Source: Candidatus Omnitrophota bacterium
Lineage (GTDB): Bacteria; Omnitrophota; Gorgyraeia; Zapsychrales; Fredricksoniimonadaceae
Length of the DNA: 55,446 bases
Assembly: GCA_013287965.1 (NCBI GenBank)
Contig: JABDCU010000010.1
Coordinates: 1 to 55,446, forward strand
Direction: 5' to 3'
The notes beneath the pieces were generated by a model. It ran no database searches, was not told the origin of the DNA, and worked only from the letters and a program-made list of their open reading frames with translations. The translations under genes and the position numbers were made by a program. The stretch's first letter is position 1. Each line of letters starts with the position of its first letter. Shown piece by piece: positions 1 through 55,446 of this stretch.

Positions 1-170
1 TGCTCATGATGATGCCCCTAAAGCCCCGGACATTGATCCTGGCGATGGGCTGCTGGTCCACCGGAAGCGGAATGCCATTGCCGTCTCGCCTGATCTGGAT
101 GCTGTACATTGAAGGGTCGAAGTTGATACCACCGTCTCTTTTTGCCCTCATGGCACTATCCTTGTGGGAG
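1..170 (-). other. Gly-rich C-terminal module of the polyprotein, cut by the edge
   Basis: The last residues seen read RDGGINFDPSMYSIQIR, then RDGNGIPLPVDQQPIARI, then GFRGIIMS. From memory, a very similar block (GGI-D/N-F, RDGNG-x-PLP, hydrophobic PVI-x-x-I end) closes many Omnitrophota giant proteins, so the stop codon is probably only tens of codons beyond position 1. Function unknown; a sorting or surface-attachment tail is a guess. Confidence 0.5.
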
Positions 171-3100
171 ATATCAAAACCTCTCTCGCTAAGGACAACA
201 GAAGAACCTACCATTTCAATTCTAATTCTATTCTCTAATATCCCAATTTCAGCTTCAAAACCACTTTTAACTTTGTCGAGCAAATCCTGATCTGCTTGCC
301 CCTTCAAACCTTCCAAATCAGACAATAATCCCTTATATATTAAAGATTTACGTTCGACTTCGGAATACATTCCCATTATTCTTTTTATATCGTCTATTTT
401 TCTCCTGATCTCATCAGCCGTCATCGCGGCGCTGGCCCTAAATAATGGACGATCTCCAACTGTCGCCTTTAAAAGAGCAGCATAAGGAATCGTACCGTTT
501 GATTCTTTTTCAATATCCTTAAGGGCAACATATTTTGTCTTACGTTCATTCCCTGTCGGTCGACCTGAAGGAAAGGACAAAACAGTGCCTGCTGCTATAG
601 CATCCCATGCCGCAAGCCCCCCTGTCTTGATCTGCCCTGCACCTGTACCAACTGCAAGGTGCGAAATAAAATCATCCTCTGTTTCTCCGGAACGATGAGA
701 AATAATAACGCCATAACCGTTTTGTATGGCCTCTGCTATTGCATCCAAAGTCTCGCTGATCGTCCCGATCTGATTGACCTTGATAAGAACAGCATTCGCT
801 GACTTTTCTGCTATACCCCGGCGCAGTCTTGGCACATTGGTTACGAAAAGATCATCGCCGACCAATTGCAAATGATTGCCTTCCGCCTTGGTCAGGTCTG
901 CCCAGCTTTCCCAATCATCTTCTGCCAAACCATCTTCGATTGACATAAGTTCAGGATATTTTTCCTTCCACTGAGCATAAGTTTGGATCATTTGTTGAGA
1001 TGTGCGTCCTTGTTTTTCAAAAGTATAGACCCCATCCTTATAGAACTCGGTTGAAGCAACGTCCAAGGCATAAGTAAAGTCCTTCCCTGGGGTAAAGCCA
1101 GCTTCTATAATGGCTCTCTTTAGTAATTCCAACCCTTCTTCATTAGACTTCAAAGGAAGCGCATACCCTTTTTCATTGCCGTATGCTTTAGGGTCAGCAG
1201 GATCGATACCATATTCCCTTTGAGCAATTTCTCCTAATTTTTTAAATACTTTCTCAGCATTTGCTAAAGCTTCTTCTATGCTTTTTGCTCCAACCGGCTG
1301 GACCATGTATTCCTGCACATCGGGTTTATCCACACCGCCGACATGGGCGCCGCCGTTGATAAAATTCATCATGGGTACCGGAATAGACATTTGTTGATTT
1401 AACTTGTGCCGGCGATTTATTTCCTGGTTTAAGAATTCCTCAAGCGAAATGCCTCTGGCTTCAGCCGCGGCCCTGGTAATCAGCATAGAAACCCCTAAAA
1501 TAGCATTGGCCCCTAAACGGCTTTTATTTGGTGTGCCGTCTAAAGCGTTCATTAAATCATCCACTTTTTTAAGCACATCATCATCCAGAATATCAATATT
1601 TGCCGCTTTTAATGCGGGCAGAATGACTTCGTTGATATTTCTAATGGCATTAAATACTCCTTTGCCATTATAATAACTTTTATCACCATCTCTTAATTCC
1701 CATGCTTCATGCTTCCCTGTTGAAGCACCCGAGGGGACCCTGGCCCTTATGATTTTAAATATTTCACTACCCTTAGGTTTTACCTCTCCTGTAACTTCTA
1801 CCGTCGGGTTACCCCGCGAATCGAATGTTTCCTTACCTACAATATTGTCCAACCCCACCATCGCCTTATTGGCCAACTGCGCGGCGTCACCTGCTAACCT
1901 TGCCTTAAAATCATCCCAATCAGGATTACGGCGCTGGAAATCGGCCTTGATATCATATAAAATATCACCCGGCCTATTATCACGAAACGCGTATTCCATC
2001 ATTTCATCAACAGTATTGAAAGACACAATCCCATCTTCCTTCCAAGCACCCGCTATTTCAAGGGCCAATATTTTATTACCTAAGTCAACAGCTTCATCTA
2101 CTTGACGCTGGAACATATTACGGCCGACAATGGCACCATTTCCGCCGCCGAAAGCAACGTCAGCGATCTCTTTTAATACATCTTCCGTGCTTTTGGCAGG
2201 ACCTCCGGAAAAGATAAGGTCGCGCACGCCACCCCATGCGCCCAATTGCTTCATTTTCTCGATCCTGGAAGGCATATCCAACTGCACACGCATGAATTTA
2301 TCAGAACCGACCTTTCCTTGATATTTCTTGATCAGCTCTTTTTCTTCTTTCTCATCCATGATAACGTTAGCTGGCGGTTTTACTTTTACAATGGCAGCTC
2401 CTGCTTCAAGTGCCATATTGGCCGCGGCAATTGAAACGTCAAAGGCTGTTTCATATTCAGACTTGGCTAATCTCTCACCGCCTCTGGGATATGACCAAGT
2501 AATAACAGGAAGATCATATTTATTAGCTTCATCGATCACTTGGCGTAACTCATTCATTTGCTCATTGAATTCCAGCGATCCCGGATAGATCGTATATCCT
2601 ATAGCAGCAACACCCGCTTTGGCTAATTGCTCAACGTTACCGATCAAAGCTGAGTGTTGACTTGCCTTCGGGTTTCCACCTACGCCTGAACTCATGTTTA
2701 CCTTGGCGATCAATGGTATTTTGCGTGACCAACGAGGAGCGATCATCTCAATGGTACCGGCAAGCGCCGCATAACCGCTAAGACCAAGTCGATATGCCAA
2801 CTCAACCTGATTGTCCTTATTGGCCATGGGAGTATATATTTCATGGCTCCTGCTGGGAGAGTGCTCGGTCGCCTGGTCGATCGGTAAAATAACCAACCGT
2901 CTTGTACCACCTAAAACCCCATACCGATACAAACGTTCTAAATTTGCCTTAAATCTTTCACTTTTACCTGCAAATGCCCATTGCATCATCTGTTCAATCT
3001 TACTATCCTGTATTGTTGTGCCAGTAGTTTGAACAGCTCCCCGACGATCTGATGCAACAGACCTGGCATCTGCAGCACCCCGTTGAAGAGAACGGACCGG

Positions 3101-6100
3101 CATTGCGTCTCTTCCTGCAAGCCTCGAGTGGGTCCTGATGGCTGTTGTTAAGGTATTCTCACGCGCATAAACCCCTGGTATTTCCTCGCCCGTCACCATA
3201 TTGCCGTTTTTATCTAACTGAAGATCCATGATCGCAGGCGTCGTAAGCTCCGGCTCCGCATATTGTGTCACCTTGCCGGCAACAGACACATGATAATCCT
3301 GGTATTTATCCGATAACGTTCTGCCTTCCGTCGGCTGTATTGTTTTGCGCGGGTCTCTCATAAAGGGAGCGTTAACGGCTTTTCTAACTTCTTCCCGTGC
3401 TTTCCCCTGTTTATCTTTATTGGCATCCGCGAGTTTCTGGGCCTCTTCGGCAAACAACGCATCAACCTTGTCTGCCCCTTCGCTCACACGCAAATGGGAA
3501 ATAGCATGGTAGAACGCCCTGTAGGTGTACTCTACCAATTCTTCCAAAGTGATCTGTTCTTTTTCATTTAAACCTTCTATTCTCTGGCGGGTCAAGATCA
3601 TGTCATGGATTTGATCCAAAGAACCTGATTGCTTAAGGCCCATTTCCCTGGCTTTTAACAATGTCCTTCTGTGGCGATTAAACCGCTGGCCAGCAGCCCT
3701 AAGTGCCGCTTGGGCAATAAGGTCTTTTGTCAGCCTTGAAGCCATTTTATTTTTATAAACCAAGCCTTCCATAAAATTGATCATGTCATTACGCAGATCA
3801 ATGGCGTCAACATTGTCTTTATCTTTAGCAGCTTCCACGACCTGGTTTAATACCGCGAACATCACTGCCCGTGGATCTTGCGCGAACAAGGAATCTGATT
3901 TTTCTTTCAGGGCATTGATATCGCCGATATAGGTCGGCAGGGCCAATTTGCTTTCTCTCAACTCATTATTGATGTCTTTCTTAAGCTCCTCACTGATAAG
4001 ATTACCCTCAACCGTAAAACTCACGGACAACGGCGCTGACCGGAAATTTATTTCATTTTCCAGGGCACGGATAAAGGTGGTCAGCTCGACAGCGGCTTCA
4101 TAGATAAAAGCATCTTGGGTCTTTCCACCTCTGGCGTTCTTTGCTCCATACGCCAGCAAGGGTGTCAGATCAATTTGATAGTTGTACACACCTGCCTTGG
4201 CTGCCTGAAGGATCCTGGCCTTAACGTCCTTAACTGCGGCTTTAAAAGGATTTTCAATCTTGCCTTCCTGCCAATCCTTGCCTTCACTTTCCCCCTGGGG
4301 AGTAAAAAAGTCAGGGTTGACACTAACGTTATTCAAATTCAAAAACACCGGACCAGTCCAGCCGGCGGCAATAGCTGCTGCATAAACATCGGCGACCGTC
4401 GCTTCGACAAACCCAGGCTCCAAATCTTCAACCTTGGGAGTCTCTGCTTCTTCTTTTGGATTTACAAGAGTATCCACTGCCAGCTGTTTTTGCTGCACAT
4501 CTTTGCGGCGATTGGGCTCATTGATATTGATTTGAGGAACGATACCTGTGTCTCTGGCAGTTTCGTATATCTTCAACAGGGCAGCATATCTCGAACCTGA
4601 ACCTGACCCCGGATTGAAAGGAACCAATTTATCCGACACATTGTGATCTTTTTTTAAATAATCTGCTACTTGCCTTGAGGCAGATTGAACTCCCAGAAGA
4701 TGTCCTACTTGCTGGACGATCCCGAGAGCTTCACGCCGGACATCTTTATTCGGATTAAAAGCAGCTTCTCTCCTTAAATAATCCATAAGGCCATATTGGG
4801 CAACAAGAGCATTGCGGTGATTGACCGCTTCGATCTTGATGGCACCGCCTGAAGTATTGTAAGAGATAATGTCGGATTCATATTTGCTGTTAAAATCATC
4901 GATCTGAGTGAGTAGATCTTCCACTGAATCAGATTGAGGAAGATTACGCTCCATGTCTTCCGCTGTGCTAAGGATGATGTCCCAAATACGGGCAGTAAAT
5001 CCCCATTCATTGTCATACCAGCTTTTATAATGGATCATGAATTTATCGTTCTTGCCCTTGACCTTGACAACTTCGATGCTGTCCAAAAGAATGGTCGCGG
5101 AAGCCTGGCTCCCTTGCAGCTGTTTGGAATCAAAACCGCCTTCGATAACACGAAAAACACGTTTAAATCGGGGTGATTTCGACGCGTCAACAAAAAGTTT
5201 TTTGACCTGGTCTTTGACCTGATCCGCGGTCAAATTCTGGCCTTGCTCTATGGTAACGACCTTGGTGACTTCAGAAAGGGACATATTGGCCCCGACATAA
5301 CGCAAAGAATCCGCGCTCATAACGACGTCCTTAAGGTCCTCATTTAGTTCCACTAAAGCCCTTGAGGCACCTGTGGTCTCTAATCGTCCCATATTGGCTA
5401 TAGCTGACGCTCTTTTATTATCCACGGTAGAATCGGAATTGGTTGCCGCGTGCACGGTACGAAGATGCATGGTCTCTGTCTTCATATCGTTGTTCAGCTC
5501 AGCCGCCTGACCCAGCATTTCCAAACGTTGATTGTTCAAATCCCTTTGTCTCCTGCCTTCCGGACCGCCTTCACGCATCAAAGCGCTTTCCGAAGTGCTG
5601 ACATTGACAGATGTGCACGATGTGCTTTGACATACGTCCTGCCCTTTAAAATCATCTTCAGACAAACCGAAGACCAGTGCAAAAGCTTTCTTGCCATCTA
5701 TACCTTTTTTACTCGGAGACGTATGGATGACCCTGATGGCACCTGCCTCTATATATTTCATCAAATTATCATAGGTTTCCCCGTTAACAATGGCATCAAC
5801 AGCGATCTCAACGTCGAAGGCGCCGAGAGGAAGTTTGGAATAATCACTACGGTCATTGAGGCGATAAATTTTGTTGTACATTTTTCCTTTGTAGGTAATT
5901 TTTATATACTCTACCCCATTGTCGCTTCCAATGTTTACTTTATCCCTTCCTGCGACCAAAAATGTGCCGTGCACAGAATCCCCATTGATCATCTTGATCA
6001 AACCTTGAATGCTGCTCACTCCATTGGCAAGAACAATGTTGACATTGCTCTCCGGACCAGCCAATAACCATTGCTGCAGGAGCTTTGTTCCGATACGCCC

Positions 6101-9100
6101 ATTGGCGCCGTTAATAAGCACATTCTTGATCTGCCCTCTTGATTTGCGATTAAAAACCTCACTGGCTTCTTGTTGAGATCCCTGCAAAACTTCTAATCCA
6201 TTGGCGATCAAAGGATTATCTGTTTCAAGCGTTCCATCCACCTGATTACCCACATCATAAAAAAGATTGAGGTCAATTTGAGTTATGCCATCTTTCACTT
6301 TTACATAAACTGAATTGCTGTCAACGACAACATTGTCCTGCGGTTGAACGCTCTGTGTTTCCGACAAAGGCCTCACAGAAATATTGCCGCTCCTTAATGC
6401 CCTACGCAATGATTCCGTATCAATAGTGACCTCGCCCGGTATAACAATAGTCATCTGATGGGCAACCTTGCCGCGTTCTCCAGGAGCTAAAATAACAGAT
6501 GTTTGATCGCTTGAAGACAAACCTTCAGAGACATGGATCGAGCCAAAGCTATCTAAATATTTGACCTTTCCATCAGGCCCCACTACGGTAGTGCGTGGAG
6601 CACCTTCAGAACTGACCACCAGTGAACGGCGTACAGTCAACGCATTCTCTGCGGATGCACCTGGTAAACTGGCAATTGCTTCGAGGATAGGCGTTTCCTT
6701 TTCCTTGGCAATATCCCTGTAATGTTCAGAGAATTGCTTCATGGCTTTTTTATTGTAATTCAGCTGCTCATCACGGCTGACGCCCATGACTTTGAGGGCT
6801 TCAAACAAAGCCTTGATCTGGGTGGCAATGGGACCAACCCCGATGTTGACACGAGTATTGTCATATTGCTTAAATAATTTCCCAAACGCAATAAACTCAC
6901 TTTTGGGACGGTTAGTCTTCCAATTTGCCCCGAAATAAGGAATACGGCCATCCTTGACTCCGGCTGCTTGCAGGGCATCTAACATCGGTTTAGCTGTTGC
7001 CACATCCAAACTCTTGCCACCAACGAGAAGACCATCAATATCTTTCTGTGCCATAAAATTAGCAGCGTTATTTCCATCTGCAGCTCCGCCATAAAGAATG
7101 CGTACCTGCTGAGCAATTCTTTCGCCAATCTCTCCACCATACCATTCTTTGAAGATCGCACGAATATACTCTGCAATTTCTTGGGCTTCTTGAGGAGTCG
7201 CGGGTTCTTTGCCGATGGCCCAACGCGGTTCATATGCGATAATCAGCCGTTTCGCATTATCATTCTTAGTTAAATCTTCCTTAACAAGTGACAGTCGAGC
7301 AACGATGTCCCTGAGAATTACTTGTTTTGTCAGCCCAAGCTCTTTCTCATCCCCAGTTTCGCCTAATGCCAAAATAACATCTTTTAATCCATGATCAAAT
7401 GCCATTTTAACTTGTGGCGCGAAAATTGTTTCATTGATATTCTTTCCACCAATAACAAAATCATGGTTCTCATCCCGGATCATGCCAAATTTTCTGGTCA
7501 ATTCTAAAAGCGTTTCCGAATGTGAAATGATGACACCTGTCATTCCTTGGCGGATCATGTCCTGAATAGGAAGGGTGCCTGTGCCTTGATTTTCGATTTC
7601 AGTAATATTATCGCCGAACTGACCCAAAACATTCACATCACTCGCCTTCATCGCCAGATCATGTGAAGCTGGGCCTGTACGACCACCAACTGTCAAATTC
7701 CCAGAAGCCGAACGTATTGTGCCTTGTACTCTGCCTATGCTGCTATCTAATTCGTCCCGTTCATCTTGATTCAAATGCCCTATTTTTTCTGTTAAGCTGT
7801 CTAAATCGTCCATAAGTTCGCGGTATTGTATGTTTTTGGATGCAGCACTTTCGCTGGAGGGAATATTTGTAAATTCTGTTTCTATACGCTTTATTTCTAC
7901 GCGTGCATCTTCAGCCGTCATCGCCCGGCTTCCAGCGCTTGCCCTAAATGCCTTTGATCCTCGGAGAGTTTGAAAAAGAGCATCTACTTTTGTAACTAAA
8001 CCAGTCTTCAAAATATTTAAATCTCCAGCTTCTTTCCATGTTTGATCTATGGTCACTGCTTGGACATTGCCCAATAGGGTTTGCACGAGACCCTTTTTAG
8101 TCACATCAGCCCCTACTAAGCCCTCGTATCGTCTGTTCAAATTTGTTAATTGACTACGCACATCCTCAGGTTTTGCCGCCATTGCGGAGCTGGCCTCCGG
8201 GGTTCCTTGGATTGCTTGAAGATTTACCAAAACGTTGACATCATTGCGACTGCTCAACATCGCTGGAGTAATAACACCATTCTTTCTAATTCCGTTCGGT
8301 TCGGCATAAGCTTCGAACTCTGTCCCGCCCGAGAAATACTTTCTGGGCACGGTTTGATTTGTCAAAGGATCAATGTCTTCCTTAATATAGTTGTAAACAC
8401 CTTTCTTGAAGGCCTTCAGGTATTGATTGTAGATTTCCATCTTGGTGTTTTTGTCCTGGACATCAACACCCGCCACCTTGTTCTGGTTGGCGTACAATTG
8501 GCCCAACAAAGACTGCTTTAAATTCATCTTATACCACGTGGCCAAAACAACGGCATTGGCGATCTGGCGCAATTGGGCAAAGTTTTTACCTGTATTGATT
8601 TCTTTTTCCAACTCGGGCAAGACTGTTTCGCGAATGATTTGGGAACCAAGAGTGCTCGTAGAAGCCGCAGGAACGGCAGCATTGTTCATGTGTTTCTGTA
8701 AAGACAAATAATCCTGCTCCAGCATGACCTTCAATTTATTTTCCGTTATAAAGGCAGTGCCGTTATGTTCATAGATAGTCGCGTGATCTGGGACGATCCA
8801 GACCTTATTAAAGGTATTGACCGGCACATTGGTGGTGCCGAATTGCTCCTGCGCTTTTTTGTAGACCTTGGCCCAAAATGTCTTGCCTAAACTGCCTTCG
8901 GGATAGATCATGGAAGCTGTCAATTGCTTGAGGACATAATCCTGGGCCAGCATGTCACGGCCCATTTCAGTTTGGCCAAGGCCATTGGCAATGATACGGT
9001 CTTTTTCATAGGGAGAAAGGTTGACCCACAATTCTTTTTCCGGGACAGTCAAAGCCGCCAGGAAATATTTGATCATTTGGGAAGATTCCGCCCTTAATTC

Positions 9101-9343
9101 TTCACCTTGGACATGCGCGTCACCGGTATCAACGATAAAATTAAATTGTAAAGGGTTTTTGGGGTCAATTTGAAGCCCGCGAACGATCGCGGGTGTAAAC
9201 GCGGGACTGGTGGACAACATGGTCCCGGGAGCAGGAAGATTTAAAAATGTGTCTGAGGAGTTTAGCGCGAAACTAAGATTAGGCAACCCTAAGTTAAAGA
9301 CAAAACACACCAGGACAAAAGAAACTTGGATTCTTTTAATCAT
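1..9343 (-). CDS. Giant exported multi-enzyme glycolytic polyprotein, C-terminus beyond the left edge
   Basis: One frame stays open from the ATG at 9343 to the window edge, at least 3,114 codons. A GGAG ribosome site lies upstream. Residues 1-27 form a signal peptide (K/R, hydrophobic core, SFA cleavage site). Order after that: Omnitrophota-type N-terminal module (about 45-380), linkers, circularly permuted triosephosphate isomerase (about 548-862), GAPDH (about 1072-1528), degenerate class II aldolase-like segment (about 1568-1792), DhnA-type class I fructose-bisphosphate aldolase (about 2118-2428), enolase (about 2495-2972), then a Gly-rich module at the edge. I checked that the landmark motifs TIM AYEPRWAIG, GAPDH WYDNEW, aldolase DQATEHS and enolase SHRSGETED all share this frame. 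Phosphoglycerate kinase and mutase domains are not seen. Export is inferred from the signal peptide; activity and proteolytic processing are unknown. An assembly artefact is unlikely given the unbroken frame and the recurring linkers. Confidence 0.9.
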   Translation of the reverse strand, partial: MIKRIQVSFVLVCFVFNLGLPNLSFALNSSDTFLNLPAPGTMLSTSPAFTPAIVRGLQIDPKNPLQFNFIVDTGDAHVQGEELRAESSQMIKYFLAALTVPEKELWVNLSPYEKDRIIANGLGQTEMGRDMLAQDYVLKQLTASMIYPEGSLGKTFWAKVYKKAQEQFGTTNVPVNTFNKVWIVPDHATIYEHNGTAFITENKLKVMLEQDYLSLQKHMNNAAVPAASTSTLGSQIIRETVLPELEKEINTGKNFAQLRQIANAVVLATWYKMNLKQSLLGQLYANQNKVAGVDVQDKNTKMEIYNQYLKAFKKGVYNYIKEDIDPLTNQTVPRKYFSGGTEFEAYAEPNGIRKNGVITPAMLSSRNDVNVLVNLQAIQGTPEASSAMAAKPEDVRSQLTNLNRRYEGLVGADVTKKGLVQTLLGNVQAVTIDQTWKEAGDLNILKTGLVTKVDALFQTLRGSKAFRASAGSRAMTAEDARVEIKRIETEFTNIPSSESAASKNIQYRELMDDLDSLTEKIGHLNQDERDELDSSIGRVQGTIRSASGNLTVGGRTGPASHDLAMKASDVNVLGQFGDNITEIENQGTGTLPIQDMIRQGMTGVIISHSETLLELTRKFGMIRDENHDFVIGGKNINETIFAPQVKMAFDHGLKDVILALGETGDEKELGLTKQVILRDIVARLSLVKEDLTKNDNAKRLIIAYEPRWAIGKEPATPQEAQEIAEYIRAIFKEWYGGEIGERIAQQVRILYGGAADGNNAANFMAQKDIDGLLVGGKSLDVATAKPMLDALQAAGVKDGRIPYFGANWKTNRPKSEFIAFGKLFKQYDNTRVNIGVGPIATQIKALFEALKVMGVSRDEQLNYNKKAMKQFSEHYRDIAKEKETPILEAIASLPGASAENALTVRRSLVVSSEGAPRTTVVGPDGKVKYLDSFGSIHVSEGLSSSDQTSVILAPGERGKVAHQMTIVIPGEVTIDTESLRRALRSGNISVRPLSETQSVQPQDNVVVDSNSVYVKVKDGITQIDLNLFYDVGNQVDGTLETDNPLIANGLEVLQGSQQEASEVFNRKSRGQIKNVLINGANGRIGTKLLQQWLLAGPESNVNIVLANGVSSIQGLIKMINGDSVHGTFLVAGRDKVNIGSDNGVEYIKITYKGKMYNKIYRLNDRSDYSKLPLGAFDVEIAVDAIVNGETYDNLMKYIEAGAIRVIHTSPSKKGIDGKKAFALVFGLSEDDFKGQDVCQSTSCTSVNVSTSESALMREGGPEGRRQRDLNNQRLEMLGQAAELNNDMKTETMHLRTVHAATNSDSTVDNKRASAIANMGRLETTGASRALVELNEDLKDVVMSADSLRYVGANMSLSEVTKVVTIEQGQNLTADQVKDQVKKLFVDASKSPRFKRVFRVIEGGFDSKQLQGSQASATILLDSIEVVKVKGKNDKFMIHYKSWYDNEWGFTARIWDIILSTAEDMERNLPQSDSVEDLLTQIDDFNSKYESDIISYNTSGGAIKIEAVNHRNALVAQYGLMDYLRREAAFNPNKDVRREALGIVQQVGHLLGVQSASRQVADYLKKDHNVSDKLVPFNPGSGSGSRYAALLKIYETARDTGIVPQININEPNRRKDVQQKQLAVDTLVNPKEEAETPKVEDLEPGFVEATVADVYAAAIAAGWTGPVFLNLNNVSVNPDFFTPQGESEGKDWQEGKIENPFKAAVKDVKARILQAAKAGVYNYQIDLTPLLAYGAKNARGGKTQDAFIYEAAVELTTFIRALENEINFRSAPLSVSFTVEGNLISEELKKDINNELRESKLALPTYIGDINALKEKSDSLFAQDPRAVMFAVLNQVVEAAKDKDNVDAIDLRNDMINFMEGLVYKNKMASRLTKDLIAQAALRAAGQRFNRHRRTLLKAREMGLKQSGSLDQIHDMILTRQRIEGLNEKEQITLEELVEYTYRAFYHAISHLRVSEGADKVDALFAEEAQKLADANKDKQGKAREEVRKAVNAPFMRDPRKTIQPTEGRTLSDKYQDYHVSVAGKVTQYAEPELTTPAIMDLQLDKNGNMVTGEEIPGVYARENTLTTAIRTHSRLAGRDAMPVRSLQRGAADARSVASDRRGAVQTTGTTIQDSKIEQMMQWAFAGKSERFKANLERLYRYGVLGGTRRLVILPIDQATEHSPSRSHEIYTPMANKDNQVELAYRLGLSGYAALAGTIEMIAPRWSRKIPLIAKVNMSSGVGGNPKASQHSALIGNVEQLAKAGVAAIGYTIYPGSLEFNEQMNELRQVIDEANKYDLPVITWSYPRGGERLAKSEYETAFDVSIAAANMALEAGAAIVKVKPPANVIMDEKEEKELIKKYQGKVGSDKFMRVQLDMPSRIEKMKQLGAWGGVRDLIFSGGPAKSTEDVLKEIADVAFGGGNGAIVGRNMFQRQVDEAVDLGNKILALEIAGAWKEDGIVSFNTVDEMMEYAFRDNRPGDILYDIKADFQRRNPDWDDFKARLAGDAAQLANKAMVGLDNIVGKETFDSRGNPTVEVTGEVKPKGSEIFKIIRARVPSGASTGKHEAWELRDGDKSYYNGKGVFNAIRNINEVILPALKAANIDILDDDVLKKVDDLMNALDGTPNKSRLGANAILGVSMLITRAAAEARGISLEEFLNQEINRRHKLNQQMSIPVPMMNFINGGAHVGGVDKPDVQEYMVQPVGAKSIEEALANAEKVFKKLGEIAQREYGIDPADPKAYGNEKGYALPLKSNEEGLELLKRAIIEAGFTPGKDFTYALDVASTEFYKDGVYTFEKQGRTSQQMIQTYAQWKEKYPELMSIEDGLAEDDWESWADLTKAEGNHLQLVGDDLFVTNVPRLRRGIAEKSANAVLIKVNQIGTISETLDAIAEAIQNGYGVIISHRSGETEDDFISHLAVGTGAGQIKTGGLAAWDAIAAGTVLSFPSGRPTGNERKTKYVALKDIEKESNGTIPYAALLKATVGDRPLFRASAAMTADEIRRKIDDIKRIMGMYSEVERKSLIYKGLLSDLEGLKGQADQDLLDKVKSGFEAEIGILENRIRIEMVGSSVVLSERGFDISHKDSAMRAKRDGGINFDPSMYSIQIRRDGNGIPLPVDQQPIARINVRGFRGIIMS
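340..440 (-). repeat. Polyprotein linker repeat 3
   Basis: FRASAAMTADEIRRKIDDI follows the enolase domain directly and leads into the C-terminal module. It matches linker 2 at FRASA, AMTA and the following Arg/Lys-rich helix. Linker recurrence argues that the domains were joined by a regular modular process. Confidence 0.6.
430..1861 (-). other. Enolase domain, apparently complete
   Basis: Residues about 2495-2972 run from the N-terminal cap (FDSRGNPTVEV) through MNFINGGAHV, ALDVASTEFYK, SIEDGLAEDDW, GDDLFVTN, the catalytic-lysine segment LIKVNQIGT (Lys2855) and SHRSGETED (His2883). At about 478 residues it is slightly longer than free-standing enolases (about 430). All substrate and Mg2+ residues I can recognise are retained, so this is the best candidate for an active domain in the chain. 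Confidence 0.88.
2060..2990 (-). other. DhnA/FbaB-type class I fructose-bisphosphate aldolase domain
   Basis: The segment aligns by eye with E. coli FbaB along its length: LVILPIDQATEHS (Asp2156; FbaB has LSILPVDQGVEHS), IGYTIYPGS, VITWSYPRGG, AAIVKVKPP with Lys2320 as the likely Schiff-base lysine, DLIFSGGPA as phosphate-binding loop, and GAIVGRNMFQR near the end. It is therefore a lysine-dependent aldolase, needing no metal. It would supply the dihydroxyacetone phosphate and glyceraldehyde 3-phosphate used by the TIM and GAPDH domains of the same chain. Confidence 0.8.
3970..4640 (-). other. Degenerate class II fructose-bisphosphate aldolase-like segment
   Basis: Residues about 1568-1792 contain VADVYAAAIAAGWTGPVFL and, later, AGVYNYQIDLTPL and AAVELTTFIRALE. 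These resemble a class II aldolase family in which the first motif is followed by a zinc-ligand His (GPVFIQGDH-like) and the second reads YNIDIDTS. Here the expected His region reads LNLNNVS, so the metal site appears lost. The match is from memory and weak in places; a non-catalytic spacer of different origin is the alternative. Confidence 0.4.
4760..6130 (-). other. Glyceraldehyde-3-phosphate dehydrogenase domain
   Basis: The domain starts with a Rossmann motif NGANGRIG (near residue 1072). It continues with the catalytic-cysteine segment STSCTSVN (Cys1243), the histidine segment TVHAATN (His1298), a TTGAS stretch corresponding to the usual STGAAKAV, and the C-terminal signature WYDNEW (Trp1442). 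Cys-to-His spacing is 55 residues instead of about 27, caused by a roughly 28-residue Gln/Arg-rich insertion. Whether Cys1243 occupies the active-site position therefore needs a structural model. Confidence 0.8.
6760..7700 (-). other. Triosephosphate isomerase domain, circularly permuted
   Basis: All three catalytic elements are present but in rotated order. The electrophile His608 is in ISHSE, the catalytic base Glu705 is in AYEPRWAIG, and the N-terminal strand carrying Lys809 (FGANWKTN) comes last, after the strand-8 phosphate loop LLVGGKSL. In ordinary TIM the NWK lysine strand is first (K13-H95-E167). Here barrel strands 3-8 come first and strands 1-2 (to about residue 840) follow. No second NWK motif lies upstream of the His segment. 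I re-translated the His608 and Lys809 segments codon by codon. The fold should close, because TIM-barrel ends are adjacent; activity is inferred. Confidence 0.85.
7850..7965 (-). repeat. Polyprotein linker repeat 2
   Basis: The peptide starts FRASAGSRAMTAEDARVEI and continues as a charged helix. It precedes the permuted TIM domain. It is clearly similar to linker 3 after enolase (FRASAAMTADEIRRKIDDI), so the same spacer bounds different enzyme domains. Confidence 0.6.
8090..8205 (-). repeat. Polyprotein linker repeat 1
   Basis: The peptide ASSAMAAKPEDVRSQLTNL begins near residue 385, at the boundary between the N-terminal module and the next segment. It shares the pattern [R/S]AS-x-AM-x-A-x-x-[D/E]-x-R followed by a basic helix with linkers 2 and 3. 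Confidence 0.5.
8200..9210 (-). other. Omnitrophota-type N-terminal module of the polyprotein
   Basis: Residues about 45-380 begin with TMLSTSPAFTPAIV, followed by FNFIVDTGD, LWVNLSPYEKDRI, GQTEMGRDMLAQDYVL and VNTFNKVWIVPD. No enzyme motif is visible. From memory, this block heads many very large secreted proteins in Omnitrophota genomes, where it is annotated as hypothetical. Its position directly after the signal peptide suggests a targeting or anchoring role, which is inference. Confidence 0.6.
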
Positions 9344-9394
9344 GACAATCTCCGGAGGTTGAGTTGAGAAAACGATTCCTAATAGCGATAAGAA

Positions 9395-9422
9395 AGGATA
9401 ACATATTTTTTGGGCATGTCAA
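9395..9422 (-). promoter_or_regulatory. Candidate sigma70 promoter of the polyprotein
   Basis: On the minus strand a perfect TTGACA (9422-9417) is separated by 16 bases from TATCCT (9400-9395), about 50 bases upstream of the ATG at 9343. The rest of the 150-base gap to the helicase gene is AT-rich, and no clear terminator is seen. Confidence 0.5.
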
Positions 9423-9491
9423 GTTTTTGGACGCGTTGTAAAGCTAATATTATTAATATGTTACGTTTTTATTAAAAAATTGTTTGGAAAT

Positions 9492-10961
9492 TCAGAATAA
9501 TTTCATCTGCAGGGCATCTGGATCTGCTTTGGGGATGTGGCGCCTGGAAGCTTCGTAGGCTTTTAATTCTTCGGCAATATCTGCCATATATAGGGAAGGC
9601 TCCTGTATCAACGTTTGGCCGAATAATTGGCGGCGCTTGGCATGGGTCAGGTATAAATGTTCCTTGGCGCGGGTCATACCTACATAAAACAAACGACGTT
9701 CTTCTTGGGGATCGCCTTTCATGCCTATTAAATCCAGCGGCAACAAATTATTCTCACATCCAATGATAAAAACCACAGGGAACTCCAGGCCCTTGGCCGC
9801 GTGCAAGCTCATCAAAGAGACTTTCTCAACGTTGTGCTCCAGCACTTCTTCGTTTTGGCCTAAAGCATCTTCATCTGAATAAACTTCCTCTCTTTTGACT
9901 TTTTGAGAAACCTGATACGGGATGCCTAGATGTTCCAAGGCCTGCCCCATCACATGACGCTGAGCGTTAAGCCGGTATAAAATGACGATATCCCCCAGAC
10001 TTCGCACAGCGCGGCGGCTCGTGTTCATATCCAAACCGCCGATCAACTTTTCAATTTGATGCGCTACATAATCAGCCTCTGCACGGTCGGTGGCAGCCTG
10101 GTGGATGATCAATTTGCCTTCCCCATGCATTCGGGCAATTAATTCAATATGGATCCCCGCTTTCGTGTTCTTTGTGATGACTTGGCTGCTGGCAGACAGT
10201 AAATTTGCCATCGAACGATAATTTTCCTGCAGGGTTAGTGTCTGCGCCGGGGCAAAATCTTCCTCAAAGCGTCGAAATAATTCCACTCGGCTGCCACGAA
10301 AGCCATAGATAGATTGATTAGCATCCCCAATGGCCGTCAATAAAACACCCTCGCGGGCCAGGATTTTAAGCAAAGAATTCTGTACGATATTGCTGTCCTG
10401 GTATTCATCCACAAAAATATAACGGTATTGGCCTCGCAGTTGGCCGGCAATATTTTCATCTTCCAAAAGCAACAAGGCCTCGCGCAAAATATCATCAAAA
10501 TCAATCCAGCTGTTTTGGCGCAGATAACGCTGATACGCCTTGTAATCGTCGTCGGAAGAAACAGCTAACTGGGATTTCATGCGGGATATGCGCTCGAGTG
10601 TGGCTTTGTCAAAGCCCGTGATGTCCTCTGGAAGGGCTACCTTAAAATCTTTGGGCAAGGCCGTATGCTCAAAATGGTCCCGTAATAATTTCAGACAAAA
10701 AGCATGAAAGGTCCCTACGAATACCTGTGATTGACGAACGCCTAAAGCTGTCAACCTGTCCAGCATTTGACGGGCAGCCTTATTGGTAAAAGTGATCGCC
10801 AATATCTTCTCATTAGGTTTTAACGAAGGAATTAAGTGCGCTATGCGACGGGTGAGCGTATGCGTCTTGCCCGTGCCCGGGCCTGCGGTGATCAATAAAT
10901 GCGTGTCCTGTTGGCACACCGCCTGCCATTGGGATCCGTTTAAATCATCAGGTCGCTGCAT
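9492..10961 (-). CDS. Compact UvrD/PcrA/Rep-type ATP-dependent DNA helicase
   Basis: Superfamily 1A 3'-5' helicase motifs occur in order: Walker A AGPGTGKTHTLTRR, Ia AITFTNKAARQM, Walker B VDEYQDSN, motif III region AIGDANQSIYGFRG, motif IV LQENYRS, motif V SLMSLHAAKGLEFPVVF and motif VI RLFYVGMTRAKEHLYL. The protein is 489 residues, against roughly 650-750 for UvrD, PcrA and Rep. The shortfall falls between motifs IV and V, where subdomain 2B normally sits, so the autoregulatory 2B domain looks reduced. The ATG at 10961 has only a weak ribosome site. The role in repair or replication restart cannot be settled from sequence. Confidence 0.9.
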   Translation of the reverse strand: MQRPDDLNGSQWQAVCQQDTHLLITAGPGTGKTHTLTRRIAHLIPSLKPNEKILAITFTNKAARQMLDRLTALGVRQSQVFVGTFHAFCLKLLRDHFEHTALPKDFKVALPEDITGFDKATLERISRMKSQLAVSSDDDYKAYQRYLRQNSWIDFDDILREALLLLEDENIAGQLRGQYRYIFVDEYQDSNIVQNSLLKILAREGVLLTAIGDANQSIYGFRGSRVELFRRFEEDFAPAQTLTLQENYRSMANLLSASSQVITKNTKAGIHIELIARMHGEGKLIIHQAATDRAEADYVAHQIEKLIGGLDMNTSRRAVRSLGDIVILYRLNAQRHVMGQALEHLGIPYQVSQKVKREEVYSDEDALGQNEEVLEHNVEKVSLMSLHAAKGLEFPVVFIIGCENNLLPLDLIGMKGDPQEERRLFYVGMTRAKEHLYLTHAKRRQLFGQTLIQEPSLYMADIAEELKAYEASRRHIPKADPDALQMKLF

Positions 10962-11003
10962 GAACTGATATTAACAGATAATGGGGACATATTCAAATTT
11001 AGG

Positions 11004-11573
11004 CTAGAAGGACACCGCAGCGCTCAAAAACAGCATGTCCGTGCTGTTGGTAATATCGCCGCCGACGTTTCTGGGAATATAACTTAAGTAATAGGTGACC
11101 GAATGTTTGCCGTAGTCATGGCCAATGCCGATATTCACATAAGGTGTCGCAGACAGCTTATAACGCTTATTATCCGTATCATTGCCATAGGTCAAAGCAC
11201 CCATCAGATTGGTCTCAAAAAAAGTATTTTTCTTGAAATATTTCCTATAGCGTCCTCCGGCAGCGACGAAAGTATAGGGATGGTTGTCACAATTTTCAAA
11301 CATTCCCCCGTGTACGGTCACTGAAAATCCATTGGTTTGCCTGTCATCCCGAAAATCATAACCCAGGCCCAGGCCGGGATTGAACACCACATAACCGGTT
11401 TCATCTAATTTTAAAGGAGCATGATGAACAGCGCCCCTTTTGTGCAAATGATAGGTAAGGCCGAACATGTCCACGTCAACTTCGCCGGCAAAACAGGGGG
11501 ATAAAAAGAAAATAAAGACCAATAAGAGGCAGGAGACCGACAGGATATTGACTTTCGATAACTGGCTATCCAT
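11004..11573 (-). CDS. Small outer-membrane beta-barrel protein, exported
   Basis: The 189-residue product has a hydrophobic signal sequence ending SPCFAGEV (cleavage near residue 29). It then alternates aromatic and polar residues (FGLTYHL, GLGLGYDF, FSVTVHGG, YVNIGIGHDYG, VTYYLSYIP) and ends in Phe, as expected for a BamA-inserted barrel of about eight strands. The strand pattern and YLSYIP segment recall PagP/PagL-type lipid A enzymes, but I cannot find a convincing catalytic set, so function stays unknown. It has its own promoter about 80 bases upstream. Confidence 0.6.
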   Translation of the reverse strand: MDSQLSKVNILSVSCLLLVFIFFLSPCFAGEVDVDMFGLTYHLHKRGAVHHAPLKLDETGYVVFNPGLGLGYDFRDDRQTNGFSVTVHGGMFENCDNHPYTFVAAGGRYRKYFKKNTFFETNLMGALTYGNDTDNKRYKLSATPYVNIGIGHDYGKHSVTYYLSYIPRNVGGDITNSTDMLFLSAAVSF

Positions 11574-11649
11574 ATTTCAGGACCCTTTAGTTTTGCGTCC
11601 CCACCTTACGATGGGTTTGCCTTTTCGTATTCAAACTGCTTCTACTCTA

Positions 11650-11678
11650 AGTATATCTTAAAATTTTGTAAAAATCAA
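11650..11678 (-). promoter_or_regulatory. Candidate sigma70 promoter for the small barrel gene
   Basis: On the minus strand TTGATT (11678-11673) and TATACT (11655-11650) are separated by exactly 17 bases. The predicted start of transcription gives a leader of about 70 bases before the ATG at 11573. The -35 box overlaps the stop codon region of the endonuclease Q gene. Confidence 0.5.
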
Positions 11679-12961
11679 AATAACGCCAATTGCTTTTCGA
11701 TGTGCTCACGCTCTCCGGATTCGAAGATCTTGATGGTGCCGAATTCGCCGTCATAGCCAGCAGCGATCTCCACCTTGCCCTGGCGCATGCGGTTTATCCC
11801 TTCAGCGAGGACGTCACCGGCAGCTTCCTTAATATCATTTAAAGGACAATCCAGGAGAATATAAAATTCATCGCCTAATTTACTCAAAATATTCATGTAA
11901 GCTGTTTGCACCGCATTGCTGGCTGTGCCCATGTCCTTGGCTTCAGCGATGAGGCTCGGTAAAGCCACGATATTTTGATACGGGCGCCAACGTTTGGATT
12001 TGCTTCCCTCCGCCCGATCGGCCAAGGTCTCGACACGCGCCATCACACCGACCGTAACAGGCTTGCCGCAGGCAGAACAAATGCCTTTATGCTTAATTGT
12101 TTCTTTAGGATGCCAGCGGACCTGGCAGCTGCGATGGCCGTCGTAATGATACTTGCCCTCTTCAGGAAAAAATTCCAGGGTTGAGACCAGGCCTTTATCA
12201 TTCTTATCGGCTAAAGCCTTATAAATGCCGTCGTAAGTAAATTGCGTATCAAAAATATTAGCCTCACGCCCAAGCTTGGCAGGTGAATGCGCGTCTGAAT
12301 TGGAAATCAAAATAAAATCATCCAATTGTTTAAGACGCCAATTCATCGGCGGGTCAGAAGACAAGCCGGTCTCGACCGCAAAAATATGTTTGGTCAGGTC
12401 GCCAAAGGCGTCTTCCATGCTGTCAAAGCCGCCCATGGAACCCAAGGCTGAAAACCACGGTGTCCAGATATGCGCCGGCACAAATAAATTTTTGGGGTCA
12501 GCCTCAAGCGTAATCGCCAGCAGATCATAAGAATCCAATCCCAAAATAGGACGTCCGTCGGAAGAAATATTGCCGATGGCGCCAAGCTTGGTTTGGATCT
12601 TTTGGGCGGCTTTCAGCGAAGGTGAAAAGATCAGATTATGAACCTTGCGCACCTTATCATGACGCTTATAAATATTGGAGATCTCGACCGTGAGCAAAAA
12701 ACGCACTTGGCCCCTACAGCTCTTTGGAATTTGAGCGTCGATGGGTTTGGCAAATTTATCTTTGAGTTTAAATAATCCGCTCTCGGCAGGCTCGAGCTTT
12801 TCTTCCAATTCCTTAAACCATTTAGGATGCACAAAATCCCCGGTACCGACGACGTGGATGCCTTTATATTGGGCCCACAGGTAAAGATTTTCAATATCTA
12901 AGTTTTTAGCGGTGGCTCGGGAGTATTTGGAATGGATATGCAGGTCTGCAATGAATTTCAT
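11675..12961 (-). CDS. Endonuclease Q (PHP-domain DNA repair nuclease)
   Basis: The N-terminus FIADLHIHSKYSRAT carries the PHP metal motif HxH (His8, His10). VGTGDFVHP, LLTVEISNIY, FVPAHIWTPWFSALG and ISNSDAHSP complete the metal-binding residues. A zinc-finger segment follows (CxVRWHP ... CSACGKP), then a C-terminal domain. This architecture and the 428-residue length fit EndoQ, which nicks DNA 5' of deaminated bases (hypoxanthine, uracil, xanthine) or abasic sites. EndoQ is best known from Thermococcales and occurs in some bacteria. Its start overlaps the leuS stop by 4 bases (ATGA), so it is translationally coupled to leuS. Confidence 0.85.
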   Translation of the reverse strand: MKFIADLHIHSKYSRATAKNLDIENLYLWAQYKGIHVVGTGDFVHPKWFKELEEKLEPAESGLFKLKDKFAKPIDAQIPKSCRGQVRFLLTVEISNIYKRHDKVRKVHNLIFSPSLKAAQKIQTKLGAIGNISSDGRPILGLDSYDLLAITLEADPKNLFVPAHIWTPWFSALGSMGGFDSMEDAFGDLTKHIFAVETGLSSDPPMNWRLKQLDDFILISNSDAHSPAKLGREANIFDTQFTYDGIYKALADKNDKGLVSTLEFFPEEGKYHYDGHRSCQVRWHPKETIKHKGICSACGKPVTVGVMARVETLADRAEGSKSKRWRPYQNIVALPSLIAEAKDMGTASNAVQTAYMNILSKLGDEFYILLDCPLNDIKEAAGDVLAEGINRMRQGKVEIAAGYDGEFGTIKIFESGEREHIEKQLALF

Positions 12962-15465
12962 ACTACTATGCTAACAAGTTTATTGGGAACGACAATAAAT
13001 TTCTTGATAGCGGCCTCTTGGGCATATTTAGCAACACCAGGATCAGCCAAACAAATTTTACGCAATTCTTCCTGCGGCATGTCAGGGGTAATTTGTATTT
13101 GAGCGCGGACACGGCCATTGACCTGCACGGCGATGATAATAGTGCTCGTCTTAAGAGCCTTTTCATCAAAGGTGGGCCAAGCCACTTGGGCGATAGTGGC
13201 CTCAGACTTGCCCATCATCTGCCACATCTCTTCAGCCACGTGCGGGGCAAAAGGGGCCAATAATAACACCAGGGTTTCAATAGATTGATTGAGTAATGTT
13301 TGTTGGCTGGTGTCTGGATTCCCGCTTTCGCGGGAATGACCTATATTGGAGTACTTATCGATTGCGTTGGCTAAAACCATCAAGTGGCTGATGGCGGTAT
13401 TGAATTTATAACCTTCTTCAAAAGATTGGGTCACCCGTTTAATGGCAGCGTTACGTTCGCGTTCTAAGGTATTGTCTGCGTCGTTCTGGTTGTGGATTCC
13501 TCCTTGCGCGGGAATGACAGTGGTAGAATACCGTTTTTCAACCATCTGATAGACGCGGTTTAGAAAACGCCATGAACCTTCGAGTCCATCGCTGTTCCAT
13601 TCCAATTGGTCTTCAGGAGGCGCTGCGAACAGAATGAACAAACGCAGGGTGTCTGCGCCATATTGGGACAAGACCTCATCCGGGTCAACGGTATTGCCGC
13701 GGGACTTGGACATCACCTCATTGTCTTTAAGCACCATGCCCTGGGTCAAAAGACGGGTAAAAGGTTCATCAGTCGTGATCAAATCCAGGTCTTTAAGGAA
13801 TTTGGTAAAAAAACGTGCGTACAATAAATGCAGGATCGCGTGCTCAATGCCGCCGATGTACTGGTCCACCGGCATCCAGTATTGGGCGTCTTTTTTATCA
13901 AATATCTCTTCATTATTGCGCGGTGAGCAGAAACGCAGGAAATACCAGGACGAATCAAAGAAGGTGGCCATGGTATCGGTTTCCCGACGGGCCGGCTTGC
14001 CGCATTTGGGACAGGCGCACTCAACAAAAGTACGCACACGGGCCAACGGAGACCCGCCTTCGCCGGTGATCGTCACATCCTTGGGCAGTTCCACCGGCAA
14101 TTGATGAAAAGGCACCGGCACAACCCCGCAGGCAGCACAATAGATCATGGGGATAGGCGTTCCCCAATAACGCTGACGGGAAATTAACCAATCACGCAAA
14201 CGCCAGTGAATGCTAAGTTTTCCAAAACCTTTTAGCTGCATCCATTCAGCAATTTTCTTTTTAGCTTCTTCATTGGGTGTTTTATCAAATTCCCCGGAAT
14301 TGACGAGCAGCCCCTCTTCTTCATAAGCCTGGCTCATGTCTTCGATGGAAAGAGAAGGATTCTTAAGGTCCTGGATAACAATGCGCATGGGTAGCTTATG
14401 ATGCTTGGCAAATTCAAAATCACGCTGGTCGTGGGTAGGCACGGCCATGATGGCGCCGGTGCCGTATTCCATCAGCACATAGTCCCCGATAAAAATAGGG
14501 ATAGCTTCGTTATTAACGGGATTGATCGCGTAACGGCCGATAAAAACACCCTCCTTGCGCTGATCGCCGGACATGCGCAAGGATTTAGATTTATTGGCAG
14601 TTTTCTCGATAAAGTCCAAAGTTTCTTTTTCTTGCTTTGTCCCTGCGATCAACTTTTTGACCAAGGAATGCTCAGGAGCCAAGACCACATAGGTGGCGCC
14701 AAAGATCGTATCCGGCCGGGTGGTAAAAACACTGATCGTTTCAGCAGCATCTTTGACTTTAAAAAGGATCTCCACCCCATAGCTTTTGCCGATCCAATTC
14801 TCCTGCATCGCACGCACGCGCGAAGGCCATTGTTCTAATTTTTTTAAATCTTCGAGGAGCGACGGCGCGTATTGAGTGATCTTTAAATACCACTGCTCCA
14901 GGTCTTTTTGTACGACGGTTGTTTTGCAGCGCCAGCAGGTGCCGTTGATGACTTCTTCATTGGCCAAAGTGGTTTCGCAATCAGGGCACCAATTGACAGA
15001 CGAGGCTTTTTTATACGCTAAACCCCGCTCAAACATCTTGATAAAGATCCACTGGTTCCATTTATAGTATTCAGCGTCACAGGTGGAAAATTCGCGGTCC
15101 CAATCATAGGAAAAACCCATTTTCTTTAATTCATCATGCATTTGTTTAATGCAGCGGTAGGTCCACTCAGCGGGATTGGTTTTATTCTTGATGGCGGCGT
15201 TTTCCGCCGGTTGGCCGAAAGCGTCATAGCCGATGGGATGCAGGACATTAAAGCCCCGCATCATCTTGTAACGGGCGATCACGTCCGCGATGGTGTAATT
15301 GCGGACATGGCCCATGTGTATCTTTCCCGAAGGGTACGGGAACATTTCCAGGACGTAGTATTTTGGTTTTAAGGGGTCTGTGTCAACACGGAAGGTCTTG
15401 TGCGTTTCCCAAAACTTCTGCCACTTACTTTCGATATTCCTGATATCGTTAGTGGTGTACGGCAT
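12958..15465 (-). CDS. leuS: Leucyl-tRNA synthetase
   Basis: Class I synthetase with the HIGH box as HMGH in YPSGKIHMGHVRNYT, the connecting editing domain with TTRPDTIFGATY, a zinc-type CPDCETTLANEEV segment, and KMSKS as MSKSRGNTVDPDE. It is 835 residues and complete, ending VVPNKLVSIVV. Two short insertions, near residues 651 (VIPAQGGIH) and 710 (HSRESGNPD), are translations of a dispersed palindromic DNA repeat inside the anticodon-binding part, and are not family sequence. The start codon overlaps the upstream stop by one base (TAATG). Confidence 0.97.
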   Translation of the reverse strand: MPYTTNDIRNIESKWQKFWETHKTFRVDTDPLKPKYYVLEMFPYPSGKIHMGHVRNYTIADVIARYKMMRGFNVLHPIGYDAFGQPAENAAIKNKTNPAEWTYRCIKQMHDELKKMGFSYDWDREFSTCDAEYYKWNQWIFIKMFERGLAYKKASSVNWCPDCETTLANEEVINGTCWRCKTTVVQKDLEQWYLKITQYAPSLLEDLKKLEQWPSRVRAMQENWIGKSYGVEILFKVKDAAETISVFTTRPDTIFGATYVVLAPEHSLVKKLIAGTKQEKETLDFIEKTANKSKSLRMSGDQRKEGVFIGRYAINPVNNEAIPIFIGDYVLMEYGTGAIMAVPTHDQRDFEFAKHHKLPMRIVIQDLKNPSLSIEDMSQAYEEEGLLVNSGEFDKTPNEEAKKKIAEWMQLKGFGKLSIHWRLRDWLISRQRYWGTPIPMIYCAACGVVPVPFHQLPVELPKDVTITGEGGSPLARVRTFVECACPKCGKPARRETDTMATFFDSSWYFLRFCSPRNNEEIFDKKDAQYWMPVDQYIGGIEHAILHLLYARFFTKFLKDLDLITTDEPFTRLLTQGMVLKDNEVMSKSRGNTVDPDEVLSQYGADTLRLFILFAAPPEDQLEWNSDGLEGSWRFLNRVYQMVEKRYSTTVIPAQGGIHNQNDADNTLERERNAAIKRVTQSFEEGYKFNTAISHLMVLANAIDKYSNIGHSRESGNPDTSQQTLLNQSIETLVLLLAPFAPHVAEEMWQMMGKSEATIAQVAWPTFDEKALKTSTIIIAVQVNGRVRAQIQITPDMPQEELRKICLADPGVAKYAQEAAIKKFIVVPNKLVSIVV
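13318..13337. repeat. Dispersed palindromic repeat, copy 1 (inside leuS)
   Basis: attcccgctttcgcgggaat is a perfect 8-bp stem with a 4-base loop. In the leuS frame it encodes part of HSRESGNPD. Related copies lie at 13496 and 54702. Confidence 0.8.
13496..13515. repeat. Dispersed palindromic repeat, copy 2 (inside leuS, decayed)
   Basis: attcctccttgcgcgggaat differs from the perfect palindrome at two positions of the left arm. It is flanked by the same tgg and gac bases as copy 1. In frame it gives part of VIPAQGGIH. Confidence 0.65.
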
Positions 15466-15884
15466 TATTTGTGGGCTAATTCTTTGGCAGAACCTGCAGC
15501 TTCCTGATAGTAGTTCAAACCGCGCTCAACAAACTGCGCTTGCACCTTTTTGGGGGTGAAATAACGGCGGCAAAATTCTTCCGCTTTCTTGCGGTCAAAG
15601 GCGCGGCAGCAATAAATATCAACGGTGATAAAATCCTTAGGGGTCAGCGTATGGATGACAATGGAGCTTTCGATCAAAGGCACCCATCCGGAAAGACCGG
15701 CCTTGTCCGGAAAACGGGTCGCGTCAGACCTAAAAATAGACGGAGGCGCTTGTTTTTCCATGCCCAGGAACCCTACGATCTCATCGAGAAAATTGTAGCA
15801 CAAGGTCAGATCGTCACACACGCCCGGCTTGCATTCATAAAGGTCAAGCAGAAGCTCGTAACCGAATACCGCGGATTTGCTCAT
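15465..15884 (-). CDS. S-adenosylmethionine decarboxylase-like protein (SpeD/SpeH family)
   Basis: The 139-residue protein contains GLSGWVPLIESSIVIHTL followed by FITVDIYCCRAFD. This matches the prokaryotic AdoMet decarboxylase core, in which a Glu-Ser bond self-cleaves to make the pyruvoyl cofactor and a downstream Cys is the proton donor. Family members normally read ESH at the cleavage site; here it is ESS, so the residue after the pyruvoyl Ser is changed. The enzyme would make decarboxylated AdoMet for spermidine, but other polyamine genes are not in the window. It lies head-to-tail with leuS (one-base overlap). Confidence 0.7.
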   Translation of the reverse strand: MSKSAVFGYELLLDLYECKPGVCDDLTLCYNFLDEIVGFLGMEKQAPPSIFRSDATRFPDKAGLSGWVPLIESSIVIHTLTPKDFITVDIYCCRAFDRKKAEEFCRRYFTPKKVQAQFVERGLNYYQEAAGSAKELAHK

Positions 15885-15979
15885 TTAATATTCCCTATTC
15901 CTTTGTTTTGCGTTTAGCTTGTTTGAAAATCTTCGCTGCCTCTACGCTTTAATAATAAACGCTGTATTATACAAAAAAT

Positions 15980-16012
15980 GCCCGCAAATAAAAGATATTT
16001 TTTTGTACGGGC
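15980..16012. terminator. Hairpin with T-runs on both sides in the speD-thiS divergent gap
   Basis: gcccg (15980-15984) pairs with cgggc (16008-16012), with an inner aaata/tattt stem. Five T follow on the plus strand and six on the minus strand. It looks like a bidirectional terminator, but both neighbours are transcribed away from it. The remaining gap (15885-16130) shows a TATAAT on the minus strand at 15971-15966, a possible -10 for the speD-like gene, and nothing else I can name. No TPP riboswitch motif was found. Confidence 0.35.
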
Positions 16013-16130
16013 TTTTTATCCGAACGTGGGTATTTTATAACAAAATCAGGGGTATAAATAATATTATTGAGAAATTGTGAGGGGCGCTAAAATTTGCTTT
16101 TTTGGGATAAATAAATTAGAATGGAAATTG

Positions 16131-16331
16131 ATGAATATCATTATTAACGGAAAATCCCAGCAATTGACTTCCGCCCAAAATTTGTCTGCTATCGTCAATT
16201 CATTCTGCAAACAGCCCAAGCATGTGATCACAGAACTCAATGGTGCCATTGTCCCCTCTGACCAATGGGCGCAGACCAACCTTCAAGACGGCGACGCATT
16301 GGAATTAGTCACCTTCGTCGGAGGCGGTTAA
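16131..16331 (+). CDS. thiS: Sulfur carrier protein ThiS
   Basis: The 66-residue protein [18 protein letters not shown]... ends in FVGGG, the Gly-Gly tail that ThiF adenylates and a thiocarboxylate then occupies. An upstream in-frame ATG at 16077 would add 18 residues that do not fit the family, so the ATG at 16131 is preferred. The next gene, thiG, starts one base after the stop. Role: sulfur donor for the thiazole ring of thiamine. Confidence 0.9.
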
Positions 16332-16332
16332 C

Positions 16333-17121
16333 ATGACAGATACCCCCTTGGTGATCGCCGGTAAAACATTCACCAGCCGCTTTCTTTTGGGCACCGGCAA
16401 ATTCAAGAACAAAAAAGACCTGAGCGACAGCATTGCTGCCTGCGGCAGTGAGATCGTCACTGTTGCCCTGCGCCGCATTGACCTGGAACGTCATGAAGAA
16501 AATATCATTGAATATATTCCTGCCCATGTGACACTTTTGACCAATACCTCCGGTGCCCGCAATGCCCAGGAAGCCGTACGCATCGCCCGTCTGGCCAAAG
16601 CATCAGGCTGCGGCAATTGGGTGAAGATAGAGGTGATCAACGACAGCAAATATTTACTGCCGGATAACCAGGAAACCGTCAAAGCTACTGAAATTTTAGC
16701 TGCTGAAGGTTTTGTGGTTTTGCCGTATATCTCGCCGGATCTGTATACTGCCCGCGCCCTGGTCAAAGCAGGTGCCGCCACTGTCATGCCACTGGGTTCT
16801 TTTATCGGCAGCAATCAGGGCTTGAAAACCAAAGAATTTATCCAAGTCCTCATCAATGAGATCGACCTGCCCATCGTGGTGGATGCCGGTATCGGTGCCC
16901 CGTCGCAAGCAGCTGAGGCCATGGAAATGGGCGCGGACGCGGTATTGGTCAATACCGCTGTTGCCACTGCCCAAAATCCGGCGGTGATAGCCCGTGCCTT
17001 TGCTTTGGCGGTCGAGTCAGGCCGCCTGGCCTATTTAAGCGGTTTGCCTCTGCAACAGTTAATGGCAAAGGCCTCCTCACCCTTGACCGGATTCTTGTAT
17101 GATGACATTCCAGCAAATTAA
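16333..17121 (+). CDS. thiG: Thiazole synthase
   Basis: ThiG builds thiazole phosphate from 1-deoxyxylulose 5-phosphate, dehydroglycine and ThiS thiocarboxylate. At 262 residues it has the family length and motifs: FLLGTGKF near the start, WVKIEVI with the Schiff-base lysine, [21 protein letters not shown], and the phosphate-binding [24 protein letters not shown] in two parts. Its 3' end overlaps thiH by 23 bases, consistent with tight operon coupling. Confidence 0.96.
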
Positions 17122-18118
17122 AAATATCCTTAGCGATACCCGGCCTGAATCCGTCGAACAATTGGCCCAAGAAGCGGCACAATTGACCCGCCGCCAATTT
17201 GGACGGGCCATCAGCCTCTACGGCCCTTTGTATTTATCTAATTTCTGCTCGAGCCACTGCACCTATTGCGGCTTTCATAGCCAAAATAAGATCCAACGCA
17301 TCAAACTCGAACCTGAACAATACCGCAAGGAAATGCAATTCATCCACGCGCAGGGCATCCGCAACATCCTGATGCTGACCGGCGAATCCTATAAACACAC
17401 GCCCGTCTCTTATTTAAAAGAAGCGGCCGCCATCGCCTCGGAATATTTTCAAGGCATTGCCCTGGAAGTGCATCCCATGGAAACTGGGGAATATAAAGAA
17501 TTATTTGCCGCAGGTGTTGATGGCATTGCCGTTTATCAGGAAACCTATGACCGTGACCGTTACGCCCAAGTGCACCTGTCAGGGTATAAAAAAGATTATG
17601 ATTTTCGCCATGCGACTCCCCGTCGGGCGGCAGAGGCAGGCATGCGCCAGATATCCTTAGGCATTCTCTTGGGACTAAGCGATCCCGCCCAAGATGTCTT
17701 TGCCCTTTATCAGCACTTAACGGAATTGGAACGGTCTTTTCCAGGTGTTGAATACAGCGTGTCTTTCCCACGTCTTCGCACCGTCAAAGCAGAGACATTG
17801 GCTATCTGTGATGTTGATGATGTGCAATTTGTCAAGATCATCGCCTTAACGCGCTTGTTATTCCCGCGCGTGGGCATTAATCTCTCCACCCGCGAAGAGC
17901 CTAATTTGCGCGACCATCTTTTGGAGATCGGCATCACCCGCATGTCTGCCGGCTCCAACACGTCGGTGGGCGGCTACACCCTGCTGGAAGAAAAAGAACA
18001 AGACCCGCAATTTGACATCAAGGATGAGCGCTCCGTCGCTCAAATCGTTAAACTACTAAAAGCCAAAAATTTTGATCCCGTTTTCACCGACTGGCGTCAC
18101 ATTGAAAATAGTTTATGA
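17099..18118 (+). CDS. thiH: 2-iminoacetate synthase (radical SAM, tyrosine lyase)
   Basis: The radical-SAM cluster motif CSSHCTYC is at residues 50-57. The protein also has [21 protein letters not shown] and a C-terminal [11 protein letters not shown] stretch, and is 339 residues, usual for ThiH. The enzyme cleaves tyrosine to dehydroglycine for ThiG, so the organism makes the thiazole anaerobically rather than with the oxygen-dependent ThiO. Either of two adjacent ATGs (17099, 17102) could be the start. The stop overlaps the thiF start by 4 bases. Confidence 0.95.
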
Positions 18119-18723
18119 ACATACTTGAACAAGGGCTCTTAAAATACCTCAAGCCCGAGCAATTAGCCCTGATACAATCAAAGAAGGTCGGTATTGGCGG
18201 CGCCGGAGGTTTGGGTTCTAACTGTGCCATGATGCTGGTGCGCTCAGGGTTTAAATATTTAGAGATCATCGACCAGGATGTAATTGACGCCTCCAATCTC
18301 AACCGCCAGCAATATTTTGCCAATGAGGTGGGTCTGCCTAAAGTTGAAGTCACCAAAAAACGGCTCTTAGACATTAATCCCGACGCTAATATCATTATTC
18401 ACCAGACCCAATGGAATGAAAGCAATGCGAATAAATTCTTTAAAGGGTTTGATTATATTGTCGAGGCATTTGATGTGGTGGACTGGAAGCACCGCTTTGT
18501 GGAGTATTATGCCCCGCGCTTTGCGGTGGTCGTCAGCGGGGTTGGTATGGCAGGCTTGATCGAGAAAAAACCCATGACCGTCAAGAAAATGGGAAATATT
18601 TATATTTGCGGTGACCGCAGTACGGACAGTGCCCAAGGCCATCCGCCCATGGCCCCCCGCGTGACCCAGTGCGCCGCGATGATGGCGGAGATCATTCTTG
18701 ATCTTGCGCTTGGTCTTGGCTAA
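18115..18723 (+). CDS. thiF: ThiS adenylyltransferase
   Basis: E1-like HesA/MoeB/ThiF family. The nucleotide loop is GIGGAGGLGSNCA, followed by IIDQDVIDASNLNRQQYF with the adenylation Asp, Asn and Arg, and a VEAFDVVDWK segment. The 202-residue short form is typical of anaerobes. It would activate the ThiS C-terminus with ATP. The last 32 bases overlap, tail to tail, the 3' end of the next gene on the opposite strand. Confidence 0.93.
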   Translation: MNILEQGLLKYLKPEQLALIQSKKVGIGGAGGLGSNCAMMLVRSGFKYLEIIDQDVIDASNLNRQQYFANEVGLPKVEVTKKRLLDINPDANIIIHQTQWNESNANKFFKGFDYIVEAFDVVDWKHRFVEYYAPRFAVVVSGVGMAGLIEKKPMTVKKMGNIYICGDRSTDSAQGHPPMAPRVTQCAAMMAEIILDLALGLG

Positions 18724-19360
18724 GACCCTCTGGTACCGGCGGCACAACTACCGCAAACCCCTGGTCCACCCTCTGATAATAAACCCCGCCGGTGTAAAGA
18801 TAATGCACCCCGTCAGCCATGACTATCTCGTAATCCTGCGGGATAGAATCAACCACCGCGCCAAGAACGGGTGGAATAGCCACTAATTGACTTCCCACTT
18901 GTTGGTAGAAAATCCCCCGATCATAATAGAACGTTTCTCCATTGACCATCACCGTCTCGAATCCATCAGGCACGCTAAAGGAAGAAGTGTCAACATCCGC
19001 ATAGGGAAAAGGCACCTCAATATGCCCGTAATATTGTGTGTCGCGGCGAAAATAACCAGGCATGACAGGCGCGTGACGCTCTTGGCGCTTAAATTGGATC
19101 TGCTGTGCCGTACGGACTTCTACAGGACGCGGCGCTTGCGTCTGACGCTGGGGTTCCGTACGATGTTGCGGCTCCACACGATGCTGAGACTCAACGCGCT
19201 GTGCAGGTGGCGTATTCGCATGTTCTTCGTGCCGCACGGGTTGGCCCTGGTTTGGTATAAAATTAGGCGCCAGAACAGGATGCATCTCTGCATTGCCCCA
19301 AGCTGCGTGGGCTGATACCGGTAAGGCTAAAAGTGCCATCATAAAGAGTATTGTTTTCAT
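18692..19360 (-). CDS. Secreted DUF6515-like repeat protein
   Basis: The ATG at 19360 is preferred over 19390 because GGGAG lies 7 bases upstream and a clean signal peptide follows (KTILFMMALLALPVSAHAA). The middle is rich in Gln, Arg, His and Pro (VESQHRVEPQHRTEPQ). The C-terminal half holds two repeats of about 40 residues, each with a [F/Y]E-[T/I]-VM...G...[Y]-Y...G-[I/V]-[F/Y]-YQ core and then a VVPP/AIPP step, as in DUF6515 proteins. Localization is periplasmic or surface; function unknown. Confidence 0.75.
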   Translation of the reverse strand: MKTILFMMALLALPVSAHAAWGNAEMHPVLAPNFIPNQGQPVRHEEHANTPPAQRVESQHRVEPQHRTEPQRQTQAPRPVEVRTAQQIQFKRQERHAPVMPGYFRRDTQYYGHIEVPFPYADVDTSSFSVPDGFETVMVNGETFYYDRGIFYQQVGSQLVAIPPVLGAVVDSIPQDYEIVMADGVHYLYTGGVYYQRVDQGFAVVVPPVPEGLSQDQAQDQE

Positions 19361-19457
19361 AGCAATCTCCCTCGTTTTGTACTTCTGCATTCATCCTTCA
19401 CTAAGTTAGACAGAGAAATCCACCGAAAAGTTCCATTGATAGAAAAGCCCGCGTTAA

Positions 19458-19533
19458 CGATGAACAGCTATTATGTGTGAGGAACATTTGGAATTTTTTG
19501 CCGAGAAGCTTTACCCATAATAGCTGTTCATCG
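19458..19533. repeat. Large palindrome, copy B (downstream of cysK)
   Basis: An 18-bp perfect inverted repeat (19458-19475 and 19516-19533, core aacagctattatg) flanks a 40-base centre containing ggaattttttgcc. It lies 24 bases after the cysK stop. Core and centre motif recur in the larger palindrome at 26954-27127. The rest of the 167-base gap (19391-19557) shows nothing else I can name. Confidence 0.8.
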
Positions 19534-19557
19534 ATATGTGTTTGTCTATGGAAAAGA

Positions 19558-20493
19558 CTATGAACGGTACTCTGCGAATAGATCGGTGGACAGATAACGT
19601 TCACCGGTGGAAGGAATGATGGCCACAATGAGCTTACCCTTATTTTCCGGCCGCATCGCCACCTTCACCGCTGCTGTCACCGCCGCGCCGGACGAGATGC
19701 CGCAAAGAATGCCTTCTTCGCGGATCAACCGCTTGGCCATGGCAAAAGACTCATCATTGCTGACCTGGATGATCTCATCAATAAGTTTCACATCTACAAT
19801 GCTGGGGATGAAACCCGCGCCAATGCCCTGGATCTTGTGAGGGCCAGGTTGGCCGCCGGACAAAACCGGCGATGTCACCGGCTCAACGGCGATGGCTTTA
19901 AACGAAGGCTTACGCGGCTTGATCACTTGGGCGACACCTGTGATAGTCCCGCCTGTGCCTACCCCGGAGATCAATATGTCTACTTTTCCGTCGGTGTCCC
20001 GCCAAATCTCCTCGGCAGTGGTCAAACGGTGGATCTCCACATTCGCCGGATTATCAAATTGCTGAGGCATAAAATATTTATCAGGGTCAGAATCCAAAAT
20101 TTCTTTAGCTTTTTTGATAGCACCCTTCATACCTTCCGGGCCAGGTGTCAATACCAACTCCGCTCCCAAAGCCCGTAACAAGGCCCGACGCTCCAAGCTC
20201 ATGGTCTCCGGCATGGTCAGCATCAATTTATACCCTTTGACAGCACAGACAAAGGCCAGGGCAATGCCTGTATTTCCCGACGTGGGCTCCACGAGCACGG
20301 TGTTGGCCTTGATCTTGCCGGCTTTCTCGGCGGCACGGACCATATTAAAACCAATACGGTCCTTGACTGAACTTAGCGGATTATAAAATTCCAGCTTTGC
20401 CACGACTGTTGCATAGCAACCCTGCGTGACTTTGTTAAGCTTGACCAAAGGCGTATTGCCGATCAATTCTGTGATATCATTGGCGATTTTCAT
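19558..20493 (-). CDS. cysK: Cysteine synthase (O-acetylserine sulfhydrylase)
   Basis: PLP-dependent fold type II enzyme making cysteine from O-acetylserine and sulfide. Lys44 in [11 protein letters not shown] is the Schiff-base lysine; [11 protein letters not shown] is the substrate loop, [11 protein letters not shown] the phosphate cup and [10 protein letters not shown] the C-terminal Ser motif. At 311 residues it matches CysK. A GGAGAT ribosome site precedes the ATG at 20493, and mnmG ends 4 bases upstream, so the two are probably cotranscribed. Confidence 0.96.
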
Positions 20494-20496
20494 AAA

Positions 20497-22377
20497 TTAG
20501 ATCTCCTTATGTTCAGCTTTCCATTTTTTCAAATAAACCATCAGCAATGTAATGGCCGACGGAGTGACACCGGAAACGCGATTAGCTTGGCCCAAGGTGA
20601 TGGGATTAAACCGATTGAGCTTTTCAATGATCTCACGAGAAAGCCCTGGGATCCCGCTAAAATCAAAACCTTCCGGGATACGGATGTATTCGATGTGCCG
20701 GAATTTCTCGACATCTTTTTGCTGACGGTGGATAAAGCCTTCATACTTGATCTCATATTCAACTTGAGCTATTACCTGGCGGCCTAAATCCTTCAAAGTA
20801 CCGTCGAAGCTGGAGATCATATCATAATTGATCTCCGGCCTCTTAAGCAGGTCATACAAGGAGATGGACTGCTTTAAAGGTGCGCTTTGAGCATTGACCA
20901 AAACTTCATCCAAGGACGTGCCCGGTGGGATCTTGGTCGTACGTAAATGTTCGATCTCTTCTGAAATAGCGGCGTATTTCTCAATAACCTTACCGTAATC
21001 TTCTTGGGACAAAAGCCCGAACTGACGCCCATATGGGGCCAAACGCTTGTCTGCATTGTCCTCACGCACGATCAGGCGATACTCCACCCTCGAGGTGAAC
21101 ATGCGATAAGGCTCCTCGGTACCTTTGGTCGTCAAATCATCGATCAAAACCCCGATATAGGACTCATGACGGCCTAAAATGAATGGTTCTTTATTCTGGA
21201 CCTTCAAGGCAGCATTGATCCCGGCGACCAGGCCCTGGGCACCGGCTTCTTCATAACCGGTGGTACCATTGATCTGGCCTGCTAAATATAAGCCTTTGAT
21301 CTTCTTAGTTTCTAATGTCGGTTTTAACTCTGTGGCCGGCACCACCCCATGCTCAATGGAATAGCCGGGACGCACCATGACAGCTTTTTCAAGGCCTGGG
21401 ATGGAATGCACCATCTCTTCCTGCACATGCGCCGGAAGACCCGTTGAGATACCGTTGGGATAATAATCAGAAGTATCCAGCCCCTCGGGTTCCAAGAAAA
21501 CATGATGAGTGGAGCGCTCGGCGAATTTCTTTAATTTATCTTCGATGGAAGGGCAATAACGCACCCCCGTTGCCTTGATCTGGCCGGAGTACATCGGCGA
21601 CAAATGAAAATTCGCCCGGATGATCTCATGGGTCTTCTCCGTCGTACGTGTGATATGGCAAGGCAGAAGTTTACGGTCTTTAGGTATAAAAGGTGTTCTA
21701 AAAGAAAATGGCAATATGGGATCATCCGAATCCTGACGCTCCATGCCGTCAAAATCAATGGTGCGCCCGTCAAGCCGCGGCGGTGTCCCGGTCTTGAACA
21801 TCAGGACCTCAAAGCCAAGATCACGGATGGAACTTGCTAAACGTTGTGAGGCCACCTCGTTGATCCGTCCGCCGGAAGTGATCTGTGTCCCGATATGGAT
21901 ACGCCCGTCTAAAAATGTCCCTGTGGTAATGACAACGGTTGGAGCTTGCAAGGTCAAACCGCCTGCGGTTTTAATGCCTTGCACTGCCCCTCCCACAACG
22001 ATCAATTCACTGACCTTATCTTCAATAACAAATAAATTCGGCTGGCTTAAAACCACCTGCTTCATGTACAAGCGGTATTGCTTGCGGTCTGACTGGCAGC
22101 GCGAAGAGCGCACGGCCTGGCCTTTGGAAGCATTAAGCTGGCGGAATTGGATACCTGTGCGGTCAGCAGCCAAACCCATTTCACCGCCCAAAGCATCGAT
22201 CTCTTTGACCAATTGCCCCTTGCCCACCCCGCCGATGGCCGGGTTACAGCTCATCTGCCCGATGGTCTCTTGGGAAAGCGTGACCATGGCCACTTTAAGG
22301 CCCATGCGGGCCGGTGCCAAAGCTGCCTCAATACCGGCATGCCCGGCGCCTATTACTATGCAATCAAATGAATTCAT
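20497..22377 (-). CDS. mnmG: tRNA uridine-5-carboxymethylaminomethyl modification enzyme MnmG
   Basis: FAD protein that with MnmE installs cmnm5 on U34 of certain tRNAs. It starts FDCIVIGAGHAGIEAALA (dinucleotide-binding site) and has SCNPAIGGVGKGQLVKEIDALGG, RLNASKGQAVR-like RQLNASKGQAVRSSR and the C-terminal GVTPSAITLLMVYL. From the ATG at 22377 it is 626 residues, as in other bacteria. A TTG at 22407 would add 10 non-family residues without a ribosome site and is not preferred. Its partner MnmE is at 40043-41440. Confidence 0.95.
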   Translation of the reverse strand: MNSFDCIVIGAGHAGIEAALAPARMGLKVAMVTLSQETIGQMSCNPAIGGVGKGQLVKEIDALGGEMGLAADRTGIQFRQLNASKGQAVRSSRCQSDRKQYRLYMKQVVLSQPNLFVIEDKVSELIVVGGAVQGIKTAGGLTLQAPTVVITTGTFLDGRIHIGTQITSGGRINEVASQRLASSIRDLGFEVLMFKTGTPPRLDGRTIDFDGMERQDSDDPILPFSFRTPFIPKDRKLLPCHITRTTEKTHEIIRANFHLSPMYSGQIKATGVRYCPSIEDKLKKFAERSTHHVFLEPEGLDTSDYYPNGISTGLPAHVQEEMVHSIPGLEKAVMVRPGYSIEHGVVPATELKPTLETKKIKGLYLAGQINGTTGYEEAGAQGLVAGINAALKVQNKEPFILGRHESYIGVLIDDLTTKGTEEPYRMFTSRVEYRLIVREDNADKRLAPYGRQFGLLSQEDYGKVIEKYAAISEEIEHLRTTKIPPGTSLDEVLVNAQSAPLKQSISLYDLLKRPEINYDMISSFDGTLKDLGRQVIAQVEYEIKYEGFIHRQQKDVEKFRHIEYIRIPEGFDFSGIPGLSREIIEKLNRFNPITLGQANRVSGVTPSAITLLMVYLKKWKAEHKEI

Positions 22378-22419
22378 AAGGGAATAAAATACCTCTAATT
22401 TCGACAATTGTCAACGACC

Positions 22420-23766
22420 TCATTTAAGCCAGGCTGCGACGGTCTGCCAGAGTAAATACGCGTTCAAGGCAACGATCACTGCTGTCACTGCCCATGAGAG
22501 CACTGTTAGCCACGCGGCATTGACAAAGTTTCCCATCTTCTTCTTGTCCGATGTGAACAACACCAGTGGGACCACCGCGAAACCTAATTGAAGTGATAAA
22601 ACAACTTGGCTAAAGATCAGCAATTGTCCTGTTCCCTTCTCTCCATACATCGAGGCAACAATGGCTGCGGGGACGATCGCTATCAACCGGGTTATCAGGC
22701 GCCTGACCCATGGACGCAGGCGGATATTCAAAAACCCCTCCATCACGATCTGGCCTGCCAATGTCCCTGTCAGCGTTGAATTCTGGCCCGACGCTAAAAG
22801 TGCGATCGCGAATACAACGCTCGCCATAGAGACCCCTAAAACCGGCGATAATAATTTATACGCATCCTGAATGTCCGCTACGTCCTGGTGACCGGTACCA
22901 TGGAACGCCGCGGCGCTTAAGATCAAGATCGCGGCATTGATAAAAAACGCGGCAAATAAAGCGGTTGCTGAGTCGATGCCCGCAAAATGCACCGCCATTT
23001 TCTTGCCCTCCTCATTGCGTTCATACGCACGGGTCTGGACAATGCTCGAATGCAGATATAAATTATGCGGCATCACCGTGGCCCCTAAGATCCCAATGGC
23101 GATATATAACATGTCAGGATCAGTGACGATCTCGGGTTTGGGCAATAAATTCGCCAGGAACAACGGCAATGAAGGGTTTGAGATCATCATCTCATAGGCA
23201 AAACTCCCGCCGATCAATAATATCAATCCCGCCACCAGGGATTCGATGACTCGAAACCCCTTATACTGCAAAAATAAAATAACAATGACGTCAAGTGAGG
23301 TTAGGATGATCCCTATAATAAGAGGAAGATGGAAAAGCAAATTCAAGGCAATGGCAGACCCGATCACTTCAGCCAGATCACACGCTGCGATGGCTATCTC
23401 ACAGCCCACCCATAGCATGAAAGATACCGGTTTACTGTAATGGTCACGGCAGGCCTGGGCCAGATCGCGCTCAGTGACAATGCCGAGTTTCAAAGACAAG
23501 TGCTGCAATAAGATCGCGATGAAATTTGAAATTAAGATGACGGACAATAAAATGTAGCCAAACTTGGCACCACCGGCCAAGTCCGTTGCCCAGTTGCCAG
23601 GGTCCATATACCCGACGGCAACCATAAGCCCGGGGCCGATGAAGGCCAGCATCTTACGGCCCCAAGAGGCCTGAGAAGGCACAAGGACGGTCGAATTGAC
23701 TTCCTGCAAACTAAGTGTTTTATTCTCCTGCCGCCAAGCTGGTTTCATATCGTAAAACTGTATCAT
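22420..23766 (-). CDS. mntH: NRAMP-family Mn2+/Fe2+ transporter
   Basis: About eleven hydrophobic segments. The canonical metal site is intact: DPGNWATD in helix 1 and MPHNLYLHSS in helix 6. It therefore imports Mn2+ or Fe2+ with protons across the inner membrane. The N-terminal start is uncertain: TTG 23784, ATG 23766 (AGG close by) and ATG 23748 are all in frame, and none has a good ribosome site. It contrasts with the second NRAMP-like gene at 49404, whose metal site is altered. Confidence 0.9.
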   Translation of the reverse strand: MIQFYDMKPAWRQENKTLSLQEVNSTVLVPSQASWGRKMLAFIGPGLMVAVGYMDPGNWATDLAGGAKFGYILLSVILISNFIAILLQHLSLKLGIVTERDLAQACRDHYSKPVSFMLWVGCEIAIAACDLAEVIGSAIALNLLFHLPLIIGIILTSLDVIVILFLQYKGFRVIESLVAGLILLIGGSFAYEMMISNPSLPLFLANLLPKPEIVTDPDMLYIAIGILGATVMPHNLYLHSSIVQTRAYERNEEGKKMAVHFAGIDSATALFAAFFINAAILILSAAAFHGTGHQDVADIQDAYKLLSPVLGVSMASVVFAIALLASGQNSTLTGTLAGQIVMEGFLNIRLRPWVRRLITRLIAIVPAAIVASMYGEKGTGQLLIFSQVVLSLQLGFAVVPLVLFTSDKKKMGNFVNAAWLTVLSWAVTAVIVALNAYLLWQTVAAWLK

Positions 23767-23861
23767 CCTGAAAGTAAAAGTCAAGGACTGATGCGGACTG
23801 CTACGAGGAAGGTTGCGCGCAGGATATATCCCCTATTGCTTGCTCGGCAGACGTCAAATAA

Positions 23862-24866
23862 TTATGAGGACGGTTGAGAGCATGATTCACGAACAATAAG
23901 ATCGGGGGCAAGTACTTTGTGGACGACACCGATTTGTTTGTCCATCATGATGTCATAAATGACCTTGACCGCTTCTTCCCCCATGGCAAACAAAGGCTGT
24001 TTGATGGTCGTCAAGGCCACAGGGCCGAAAAGCCCCGCAGGGTTATCGTCAAAACCGATGATGGAAATATCTTCCGGCACCTTGATGCCGTTTTCCATGG
24101 CCACGGAAATGATCTCAAGGGCCATGTCGTCGCTGGCCGCGAAGACGGCAGTCGGAGGGTGTTCCAAAGAAAAAAAACGTTCCGCGGCCTGACGGGCCGA
24201 CCGGCGGGAATAATCCCCTTTAAAACAAAAATCCGGCTGGCAATCAATGCCGTGCTGCTTTAAAGCTTTCTGGAAACCTTCGAACCGGTCGATACCTGCC
24301 TGGGTCTGCATATTACCGGTGACGGTGGCGATGCGTTTATGGCCCAGATTGATCAAATATTCCGTGGCTGTAAACCCGCCTTTGACATTATCCACCGCGA
24401 TATAACTGACATCCAGGTCTTTAACGATATGGTTGATGACCAGACAAGGGGTATTTTCGTGTACCGCGGTCTCCACTTGGGGCAGGTTCTCGATGATGTC
24501 CGCGAAAATAAGGCCGCCGGCAAAATTGGACCTTAACGGATTACGTCCATCGGTAATATGAAAGATCAAGTCCAGCCTCAGCGTTTCACAGCCATGGCCG
24601 ATGCCGCGCATCAACTCCACCGCGTAGAAAGAGTGAAAGATGCCCGGATAACCCGGGATGACAAAACCGACGGCGGTGTTCTGTGTTCCTTTGGCCAAGC
24701 GCTGGGCGGTGGGGTTAGGCCTGAATTTGAGCTCAGCAATGACCTGATCTACGCGTTGGGCAATTTCTTTATTGACCGTGGGGACTTTGTTAAGGACTCG
24801 CGAAACGGTGGTGATGGAGACGTTTGCTCTGCGGGCGACATCTGTTATGCTTATTTTCTTTTCCAC
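23862..24866 (-). CDS. LacI-family transcriptional regulator
   Basis: Residues 5-28 form the classic LacI helix-turn-helix (ITDVARRANVSITTVSRVLN), with the hinge RPNPTAQRLAKG and a periplasmic-binding-protein-like effector domain (VGFVIPGYPGIFHSFY, GHKRIATVTGN, AVFAASDDMALEI, ISIIGFDDNPAGL). The effector is probably a sugar. It lies upstream of, and on the same strand as, the carbohydrate genes at 26-38 kb only in the broad sense, with other genes between. No palindromic operator could be picked out by eye. Confidence 0.92.
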   Translation of the reverse strand: MEKKISITDVARRANVSITTVSRVLNKVPTVNKEIAQRVDQVIAELKFRPNPTAQRLAKGTQNTAVGFVIPGYPGIFHSFYAVELMRGIGHGCETLRLDLIFHITDGRNPLRSNFAGGLIFADIIENLPQVETAVHENTPCLVINHIVKDLDVSYIAVDNVKGGFTATEYLINLGHKRIATVTGNMQTQAGIDRFEGFQKALKQHGIDCQPDFCFKGDYSRRSARQAAERFFSLEHPPTAVFAASDDMALEIISVAMENGIKVPEDISIIGFDDNPAGLFGPVALTTIKQPLFAMGEEAVKVIYDIMMDKQIGVVHKVLAPDLIVRESCSQPSS

Positions 24867-24868
24867 AA

Positions 24869-26191
24869 TTAATTAAATCTTACGGTATCTCCCACTCTAA
24901 GTTCACCGGATTTGTCTTTGATATCCGCGGCGCAGATGTCCCGGCGAACCTGGATGACTTCCACCGTGGCTATTGCGCTTGGGCCACGATAAACCTTCAG
25001 AGCATTACCAATGCTGACAGCACTGTTCTGTTGGCCCAAGTCCACGATGACAAAATTATTGGATTCATTGATACTGATAATGGTGCCCTGGGTCTTCCCG
25101 TTCGCCACCGGAGCGGAACTGGCTGCTGCCGCCTGTGGGGCCTGCTGATTATTCGGGGCATTGACGATGATCGGAGGCAATTCCATGCTGCCCGCGGATG
25201 ATGGCGAAGATGGGGGCGAAGTGTTTTCAGAAAGTTTTTTATCCAAACTTGCTTTGATCTTCCAAATATCGTCGATACGGCTTTGGATGACACTCTCCGT
25301 TTCGATCAATTTTTTCTGCATCGCGTCTTTATCATCAGTCAGGCGCGCGACAGTTTGTTCAAGTTCAAGCTTGGCAGAAGACAGGTCTTTGATCTGGGAC
25401 TGCAGTTCCAAATTTTCTTCTTTGAGCTTGTCCGCGCGGTCATTGACCGCTTTCTGGTCATTGCGTGAGCGTGCCAGGTCAATGGAAAGATTGTCCGCTA
25501 AATCCTGGCCATACTTGATCTTTTGGATGATCTCATCTTTCTCATTGCTTATCTGTTTGACTTCCAGGCCAAGATCGGAATTCTGTTTCTTCAGGTCAAC
25601 CACCTGCAAAGCGGCCTGGTCCAGGTCAGATCTCTCTTTTTCAAGCTCTACCTGCAAAGCGGCCTTCTGCTTTAAAACTGAGGCCCAGTACTGGTCACCC
25701 TGGTTTGACGTCACATCCACAACGGGACTCGGGGCAGGACTAGCTTCTGAAGCAGCCGGAAGGCGCACGATCCGGTCTTTATAAATAACTTGCGTCGGAC
25801 GGTTTTTCATTTTTTGCATCAGGTCATCGCGCTCGCGGCTGATGGTGTCAACCCTGTTTTTCCAATCATTCCGGTCGGAATTAGCTTGATCAAGCTGGGA
25901 CTGCAGGTCATCGGACTTCTTTTTCAGGTCATCGTAAAGGCTTTGGGCCTGTGCTTTTTCTTGCTGTGCCTGGGAAACTTTATTATTAAGCTGGTCCGCG
26001 TCGTCTTGCACCTTTTTAGCTTTGGCTGTCAGGTCTGATAACTTGGATCCATCCTCGATGATTTGATTATGCAAACTCTGGTTCTGCTCCTGCAGTGTTT
26101 GCTTTTGCATGAGGGCCAATACCGCCACCGCGGCGCTGATAACGACGAGCACCCCTAAGATCCAAACACTGACACGCACGGCTATGGACAT
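24869..26191 (-). CDS. Membrane-anchored coiled-coil protein with C-terminal beta domain
   Basis: An N-terminal transmembrane segment (WILGVLVVISAAVAVLAL) is followed by about 290 residues of heptad-rich, Gln/Asp/Lys-rich coiled coil broken near residue 130 by a Pro-containing hinge. A Pro/Ser/Ala linker leads to a C-terminal domain (GTIISINESNNFVIVDLG ... ELRVGDTVRF). That end resembles the beta-barrel end of FlgT-like or cell-envelope proteins. A good ribosome site (AGAGGAAAC) precedes the ATG, and TATAAT lies about 25 bases upstream on the minus strand. The LacI start follows after 2 bases. Function unknown; an envelope spacer is plausible. Confidence 0.75.
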   Translation of the reverse strand: MSIAVRVSVWILGVLVVISAAVAVLALMQKQTLQEQNQSLHNQIIEDGSKLSDLTAKAKKVQDDADQLNNKVSQAQQEKAQAQSLYDDLKKKSDDLQSQLDQANSDRNDWKNRVDTISRERDDLMQKMKNRPTQVIYKDRIVRLPAASEASPAPSPVVDVTSNQGDQYWASVLKQKAALQVELEKERSDLDQAALQVVDLKKQNSDLGLEVKQISNEKDEIIQKIKYGQDLADNLSIDLARSRNDQKAVNDRADKLKEENLELQSQIKDLSSAKLELEQTVARLTDDKDAMQKKLIETESVIQSRIDDIWKIKASLDKKLSENTSPPSSPSSAGSMELPPIIVNAPNNQQAPQAAAASSAPVANGKTQGTIISINESNNFVIVDLGQQNSAVSIGNALKVYRGPSAIATVEVIQVRRDICAADIKDKSGELRVGDTVRFN

Positions 26192-26300
26192 AATGTTTCC
26201 TCTATAATTTTTTATATTATACAGAATATAACAAAGCGTGCGTTATAATACAAGAAAATTTAGGATTATTTTTATGTATGGGCGATCAACGATCCGCCCC

Positions 26301-26921
26301 CTACTCATAACGGATATTATCGAGATAAAACGTGCATGAGGCAGGGTTATCATCAACATTGGCGATCCACGCGAAACCGCCGCTGATAGAGGTCAGATCT
26401 TTACCGCGCAGGTCAATTTCATATTCTTTCCATTGCTTGGAGAGGATCACAGGCCCAATTGATGCGGTGTCTGAATCAGGATATTCCCGTCCCTGACCAA
26501 CCCCGCCTAACCTGAATTCGGCAATTTTCTCGCCGCCATTTTCACCCCTTGCCCAGAAGACCAATTTTTTGGCACCGGTCAAATTGTAGCCGCCTTTCCT
26601 GTCGCCCCAATTATCAGCAGGATTGAGCCAGTAAACACCTGCCCAGTGCCTGCCTTTTAAAGAGCAGGCAATATCATACTGGACCTTGATGCAGCTTTTA
26701 CTTTGCTGGCAATTGTCCTTCCAGGCGTCGTCCATTTTAATGCACTCGCCGGTGGGCATATATCCGGAAGGCACAAAACGGTTGGCGGCACCCTTGTCTT
26801 GATAAACAATGAAGGGCTTAAAAGGTTTGGGTTGGTCCCCGCCGGGAAAATCACTGTCCTGGGCATGCGCCGCGCAGGAAATAAAAATAAAAAAGACGAA
26901 CAAACAACTGCTTGGTTTCAT
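26301..26921 (-). CDS. Secreted carbohydrate-binding-module-like protein
   Basis: The 206-residue product has a signal peptide ending CAAHAQD, then a single jelly-roll-like domain: SIKVQYD-type strands, AGVYWLNPADNWG, LTGAKKLVFWARGE, WKEYEIDLRGKDLT and the terminal CTFYLDNIRYE. The ending, with an aromatic YLDNI-x-[Y/F] strand, is typical of CBM-like beta-sandwiches in glycan-active proteins. Four cysteines suggest disulfides. Position beside glycan genes supports a sugar-binding role, which is inference. Confidence 0.6.
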   Translation of the reverse strand: MKPSSCLFVFFIFISCAAHAQDSDFPGGDQPKPFKPFIVYQDKGAANRFVPSGYMPTGECIKMDDAWKDNCQQSKSCIKVQYDIACSLKGRHWAGVYWLNPADNWGDRKGGYNLTGAKKLVFWARGENGGEKIAEFRLGGVGQGREYPDSDTASIGPVILSKQWKEYEIDLRGKDLTSISGGFAWIANVDDNPASCTFYLDNIRYE

Positions 26922-26953
26922 AAAGATCTTTCTGAATTTATGGAGGGATTAGC

Positions 26954-27127
26954 AAAGATGGATAGCTATTATGTATTAAGGCACAATAAGGAATTTTTTG
27001 CCAAATGTCTGCGAGGATTTACAATAAATCTGTTCATATGCCAGTGCTACTATAAAACAGATTTATTGTAAACCGAAGCAGACGGCAAAAATATTCCGTG
27101 CCGAATACATAATAGCTATCCATCTTT
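26954..27127. repeat. Large compound palindrome, copy A (downstream of the repeat-protein gene)
   Basis: Outer arms 26954-26977 and 27104-27127 are a perfect 24-bp inverted repeat. Inner arms 27018-27034 and 27056-27072 are a perfect 17-bp inverted repeat, with partial pairing between (ttttttgcc and gtctgc blocks). The whole 174 bases could fold as one long hairpin. It begins 2 bases after the stop of the gene at 27130 and shares core and ggaattttttgcc with copy B. Confidence 0.85.
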
Positions 27128-27129
27128 CA

Positions 27130-28098
27130 CTATACGTTATCTAATTCGCCTAATTTCTGCTGAGCTGCTTCGGAAGGCTTCCAGAACCAGCCACCCGGGT
27201 CCCAACATTGCGCATAAAAGAATTCATTAATGACCCTCTTATACGCAGTGGTAGCCGCGTCTTTTTTACCGGCATTTTGGTTGGCTTCACCTAAAATAAA
27301 CAAGGCTGTCCCGACATCATTGAGCGCCCAATAGCTCATGGTCTTTTCTTTGGACTCCCATGGATATTCTTTCAGTGAGGCCTGCATTTCCTTGGCCTTG
27401 CCGGCGTATAGATCCACCGTCTTGTTAGCATAAGCTTCCACGGCTTTCAGGTCATTCGCCGCTAACGCTGCCCATGCCTTCTGCACTAATACGCTAGAGG
27501 AATAATCACCGAAGTCCCAATTGACACCGGCTGCCATCATGTCCAACTTTTCTTTGGCAGCATCCGCAGGTTTCCAGAACCAACCCTTGGGGTCCCAAGC
27601 TTGGCCAAAAGAATAATCTTTGATCAATTTGTTGTACGCTTCTTTAGCTTCATCCTTCATGTTTGCAGCGCGATACGCCTCTCCTTGAATGTAGTAGCTG
27701 GTGGCCACATCATTCAGGGCCCAATATTTGAATATTTCATCATTGGACCCGGCAGCGTAATCTTTCAAACCGGCCTGCATCTTGCTGGCCTGCGCGCCAT
27801 AAAGCGAGATGCATTTATTGGTATAGGCCAGCACAGACTCAATGTCATTCTGGGCCAATGCCTGCCATGCCTTGGTGGCCAATGTAGTGGAACGGTAATC
27901 CCCGAAATTGATCGGAGCTTTAACCCCCATCGCAGGTGCAGCCGCAGCTACCTGGGCAGAATCCCCTTGAGGTACCGGCACCGGCTGGGCTTCCGCAGCC
28001 ATCTTAGCAGCGCTGACAGCTGCCTGGTCTTCCGCGAAAGCATTCATCGCGCAAAAACCAAATGTTGTGATAATTAAAAACCCTAACCATTTTCTCAT
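27130..28098 (-). CDS. Secreted two-repeat helical protein (TPR-like)
   Basis: After a signal peptide (cleaved near FAEDQA) and a Pro/Ala/Gln linker come two homologous repeats of about 115 residues: each has KAW-x-ALA-x-ND, a Tyr-rich helix, YWALNDV-[A/G]-T, a GEA helix, then Y-x-x-[A/Q]-x-WDP-x-GWFWKP. The same unit forms the N-terminal part of the glycoside hydrolase encoded just upstream, so the pair probably works together on one substrate or scaffold. A strong ribosome site (GGAGGAG) precedes the ATG. Function unknown. Confidence 0.75.
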   Translation of the reverse strand: MRKWLGFLIITTFGFCAMNAFAEDQAAVSAAKMAAEAQPVPVPQGDSAQVAAAAPAMGVKAPINFGDYRSTTLATKAWQALAQNDIESVLAYTNKCISLYGAQASKMQAGLKDYAAGSNDEIFKYWALNDVATSYYIQGEAYRAANMKDEAKEAYNKLIKDYSFGQAWDPKGWFWKPADAAKEKLDMMAAGVNWDFGDYSSSVLVQKAWAALAANDLKAVEAYANKTVDLYAGKAKEMQASLKEYPWESKEKTMSYWALNDVGTALFILGEANQNAGKKDAATTAYKRVINEFFYAQCWDPGGWFWKPSEAAQQKLGELDNV

Positions 28099-28195
28099 TC
28101 TACTCCTCCTTGTTACGCCCCCACCTAATGTGATCGGCTTAATAAAACAATTGTTCTGACCCCCCTGTCCACAGACGGATCCCCTTATTGCTTAT

Positions 28196-30496
28196 TTATG
28201 AATTCCAGAGCTCCCTATAAGTATAATACACTTTCCTAGGTTCGCGCAAGTACGGGCTTTGGGAGCCGTCCCCTTGGCCAAATATGCCAAACCACTCCTC
28301 AAAATAATAACCGCCGGGAAAAGGGCCTATCGCATCGGCCTTGGTATCATGAATGGAAGGTGAATAATCCTTCCACCATTCATCCAGCCACTCAAAAGCC
28401 ATGCCACCGACGGAGTTTCCGGCACCGTCCGCATAACCGGCACTGTTATAAAGGATGTCCAGCCAATTTCCCTTATGATAATCAGATTGAGCCTGCTGGG
28501 CTTGGTTGTAATTCATGCCCGCACCGCCCCAAGACGGGGCCCCGTATTCCGTGATAAAAGCCGGCTTACCCGACAGCTCGGCAACATCCCCCCAGAAAGA
28601 ACCGAACCCGTAATCTCCCCTATAGACATTGGCCCCGAAAGCATCCACATCCAGATCATACTTCCCGAATTTATCCAAAAATAAAGTGTCCCCGTTACAG
28701 ATCGCCACCGGATGATTGGAGTCGATCGATTTGATCATCTTCGCCACTTCATTCACAAATTTATAATAAGCTTCCGGCTTTTTGTTCGCGTTGGAAGCGA
28801 CACCATAATTATTTTCATTCCCCAAGACCCACATGAGGATGTAGGGCTCATCCTTGAACTCCATGACCATTTGCCGCACATAATCCATCATATTTTTCTG
28901 GTGCACGGGATTTTCGTAATCCGTACCCTCTGACCAACTGGCCCCGGAACCGATCGCGTACTTGCCTAAAAAGTTGCTCATGGCCACCTTAAACCCGTAA
29001 CCCTTATACATTTTTTCCAAAAAAGGTTTATCTGCTTTCATGGTGGCCTGGTAGTAAATGCGCAAGGTATTGACCCCCATCTCTTTCATCAATTGAAGGT
29101 CCCCCACTACCGGCTCGTCGGCATGCCGTTTATTGTCCCCGTATTTATCCACCCATGCTTCATAAGGCGCGCTGATATTGCCATCATGAGCGTCATCTTC
29201 CTGCATCCAGTCGACCAGTGTCCCATCATCCGGGCTTTGGCCCACCTTGGTAGGCATATAACTCATCCCCTTGATCAAAAAAGGTTTATTGTCCACCAAT
29301 AATTGCCAATGTCCGCTTTCATATCTGACAAAACGCACCTGGCCCTGCCCCGAATAAAAAACCGGGTTGCCCAGCGGCATCTTCTTGGGCTTGATGTTTA
29401 ATTCTTGTTTGGTAATTTCCAACAAGCTTAATTTCCGGATAGTACCGGGATTAGTGGTGGTCACATAATGATGCGGATCATCAGGACTAAGGATATGCAC
29501 CTTGGCCCCTTTAAATTCCATATGCAATTCGGGATGGATGCGGATCAAATATTGGATCTTGGCCGCGGCCGCCTGGGCCGGATACCACGGGGTCTGCCAA
29601 TAGGTCCAGGCGATCGTCGACGGAAAATTCACGATAAGAGAGTCATACGCTTTGATCGCCTGCGCCAGCTCACCCGCCTTCTCAAAAGTTACGCCGATAT
29701 AAAATAACCGCACGCCCCAGGATTCCGGCGCTTCCACCCATTTATAAAAAGCAGCTTCCAGGTCGCTGGTGTTCACAAAATCCCAATGGCTGCCTTGCAA
29801 ACGCCCTGCCCGTAAAGCTTTTTTGTACCCGGGGTCCCTATAAACATCCGATATATTAGGGTAAATACCTTCTCCCAGCGCTGCCACCAGGCCCGCCTGG
29901 TCAGTGATCTGATAATGATAATTAGAGGTGCCTACATTGAGAAAATTACCGTATTTAGTCCAATCAACGACTTCTTGACCCGGAAACTTCAGCGTGGGAA
30001 TAGTTTTGGGCGCTTGTTTGACGGGAGCCGCTGTTTGCGGGCCCTTGCCTTCCATCACATCAATACTGTCCTGGGATTTTTCAGCCACCGACCAATAAGC
30101 ACCGCGGCTGGGATCAAAGCTCTGGGCCCAGGGATATTGGGCAATAATGTTTTTAAACCCGCTTTTAGCTTCGTCGTTTTTCCCCTGATGCATCAGCGTT
30201 TCCGCCTTGATGAATAAAGCGGTCGCTACGTCAGACATGATCTTGTACTCGCTGACTTTGTCACGGGAAGGGAAATTACTTAATTGGGAAGCTAAAACTT
30301 TGGCTTTATCTTCGTAGGTTTTAAGTATTTCGTCGACTAAAGCGGAAAGGGTCTTTACATCACCGTCTTTGGAAGCCTGCCATGATAAGCGCACGATTTC
30401 ATCGGAAGACCTCTCGCGCGCCTGGGCAAAAAGAGGAAATATAATGAGTGTTGTTGTGAAGAACAAAGTGACGAAGCGATCTTTGAATTGAACCAT
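28196..30496 (-). CDS. Secreted retaining glycoside hydrolase, GH2/GH5-like barrel, with TPR-like N-terminus
   Basis: Residues 1-26 are a signal peptide. Residues about 30-150 match the repeat of the neighbouring protein (DVATALFIKAE, YPWAQSFDPSRGAYW). A beta-sandwich part leads to a TIM barrel with FLIKGMSYMP, MGVNTLRIYYQ, the acid/base Glu561 in LGNENN and the nucleophile Glu650 in ITEYGAPS, a clan GH-A pattern. The C-terminus ends KVYYTYRELWN. The substrate is probably a beta-glycan, by neighbourhood. It overlaps the stop of the permease gene by one base (TAATG). The family number is not certain. Confidence 0.8.
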   Translation of the reverse strand: MVQFKDRFVTLFFTTTLIIFPLFAQARERSSDEIVRLSWQASKDGDVKTLSALVDEILKTYEDKAKVLASQLSNFPSRDKVSEYKIMSDVATALFIKAETLMHQGKNDEAKSGFKNIIAQYPWAQSFDPSRGAYWSVAEKSQDSIDVMEGKGPQTAAPVKQAPKTIPTLKFPGQEVVDWTKYGNFLNVGTSNYHYQITDQAGLVAALGEGIYPNISDVYRDPGYKKALRAGRLQGSHWDFVNTSDLEAAFYKWVEAPESWGVRLFYIGVTFEKAGELAQAIKAYDSLIVNFPSTIAWTYWQTPWYPAQAAAAKIQYLIRIHPELHMEFKGAKVHILSPDDPHHYVTTTNPGTIRKLSLLEITKQELNIKPKKMPLGNPVFYSGQGQVRFVRYESGHWQLLVDNKPFLIKGMSYMPTKVGQSPDDGTLVDWMQEDDAHDGNISAPYEAWVDKYGDNKRHADEPVVGDLQLMKEMGVNTLRIYYQATMKADKPFLEKMYKGYGFKVAMSNFLGKYAIGSGASWSEGTDYENPVHQKNMMDYVRQMVMEFKDEPYILMWVLGNENNYGVASNANKKPEAYYKFVNEVAKMIKSIDSNHPVAICNGDTLFLDKFGKYDLDVDAFGANVYRGDYGFGSFWGDVAELSGKPAFITEYGAPSWGGAGMNYNQAQQAQSDYHKGNWLDILYNSAGYADGAGNSVGGMAFEWLDEWWKDYSPSIHDTKADAIGPFPGGYYFEEWFGIFGQGDGSQSPYLREPRKVYYTYRELWNS

Positions 30497-31341
30497 TACC
30501 CTATCATTTCTCCTGAAGAAAGTCCTTTGACAATATGTTTCTGCATAAACAAGTATATCATAATAATGGGTATCGCTGCCATGGTCAGGCCTGCCATCAG
30601 GACCGGATAATCAGTACTGTTGGCCCCCTGGAAGACCATGATGCCCCTCTGCAGGGGCATCAAATTAGTGTCCCCTAAAAGCAAGGTGGCCAGGATATAC
30701 TCGTTCCATACGGTAAGGGAATTAAAGATCACGATGACCGCGATGGCCGGACGCGCAAAGGGCATGGCCATGTTCCACCAGATGCCGATCTTGCCGCAGC
30801 CGTCGATACGGGCGGCATCTTCCAGCTCGTGGGGCATCTTGTCAAAAAAAGTCTTGAACAATAAAATACTCATGGAAAGCCCGACATTGATCATGCACAG
30901 GATATAACCAAAACGGGTATTGACCAAATGCAGTTTGGTCATGAGCACGAACAAGGCCACAAAGGACCCCGGCAAAGGTATCATCATGGCCGCCACAAAC
31001 AAATAAAATATGATGTTTTTGCCCGGGAATTTTAAACGTGAAAAAGAATACGCGGCCAGGGAAGAGATAAAGACAATGCCTGTCACCACACTCACCGTGT
31101 AAATGACGCTGTTCAATAAATAAACGGCGAAATTCCCTTTTGTCCACGCGACGGCGAAATTGCCGAAATTCAAATGATGAGGGATGATCGCCTGGTCGAC
31201 AAAAACAGTTTCATTGGTCATCAAGGCACAGCGTATCATCCAGAATATGGGGAAAAGGCAAGTCAACGCGACGCTCAGCAGAAAAACATGGATGAGCGTT
31301 GATTTGGTCATCCCCCAAAAAATATATCTATTGGCCTTCAT
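30496..31341 (-). CDS. ABC sugar-import permease, MalG type
   Basis: The 281-residue inner-membrane protein has six hydrophobic segments and the EAA loop as ELEDAARIDGCGKIGIWWNM (part of the coupling helix that docks the ATPase). The N-terminal segment and the LTVWNEYILATLLL stretch are typical of MalG/LacG-type carbohydrate permeases. It overlaps its partner permease by 4 bases (ATGA) and the hydrolase by one. No ATPase gene is present nearby, so a shared MsmK/UgpC-type ATPase must be encoded elsewhere. Confidence 0.92.
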   Translation of the reverse strand: MKANRYIFWGMTKSTLIHVFLLSVALTCLFPIFWMIRCALMTNETVFVDQAIIPHHLNFGNFAVAWTKGNFAVYLLNSVIYTVSVVTGIVFISSLAAYSFSRLKFPGKNIIFYLFVAAMMIPLPGSFVALFVLMTKLHLVNTRFGYILCMINVGLSMSILLFKTFFDKMPHELEDAARIDGCGKIGIWWNMAMPFARPAIAVIVIFNSLTVWNEYILATLLLGDTNLMPLQRGIMVFQGANSTDYPVLMAGLTMAAIPIIMIYLFMQKHIVKGLSSGEMIG

Positions 31342-32252
31342 ACTTGCTTTGCCTTGTCAGATAATCTTTTCGTCATAAAAGAAACGCAAACCAGGATCAT
31401 CCCGAAAATGACCGCCTCGGCGCAGGCATACCCAAAACGGTTGGTATTCTGCATGGCTGAAAAAATACGGGTCACGGGCACATCCGTGTGATTGACTAAT
31501 CCCTCGTTGACCATGGCCAGGATCAAGACAAAAACCTGCATGCACCCGAGTATCGTCAATATCATCACCACCAGCATCACCGGCAGCATCATGGGAACAG
31601 TCACATTGGTAAAAGTTTTCCAGGCCCCTGCCCCGTCGATCTTGGCCGCCTCATATAATTGCTTGTCAATGGTCTGCAGTCCCGCCAGGAACATCACAAA
31701 ACCCCATCCGAACCCTTGCCAGCTATTGACAATGGCAATGGTCGTCAGCGCGGTTTTGGGGTCTCCCAGCCAATTGTGCACCAATTGAGGAAGTCCCCAG
31801 GCAAATAAATAATGGTTTAAAAGCCCGATATACTGGCCGTTTTGCATTTCAGGGTTCAATATCCAATTCCAAATAAGACCAACCACCAGTTGGGAGAGGA
31901 CCGGAGGAATAAAGAATACCACACGGTAAAAACGTTTCATCCGGATCTGGCGGTCACAGGCCAGGGCCAGGGCAAAGGCCAGAGGATTTTGGAAAACCAG
32001 GGCGATGAGCGTGATATACCCGGCATGCCACATGGAATCCCACCAAAGTTTGTCCCCCAGTAATTCCTTATAATTCTCGAGCCCGATAAAATGCATGGGG
32101 CCGATCCCCCGCCAATCATAAAAAGACAGGTTGATCATTTTGTAAAAAGGGTAAATATAAAAAGTGCAGAAAATAGCAAGGGCAGGAAGGACAAATAAGA
32201 AATTTTGCAAATTGTCCTTGAAGATCGACGCGGCTTTGGCTTTTGAATCCAT
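31338..32252 (-). CDS. ABC sugar-import permease, MalF type
   Basis: The 304-residue protein from the ATG at 32252 has AGAGGAAA upstream. A longer in-frame start at 32384 would run into the binding-protein gene and is rejected. Six transmembrane segments, the N-terminal LPALAIFCTFYIYPF and the EAA loop YEAAKIDGAGAWKTFTNVTV mark the MalF/LacF family. It pairs with the MalG-type protein in the same operon. Confidence 0.92.
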   Translation of the reverse strand: MDSKAKAASIFKDNLQNFLFVLPALAIFCTFYIYPFYKMINLSFYDWRGIGPMHFIGLENYKELLGDKLWWDSMWHAGYITLIALVFQNPLAFALALACDRQIRMKRFYRVVFFIPPVLSQLVVGLIWNWILNPEMQNGQYIGLLNHYLFAWGLPQLVHNWLGDPKTALTTIAIVNSWQGFGWGFVMFLAGLQTIDKQLYEAAKIDGAGAWKTFTNVTVPMMLPVMLVVMILTILGCMQVFVLILAMVNEGLVNHTDVPVTRIFSAMQNTNRFGYACAEAVIFGMILVCVSFMTKRLSDKAKQV

Positions 32253-32289
32253 CCTATTTCCTCTGGGACATCTGAAGGTCTTTGACTTT

Positions 32290-33537
32290 TTATACGTCGA
32301 GGGCCACCTGCAATGGGGTCTTCTCACCGATGATAATGTCCTGGATCCCTTTATCAAAAGCTTCGCTGACCGAGGGGTCTTCATTCAACGGCCATATATT
32401 CGGGTGTGTGGATTGGTCCATCCCTTCGGCAAATTCTCCCAAAATGGGAGAGACACCCAAGAGCGTTTGCTTGTTGGAAGACAGATTATTGGTTTCACGG
32501 GACAAGACCTCTTGCTGTTCTTTGGCGGTCAGCCATTTGAGAAAGGCAATAGCTTTATCTTTATTGGGCGAGCCGGCATTGACCACAAAAGAAGAGCCGG
32601 CACTTCCCCAGATCTTCAAAGGATACGCCGTGCTGATGGGTGGCGGCGGCATGACCCCATATTCCAAATTCGGGTTCATATCATGATAGACATTAACACA
32701 CCAGGAACCGTTAAAACCAAAAGCTGCCCGCTCTAAAGCAAAATCCTGCTCTGCATATTTATTGCCCTTGGTCACGATCCCGTCAATAAGGGCCCCCTTA
32801 TCGCGCAATTCGGCAAAAATACTGAGGACCTTGATCCAGTCCGGATCTGTATATTTGACTTCTCCGCGAAAGGTGGCAAAGATCTTGTCTTCTCCCATAA
32901 TATTGAAGGCATAATTGGAGGCAAAACAATCCAGCAGCCACAACTCTCCCCAGCCGGAAACAAAGGGTGTGACCCCCACACGCTTGAGGACCTCGGCGTC
33001 CTTGATGAATTCATCAAAAGTCTTCGGGGGGCTCTTGATGCCTGCCTTACTCAGAAGCTTCTTATTATAAAGCATTTGCTCATTGGTCACATCAATGGGC
33101 ACCCCATAGATCCCGGGCTTCACCCCATAAATATTTCCGGCCTCAAAACGCCTGTCGGCCAGGGCTTTATCATATAAACTGTTTTTCCAGCTTCCTTCGT
33201 CAGCCTCCATAGCATCGGTCAGATCAGCCGCTAACCCTGCTTTAATGAAATCCGCCACAATGGATTTTTTATCGAGGATGCCGTAGATATCCGGCAGCAC
33301 ATTGGCCTGGGCCGCGGCAATGACTTTCTGCGAGTAAGAATCCGACGGGGCAAACAACTGGATGGTGACTTCAATGCCGGTTTCTTGTTTATACTGTTGG
33401 GCTAATTTTTCAAAGGTATCGTTGCGGTCAGTCATCCAGTGCCACAGGATGAGTTTATTGCTTGGGGCCGGAGGTTGAGAGCATCCGGCGAGGACAACCA
33501 AAACCAAACAGGAGCATAAAATACTTAATCTGGGCAT
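32290..33537 (-). CDS. Extracellular sugar-binding lipoprotein of the ABC importer
   Basis: A lipobox (VVLAGC, Cys near 19) marks a lipoprotein. The rest is a cluster B/D solute-binding protein: LILWHWMTDRNDTFEKLAQQY, DIYGILDKK, YGVPIDVTNEQMLYNKKL, AFGFNGSWCV, and FLKWLTAKEQQE near the end. It is 415 residues, usual for the family. It would capture an oligosaccharide and deliver it to the two permeases downstream. The ligand cannot be read from sequence; the GH94-like and hydrolase neighbours suggest a beta-glucan oligomer. Confidence 0.92.
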   Translation of the reverse strand: MPRLSILCSCLVLVVLAGCSQPPAPSNKLILWHWMTDRNDTFEKLAQQYKQETGIEVTIQLFAPSDSYSQKVIAAAQANVLPDIYGILDKKSIVADFIKAGLAADLTDAMEADEGSWKNSLYDKALADRRFEAGNIYGVKPGIYGVPIDVTNEQMLYNKKLLSKAGIKSPPKTFDEFIKDAEVLKRVGVTPFVSGWGELWLLDCFASNYAFNIMGEDKIFATFRGEVKYTDPDWIKVLSIFAELRDKGALIDGIVTKGNKYAEQDFALERAAFGFNGSWCVNVYHDMNPNLEYGVMPPPPISTAYPLKIWGSAGSSFVVNAGSPNKDKAIAFLKWLTAKEQQEVLSRETNNLSSNKQTLLGVSPILGEFAEGMDQSTHPNIWPLNEDPSVSEAFDKGIQDIIIGEKTPLQVALDV

Positions 33538-33582
33538 CCGAGGAATTTAACACAGACGGGCAGGCAGGTCAAATGAAAATTT

Positions 33583-35004
33583 TTACGCCTTCCCCCGTCT
33601 TGCTTCCAGCTGTTTACGGATGGCGTAGGCCTTATCTTCAGTGACTTCAAAGGTCATAATAATATAAATAGCAATTAAAGAGGCCACGATCGGGATGCCG
33701 ATATCACAAAGCCGCATATATAATAAGGCATGGGCTGTTTGGTGGCCGGCCAGGGCAACATTAAAACCGGTCGCGTTAAGGAGCACTCCGGAGATGAGTG
33801 ACGCCGCTGCCTGCCCCAGCTTGATCATCCACCAGTAAATGGCGCCAAAGGTCCCTTCACGCCGCTTACCGGTATCAAGCTCGTCGAGGTCACAAACATC
33901 GGCGAGCATGGAACTCACGATAGTAAAGACCGAACCCAAGCCAAAGGCGATGAATGGTGCCGCGATCAGTAATAAATAAGGATGCTGGGGATTATATCCT
34001 ATCCATTTGAGCGCGTAGCCCACGATCGAGATAGGAATGGTGATCAAAAAGGTGTTGCGCTTGCCTATTTTTGTCGCGATCCAGGTGATCAAAGGGATCA
34101 CAAAGAGAAAATTAGAAAGTGCGGTCACCGTACCAAACCAGCCGAGCAATTTGCCTCCTTGGCCGTAATCACCTCCAAAATCATAGAAAAAAATAACATA
34201 GGATGTGAAAGCGGAAGCGAGCATGAACCCGTTGAATATCAGGAAGGTCATCAGGCAAAGTTTGACAAAGGGACGGTTCTTTAAAGCGATGCCGCAGCCG
34301 CTAAAGAAATCTTTCATCACATTCTTTTTTTCGGGCTTAGGCGGATGGACAAAGAATTCTTTGTTGAAAATAGCCGGCAGTATGCCGCCCACCGCGATAA
34401 AAACACCGAAGATGACCGCCAGGATACGCGCTCCATGGACAACATCTTTAGTGGTGTACATAAATGTAAATAACCAGGGAGAAATAAGCCAGGCGATCTG
34501 GGCGATGGTGTTACCTGTTCCCTGCAGCCGTGTCCGCTCGTGATAATCAGGGGTCATCTCAAAACCCAGGGCGATCCAGGGAATGGCAAAAAAGGCGAAT
34601 GAAACGACAAATAAGCATTGGATCACTAAAAAATACCAAAAACTGAAAATTTCGCTGTTTTCTTTATGCAGCTGGAACATCAAGGCATATAAAAGTCCGG
34701 ATATAAGGGCACCGAAGAACATGAATGGCCTGCGGCGTCCATATTTGGCACGGGAATTATCTGAAACATAGCCGACCAAGGGATCAGTGAAGGCATCAAG
34801 AAGGCGGGGAATAGTACCGACGAGACCGACCAAGACCGGGTTCATCCCTAATCCAAGGTTCAAGACAAGGACCATCGCGGAAATAGCAGCCGCCTGCATC
34901 TGGTTGACCAGCGCTCCAATACTATATACGGCTTTTTGAAAAACGGGAATACGGTCTGCGGCGGCTGTTACGTGGTGAGACGAGCGTTCTACTGCTTCTG
35001 CCAT
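33583..35004 (-). CDS. GPH-family sugar:cation symporter (MelB-like)
   Basis: The 473-residue protein has about twelve hydrophobic segments and the family signature DAFTDPLVGYVSDNSRAKYGRRRPF, of which the D-x-x-x-D and KYGRRRP motifs bind cation and couple transport. Members move melibiose, lactose, xylosides or glucuronides with Na+ or H+. The gene opens the carbohydrate operon, 45 bases upstream of the binding-protein gene, and has a good promoter at 35036-35064. Two import systems side by side suggest either two substrates or different affinities. Confidence 0.9.
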   Translation of the reverse strand: MAEAVERSSHHVTAAADRIPVFQKAVYSIGALVNQMQAAAISAMVLVLNLGLGMNPVLVGLVGTIPRLLDAFTDPLVGYVSDNSRAKYGRRRPFMFFGALISGLLYALMFQLHKENSEIFSFWYFLVIQCLFVVSFAFFAIPWIALGFEMTPDYHERTRLQGTGNTIAQIAWLISPWLFTFMYTTKDVVHGARILAVIFGVFIAVGGILPAIFNKEFFVHPPKPEKKNVMKDFFSGCGIALKNRPFVKLCLMTFLIFNGFMLASAFTSYVIFFYDFGGDYGQGGKLLGWFGTVTALSNFLFVIPLITWIATKIGKRNTFLITIPISIVGYALKWIGYNPQHPYLLLIAAPFIAFGLGSVFTIVSSMLADVCDLDELDTGKRREGTFGAIYWWMIKLGQAAASLISGVLLNATGFNVALAGHQTAHALLYMRLCDIGIPIVASLIAIYIIMTFEVTEDKAYAIRKQLEARRGKA

Positions 35005-35035
35005 TAGTTATCTCCGCTTTAATTATAAAGGTTGG

Positions 35036-35064
35036 ATTATAACAAGCAATTCCAGCATATACAA
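35036..35064 (-). promoter_or_regulatory. Candidate sigma70 promoter of the carbohydrate operon
   Basis: On the minus strand TTGTAT (35064-35059), a 17-base spacer and a perfect TATAAT (35041-35036) give a leader of about 25 bases before the ATG at 35004. A second TATAAT at 35027-35022 lacks a -35 box. Confidence 0.6.
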
Positions 35065-35091
35065 TAATATTTATCCATATGTGAAAGACAG

Positions 35092-35436
35092 CTACTTTAA
35101 TCCAAGGAACGTCCGCAAATCCTCCAGCGGTTCAATATTAATGATCACCGGCACAAAACCCGGGGCGTTTTGCAACTGGGCCAGCTTTTGCTGTCCACCT
35201 TCTGTTTCCATCAAAAGGGTATGTACAAATTGTACCCACCCTTGCTTGAGTTCCGGATCCCGATATTTCATTCTTTGTATATATTGCTTGGGATCATTGG
35301 AATCAATTAAAGCCGTCACCACGTCTTCAACCACAAACCACCATTCATTATTATGGATAGTCTTTCTGATCTGCTTACCTTTGAAAACGGCTACTTTGGT
35401 TAAAGCATCTTGGTGGGATTTGCTTTGTGGGTTCAT
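35092..35436 (-). CDS. Short Bro-N (phage antirepressor-like) protein
   Basis: The first 80 residues match the Bro-N fold: VAVFKGKQIRKTIHNNEWWFVVEDVV, a helix with DPKQYIQRMKYRD, then VHTLLMETEGGQQKL. Bro-N normally continues into an ANTEG-type helix; here it switches at about residue 88 to a tail PGFVPVIINIEPLEDL ending FLGLK. That tail resembles the C-terminal end of the polyprotein module. Bro-N proteins bind DNA in phages and viruses. The gene sits between the GH94-like gene and the symporter gene with no other phage genes. Confidence 0.7.
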   Translation of the reverse strand: MNPQSKSHQDALTKVAVFKGKQIRKTIHNNEWWFVVEDVVTALIDSNDPKQYIQRMKYRDPELKQGWVQFVHTLLMETEGGQQKLAQLQNAPGFVPVIINIEPLEDLRTFLGLK

Positions 35437-35450
35437 GACACCTCCTTATA

Positions 35451-38153
35451 TTACCCAAGAGTTATTTTGATAAGGGCGTCCTTGGTGATGGATGCTCTGG
35501 GCATAGAGATTTTATCCTGAGCTAAATGCTTGAAAGCAGTCGATTTTCCATCCGCCAGGACTTCCTTGATGGCATACTGCCCTGCATCCAATTTTTGAGG
35601 ATTGTGGTACTCAACGGTCAGGCGCTTGCCGGCGAATTGGCAGGTCACTGAGGCGATGCCCTTTTTATTGAATTCTTCTTTGACTAATTGAGGCGCCAGC
35701 AGTAAATCCCCGCGGGACCCGCGCACGCCAAAAACATGGGTCAATTGAGTTAAAACCAGCCAGCTGGCGGAACCGGTCAAATAATGGTACATGCCGCGGC
35801 CTTCTGAATCAAAATATTCCGGGATACCCGGATAGATCTTACTGCGCTCTCCGTCGCTGGCCATGCGGTAAATGGATTGCAATACTTTAAAGCCCTCCCT
35901 GGCAAACCCCCGTTGGTAAAGACCCGCGGCATACATGACATTCATATGGCTGAAAAAAGCACCGTTTTCCTTGGTGCCGTAAGCAAAACCAAAAGCCCGC
36001 CCCAAATCCAAATAATGAGGCAGTCCAAAATCCGTATTCAAGCGATAACCGCCTAATTTTTTATCTTTTAAAAAATGATCGACACTATTAATGACCTTCT
36101 CAACTTCCTCTTTGGAGGCCATGCCGCTCATGATGGAAAATACCTGGCCTGTCAGGGTCATCCGTATACCTCCGTCAACCCCCGGGGTTGACGAGGTCCC
36201 CTCCACGCGCCGGGCTTTATTATCGTAATAACCATTGAACCACTCAAAGGTCTTTCCGCCTTCTTTGACTTGGACTTTTTCCTGGCGGCGGATATGCGCA
36301 AATATCCATTGGCCTTTGGAACGCAAATCACGGACCACCTCTTTGATGGAAAGCTCTACCATGTCCCCGCTTAAAGCGGGCTGGACGCGGGGAAAATATT
36401 TACCGAAAAGATGATTGCGTTTGGCTTGATAATCATCGTAATTGACCTTTTCACTTAAAGTATCCAATAAGACCATCAGCTCACGAAACACCCGTACCTT
36501 GTCCATCCTTTTGGCGACCGCCATGTCCTCAAGAAGGTCCGCGAGGCCTATTAAATTCCCGCCATAAAAAGAAGTGAACGCCACTGACTCGCCGCGGGCA
36601 CGGGCCATGTCCAGGCCATCATTCCAATCAGCGCTTTCCAAATTAATGATATTGTGTTCCCCGACGTTAAAAAATTGGGTCAAGTGCTGCACTAGGAGAT
36701 GTTCAAGAACGCTCCCTTCATATACCTGCCCTTTTTTGTCCAGCAATTTATTACCGTATTGGCTGACCCATCCTATATCTTTGTCGTGCGTGCGGGACAA
36801 TTGCGGGTCCCTGAAATAATGCTGTTTATGCAGGAGAATATCAAAGTCCCCGCTCTGGTCGATATAAAGCTGTAAGGTCAAAAAAGGCCATGCCCCATGG
36901 TCCATCCACACGCGGGTGATGGCGTTGCGGTCTGCCAGGAATTCACCGGGTTTGGTACCAATGATGGTGGCATTGCTGCCGTCAATGCGGATACCGGCGC
37001 AGTTATTGATCAGGTCTTGGCGCACCAGATGGGGTTCAATGAGGATCAGCGACAACAGATCCTGCCAAATGTCCCGCCAGCCGCGGCCGCCCTTGCCATA
37101 ATCATGGTCCGGTAAAAACGAGCATCCAAAAATGCGGCGTAAAACCGGCTGCAGGGTGACCCATCGCATCCAGGAATTGAAATTTTCATCCCCTGAGTGA
37201 AAAACAATGGAAGAGATCTTATCAGACCAATATTTTTTATTGGCCTCTAAAGCTTGGGCAAATTTCTCGACGGAATTAAAACGGCTGAAGGTCTTTTTAG
37301 TTTGGGCCTCATCCGTCTCGATACCGACAGCCGCGATATAGGACTGGCTTGCCCCTGCCTTAAGGATGGTTTCTTTAAAACGTAACGCCCCCACTACTTC
37401 TTTGCCATTGAGTGCTTGGGGACCAAGCACAACCGGTTTATGGTTTTCAAAGACCGCCGCAGGCCGCAGCATTGAACCGCCATCGCCGTAAAAACTATCC
37501 ACCGTCGGAAAAGAACCGATGACATCGCATCCGTACACATAATAAACAGCTTGGGCTTTCTTATGGCCTTCCTCATTAAAGGCCATGCTTGGCCAAAGCA
37601 GCACTCCCTCCGGCGTCTGCCGTACACGATTTAAAAGGGCGGTCACATGTTCATGGTCATGTTTATTGGCCAGGGAGCGGCCAAAAAGAGGGATGGCCGC
37701 CGTCGGTGTGAATTTGACCGGTTTTTTTGAAATATTCCTGACCGTCACCTGCATCAGTTCAACATTCTCGCCGGTAACAGGAATGAAATTGATGGCGCTT
37801 ATTTCCAGTCCCACCGCCTTATGGACACGTTTGAGCTTATGCCACAGAGGTCCGATCTCAACAGAAACTGAATTGATCGATGTCTCCTGGAATAAATTAA
37901 AGACCCCTTTATCTTTGATAAAAACAAAAAATTCGCGCAAAGGGAAACGCAGGTCCTCGCGGGAGGCGGGCTTGGTCAGGTAATGGAATTTATCTTGTTT
38001 GATGTCCCCGCTTAAAAAAGGGGTGATGGCGGATTTGATGCTCAAGGCGTCTACACCGCATAAAGGCGCGTAAATGGTTTTAAGTGAAACCGCCTGCTTT
38101 GAGGTAAAACTTACTCCATCAGGTAGATATGTATAAAACGGTTCTGCGGGCAT
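35451..38153 (-). CDS. GH94-like glycoside phosphorylase (cellobiose/beta-glucan phosphorylase family)
   Basis: The 900-residue cytoplasmic protein has no signal peptide. It has an N-terminal beta-supersandwich (PDGVSFTSKQAVSLKTIYAPL), a helical linker, an (alpha/alpha)6 barrel with GGRGWRDIWQDLLSL, the ESADWNDGLDMAR catalytic segment (Asp509 and Asp512), and YYDNKARRVEG, then a C-terminal jelly roll. The DWND Asp is the usual general acid of GH94 inverting phosphorylases, which split beta-glucosidic bonds with phosphate to give sugar 1-phosphate. GH149/GH161 are close alternatives. A phosphorylase saves ATP, fitting an importer that feeds it. Confidence 0.8.
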   Translation of the reverse strand: MPAEPFYTYLPDGVSFTSKQAVSLKTIYAPLCGVDALSIKSAITPFLSGDIKQDKFHYLTKPASREDLRFPLREFFVFIKDKGVFNLFQETSINSVSVEIGPLWHKLKRVHKAVGLEISAINFIPVTGENVELMQVTVRNISKKPVKFTPTAAIPLFGRSLANKHDHEHVTALLNRVRQTPEGVLLWPSMAFNEEGHKKAQAVYYVYGCDVIGSFPTVDSFYGDGGSMLRPAAVFENHKPVVLGPQALNGKEVVGALRFKETILKAGASQSYIAAVGIETDEAQTKKTFSRFNSVEKFAQALEANKKYWSDKISSIVFHSGDENFNSWMRWVTLQPVLRRIFGCSFLPDHDYGKGGRGWRDIWQDLLSLILIEPHLVRQDLINNCAGIRIDGSNATIIGTKPGEFLADRNAITRVWMDHGAWPFLTLQLYIDQSGDFDILLHKQHYFRDPQLSRTHDKDIGWVSQYGNKLLDKKGQVYEGSVLEHLLVQHLTQFFNVGEHNIINLESADWNDGLDMARARGESVAFTSFYGGNLIGLADLLEDMAVAKRMDKVRVFRELMVLLDTLSEKVNYDDYQAKRNHLFGKYFPRVQPALSGDMVELSIKEVVRDLRSKGQWIFAHIRRQEKVQVKEGGKTFEWFNGYYDNKARRVEGTSSTPGVDGGIRMTLTGQVFSIMSGMASKEEVEKVINSVDHFLKDKKLGGYRLNTDFGLPHYLDLGRAFGFAYGTKENGAFFSHMNVMYAAGLYQRGFAREGFKVLQSIYRMASDGERSKIYPGIPEYFDSEGRGMYHYLTGSASWLVLTQLTHVFGVRGSRGDLLLAPQLVKEEFNKKGIASVTCQFAGKRLTVEYHNPQKLDAGQYAIKEVLADGKSTAFKHLAQDKISMPRASITKDALIKITLG

Positions 38154-38159
38154 GGGGCA

Positions 38160-38510
38160 TTACAAGGCAATACTTTCGGCGAGTTTAAAAAGACGCTGCA
38201 TTTTGAGAAAATTTACTTCCTGAAATTTGATCCCGAGGTCCCACAAAGACAGGTCCCACAATTTTGTCCAAACCACGCGTCCGCTTAAAACCATCGGATC
38301 TCCGCCATCCGGTAATTCAACTTCCAAAGTAAGCTGATCATCTAAAAAAAAACGTTCCTTGGTCAAAATACGCATGCCTTCAGCGGAAGCGTCGCGTAAA
38401 AAAACTTCAGCCCCGTAATCCTCACGTGCATCTTTAAATTTTACCGGAAAGCGAGCTGAAAAACGCTCAAATACCCTTCGTTCTTCTGTGGCTTGGGTGG
38501 CTGTTGGCAT
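38160..38510 (-). CDS. PilZ-domain protein 1
   Basis: The 116-residue protein has the c-di-GMP-binding RxxxR as ERRVFERFSARFPV and D-x-S-x-x-G as RDASAEGM, in a single PilZ barrel. It lies 6 bases upstream of the GH94-like gene and 5 bases downstream of the second PilZ gene. Likely role: a c-di-GMP receptor controlling an envelope or polysaccharide process; the partner is unknown. Confidence 0.85.
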   Translation of the reverse strand: MPTATQATEERRVFERFSARFPVKFKDAREDYGAEVFLRDASAEGMRILTKERFFLDDQLTLEVELPDGGDPMVLSGRVVWTKLWDLSLWDLGIKFQEVNFLKMQRLFKLAESIAL

Positions 38511-38515
38511 ATCTC

Positions 38516-38863
38516 TTAAAGACCATTATCCCAACGTTTTGAAGCTAAATATTTATCCAGACGGGTGGAAGAGCCCGAAATGATCTCTGAAAATACCATG
38601 CCGATACGGTATTGGTCAGAAACTCCAATTTTACGCGCCCATTTCACAACTCCAATGACCATAACGGGTTCTGTATTTGGCTTAAGGACGATTTCGAGCG
38701 CTATTTTTTGATTGATCGCAATAGGGTGTGAAGAAAGAAAGCCGATCCCATGCCTGCTGATATCCAATGTTTTAGTCTGGTCAAACTCGGAACCTTCTTT
38801 ACCTTCCACAGGTACAAGGCAATTATATCTGGCTTCTGAACGTTGATTGGCAGCAGGGGACAT
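38516..38863 (-). CDS. PilZ-domain protein 2
   Basis: The 115-residue protein has RSEARYNCLVPVEG (RxxxR) and DISRHGIGFL (DxSxxG), both c-di-GMP ligands, and a QYRIGMVFSEI end. It differs enough from the first PilZ protein to be an old duplication. The two PilZ genes, the phosphorylase and Bro-N form one minus-strand run. Confidence 0.85.
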   Translation of the reverse strand: MSPAANQRSEARYNCLVPVEGKEGSEFDQTKTLDISRHGIGFLSSHPIAINQKIALEIVLKPNTEPVMVIGVVKWARKIGVSDQYRIGMVFSEIISGSSTRLDKYLASKRWDNGL

Positions 38864-39118
38864 ATAAAAATCTTATTCTTTATAAAGATTTAAGGGTTGA
38901 TGGCTGAAAGCGCTTTCTCTTCTTATAGTGTAAAACATATTTCTTAAAAAGCAAATAAAAATGGAAAAATTTTTTTACTCCTTAACATATTGGAGTCATT
39001 GCACTTAAGTTAAAATTAAACCGCTTAATAAAAAATTTATTAATAATTAAAATCTAAAGCCTTTTTTTATTGCATTTTTATTGCAGCTATTTTCCGCTAA
39101 TGCTATACTATCAATCAT
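38864..39118. other. Divergent intergenic region, AT-rich
   Basis: The 255 bases separate the minus-strand PilZ genes from the plus-strand membrane-protein gene. The plus-strand promoter at 39081-39109 is convincing. A TATAAG near 38930 on the minus strand may serve the PilZ genes. A long A/T-rich stretch (38930-39070) has no gene and no structure I can name. Confidence 0.6.
39081..39109 (+). promoter_or_regulatory. Candidate sigma70 promoter, predicted leaderless start
   Basis: TTGCAG (39081-39086), exactly 17 bases, then TATACT (39104-39109). Transcription would start about 7 bases later, at 39116-39119, on or next to the ATG at 39119, leaving no room for a ribosome site. Confidence 0.6.
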
Positions 39119-39322
39119 ATGGCACAAAAATCTCCCAATACTCAAAAAACCAAACAGCTTACCCTGGAAGAGTATGCCAAGATCAAAGGGAAACTCGCTA
39201 AATCCAAGCTTAAACTGACCTTCCCCTGGATCATCAAGGTCTGCTTTATCATTCCTCTCGGTTATTGCCTGTTCCTTATTATCTATTACCTCGCTCAGCT
39301 GCGTTTTATAGCAGAACATTAA
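39119..39322 (+). CDS. Small single-pass membrane protein, unknown function
   Basis: The 67-residue protein has a basic, polar N-terminus (MAQKSPNTQKTKQLTLEEY) and one long hydrophobic helix (WIIKVCFIIPLGYCLFLIIYYLA). It is probably on a leaderless transcript. The stop codon overlaps the start of the CvpA-like gene (TAATG), so the two are made together. No family recognised. Confidence 0.6.
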   Translation: MAQKSPNTQKTKQLTLEEYAKIKGKLAKSKLKLTFPWIIKVCFIIPLGYCLFLIIYYLAQLRFIAEH

Positions 39323-40011
39323 TGGCTGTCACAGACATCGTCACACTTGCCTTAAGCATTTTCTTCCTGGTCCGAGGGGCCTCACGCGGATTTATGCGCT
39401 CTTTGACAGTCCCTTTCTCTATTATAGCTGCCTCTGTCATCAGCATCATCTATTATCAAGCCACTCAAGATATGGTCGCAAGCTTATTGATCGGGCTGGT
39501 AGGCCCTTTGCTTTTGAACCTGCTTTTAAAACTTCTCCTTAAAACATCCGCCAGTCCGGATGTAAAAACAAGTTTTTTAAGCCGTTGGGGCGGGGCGGTC
39601 CTGACCTTAGTGTGGGGATGGGTATTCATTATCTTTACCTTAATACTATTGACCGTATTGCCGCCCTGGGAAAAAACATTGGCAGCCGTGCACAATGATG
39701 TGATGAGATCAAGTTCTTACCTGATCGCCAAGCCCTGGAAAGAGCGCTTCTTCCCTGCCTCAAAACAAAATGCTTCCACTTCTGCGACGGTATCTTCGAG
39801 CCCTGATGCAAGATCTTTGGCCAACGACCCCCGCTTCCAGACGGTCCTTCAGGATCCTGATATCCAACAAGAAATTAATACCCATGACATTGTCAAACTG
39901 ATGGGCAATCCTAAAATGATGGACCTGGTCAAACAGATCATGAGTGACCCTGCAACCATGAAAAAGGTCATGAATGTCTACAGCAGCCAGGCACAAGTGC
40001 AAACTAAGTAA
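39322..40011 (+). CDS. CvpA-like membrane protein
   Basis: The start is set at the ATG 39322, which overlaps the upstream stop; a longer frame from 39265 would overlap the upstream gene and adds non-family residues. Three to four hydrophobic segments form an N-terminal region with VTDIVTLALSIFFLVRGASRGFMRSL, the CvpA pattern of D-x-x-x-x-x...RG-x-x-RG. The C-terminal 90 residues are polar and predicted extramembrane. CvpA relatives are tied to envelope stress and colicin V/polysaccharide export; function here is unknown. Confidence 0.7.
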   Translation: MAVTDIVTLALSIFFLVRGASRGFMRSLTVPFSIIAASVISIIYYQATQDMVASLLIGLVGPLLLNLLLKLLLKTSASPDVKTSFLSRWGGAVLTLVWGWVFIIFTLILLTVLPPWEKTLAAVHNDVMRSSSYLIAKPWKERFFPASKQNASTSATVSSSPDARSLANDPRFQTVLQDPDIQQEINTHDIVKLMGNPKMMDLVKQIMSDPATMKKVMNVYSSQAQVQTK

Positions 40012-40042
40012 ATAACCGGATCTGTTTGTCTTGGCGCTCTCT

Positions 40043-41440
40043 TCACTTGCCTATGCAAAATTCGGAAAAGATGCGGTCCAGCAGGTCTTCGTCGATGTTG
40101 CGGCCGGTGATGGCGTCCAGCTGATTGACCGCGGCTTTGAGCTCTTCGGAAATAAATTCCAGGGAAGTGTTTTCATTCATCAGGCGGCAGGCGTCTTGCA
40201 GGTTTTTTTGAGCTTCGTCTAACGCCTTGATGTGACGGATATTGCTGATAAGAATGCCGTGAGTATCAAAATTCTTGTCCTTGAGGATCGACTCAACGAT
40301 CTTGGCCTCCAGGTCTTGAATAGACTGAGCCTTGAGTGCTGAGACCTTGATCACGTGCTCCGTGCCGAATATTTTCTTGGGAACTGATATATCCAGCTTT
40401 CCATGCAGGTCCATTTTGTTAACCACCACTAAGGCGCGGGCGGCTTTTATTTGTTCCATCAATAGCCTGTCCTGCTCTTCTAAAGGATGACTGTGGTCCA
40501 AGACCAAAAGCACCAGATCAGCGCTTTTGATATACAGATGACTGCGCGAAACAGCTTCCTGCTCGATCAAATCCCTCGGCTCCAAAATACCGGCGGTATC
40601 AACCAATGAAATAGGAATGCCTTTCATTTGCGCTGATTCTTCCAGGACATCGCGCGTGGTACCGGCAATATCAGTGACAATGGCACGCTGTTCTTTAAGG
40701 AGAGCATTAAGTAAAGAAGACTTGCCCACATTGGGCTTGCCGCACAAAACTATGCGTATGCCTTCTTTAAGGATACGGCCGCTCTGGGATGAACCCAAAA
40801 GTTTAGCGACACTTTTCTCTTGAACACTGATGCGGTTTAATATTTGCTGACGGCTTTGGGCGTCAATGCCATCCTCGGGAAAATTGATCAAGGCCTCCAC
40901 CATCACATAAAGCTTTATCAGCTCTTCCCGTATAGACTTAAGCTGTGTCGAGAGTTCACCTTTTAATTGATGCTGGCTCTGGCGCAAAAAGTTCTCCGTC
41001 TTCGCGTGGATAACATCCATCACGGCCTCGGCCTGGGTTAAATCCAAACGGCCATGAAGAAATGCCCGCTTGGTAAATTCACCCGGGGACGCCAGGCGGG
41101 CACCCGCATTCAATACTGCCTGAAGCACCGCACGCAAAACAGTCATGCCGCCGTGACAATTGATCTCAACCACATCCTCAGCAGTATAGCTTTTGGGGGC
41201 CCGCATCAAGGTAACCAGGACCTCGTCGATCATTTCCCCGCTTTTAGCATTGACGGCCCAGCCATGGTGCACCGTATGAGTTTTGCATTCTACCAATGTT
41301 TTGGCACCTTGAAGGCGGAGCACCGCATCAGCCATGGCGATCGCTTCTTTACCGCTGATGCGCACAATGCCGATCCCTCCCTGTCCCGCCGGAGTGGCAA
41401 TGGCCGCGATGGTGTCTTCTAGACCTTTGTACTGGTACAT
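40043..41440 (-). CDS. mnmE: tRNA modification GTPase MnmE
   Basis: N-terminal tetrahydrofolate-binding domain (DTIAAIATPAGQGGIGIVRISG), a helical domain, and an inserted GTPase with GKPNVGKSSLLNAL (G1), DIAGTTRDV (G2), DTAGI (G3), NKMD (G4), and the conserved C-terminal CIGK. It works with MnmG on wobble uridine. It is 465 residues, the usual length. GGGGAG precedes the ATG at 41440. Its start overlaps folC by 22 bases. Confidence 0.96.
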   Translation of the reverse strand: MYQYKGLEDTIAAIATPAGQGGIGIVRISGKEAIAMADAVLRLQGAKTLVECKTHTVHHGWAVNAKSGEMIDEVLVTLMRAPKSYTAEDVVEINCHGGMTVLRAVLQAVLNAGARLASPGEFTKRAFLHGRLDLTQAEAVMDVIHAKTENFLRQSQHQLKGELSTQLKSIREELIKLYVMVEALINFPEDGIDAQSRQQILNRISVQEKSVAKLLGSSQSGRILKEGIRIVLCGKPNVGKSSLLNALLKEQRAIVTDIAGTTRDVLEESAQMKGIPISLVDTAGILEPRDLIEQEAVSRSHLYIKSADLVLLVLDHSHPLEEQDRLLMEQIKAARALVVVNKMDLHGKLDISVPKKIFGTEHVIKVSALKAQSIQDLEAKIVESILKDKNFDTHGILISNIRHIKALDEAQKNLQDACRLMNENTSLEFISEELKAAVNQLDAITGRNIDEDLLDRIFSEFCIGK

Positions 41441-42711
41441 AACTCCCCTATGGCTTCTGCCACTATAAATATTGAGCCCGTCACTAAAACCACGTCTTGT
41501 GGACCTGCTATCTCGATCGCCCTTGCTAAGGCTTTGGGCAAACTATCTATGACCTCAAAAAATTTATCGCCAAAATGGTCCTTCCCCTCTGCTTGCGTAA
41601 ACAGGTGCGCGCGCGGATGACGGGCCTGTGTCAAGATAACCCGCGCCGCGTTATCTTTTAAAGAATCGCAGATCGCACCTTTGTCCTTATCTTCAGAAAT
41701 GCCCAATACCAAGATCACCCGCCGGTGGGGATACACCTCCATCAAGGTCATTGACAATGCCTTGGCAGAAGCCGCGTTATGCGCGCAATCAACGATCACA
41801 TCCGGCGACTCCTTCAATAATTCAAAACGGCCGGACCAGCGGACATGTTTTAACCCTTCTGTCAGCGCTTCATCACTGATCTTAAACCCCATTGTCCTTA
41901 AAACTGATATCACTTCAATGGCCGTGGCCGCATTGAGCATTTGGTGCTTGCCTTTAAGTCCGGTTTTTAGGTCCTCATACTTATCCGGACAGACAAGTAC
42001 CGGATGGATCCCAAATTCCTGGCAGCGCTGCAGCATAAGGTCCATGACTTCTTTTTCCTGCGGGGCGATCACGACTTTTTGATGAGAATTCTTGATAATA
42101 CCCGCTTTCTCCGATGCTATTTTGCTTAAAGTAGACCCTAAGATCAGGGTATGGTCCAAACTCACCGGGGTAATGACAGCAATGCAGGAATCCACCGCGT
42201 TGGTCGCATCCAATCGGCCGCCCAAACCGGTCTCTAAAATAACAACATCCACCTTGGAACCCGCGAAATGACACAGGGCAGTCACGGTCAGGACTTCAAA
42301 AAAAGTAAGGACATTGCCTTCATTTTGGATGGTGGCGGCAAAAGGACGCAGGCCTGTCAGCACGGAAGCTAGATCATCGTCGCTGATGGCCCCGCTGAAA
42401 TTGTCCTTGGACCGGACATTGCCTGCGTTTAAAATGCGGATGCGCTCATTGACCTTGTGCAAATGAGGTGAAGTATACAATCCAACCGTGTGGCCGGCCT
42501 CCTGCAAAATACTGGCTAAAAAGGCACAGGTTGAGCCCTTGCCCTTAGTGCCTGCCACATGGATGATCTTTAAATTTTTCTCCGGATGGCCTGCCAGGTC
42601 CAGGAATTGATGGATACGGTTAAGGTCAAAATCCTCGGGGCACAATTTATGCAGCTGGGATTCAAAATTGACGAAAGAGTCCAGATAAGAATGAACTTCT
42701 GAGGAGTCCAT
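41419..42711 (-). CDS. folC: Folylpolyglutamate synthase / dihydrofolate synthase
   Basis: Mur-ligase-like ATPase with the P-loop HVAGTKGKGSTCAFLASIL, LYTSPHLHKVNERI, ETGLGGRLDATN, ITPVSLDHTLILG and ASEKAGIIK. It adds glutamate to (dihydro)pteroate or folate. It is 430 residues with AGGAG before the ATG at 42711. Being next to MnmE, which uses a folate C1 unit, and PurH, which uses formyl-folate, it makes a folate-centred operon. Confidence 0.93.
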   Translation of the reverse strand: MDSSEVHSYLDSFVNFESQLHKLCPEDFDLNRIHQFLDLAGHPEKNLKIIHVAGTKGKGSTCAFLASILQEAGHTVGLYTSPHLHKVNERIRILNAGNVRSKDNFSGAISDDDLASVLTGLRPFAATIQNEGNVLTFFEVLTVTALCHFAGSKVDVVILETGLGGRLDATNAVDSCIAVITPVSLDHTLILGSTLSKIASEKAGIIKNSHQKVVIAPQEKEVMDLMLQRCQEFGIHPVLVCPDKYEDLKTGLKGKHQMLNAATAIEVISVLRTMGFKISDEALTEGLKHVRWSGRFELLKESPDVIVDCAHNAASAKALSMTLMEVYPHRRVILVLGISEDKDKGAICDSLKDNAARVILTQARHPRAHLFTQAEGKDHFGDKFFEVIDSLPKALARAIEIAGPQDVVLVTGSIFIVAEAIGELCTSTKV

Positions 42712-42751
42712 AGGGAAACACTCCTGTCGACATCCAAGGAACAGAGGATTC

Positions 42752-44311
42752 TCAATGTTTAAAGTGACGGATGGCCGTGAAGACCATGGCCATCTTTTTC
42801 TTGTCAGCTTCCTTGGTCACGGCTTCATCCATGATGGAACCACCGGTTTGGATGATGGCCGCCACCCCTGCCTTCGCGGCAATGGTGACGGTGTCAGGCA
42901 TAGGCAGGAAGGCATCGGAAATAAGAACGCTCCCTCGAGCGGCTTTTCCCGCCCGACGGATGGCATGGTGTGCCGCGTCCACGCGGCTGGTCTGGCCGCA
43001 GCCGATGCCAACGGTCTGTGTGCCTTTGACCAGGACGATGGCATTGCTTTTAACATGCTTGATCAACTTCCAGCCAAAGACCATGGCCTCCAGCTGTGCT
43101 TTGGTGGGTTTGACCTTGCTGACTGTTTTTAACTCTTCCGGCTTCAATACGCGGTTGTCTTTCTCCTGCAGCAAAAGCCCTCCGGAAACTTTCTTAAAAT
43201 CAAAACGCTCTTGATTGATGCCGTAGATATCCAGTACGAGTAAACGTAAATTCTTTTTGGCTGAAAAAAGGCCTTTAGCCTCTTCAGTAAAACCAGGGGC
43301 GACGATGCATTCCACAAAACCACTTTTGATGACAGCGGCAGCGGTTTTCGCGTCAACTGGACGGTTAAAACCGATAATGCCCCCAAAAGCAGAAAGCGAA
43401 TCGCATTTATACGCTTTAATATAGGCCTTATCAATGCTTTTGTCCTGGGCAATGCCGCAGGGATTATTATGTTTGATGATGACAGCTGCCGGAGCTTCGA
43501 ATTCACGGATGATATCCACCGCGGCATTGAGATCAAGGATATTATTAAAAGACAATTCCTTGCCTTGCAGTTGTTGGAGCCGGGCCAGTCCCTCCTGCCG
43601 GGTGCTGTCCTTATAAAAAGCTGCTTGCTGATGCGGGTTTTCACCGTAACGCAAATCCTGCAGTTTGCTGAAAGAAAAAGTAAAATCTTTAGGGAAGGAA
43701 GAAAAAGAATTATCGGCCTTAAAACGATTATTGAGAAACCCGTAAATAGCCGCGTCATAGCGGCAGGTGCGCTCAAAAACCTCAATGGCCAGGTTAGTCA
43801 GCACCTTGTCTGACAGGATGCCGCCGTTGTTATTAAGCTCATTGAGCACTTCGTTATAACGCTCAACATTGCAGATCACCGCCACACTTTTATAATTCTT
43901 GGCCGCGGAACGCAGCATGGAAGGCCCGCCGATATCAATATTCTCGATGGCCTCTTCCAATGATATGTTTTTTTTCTGGATCGTCTTTTCGAAAGGATAA
44001 AGATTGACCACCACCATATCAATAAGACCGATATCGTGGGAAGCCACTTGTTTCATGTGTTCGGGATTGTCACGAACAGCCAAAAGACCGCCGTGGATCT
44101 TGGGGTGCAGGGTCTTGACCCGGCCGTCAAGCATTTCAGGAAAGCCGGTATATTCAGAAACTTCTTTGACCTTAAGTTTGGCTGAACGCAAAAGCTCTGC
44201 CGTGCCGCCGGTAGAAATGAGCTCCACGCCCAACTTCTGCAGGCCTTTAGCGAATTCCACCAAACCGGTTTTATCAGAAACGGAAATTAATGCGCGTTTG
44301 ACTTTGATCAC
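42752..44311 (-). CDS. purH: Bifunctional AICAR formyltransferase / IMP cyclohydrolase
   Basis: Last two steps of purine synthesis in one chain of 519 residues. The N-terminal IMP cyclohydrolase has ISVSDKTGLVEFAKGL and STGGTAELLR, HPKIHGGLLA, and the C-terminal formyltransferase has LRYGENPHQQAAFY, IIKHNNPCGIA, SDAFLPMPDTV and the final FRHFKH. The start codon is GTG at 44311, 3 bases after the rpsU stop, so it is coupled to rpsU. Confidence 0.96.
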   Translation of the reverse strand: MIKVKRALISVSDKTGLVEFAKGLQKLGVELISTGGTAELLRSAKLKVKEVSEYTGFPEMLDGRVKTLHPKIHGGLLAVRDNPEHMKQVASHDIGLIDMVVVNLYPFEKTIQKKNISLEEAIENIDIGGPSMLRSAAKNYKSVAVICNVERYNEVLNELNNNGGILSDKVLTNLAIEVFERTCRYDAAIYGFLNNRFKADNSFSSFPKDFTFSFSKLQDLRYGENPHQQAAFYKDSTRQEGLARLQQLQGKELSFNNILDLNAAVDIIREFEAPAAVIIKHNNPCGIAQDKSIDKAYIKAYKCDSLSAFGGIIGFNRPVDAKTAAAVIKSGFVECIVAPGFTEEAKGLFSAKKNLRLLVLDIYGINQERFDFKKVSGGLLLQEKDNRVLKPEELKTVSKVKPTKAQLEAMVFGWKLIKHVKSNAIVLVKGTQTVGIGCGQTSRVDAAHHAIRRAGKAARGSVLISDAFLPMPDTVTIAAKAGVAAIIQTGGSIMDEAVTKEADKKKMAMVFTAIRHFKH

Positions 44312-44314
44312 GGC

Positions 44315-44476
44315 TTATCTCTTGCCGCTGCCTTTTTTACGTTTGCGTTCGGAAGGCTTGCAATAAAAGCGGCGCTCTTTGAGCTCGACTAAAAAACCGT
44401 CTTTCTGGCACTGTTTCTTGAATAAGCGCATCGCTTTTTCGAAACTGTTCTTGTCATTGACCTTGACTTCTAACAT
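44315..44476 (-). CDS. rpsU: 30S ribosomal protein bS21
   Basis: A 53-residue basic protein: MLEVKVNDKNSFEKAMRLFK, then QCQKDGFLVELKERRFY, a CKPSERKRKK tail. This is the bS21 pattern (small subunit platform, needed for initiation). AAGGAG precedes the ATG and a TAGACA-16-TATAAT promoter lies further upstream. It opens the rpsU-purH-folC-mnmE operon. Confidence 0.93.
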   Translation of the reverse strand: MLEVKVNDKNSFEKAMRLFKKQCQKDGFLVELKERRFYCKPSERKRKKGSGKR

Positions 44477-44524
44477 TACGGCTCACTGCTCCTTCTTGAT
44501 GGTTTAATTGGTTTGAAGGGTTGT

Positions 44525-44552
44525 ATTATAGTACATGTTTAGCTTATGTCTA
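44525..44552 (-). promoter_or_regulatory. Candidate sigma70 promoter of the rpsU operon
   Basis: On the minus strand TAGACA (44552-44547), 16 bases, and a perfect TATAAT (44530-44525). It lies in the gap to the barrel gene ending at 44550, and the -35 box overlaps that stop codon. Confidence 0.55.
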
Positions 44553-47108
44553 GAACTTCTTATCAAAGACGATCCGGACGATATGCTGGGTTTGAAGCAC
44601 TGATGTGGCGTAAAATGCCAGGCCGGGGTTTGAAGTAGACGTGGCAATATTATAGGATGGCCCCACGCCGTATTGGATGGACAATAAAGCATGGTGGGGA
44701 AGGGCCATGCGCGCCTCAAAAAAGAAATTATTGTATACCCTATACTCTAAACTACGGTTATTGACCAAACGATTGGGGTCAAACCCCTGGGCCAGTGTAT
44801 ACCTCGCGAAAAAACCTATTTTGGGGGTAAGCAGATACGAGCTTTCGATCCCGTAATGGTTCATATTGTCATCAATATTCCCGGCGAATTGATTGGCATT
44901 ACGGGTGTAGTCCAAATAAACATGCCATTGATCCGTCGGGTTGACTTCCAAACCGGATTTAAAAATATTGTAATACGGATAAGGTGCCTGATGAAAAAAG
45001 CTTTGGTCGTAAAGAAAGGGCACTGATTCTTCGTAGATCCTGCCATTTTGGGTATAGTTTTGAAAATAGGCGCTGTTTAGATCGCCCTGCGGAAAATCAT
45101 CAGTACTTAAATTAATATCATTTGTGTACTCCCAAACACCATTGATCGCGGCCCAATCGGTTAAAGAGTACCGGGCACCCAAAGAGCCGGTTTTTGTGCT
45201 GGGATCTTTTCCCCCTACGACCGCCGTATTCGCCAGATAAGGTGCCGCTGTACTGTCCTCTGCTATAAACGGATCCACCCCTGCTGTTGTCTTAGGCAGG
45301 GCATTCCAAAGGAGAAGTGCCTTGGTCGTCAGCCTATCCGTCGCCTTATAGGTGCCCAGGATACGCGAGACTGTTTCTATATTATCGCCTCGATTGTCCG
45401 TGACATGGCGCACATCCGCAGTTCCTTTAAGTTTTCCTTCCATCGCATTAATATCTCCCCGCCAGCTGATAACAGAACGCCCGTAATCAATGCCATTACC
45501 TATGCCAAAAGGAAGCAGGTCATATTCAGATAAACCAGGCGCAACACCCGGCAAATAGCGGTAATCTGAAGGATAAAAGGTCAGGTGATCATCCCAATAA
45601 CTGTCACCGCGGGTGCCGTGATAATCAGAAAGGCTCGATTCAAAATTTTGGTCCATCCGGGCAAAATAGACAGTGCTCTTATAAAAACTCTCCTTTTCAT
45701 TGACCGGATTCAAGCCGAAATAATCTTTCCTTAGCACATCGATCTCATCCGGATTGGAGACAGTTGTCAGAGACACAAAATAGGCTTTCCCGCTATACTT
45801 GGTAGTATAAAAGGGAGAAGTTTCATCATAAATACTTTTGGATTGGGCGAATTCAGCGTTGAATTTCAGGTCCTTGAAGAGCATGACGCCGGAATCAACC
45901 CCTCCGACGTAATTCTCCGCGTCTGTTTGTTTGTTGTTGTTATACCCTTCATGCATCCCGCCCACGGCGCCTATATAAAATAGGTCGCCGATAAACTGCT
46001 TTAAACGGGCAGCACCGGCCAGGGCGCTCATATCATCATAGTTTTGCCAAATGGTCTTAGGGATGGCAATAGTGGCATCCAGCGTCGTTTCATCCGTGGG
46101 TTTGGCCTGCAATGATACCCCCCGCAAGGAGGTCAAACGCTGTCCGTCGCTATCCTTGGTAAAATAGGCCAAAGTTTTGTCCCATTGGCCCTTGTAAAAA
46201 CTTACAGGTCTGGCGCCTGCGTTAAAATTGCCCTGCTGCCAGCCGTCGATCCAGGGGCTCTCGGCCCACCACTGCATATTATTGGAAAGCCTTAGAGGAT
46301 CATCGGTAGTCAACGCCTGGTCTTCATATCCCATGGGAAAAATATGTAATTTAAATTCATCGTTCGGTTTGATATCCACCCATGCTTCCCGCACCGGCTG
46401 AAAACTGTAGTCAATGTGCGCGGCGGGAATATTAAGGATGTCCGTCTGCCCGTATTGGTTGGAAAAATTACCGGGAAGACCATGGACAGCCGGCACCATA
46501 TGGCCATGGGTCTTTACTTCAGCCAGGGCAAAAGAATCCCCGAGACTGAGCCCGCGCACAATAGAATTGACCGTATAAGGCGAATTCCCCCAAGTTAAAT
46601 ATTGGACTTTAACACTGTCTCCCCACGGTGTATGGATAAGCTGGGCATTGCTTTTTCCTGTATAACTCCATGGGTCCGTGACGAGGTTTAAATGAAAAGA
46701 CACCACCGAGGATGCAACAGCGGCATCCATCACTACTTTTAAACGGGAGAAAATGGCAGGGTCATACGTGTTAAGGTTTTTATTAAGTCCGCTGGAAGAA
46801 AGGATCCTGTAATTCTTCTCATTAAGGTCCGCGTTGGCGCGGTCAAATATCGCATTGCCTCCGGAATCGATCCCCATGGCGGCACGCACATCCCCGCTGA
46901 TCTTAAAAGTATTTGTGGAAACAGGTACAGGGGAAGTTTGGAGCTTTGCGGAAGCCTCAGCAATTGTTGCCTCTGCATGGTCCAGGGCATTTTCCACCGC
47001 ATTCATTTTCTCAATGTCATACTGGGCAAAGGCCCTCATAGTACCGGTCAAAACGGCCCCAAAAATAAAAAAAGCAAAAATAACAATTTTAAACGGACCG
47101 CCGTTCAT
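44550..47108 (-). CDS. Large outer-membrane beta-barrel protein, unknown function
   Basis: The 852-residue product has a signal peptide (VIFAFFIFGAVLTGTMRAFAQ) and an N-terminal coiled-coil stretch (NAVENALDHAEATIAEA, LQTSPVPV). It continues as a long run of alternating amphipathic strands rich in Tyr, Asn, Asp and Trp and ends IVRIVFDKKF with a terminal Phe. The composition and periodicity fit a porin-like or alginate-export-like barrel of many strands. No family could be assigned with confidence. A carbohydrate or cation channel is conceivable; this is inference. Confidence 0.7.
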   Translation of the reverse strand: MNGGPFKIVIFAFFIFGAVLTGTMRAFAQYDIEKMNAVENALDHAEATIAEASAKLQTSPVPVSTNTFKISGDVRAAMGIDSGGNAIFDRANADLNEKNYRILSSSGLNKNLNTYDPAIFSRLKVVMDAAVASSVVSFHLNLVTDPWSYTGKSNAQLIHTPWGDSVKVQYLTWGNSPYTVNSIVRGLSLGDSFALAEVKTHGHMVPAVHGLPGNFSNQYGQTDILNIPAAHIDYSFQPVREAWVDIKPNDEFKLHIFPMGYEDQALTTDDPLRLSNNMQWWAESPWIDGWQQGNFNAGARPVSFYKGQWDKTLAYFTKDSDGQRLTSLRGVSLQAKPTDETTLDATIAIPKTIWQNYDDMSALAGAARLKQFIGDLFYIGAVGGMHEGYNNNKQTDAENYVGGVDSGVMLFKDLKFNAEFAQSKSIYDETSPFYTTKYSGKAYFVSLTTVSNPDEIDVLRKDYFGLNPVNEKESFYKSTVYFARMDQNFESSLSDYHGTRGDSYWDDHLTFYPSDYRYLPGVAPGLSEYDLLPFGIGNGIDYGRSVISWRGDINAMEGKLKGTADVRHVTDNRGDNIETVSRILGTYKATDRLTTKALLLWNALPKTTAGVDPFIAEDSTAAPYLANTAVVGGKDPSTKTGSLGARYSLTDWAAINGVWEYTNDINLSTDDFPQGDLNSAYFQNYTQNGRIYEESVPFLYDQSFFHQAPYPYYNIFKSGLEVNPTDQWHVYLDYTRNANQFAGNIDDNMNHYGIESSYLLTPKIGFFARYTLAQGFDPNRLVNNRSLEYRVYNNFFFEARMALPHHALLSIQYGVGPSYNIATSTSNPGLAFYATSVLQTQHIVRIVFDKKF

Positions 47109-47152
47109 GATGTCTCTTTCCTAAGGAATTAAAAATATTTCTAAGATCAGTT

Positions 47153-48340
47153 CTAATACGTGGGATCGACGTAGGTGTATAATTCTCCGGCGAAATTGCG
47201 CAGCGTATAACGGCCATTTTCTTTGGAAACCAGATAATCCGGGCTGATGGGGATCTTTCCACCGCCGCCGGGCCCGTCGATCACATAGGTCGGCACCGCG
47301 TAGCCGGTGGTATGCCCGCGCAGGTTCTGGATGATATTGATCCCTGTCTCGACTGTGGTGCGGAAATGCCTGGAACCGACGATGGGATCACATTGGTAGA
47401 TGTAATAGGGCCTGACACGGATCTTTAAAAGCTCGTGAAAAAGTTTCTTCATCACTTCAGGGGAATCATTGACACCACGCAAAAGCACTGTCTGGCTGCC
47501 CATGGGAATGCCGGCATCCGCGATCATGTTGCAGGCATGCTTGACGCGCGGGGTCACTTCCTTGGCATGGTTAAAATGGACACTCATCCAAAGGGGTGAA
47601 TATTTCTTGAACATGGCAATGAGCTCCGGCGTGATGCGCTGGGGCAGGGTCACCGGAATACGGGTGCCGATGCGCACAAATTCCACATGCGGGATGGCTT
47701 TAACAGAAGAAATTAAATACTCCAGCATACGGTCCCCTAAGGTCAAAGGGTCCCCGCCGGAGATCAGGACGTCGCGGATCTCCTTATGCTCACGGATATA
47801 ATTGAGCGCCGCGTCATAGGTGGAAGTATTCAACGTATGATTGCCATCGCCAACCATGCGTGAACGCGTGCAATAACGGCAGTACATGGCGCACATTTCA
47901 TTGACCAAAAAAAGCACGCGGTCCGGATAACGGTGCACCAGTCCATGCACCGCGGAATTCTTGTCTTCCCCGCAAGGGTCAAGCATTTCTTCCGGGGTGG
48001 TCTCAAATTCATGATCCAAAGGGACTGATTGCAAACGGATAGGGCATCCGGGATCATTTTCATCGATCAGGGCGGCAAAATACGGCGGGATGGACATGGT
48101 CAATTTATCCCCTGCCCCTTTGACCCCGCGCTCTTCGTGAGGGGTCAATTTCATCAGCTTGGTGATCTGATCAAGTGTACGGATGCGGTTACGGATCTGC
48201 CAGCGCCAATCTTCCCAATCAGCTAAAGTTGCCCCCGGAAATAATTTAATAACGCGTTGTTCCGCAGGGGACAAAGGAATATTAGGTCCGTTGGAAGATG
48301 GAACTGTCTCTTCTTTGATTGCTGTGGTCACAGGGCTCAT
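47153..48340 (-). CDS. kamA: L-lysine 2,3-aminomutase
   Basis: Radical-SAM, PLP enzyme turning L-lysine into L-beta-lysine. Cluster cysteines C150, C154 and C157 are in CAMYCRYC. The PLP lysine Lys362 is in GGGGKIPI. The residues that recognise the lysine side-chain amine in KamA, Asp of YQCD (Asp318) and Asp of YVIDGPGG (Asp355), are both kept, which favours lysine over glutamate as substrate. It is 395 residues. Its start overlaps the ATP-grasp gene by 4 bases, so the two are translationally coupled. Confidence 0.92.
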   Translation of the reverse strand: MSPVTTAIKEETVPSSNGPNIPLSPAEQRVIKLFPGATLADWEDWRWQIRNRIRTLDQITKLMKLTPHEERGVKGAGDKLTMSIPPYFAALIDENDPGCPIRLQSVPLDHEFETTPEEMLDPCGEDKNSAVHGLVHRYPDRVLFLVNEMCAMYCRYCTRSRMVGDGNHTLNTSTYDAALNYIREHKEIRDVLISGGDPLTLGDRMLEYLISSVKAIPHVEFVRIGTRIPVTLPQRITPELIAMFKKYSPLWMSVHFNHAKEVTPRVKHACNMIADAGIPMGSQTVLLRGVNDSPEVMKKLFHELLKIRVRPYYIYQCDPIVGSRHFRTTVETGINIIQNLRGHTTGYAVPTYVIDGPGGGGKIPISPDYLVSKENGRYTLRNFAGELYTYVDPTY

Positions 48341-49356
48341 TTTTTGTAGGCTTCCTCTTGTGTAAGCCCTAAACGTGCCAGGGCTTCATCCATGATCTTG
48401 TTGATGATCTGATTATACGTCATCCCTTTGACTTTCGCAAAAAGAACGAACACATCGTCAGGACTTAAATTCGGTAACGGGTTAATTTCCAGGACATACG
48501 GGTTTCCCGCCTCATCCACGCGAAAATCCACACGCCCGAAATCACGGCAATCTACCGCCTTGTAAGCACGCACCGCCAACTCCTGCAATCGGCGTGCCAG
48601 TTTCTCATCAATGGGTGCCGGACAAATATATTCTACCGATTTTTCAACCACATGGCGATAAGAATAAAATTCATTGCCCAAGGTGGTCGAACCCGCTATC
48701 GCGTATTGGACAACAGGCATGGCTTGCGGCGGACCATTCCCGATAATACCCACGGTAAACTCAGTGCCTTTAATGAATTCCTCAACTAAGGCCGGTTGTT
48801 TGTAATTGCGATTGACGTGCTCCACCTGTGTTTTAAGCTGTTGAAAATTCTCCACCCGCGAACTTTGGTTGATCCCTTTGGATGTCCCCTCGTGCAGGGT
48901 CTTGACGAACAAAGGAAAACCAATGGTATTGAGTTCAAATAAATTATCTTCCGGGGTCGCTTTGAAATAACGCGCCGTGGGAATGCCATCCGCGATAAAA
49001 CATTTTTTAGCCATCACCTTATCCAGGGTGACGCCTAAGGTCAGCGCGTCAGCGCCGACAAAAGGGACATTGTATAAGTCCAAAATAGCAGGAACTTGAG
49101 ACTCGCGGTTACGGCCTTTAAAGCCCTCTGAAATATTAAAGACAATGTCCACCTTCAAGTCATTATTGGTCACGCGGCCGATCAGTTGACGGGCGCCGCC
49201 GATCAGGTCAACCTTATGTCCGGCTGACTCCAAAGCATTCTTAAGGCATTCGATCGTCTTATGCCCGTCGAGCTCAGCCGCCGCGTCGATCGGATCATCA
49301 CCAGACCCCTGCCAATCGGTCTTTAAATCGTATGTAATCCCTATTATTTTACCCAT
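48337..49356 (-). CDS. ATP-grasp ligase of the D-Ala-D-Ala ligase family, coupled to kamA
   Basis: The 339-residue protein has FNISEGFKGRNRESQVPA, VGADALTLGVTLDKVMAKK, FPLFVKTLHEGTSKGI, ALVEEFIKGTEFTVG and DFGRVDFRVDEAGNPYVLEINPLPNL, i.e. ATP-grasp and Mg2+-binding residues of Ddl-type ligases. The usual dipeptide-specific loop differs (ALTLGVTLDK), so it need not be a cell-wall ligase. As the gene is coupled to lysine 2,3-aminomutase it may couple beta-lysine to another carboxylate. That substrate is inference. Confidence 0.85.
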   Translation of the reverse strand: MGKIIGITYDLKTDWQGSGDDPIDAAAELDGHKTIECLKNALESAGHKVDLIGGARQLIGRVTNNDLKVDIVFNISEGFKGRNRESQVPAILDLYNVPFVGADALTLGVTLDKVMAKKCFIADGIPTARYFKATPEDNLFELNTIGFPLFVKTLHEGTSKGINQSSRVENFQQLKTQVEHVNRNYKQPALVEEFIKGTEFTVGIIGNGPPQAMPVVQYAIAGSTTLGNEFYSYRHVVEKSVEYICPAPIDEKLARRLQELAVRAYKAVDCRDFGRVDFRVDEAGNPYVLEINPLPNLSPDDVFVLFAKVKGMTYNQIINKIMDEALARLGLTQEEAYKK

Positions 49357-49403
49357 ATATTGTGTTCAATTTATCAAAAATACGCCAAAATGCTATAAAA
49401 ATC

Positions 49404-50672
49404 TTAATGGGCTTTAAAGAGGTCCAGGGCGGGAAGGACGAGCAGCAAAAGCGTAAGGGCAATTAAAATGACAGTGGTGGACCATCCGACGGCGTTTTGG
49501 AATTTATTATTAACATGTTCTCCCATGATCTCGGGATTATTGACCATCAATTGCATCGAGATCAGGACCACCGGCAAGAGCATGGCATTGATGTCCTGGG
49601 TCCATAAGGTGATGGCGATCAAAGGCGCATTAGGTATCAAAATGATGACGCAGGCGATGATCATGATGGCCGCAAATAACGTGTAAAATTGGGGCGCCTC
49701 ATCAACACGCTTATCTATACCCGCGTTAAAACCAAAGGCCTCACAAATATAAAAAGAAGTGGCCAAGGGCAATATGGTCGCGGAAAAGATGGAGGCCACA
49801 AAAAGCCCAAAGGCAAAAACCCCGGAGGCAAAGGCCCCGGCAAAGGGCTTGAGCGCCAGGGCCGCGTCCTTGGCTTCATTGATCACCACATTATTCACAT
49901 GCAAGGTGGCGGCACAGGCGACCATGATAAACACGGCCACGGCCACCGTTGCCACACATCCGATGACCACATCCGCCAGGGCAAGTTTATAGTCCTCCAT
50001 GGTAGTACCCTTTTCAATGACCGCGGACTGCATATAAAACTGCATCCAGGGGGCAATGGTCGTACCGACGATGCCCAGCACCACGATCAAATAATCCCTG
50101 TCATACTGGATCTGCGGATGGATGAACGCGCGGGCCACCTGGTGCCAATCCGGTTTGGCAGCGATCGCGGAAACCACATAGGACAAAAGGCAGACGCTAA
50201 ACAACAGAAAGATCCGCTCGGAGATCTTATAATTGCCCTTGGTCACCAATATCCAAACAGCCCCCGCGGTCAGCGGCACGGAGATGTATTTGCTGATGCC
50301 AAAAATATTCATGCTGCCCGCTACCCCTGCAAATTCCGTGGCGGTGTTCCCGATGTCCGCTATAAGCAGGCCTAAAAATATCCAGAATGTGATCTTGACG
50401 CCGAAATTTTCCCGGATCAGGTCTGCCAGGCCCTTGCCGGTGCAAGCCCCCATCCTCATGTTCATTTCCTGCACCACCAACAAAGCAACGAATGACGGCA
50501 AAAGTGTCCAGATGATAGGATAACCGTAGGTGGCCGCAGCGACCGAATAGGTGGTGATGCCGCCTGCATCATTATCCACACTTCCGGTGATAATGCCGGG
50601 GCCCAACATCGCCAGGAAGACCAGGATATTCTTTAAAACACTGTTCTCTTTGATCTTCTGCCAAAGGCTCAT
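49404..50672 (-). CDS. NRAMP-related transporter with altered metal site (candidate Mg2+ transporter)
   Basis: The 422-residue inner-membrane protein has about eleven helices. The helix-1 metal motif DPGN is replaced by DNDA (Asp33, SVDNDAGG) and the helix-6 MPHN by APWM (TTIAPWMQFYMQ). Loss of the soft Met ligand is typical of NRAMP-related carriers that do not select for transition metals, such as Mg2+ transporters. The gene is coupled (4-base ATGA overlap) to an MgtE-N/CBS protein, which supports Mg2+. Substrate is inference. Confidence 0.8.
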   Translation of the reverse strand: MSLWQKIKENSVLKNILVFLAMLGPGIITGSVDNDAGGITTYSVAAATYGYPIIWTLLPSFVALLVVQEMNMRMGACTGKGLADLIRENFGVKITFWIFLGLLIADIGNTATEFAGVAGSMNIFGISKYISVPLTAGAVWILVTKGNYKISERIFLLFSVCLLSYVVSAIAAKPDWHQVARAFIHPQIQYDRDYLIVVLGIVGTTIAPWMQFYMQSAVIEKGTTMEDYKLALADVVIGCVATVAVAVFIMVACAATLHVNNVVINEAKDAALALKPFAGAFASGVFAFGLFVASIFSATILPLATSFYICEAFGFNAGIDKRVDEAPQFYTLFAAIMIIACVIILIPNAPLIAITLWTQDINAMLLPVVLISMQLMVNNPEIMGEHVNNKFQNAVGWSTTVILIALTLLLLVLPALDLFKAH

Positions 50673-51925
50673 AGCTTCTCTTTGTATTTATGCCACACCA
50701 GCGAGATCAGGACTTCCAAAACGTCGTCGATGGTGATGATGCCCTGCAAAATGTCCTGGGCGTTGAGCACGGGAATGGAAGAAGATTTGTGGCGTTCCAA
50801 AAGCAGGGCGACCTGTTCAACGCTGTCATCCGTATACACATGGACATTTTCCGGATAACAGGTGTCGAGCAAAAGCGTCCGGGGATCTTCATTGAAAAAA
50901 CGCCGCAGGGAAGTCGTGCCCAGGTATTTGTGGTTGTCATCAACGACATAAAGAAAAAAAATGGTCCCTGGGAAATTGATATTTTCTTTGATCTTATTAA
51001 ACGCGTCAGCCACCGTGGCGCCGGTTTTCATGTAAAGATATTCCGTTGTCATCAGCCCGCCGGCGGAATCTTTGGCAAAACTTAAAAGTTTACGGAGCTT
51101 TTTATTGGTTTCCGATCCCAGGAGCCCCATCAGGAAATGCGTCTTCTCGCGGGGCAATTTCATCAGCAAGTCAGTCGCCTCATCCGCCGGGATATTGGTG
51201 ATCAGATTGGCCACCTCATGCTCCGTTAGCTGGCCGATAAGCTCCTCTTTATAAGCCAAGGTCATGTCCGTAAAGACTTTATTCTGCAAAACAGCGTCCA
51301 TGGATTTAAACACCGATACCCGGGCAAAAATATCCAGGTCCTGGATAATGTCTGCCAAAGCTGCCGGAGGGATTTGGCCCAAGGCATTTTTGGAAACCTC
51401 CAGTTTGAGCAGGCTTTTCATGCGCCCTAATTTAGGTAAAATTTGGGTGGCTTTCCAATGGATCAATTCGTCATGGGTCCAGCGATCGGTCATGCCTCCC
51501 CATCCCAAGCGCCGAAAAATGGCCCGCAGCCCCACATCCACGTGGGCGGCATAAAGCTGGTTTTCCACGCGCAGCAATTGGATATCATTGACCCGCACGA
51601 CACGCTGGTCATCGATATCCACCACCTGCTGGTCAAAAATGTCGCGGCGCAGGCTAAAATCACATTTAGGGACCTCTTTGGAATATTTGATCTGCTCACG
51701 GGAGATCTTAAGACGGATCTCTTCTTCGATGTAAATAATATCTTCCCAGCTAATTTTTGTATATTCCCGGGGATATGACCCCCGCCGCAGGACCAACTCG
51801 TTAGCTTTGGGGTAATTATCCGAGTCAGGGTCCATGCCGATATCGTGCAAACGGCCGACCCATTGTCCTTTAGCGTCCAGGATGTCTAAACCAATGGCCT
51901 GTGAAAAATAGAGGAATAATTTCAT
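50669..51925 (-). CDS. MgtE-N and CBS-domain regulator without the MgtE channel domain
   Basis: From the ATG at 51925 the 418-residue protein starts with a PRC-barrel-like segment (MKLFLYFSQAIGLDILDAKG), then an MgtE-N superhelix with repeated PAALADIIQDLD, TEHEVANLITNIPADEATDLLMKLP-type motifs, and CBS domains (TTEYLYMKTGATVADAFN, SIPVLNAQDILQGIITIDDVLEVL). MgtE proteins normally continue into a five-helix channel; here that domain is absent and an NRAMP-related transporter gene follows instead. A longer in-frame start at 52009 would overlap nth and is rejected. It is likely the Mg2+ sensor of that transporter. Confidence 0.85.
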   Translation of the reverse strand: MKLFLYFSQAIGLDILDAKGQWVGRLHDIGMDPDSDNYPKANELVLRRGSYPREYTKISWEDIIYIEEEIRLKISREQIKYSKEVPKCDFSLRRDIFDQQVVDIDDQRVVRVNDIQLLRVENQLYAAHVDVGLRAIFRRLGWGGMTDRWTHDELIHWKATQILPKLGRMKSLLKLEVSKNALGQIPPAALADIIQDLDIFARVSVFKSMDAVLQNKVFTDMTLAYKEELIGQLTEHEVANLITNIPADEATDLLMKLPREKTHFLMGLLGSETNKKLRKLLSFAKDSAGGLMTTEYLYMKTGATVADAFNKIKENINFPGTIFFLYVVDDNHKYLGTTSLRRFFNEDPRTLLLDTCYPENVHVYTDDSVEQVALLLERHKSSSIPVLNAQDILQGIITIDDVLEVLISLVWHKYKEKL

Positions 51926-51927
51926 TG

Positions 51928-52596
51928 TTAGCGGCTGATGCCGACCTTGACACGTTGACAGATATTTTCCACCGGACAAGTTGTACAGAGCGGTGAAATG
52001 GGTTTGCAAACATTCTGCCCCCAGGTCACCAGCAGGGCATTATATTCGATCCAATATTGCCGGGGCAATTTTTTTCTTAAAGCAAACTCCGTCTCATCAG
52101 GGGTCCTGGTTTTGATATACCCCAGGCGATTGGAAATGCGATGCACATGGGTATCAACACATATCCCCTGCTTGCCGAAACCTTCGGTCAAGACCAAATT
52201 CGCGGTTTTACGCCCCACGCCTTTAAGCGTTAAAAGCGATTCCAGGTCATCCGGCACTTTTGCCCCGAAGCGATCGATCAAGTCCCCGCAAATATCATGG
52301 ATGCGCAGGGCCTTGGTTTTATAAAAGCCCACCGGGTAGATCAATTTTTGAATTTCACCGACGGGCATCTTGAGCATTCCCTGCATCGTGTCCGCACGGG
52401 CGAAAAGACGTTCGCAGGCCGGCAAGGTGGTTTCATCGCGGGTGCGCAGGCTGAGCAAACAGGAAATAAGCACCAGAAAAGGGCTTTTGAATTTCTTGCC
52501 GACCAGGGTCACCGAAGGATCGGGCAGATCGCGCATGGCGACCTTTAAAAGCCGGATCACCTGTGCGATCTGATCGTTATTTAAAAGACCTCTCAT
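51928..52596 (-). CDS. nth: Endonuclease III (Nth-type DNA glycosylase/AP lyase)
   Basis: Helix-hairpin-helix LTLKGVGRKTANLVL with the catalytic Lys, VDTHVHR with the catalytic Asp, and a C-terminal 4Fe-4S cluster C-x6-C-x2-C-x5-C (CKPISPLCTTCPVENIC). It is 222 residues. It removes oxidised pyrimidines. Its start overlaps the era stop by 4 bases (ATGA), so the pair is translationally coupled. Confidence 0.96.
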   Translation of the reverse strand: MRGLLNNDQIAQVIRLLKVAMRDLPDPSVTLVGKKFKSPFLVLISCLLSLRTRDETTLPACERLFARADTMQGMLKMPVGEIQKLIYPVGFYKTKALRIHDICGDLIDRFGAKVPDDLESLLTLKGVGRKTANLVLTEGFGKQGICVDTHVHRISNRLGYIKTRTPDETEFALRKKLPRQYWIEYNALLVTWGQNVCKPISPLCTTCPVENICQRVKVGISR

Positions 52597-53516
52597 AAAT
52601 CGTTAAAGACGAAGCCCATTTCCTCAAGGGTGGAATAGTCCTCACGCCAATTGGAGCTGGCCTTCACAAAAAGTTCAAGAAAGACCTTGCTGTCAACTAA
52701 CTCTTCCAGGTCTTTACGCGCCTCAGTGCCCACTTGCTTTAAAATGGCCCCTGCCTTGCCGATGACGATCTCTTTCTGGGATTCGCGCTCAACTAAAATG
52801 GCTGCCCGGATATGCAAGACCTTCCCCTTTTTAGGCTGTACTCCTTCGATGATCACGGCGATCGAATGCGGTATTTCTTCACGCATCAAACGGAATAATT
52901 TTTCCCGGATCAAGTCTGCCATGGCCATGCGCTTGGGAAAATCCGTGATCGCGTCCACCGGATACAAAAACGGGCCTTGGGGCATTTGTTCAAACAAAAG
53001 GTCAACCAGTTTTTTGACATTGGTGCCTCTGAGCGCCGAAATTGGAAAAAGGGTCAGGTCTGTCATCTCGGCCATCGGCACGCCGCGGGTGTCTTCCCAA
53101 AGCTTGATATACTCCGGGACAAATTTGCCCTTGGTGATATCCGTCTTGTTGAGGACCACGATAATGGGCTTGCCGCATTTATTCAGACGGCTGACCACAT
53201 GTTGTTCTTCCAGGCCGGTTTTCTCGCTGGCATCCACCATATGGATGACTGCATCGACGGAATCAATGCTTCCCAAAGAAGCGCGGTTCATGTATTTATC
53301 CAGCTTGTCACGGCCGGCGTGTATGCCCGGCGTGTCGATAAAGACGATCTGGCCTCGCTCGTCGGTATGAATACCCCTGATCTGGTGGCGTGTCGTTTGC
53401 GGCACGTCAGAAACAATGGAAACTTTCTCTCCTAAAATAGCATTAAGCAAGGTAGATTTGCCGACATTGGGCCTGCCTACAATGGCAACCATGCCGCTTT
53501 TTAACATTTTATCCAT
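52593..53516 (-). CDS. era: GTPase Era
   Basis: Ribosome assembly GTPase. It has G1 GRPNVGKSTLLNA, G2 VPQTTRHQIRG, G3 DTPGIHAG, G4 NKTD, and a C-terminal KH domain (IREKLFRLMREEIPHS, VIGKAGAILKQVGTEARKDLE) that binds 16S rRNA. It is 307 residues. Located one base downstream of the PQ-loop gene. Confidence 0.96.
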   Translation of the reverse strand: MDKMLKSGMVAIVGRPNVGKSTLLNAILGEKVSIVSDVPQTTRHQIRGIHTDERGQIVFIDTPGIHAGRDKLDKYMNRASLGSIDSVDAVIHMVDASEKTGLEEQHVVSRLNKCGKPIIVVLNKTDITKGKFVPEYIKLWEDTRGVPMAEMTDLTLFPISALRGTNVKKLVDLLFEQMPQGPFLYPVDAITDFPKRMAMADLIREKLFRLMREEIPHSIAVIIEGVQPKKGKVLHIRAAILVERESQKEIVIGKAGAILKQVGTEARKDLEELVDSKVFLELFVKASSNWREDYSTLEEMGFVFNDL

Positions 53517-53517
53517 A

Positions 53518-53766
53518 TTATTTCCTATACTTCAAGACCGCGACGAGTACTCCTGTAAATAAAACCAGGTTGATGATGTTAAACCACCGCCAGACTATAT
53601 CGTTGGAGATAAGGCCCGAGGGGAACATCAACAGCGAGCATATCCACACCCCCCACACCCAGCTCATTGATATGTCTGCCGATGAACGGCGTCGGACGAT
53701 CTGGATGATCATAGGGATGTTCCATAAGGGCAAGATCATTGCCGCCCATAAACCGATCATTTTCAC
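53518..53766 (-). CDS. Small PQ-loop/SemiSWEET-like membrane protein
   Basis: The 82-residue protein has three hydrophobic helices. The first carries a LPLWNIPMIIQIVRRRSSADIS motif, recalling PQ-loop/SemiSWEET half-transporters (P...Q...K..S). SemiSWEETs form dimers that pass sugars; the substrate is unknown. It lies between pfkB and era, 14 bases after pfkB. Confidence 0.6.
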   Translation of the reverse strand: MKMIGLWAAMILPLWNIPMIIQIVRRRSSADISMSWVWGVWICSLLMFPSGLISNDIVWRWFNIINLVLFTGVLVAVLKYRK

Positions 53767-53780
53767 GGAATGTCTCCTTT

Positions 53781-54686
53781 TTATGTCAAAGCAAAAAATT
53801 TAACCAATACCTTCATGCGCTCTTCGACCTCGCGCAGCGTTAATGAGGCTGTACGGGCCATGCCAAAACCCTGCACATTAAATGAAGCAACGGTCGTGGC
53901 ATATAGTAAGGCTTTGCGTAAGGTTTTATCGTCGAGTTTACCGGTCTTGCTTAAATACCCCATCAGTCCGCCGGCAAAGGTATCGCCAGCACCTGTGGGA
54001 TCAACGACTTTGTCAACCGGATAGGCGGGAAAAGAAAACATCACCTGGTCGCTGTAAAATAATACGCCGTGCTCGCCTTTTTTAATGACGATCATGCCGG
54101 GCCCCATCGCCCGAAGGCTTTTGGCGGCCATGATCAAATTATTTTCTCCGGTAAGCGCCCTGGCCTCGCCGTCATTGGCCACGAACAGATGCACCATCTT
54201 CATTAAGCGGCGTAATGATTTTTGTTTATGGGTGATCCATAGATTCATGCTGTCCAAACCGATCAGCCGGGGAGACTTTAAATGCTTAAAAAGCTGTATT
54301 TGCAGGTCCGGATCAAAATTAGCCAGGAAAATATTGGGCAAGTGCTTTTGATGCTCCTTTAAATCAGGCGTATAGGTCAGCAAAACCCCCAGTTCCGTTG
54401 CCAGGGTCAAGGCCGTATTCAAGTCTCCTTTTTTATATTCCCCCCTCCAGCGGAAAGTCTTGCCGCGGCTGACCTGAAGCGAGGAGCAATCAATGCCCTT
54501 GCGCTTTAAAAAATCCAAATGCTTAACAGGGAAATCTTTTCCGACGACCGCTGCCATATGCACGTCCGTAAAAAGCCGGGCGGACATCGCAAAATGCGCG
54601 GCAGAGCCGCCCAGCATGTCCTTTTTGGCCCCTGAAGGTGTTTTGACATGGTCCAACGCCACCGTACCTAAAACCACTAAACTCAT
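53781..54686 (-). CDS. PfkB-family sugar kinase
   Basis: From the ATG at 54686 (GGGAGG close upstream) the protein is 301 residues. Motifs: N-terminal GGSAAHFAMSARLFTDVHMAAVVG (glycine-rich), and the C-terminal DPTGAGDTFAGGLMGYL with the catalytic Asp. An earlier in-frame start at 54842 would translate the dispersed palindrome (LDSRFRGNDNG) and overlaps yjbQ, so it is rejected. Substrate (ribose, fructose, adenosine or sugar phosphate) is not determined. Confidence 0.88.
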   Translation of the reverse strand: MSLVVLGTVALDHVKTPSGAKKDMLGGSAAHFAMSARLFTDVHMAAVVGKDFPVKHLDFLKRKGIDCSSLQVSRGKTFRWRGEYKKGDLNTALTLATELGVLLTYTPDLKEHQKHLPNIFLANFDPDLQIQLFKHLKSPRLIGLDSMNLWITHKQKSLRRLMKMVHLFVANDGEARALTGENNLIMAAKSLRAMGPGMIVIKKGEHGVLFYSDQVMFSFPAYPVDKVVDPTGAGDTFAGGLMGYLSKTGKLDDKTLRKALLYATTVASFNVQGFGMARTASLTLREVEERMKVLVKFFALT

Positions 54687-54701
54687 ACGCCTCCCATTGT
54701 C

Positions 54702-54721
54702 ATTCCCGCGGAAGCGGGAAT
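54702..54721. repeat. Dispersed palindromic repeat, copy 3 (pfkB-yjbQ gap)
   Basis: attcccgcggaagcgggaat, perfect 8-bp stem with a 4-base loop, 15 bases before the pfkB start. Same element as in leuS. Confidence 0.8.
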
Positions 54722-54726
54722 CCAGT

Positions 54727-55146
54727 TCATTCTCCAATAATCTTGACCAACACTCTTTTGTCCCGCCGTCCGTCAAATTCACCGTAAAAAATTTGTTCCC
54801 AGGGGCCGAAATCCAGTTTTCCCCGGGTGACCGCGACGACAACCTCGCGGCCCATCACCTGGCGTTTTAAATGAGCGTCAGCGTTATCTTCACCTGTATC
54901 GTTATGCTTATACTGTGACACCGGCGCGTGCGGTGCTAATTTTTCCAACCAAGTTTCATAGTCATGCAAAAGTCCGCTTTCATCGTCGTTGATATAAACA
55001 CTGGCGGAAATATGCATGGCATTCACCAAACACAAACCCTCCTGAATGCCGCTTTTATCAATGGCCGCCTGCACCTGTTCTGTAATATTGATATATGCCC
55101 GACGCGTTTTGGTATGAAACAAAAGTTCTTGGCGATAGTGTTTCAT
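54727..55146 (-). CDS. YjbQ-family protein (secondary thiamine-phosphate synthase)
   Basis: UPF0047/YjbQ fold: residues around [38 protein letters not shown] and [22 protein letters not shown] are the conserved His/Asp/Glu and C-terminal motifs. The 139-residue length is usual. YjbQ can provide weak thiamine phosphate synthase activity in other bacteria; the physiological role is unsettled. Its start overlaps the TPR gene stop by 4 bases. Confidence 0.9.
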
Positions 55147-55446
55147 GCGTGCTTGGTGGGCTTTTTCTTTTTTTCCAGCTGTTTGATATATTGCTGAAAA
55201 TGCTCGTCTTTGAGAAGATTATCCAGGTCCGTGTCGCCCTTTAGATGCTCAAAATCATCATAACCGAAATCAATGGCCTTGGTCAATGCTCCCAGGGCCG
55301 CGCGGGTCTGGTTAAGAAGAGCATACGAACAGGCCAGGTTATAGAACACGATCGCATCTTCAGGCCGCAGATGTGAAAGCTTTACATCCACATCCAGACC
55401 TTTTTGCCAAAGGCCTGCCCTGGTGTACAAGTCCCCGATGGCGCCC
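55143..55446 (-). CDS. TPR-repeat protein, N-terminus beyond the right edge
   Basis: The frame is open to the window end ([17 protein letters not shown] precedes). A TPR unit is visible: [31 protein letters not shown], in two parts, then a basic Lys-rich tail. Start lies outside the window. It overlaps yjbQ by 4 bases, so it begins the same operon. Role unknown. Confidence 0.75.

Follow-up and report, generated by a model that had tools for sequence, protein, structure and literature searches.

Background

The pairing of NRAMP-related magnesium transporters (NRMTs) with fragments of the magnesium channel MgtE has been known since 2014. In the consulted sections of Shin et al. 2014 (PLoS Genet, PMC4072509), a gene for the MgtE cytoplasmic domain is reported beside most NrmT genes, and feedback gating by the MgtE-like fragment is offered as a speculation. 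Clostridium NRMTs rescued Mg2+ uptake without the partner. The Acidobacterium NRMT rescued Mn2+ uptake better than Mg2+ uptake and carried mainly Mn2+, Mg2+ rescue was no better when the Acidobacterium MgtE-like protein was co-expressed, no M-box accompanied this pair, and the authors suggested Mn2+ sensing for it. Those sections do not settle what the MgtE-like partner does, and no later test of it was found in the literature searched, outside which most subscription papers lie.

Among characterised carriers, EleNRMT of Eggerthella lenta (PDB 7qia) transports Mg2+ and Mn2+ uncoupled from H+ according to the consulted sections of PMC8806188, from which the DxxG-TxxA/T signature and the loss of the helix-6b His are also taken as NRMT criteria. 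EleNRMT was studied alone, and a partner is not mentioned in those sections; the NRMT analysed here has an adjacent sensor gene. In MgtE, as given in the consulted part of PMC5882242, Mg2+ pulls the N and CBS parts together and the plug helix is fixed, and mutation of the Mg4 or Mg6 ligands abolishes closure. ATP is bound at the CBS domain of Thermus MgtE, according to the part of the literature consulted.

In this study, a sensor–nrmT pair of a Candidatus Omnitrophota bacterium was investigated in the window, that is, the whole stretch of 55,446 nucleotides that was analysed. An earlier note on this DNA had inferred that an MgtE sensor serves a different transporter fold; this core inference is not new, because Shin et al. 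2014 had already speculated along these lines in the sections consulted (PMC4072509). Our analysis adds the location of the pair in the mgtE slot, the repeated exchange of the importer under a resident sensor and the pattern of retained ligands. These three points were not found in print within the literature consulted; slot sharing with mgtE and nrmT exchange are likewise not found in the consulted sections of PMC4072509.

Methods

The phylum sample comprised 237 Omnitrophota genomes, of which 57 gave matches in the NRMT search and 53 held a member of the NRMT group. For the flank test, the 1-kb stretches bordering each of the 53 pairs were compared by tblastx with the 1-kb stretches on either side of 30 full-length mgtE genes from the phylum, and a match was counted at E up to 1e-10 on the same side and at a similar distance. 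Two of the 106 pair flanks were too short, and 104 were scored. MgtE ligand assignments follow the consulted part of PMC5882242.

Results

Gene pair and flanking genes

The pair and its two immediate neighbours lie on the reverse strand. The sensor gene occupies 50669–51925 (-) and encodes a stand-alone protein of 418 aa counted from the ATG, as recognised from Pfam and two models (m1fc3b58dd764 and m00b8cb83723e). It is followed at 49404–50672 (-) by nrmT, which encodes an NRAMP-related magnesium transporter of type A with 422 aa, assigned from Pfam Nramp, the 7qia match and its motifs. Sequence and ORF coordinates place the sensor stop and the nrmT start in a 4-bp overlap at 50669–50672 (-), exactly as the earlier note had read it. 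Upstream, an nth-like (endonuclease III) gene (51928–52596 (-); Pfam HhH-GPD, 6.5e-24) ends 2 bp before the sensor gene and itself overlaps era by 4 bp. Downstream, 47 bp beyond nrmT, lies a D-Ala-D-Ala-ligase-like ATP-grasp gene (48337–49356 (-); Pfam, 1.1e-38). These two genes form the left and the right edge of the slot, respectively.

The locus resembles the NrmT operons with MgtE-like fragments in the consulted part of PMC4072509 in both gene families, in the proposed role and in the M-box of the Bacillota relatives; as in the Acidobacterium pair described there, the fragment gene is adjacent to and upstream of nrmT. The C. acetobutylicum fragment is encoded by two genes in the same source, whereas in the window a single gene encodes it, preceded by tandem PRC barrels, and an M-box, which only some such operons carry, was not found.

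Transporter and metal site

The product of 49404–50672 (-) matched Pfam Nramp at E 3.8e-88, and its best solved relative was EleNRMT (E 1.1e-103), compared with 1.1e-24 for the best MntH structure. The metal-binding Asp55 of EleNRMT aligns with D35 of the window protein, and the segment replacing DPGN is therefore D35-A-G-G38; the DNDA read in its place by the earlier note covers residues 33–36 and is two residues out of register. The same note had correctly aligned APWM with MPHN, which is A207-P-W-M here. The window protein thus carries the full DxxG-TxxA/T signature (D35AGG38 and T204TIA207). It shares further features with EleNRMT in the 7qia alignment: E113 matches the helix 3 Glu133, W209 stands for the first His of helix alpha6b, and His, the proton-path criterion, is also absent from the stretch after W209. 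Judged by these sequence features, the protein is an NRMT, a member of the Nramp family nearer to NRMT than to MntH. It belongs to a carrier family, and the word channel used for it previously has to be replaced. By analogy with the characterised EleNRMT, it would be expected to transport Mg2+.

By identity to the window protein, the NRMTs of the phylum were divided into type A (n = 13, 71–100%), type B (n = 34, 48–54%) and type C (n = 6, 32–36%). The Asp motif was retained in 46 of 47 type A and B proteins and in all five that cover it among the six of type C. The metal-binding Asp is lost (GNNSAG) in one long-branched NRMT (G219, L073, 3820–5103 (+)), whose sensor is intact and whose genome has CorA.

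Sensor domains

Pfam identified PRC (2.3e-5), MgtE_N (3.1e-16) and CBS (4.1e-14) domains in the sensor, and the MgtE channel domain (PF01769) matched neither the sensor nor the NRMT, which bears out the earlier description of an MgtE-N/CBS protein without a channel. That description had missed about 165 N-terminal residues, which fold as two PRC barrels. The chain runs from the tandem PRC barrel (residues 1–165) through MgtE_N (186–286) to the CBS pair (about 288–407). The predicted structure had a pLDDT of 87.2 and a pTM of 0.46, and the placement of its domains is uncertain because of the latter value. It matched the MgtE cytosolic domains (2oux/2yvy) with Z of about 20 over about 230 residues, at an rmsd of 11.7–11.9 that reflects a domain shift. 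AcuB, DarB, IMPDH and others were rejected as kin of the CBS part, being ordinary CBS fold matches, and FliG matches were set aside as helical-repeat similarity.

The PRC region (51428–51925 (-)) is strongly conserved and is proposed as the dock on the basis of conservation, the model and its fold match. Residues 1–166 modelled alone reached a pLDDT of 94.4, with 8qzo_B (CdpB) as the best fold match (Z 12.1, rmsd 3.8, 132 residues, 15% identity). CdpB1 and CdpB2, which we take to be a scaffold pair of archaeal cell-division proteins, likewise have two PRC barrels in a row; unlike the sensor, CdpB has neither MgtE_N nor CBS. Pfam PRC was found in 52 of 60 sensors at E 0.01. Fourteen positions were invariant across the 60 sensors, including nine in the PRC half (G24, D98, Q100, R111, N113, D114, D130, R138 and R139).

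Retained and lost Mg2+ ligands

Like the cytosolic domain of MgtE (2yvy, 2zy9, 2oux and 8gpv), the sensor has an MgtE_N superhelix, a CBS pair and the Mg4 and Mg6 ligands; unlike MgtE, it lacks the transmembrane domain and the Mg2, Mg3, Mg5 and Mg7 ligands and has a tandem PRC barrel in front. D91, D95 and D247 of Thermus MgtE correspond to D248, D252 and D401 of the window sensor. The ligands of Mg4 (D91 and D247) and Mg6 (D95) are Asp in all 47 type A and B sensors, including that of the window, and per residue D91, D95 and D247 are Asp in 69, 73 and 72 of the 73 sensors at the named loci, which are the best 80 of at least 583 relatives. All six type C sensors have Gly for D91.

The Mg7 ligand E59 is replaced by Lys or Arg in 39 of the 47 type A and B sensors and the Mg5 ligand D226 in 42, both being K in the window, where D250 (Mg5) corresponds to E404. 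The plug-helix ligands of Mg2 and Mg3, E258 and D259, are H412 and K413 by manual count along the alignment. Of the 51 positions that are acidic in MgtE, just 7 are still acidic in 95% of the type A and B sensors, among them D91, D92, D95 and D247. The C-terminus of the sensor falls about where the MgtE plug helix would be; with Mg5 and Mg7 lost as well, MgtE's own signal relay cannot work unchanged, and because the chain ends there, the sensor would have to act by contact.

Linkage of sensor and transporter

The earlier note had asked for conservation of the pair, and this was found throughout the phylum sample: the sensor ORF adjoins the NRMT gene on the same strand in all 53 NRMT genomes, upstream in types A and B and downstream in all six type C loci. 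None of the 162 genomes with a sensor-like match lacked both NRMT and MgtE. Among the named loci (the best 80 of at least 583 relatives), the sensor gene was present at 73, the linkage extended to other phyla, and the nearest relatives included those of Candidatus Omnitrophota (L082, L083 and L088). Four of the other seven lie at contig ends (L091, L111, L147 and L156), and three are truly without a sensor (L146, L149 and L150). No sensor–NRMT fusion was detected among the open frames of the phylum sample and the named loci (best 80 of at least 583).

An M-box Mg2+ riboswitch was detected at 11 of 13 Bacillota loci among the best 80 of at least 583 relatives, ahead of the sensor at ten and ahead of a lone NRMT at one. 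None was detected in the window or in the 20 scanned of 52 Omnitrophota pair loci. The lone arrangement is seen at L149, with an M-box at 4615–4781 (+), an NRMT at 4992–6257 and no sensor gene nearby. One Bacteroidales contig (L105) carries two convergent sensor–NRMT pairs at 3634–6230 (+) and 6926–9519 (-). Three plasmid records matched the NRMT group; those of Serratia and Citrobacter plasmids (CP068396.1 and NZ_LR881935.1) did so with 35% identity.

A chromosomal slot shared with mgtE

At the same chromosomal slot, some genomes carry the pair and others mgtE. Both flanks matched one and the same mgtE locus in 28 of 53 pairs and at least one side matched in 37, leaving 16 without a match (six of type C, all six of family f6, and G167, G170, G176 and G227). 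Pair flanks matched mgtE flanks on the correct side in 67 of 104 cases and on the wrong side in six. The window nth is 65–67% identical to the gene preceding mgtE in three genomes (G136, G196 and G218), and the window ATP-grasp gene is 54–57% identical to the gene following it in two of these (G136 and G218). In G232, the genes on either side of the pair are ones that border mgtE in relatives, and a 42-codon remnant of the mgtE 3' end with 74–81% identity (L041, about 2597–2722 (-)) lies about 0.25 kb downstream of the pair, separated from it by a truncated gene.

Full-length mgtE was present in 4 of the 53 pair genomes versus 113 of the 184 others (Fisher p 3.9e-13, without correction for kinship). 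CorA showed no clear depletion (16 of 53 versus 77 of 184, p 0.15), and 34 of the 53 pair genomes had neither MgtE nor CorA. Neither gene was detected in the genome to which the window belongs, whose completeness is 70%.

Transporter exchange and sensor ancestry

NRMT alone has been repeatedly exchanged between two types of about 52% identity under conserved sensors. In the trees, the sensors follow family codes and the NRMTs split into A, B and C, with one change of NRMT type on the NRMT tree and nine on the sensor tree. Forcing the type A sensors together was rejected (AU p 2.6e-122), on quick trees and for a group named after viewing them. In sister A versus B comparisons (n = 8), the sensors were 64–82% identical and the NRMTs 51–56%; in same-type controls (n = 15), these values were 63–92% and 78–92%, respectively, both sets having been picked by hand from the trees. 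Of nine A/B comparisons, four had flanking genes that aligned on both sides (G000, the window's own genome, with G071 and with G121; G116/G131; G155/G114), and in five the alignment was limited to one side. Old coexistence of A and B with differential loss is a less likely cause of the mixed pattern, because none of the 47 A/B genomes holds both, even though types differ within a genus (G023/G007, G116/G131 and G155/G114).

A different sensor, which groups with Ignavibacteriae relatives, is found in 5 of 13 type A genomes and at the named locus L082, and type A NRMTs also fall beside Ignavibacteriae relatives in the tree. These groupings hint at the origin of type A.

Derivation of the sensor from a resident MgtE through loss of the channel was rejected. 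In a tree of the shared part, the 31 MgtEs compared cluster together, separate from all 126 sensors (FastTree support 90); the sensors are thus a separate lineage and were not given up by the local MgtE. The proposal that the sensor moved to another fold fits the comparative tests, and fails where it is read as the sensor of the local MgtE.

Discussion

On balance, the pair is probably a two-chain Mg2+ importer, made up of an NRMT and an Mg2+-responsive sensor, that replaces the channel MgtE. The NRMT would import hydrated Mg2+, and probably Mn2+ as well, by way of a widened NRAMP site and uncoupled from protons. The sensor would dock on it from the cytosol, most likely through the tandem PRC barrels. 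When cytosolic Mg2+ is high, ions between MgtE_N and CBS (D248, D252 and D401) would clamp both parts together, and the clamped sensor would hold the NRMT in a non-transporting state, from which low Mg2+ would release it. The whole unit would take the place of the channel MgtE in the shared slot. Docking, the direction of regulation and Mg2+ as the sensed ion are what we infer from these comparisons. In favour of this explanation stand the EleNRMT-like metal site, the constant linkage of sensor and NRMT, the slot shared with mgtE together with the scarcity of mgtE in pair genomes, the M-box at Bacillota loci and the retained Mg4 and Mg6 ligands. The rescue results in the consulted part of Shin et al. 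2014, the loss of the Mg5, Mg7 and plug-helix ligands and the type C Gly for D91 count against this explanation, as do the missing M-box in the window and the scanned Omnitrophota loci and the absence of fusions.

The sensor may also be a portable Mg2+-responsive regulatory subunit, which we consider somewhat less likely than not: it would stay while NRMT types of about 52% identity swap, and at the shared slot the unit would stand in for MgtE. In that case, the MgtE N/CBS clamp would be a general regulator that operates with fewer Mg2+ sites and is docked by PRC barrels on a carrier whose fold has no relation to that of the MgtE channel, and A/B exchange may go along with a switch in Mg2+ versus Mn2+ preference.

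Other explanations deserve weight. The pair might chiefly import Mn2+ or divalent ions in general, with a sensor responding to Mn2+ or nucleotides. The Acidobacterium member, identical in gene order, points that way, having rescued Mn2+ and hardly Mg2+ and having been suggested by its authors to sense Mn2+ (PMC4072509, sections consulted), as do the Mn2+ transport of EleNRMT (PMC8806188, sections consulted) and, for nucleotides, the ATP bound by Thermus MgtE. We nevertheless regard this as unlikely, given that the window NRMT is 62–70% identical to ten Bacillota proteins whose genes follow an Mg2+ riboswitch and a sensor (among the best 80 of at least 583 relatives), that the slot taken by the pair is occupied by mgtE in related genomes and that the window's genome also encodes a canonical MntH-type NRAMP. 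A slightly better case can be made for a sensor that serves as a PRC scaffold in assembly, stability or localisation and does no gating, its old MgtE residues being structural only: the PRC half holds most of the invariant positions, its best fold match is the presumed cell-division scaffold pair, and of the seven Mg2+ sites of MgtE, five are missing or changed. The partner was also dispensable in the rescue assays (PMC4072509, sections consulted). This too seems rather unlikely, since the N/CBS clamp residues are among the few acidic ones still conserved. It is highly improbable that the two genes adjoin each other by chance or share only an operon and have no joint function; they do lie in a tight run behind era and nth, but the 53/53 linkage, kept in six type C loci despite the reversed order and in other phyla, already refutes this reading as far as gene linkage can.

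For the two-chain Mg2+ importer, slot sharing and the retention of the clamp ligands lead to a sharp prediction on the role of the sensor: changing its three Asp residues to Ala should abolish Mg2+ control of the carrier. A relative of the carrier predicted to be controlled has already been purified and assayed, and the natural A/B transporter swaps under one sensor offer ready-made combinations for locating the docking surface.

Other features of the window

A second NRAMP gene of the window (22420–23784 (-)) is canonical, with both DPGN and MPHN, and is preceded by a gene (23862–24866) that presumably encodes a LacI-type regulator. A third NRAMP of the genome (G000:C1:27486–28625 (-)) is 28% identical to the NRMT. 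At 47153–49356 (-), the ATP-grasp gene and a lysine-2,3-aminomutase-like radical SAM gene overlap by 4 bp. A c-di-GMP-I riboswitch was detected at 11554–11631 (-) with 63 bits.
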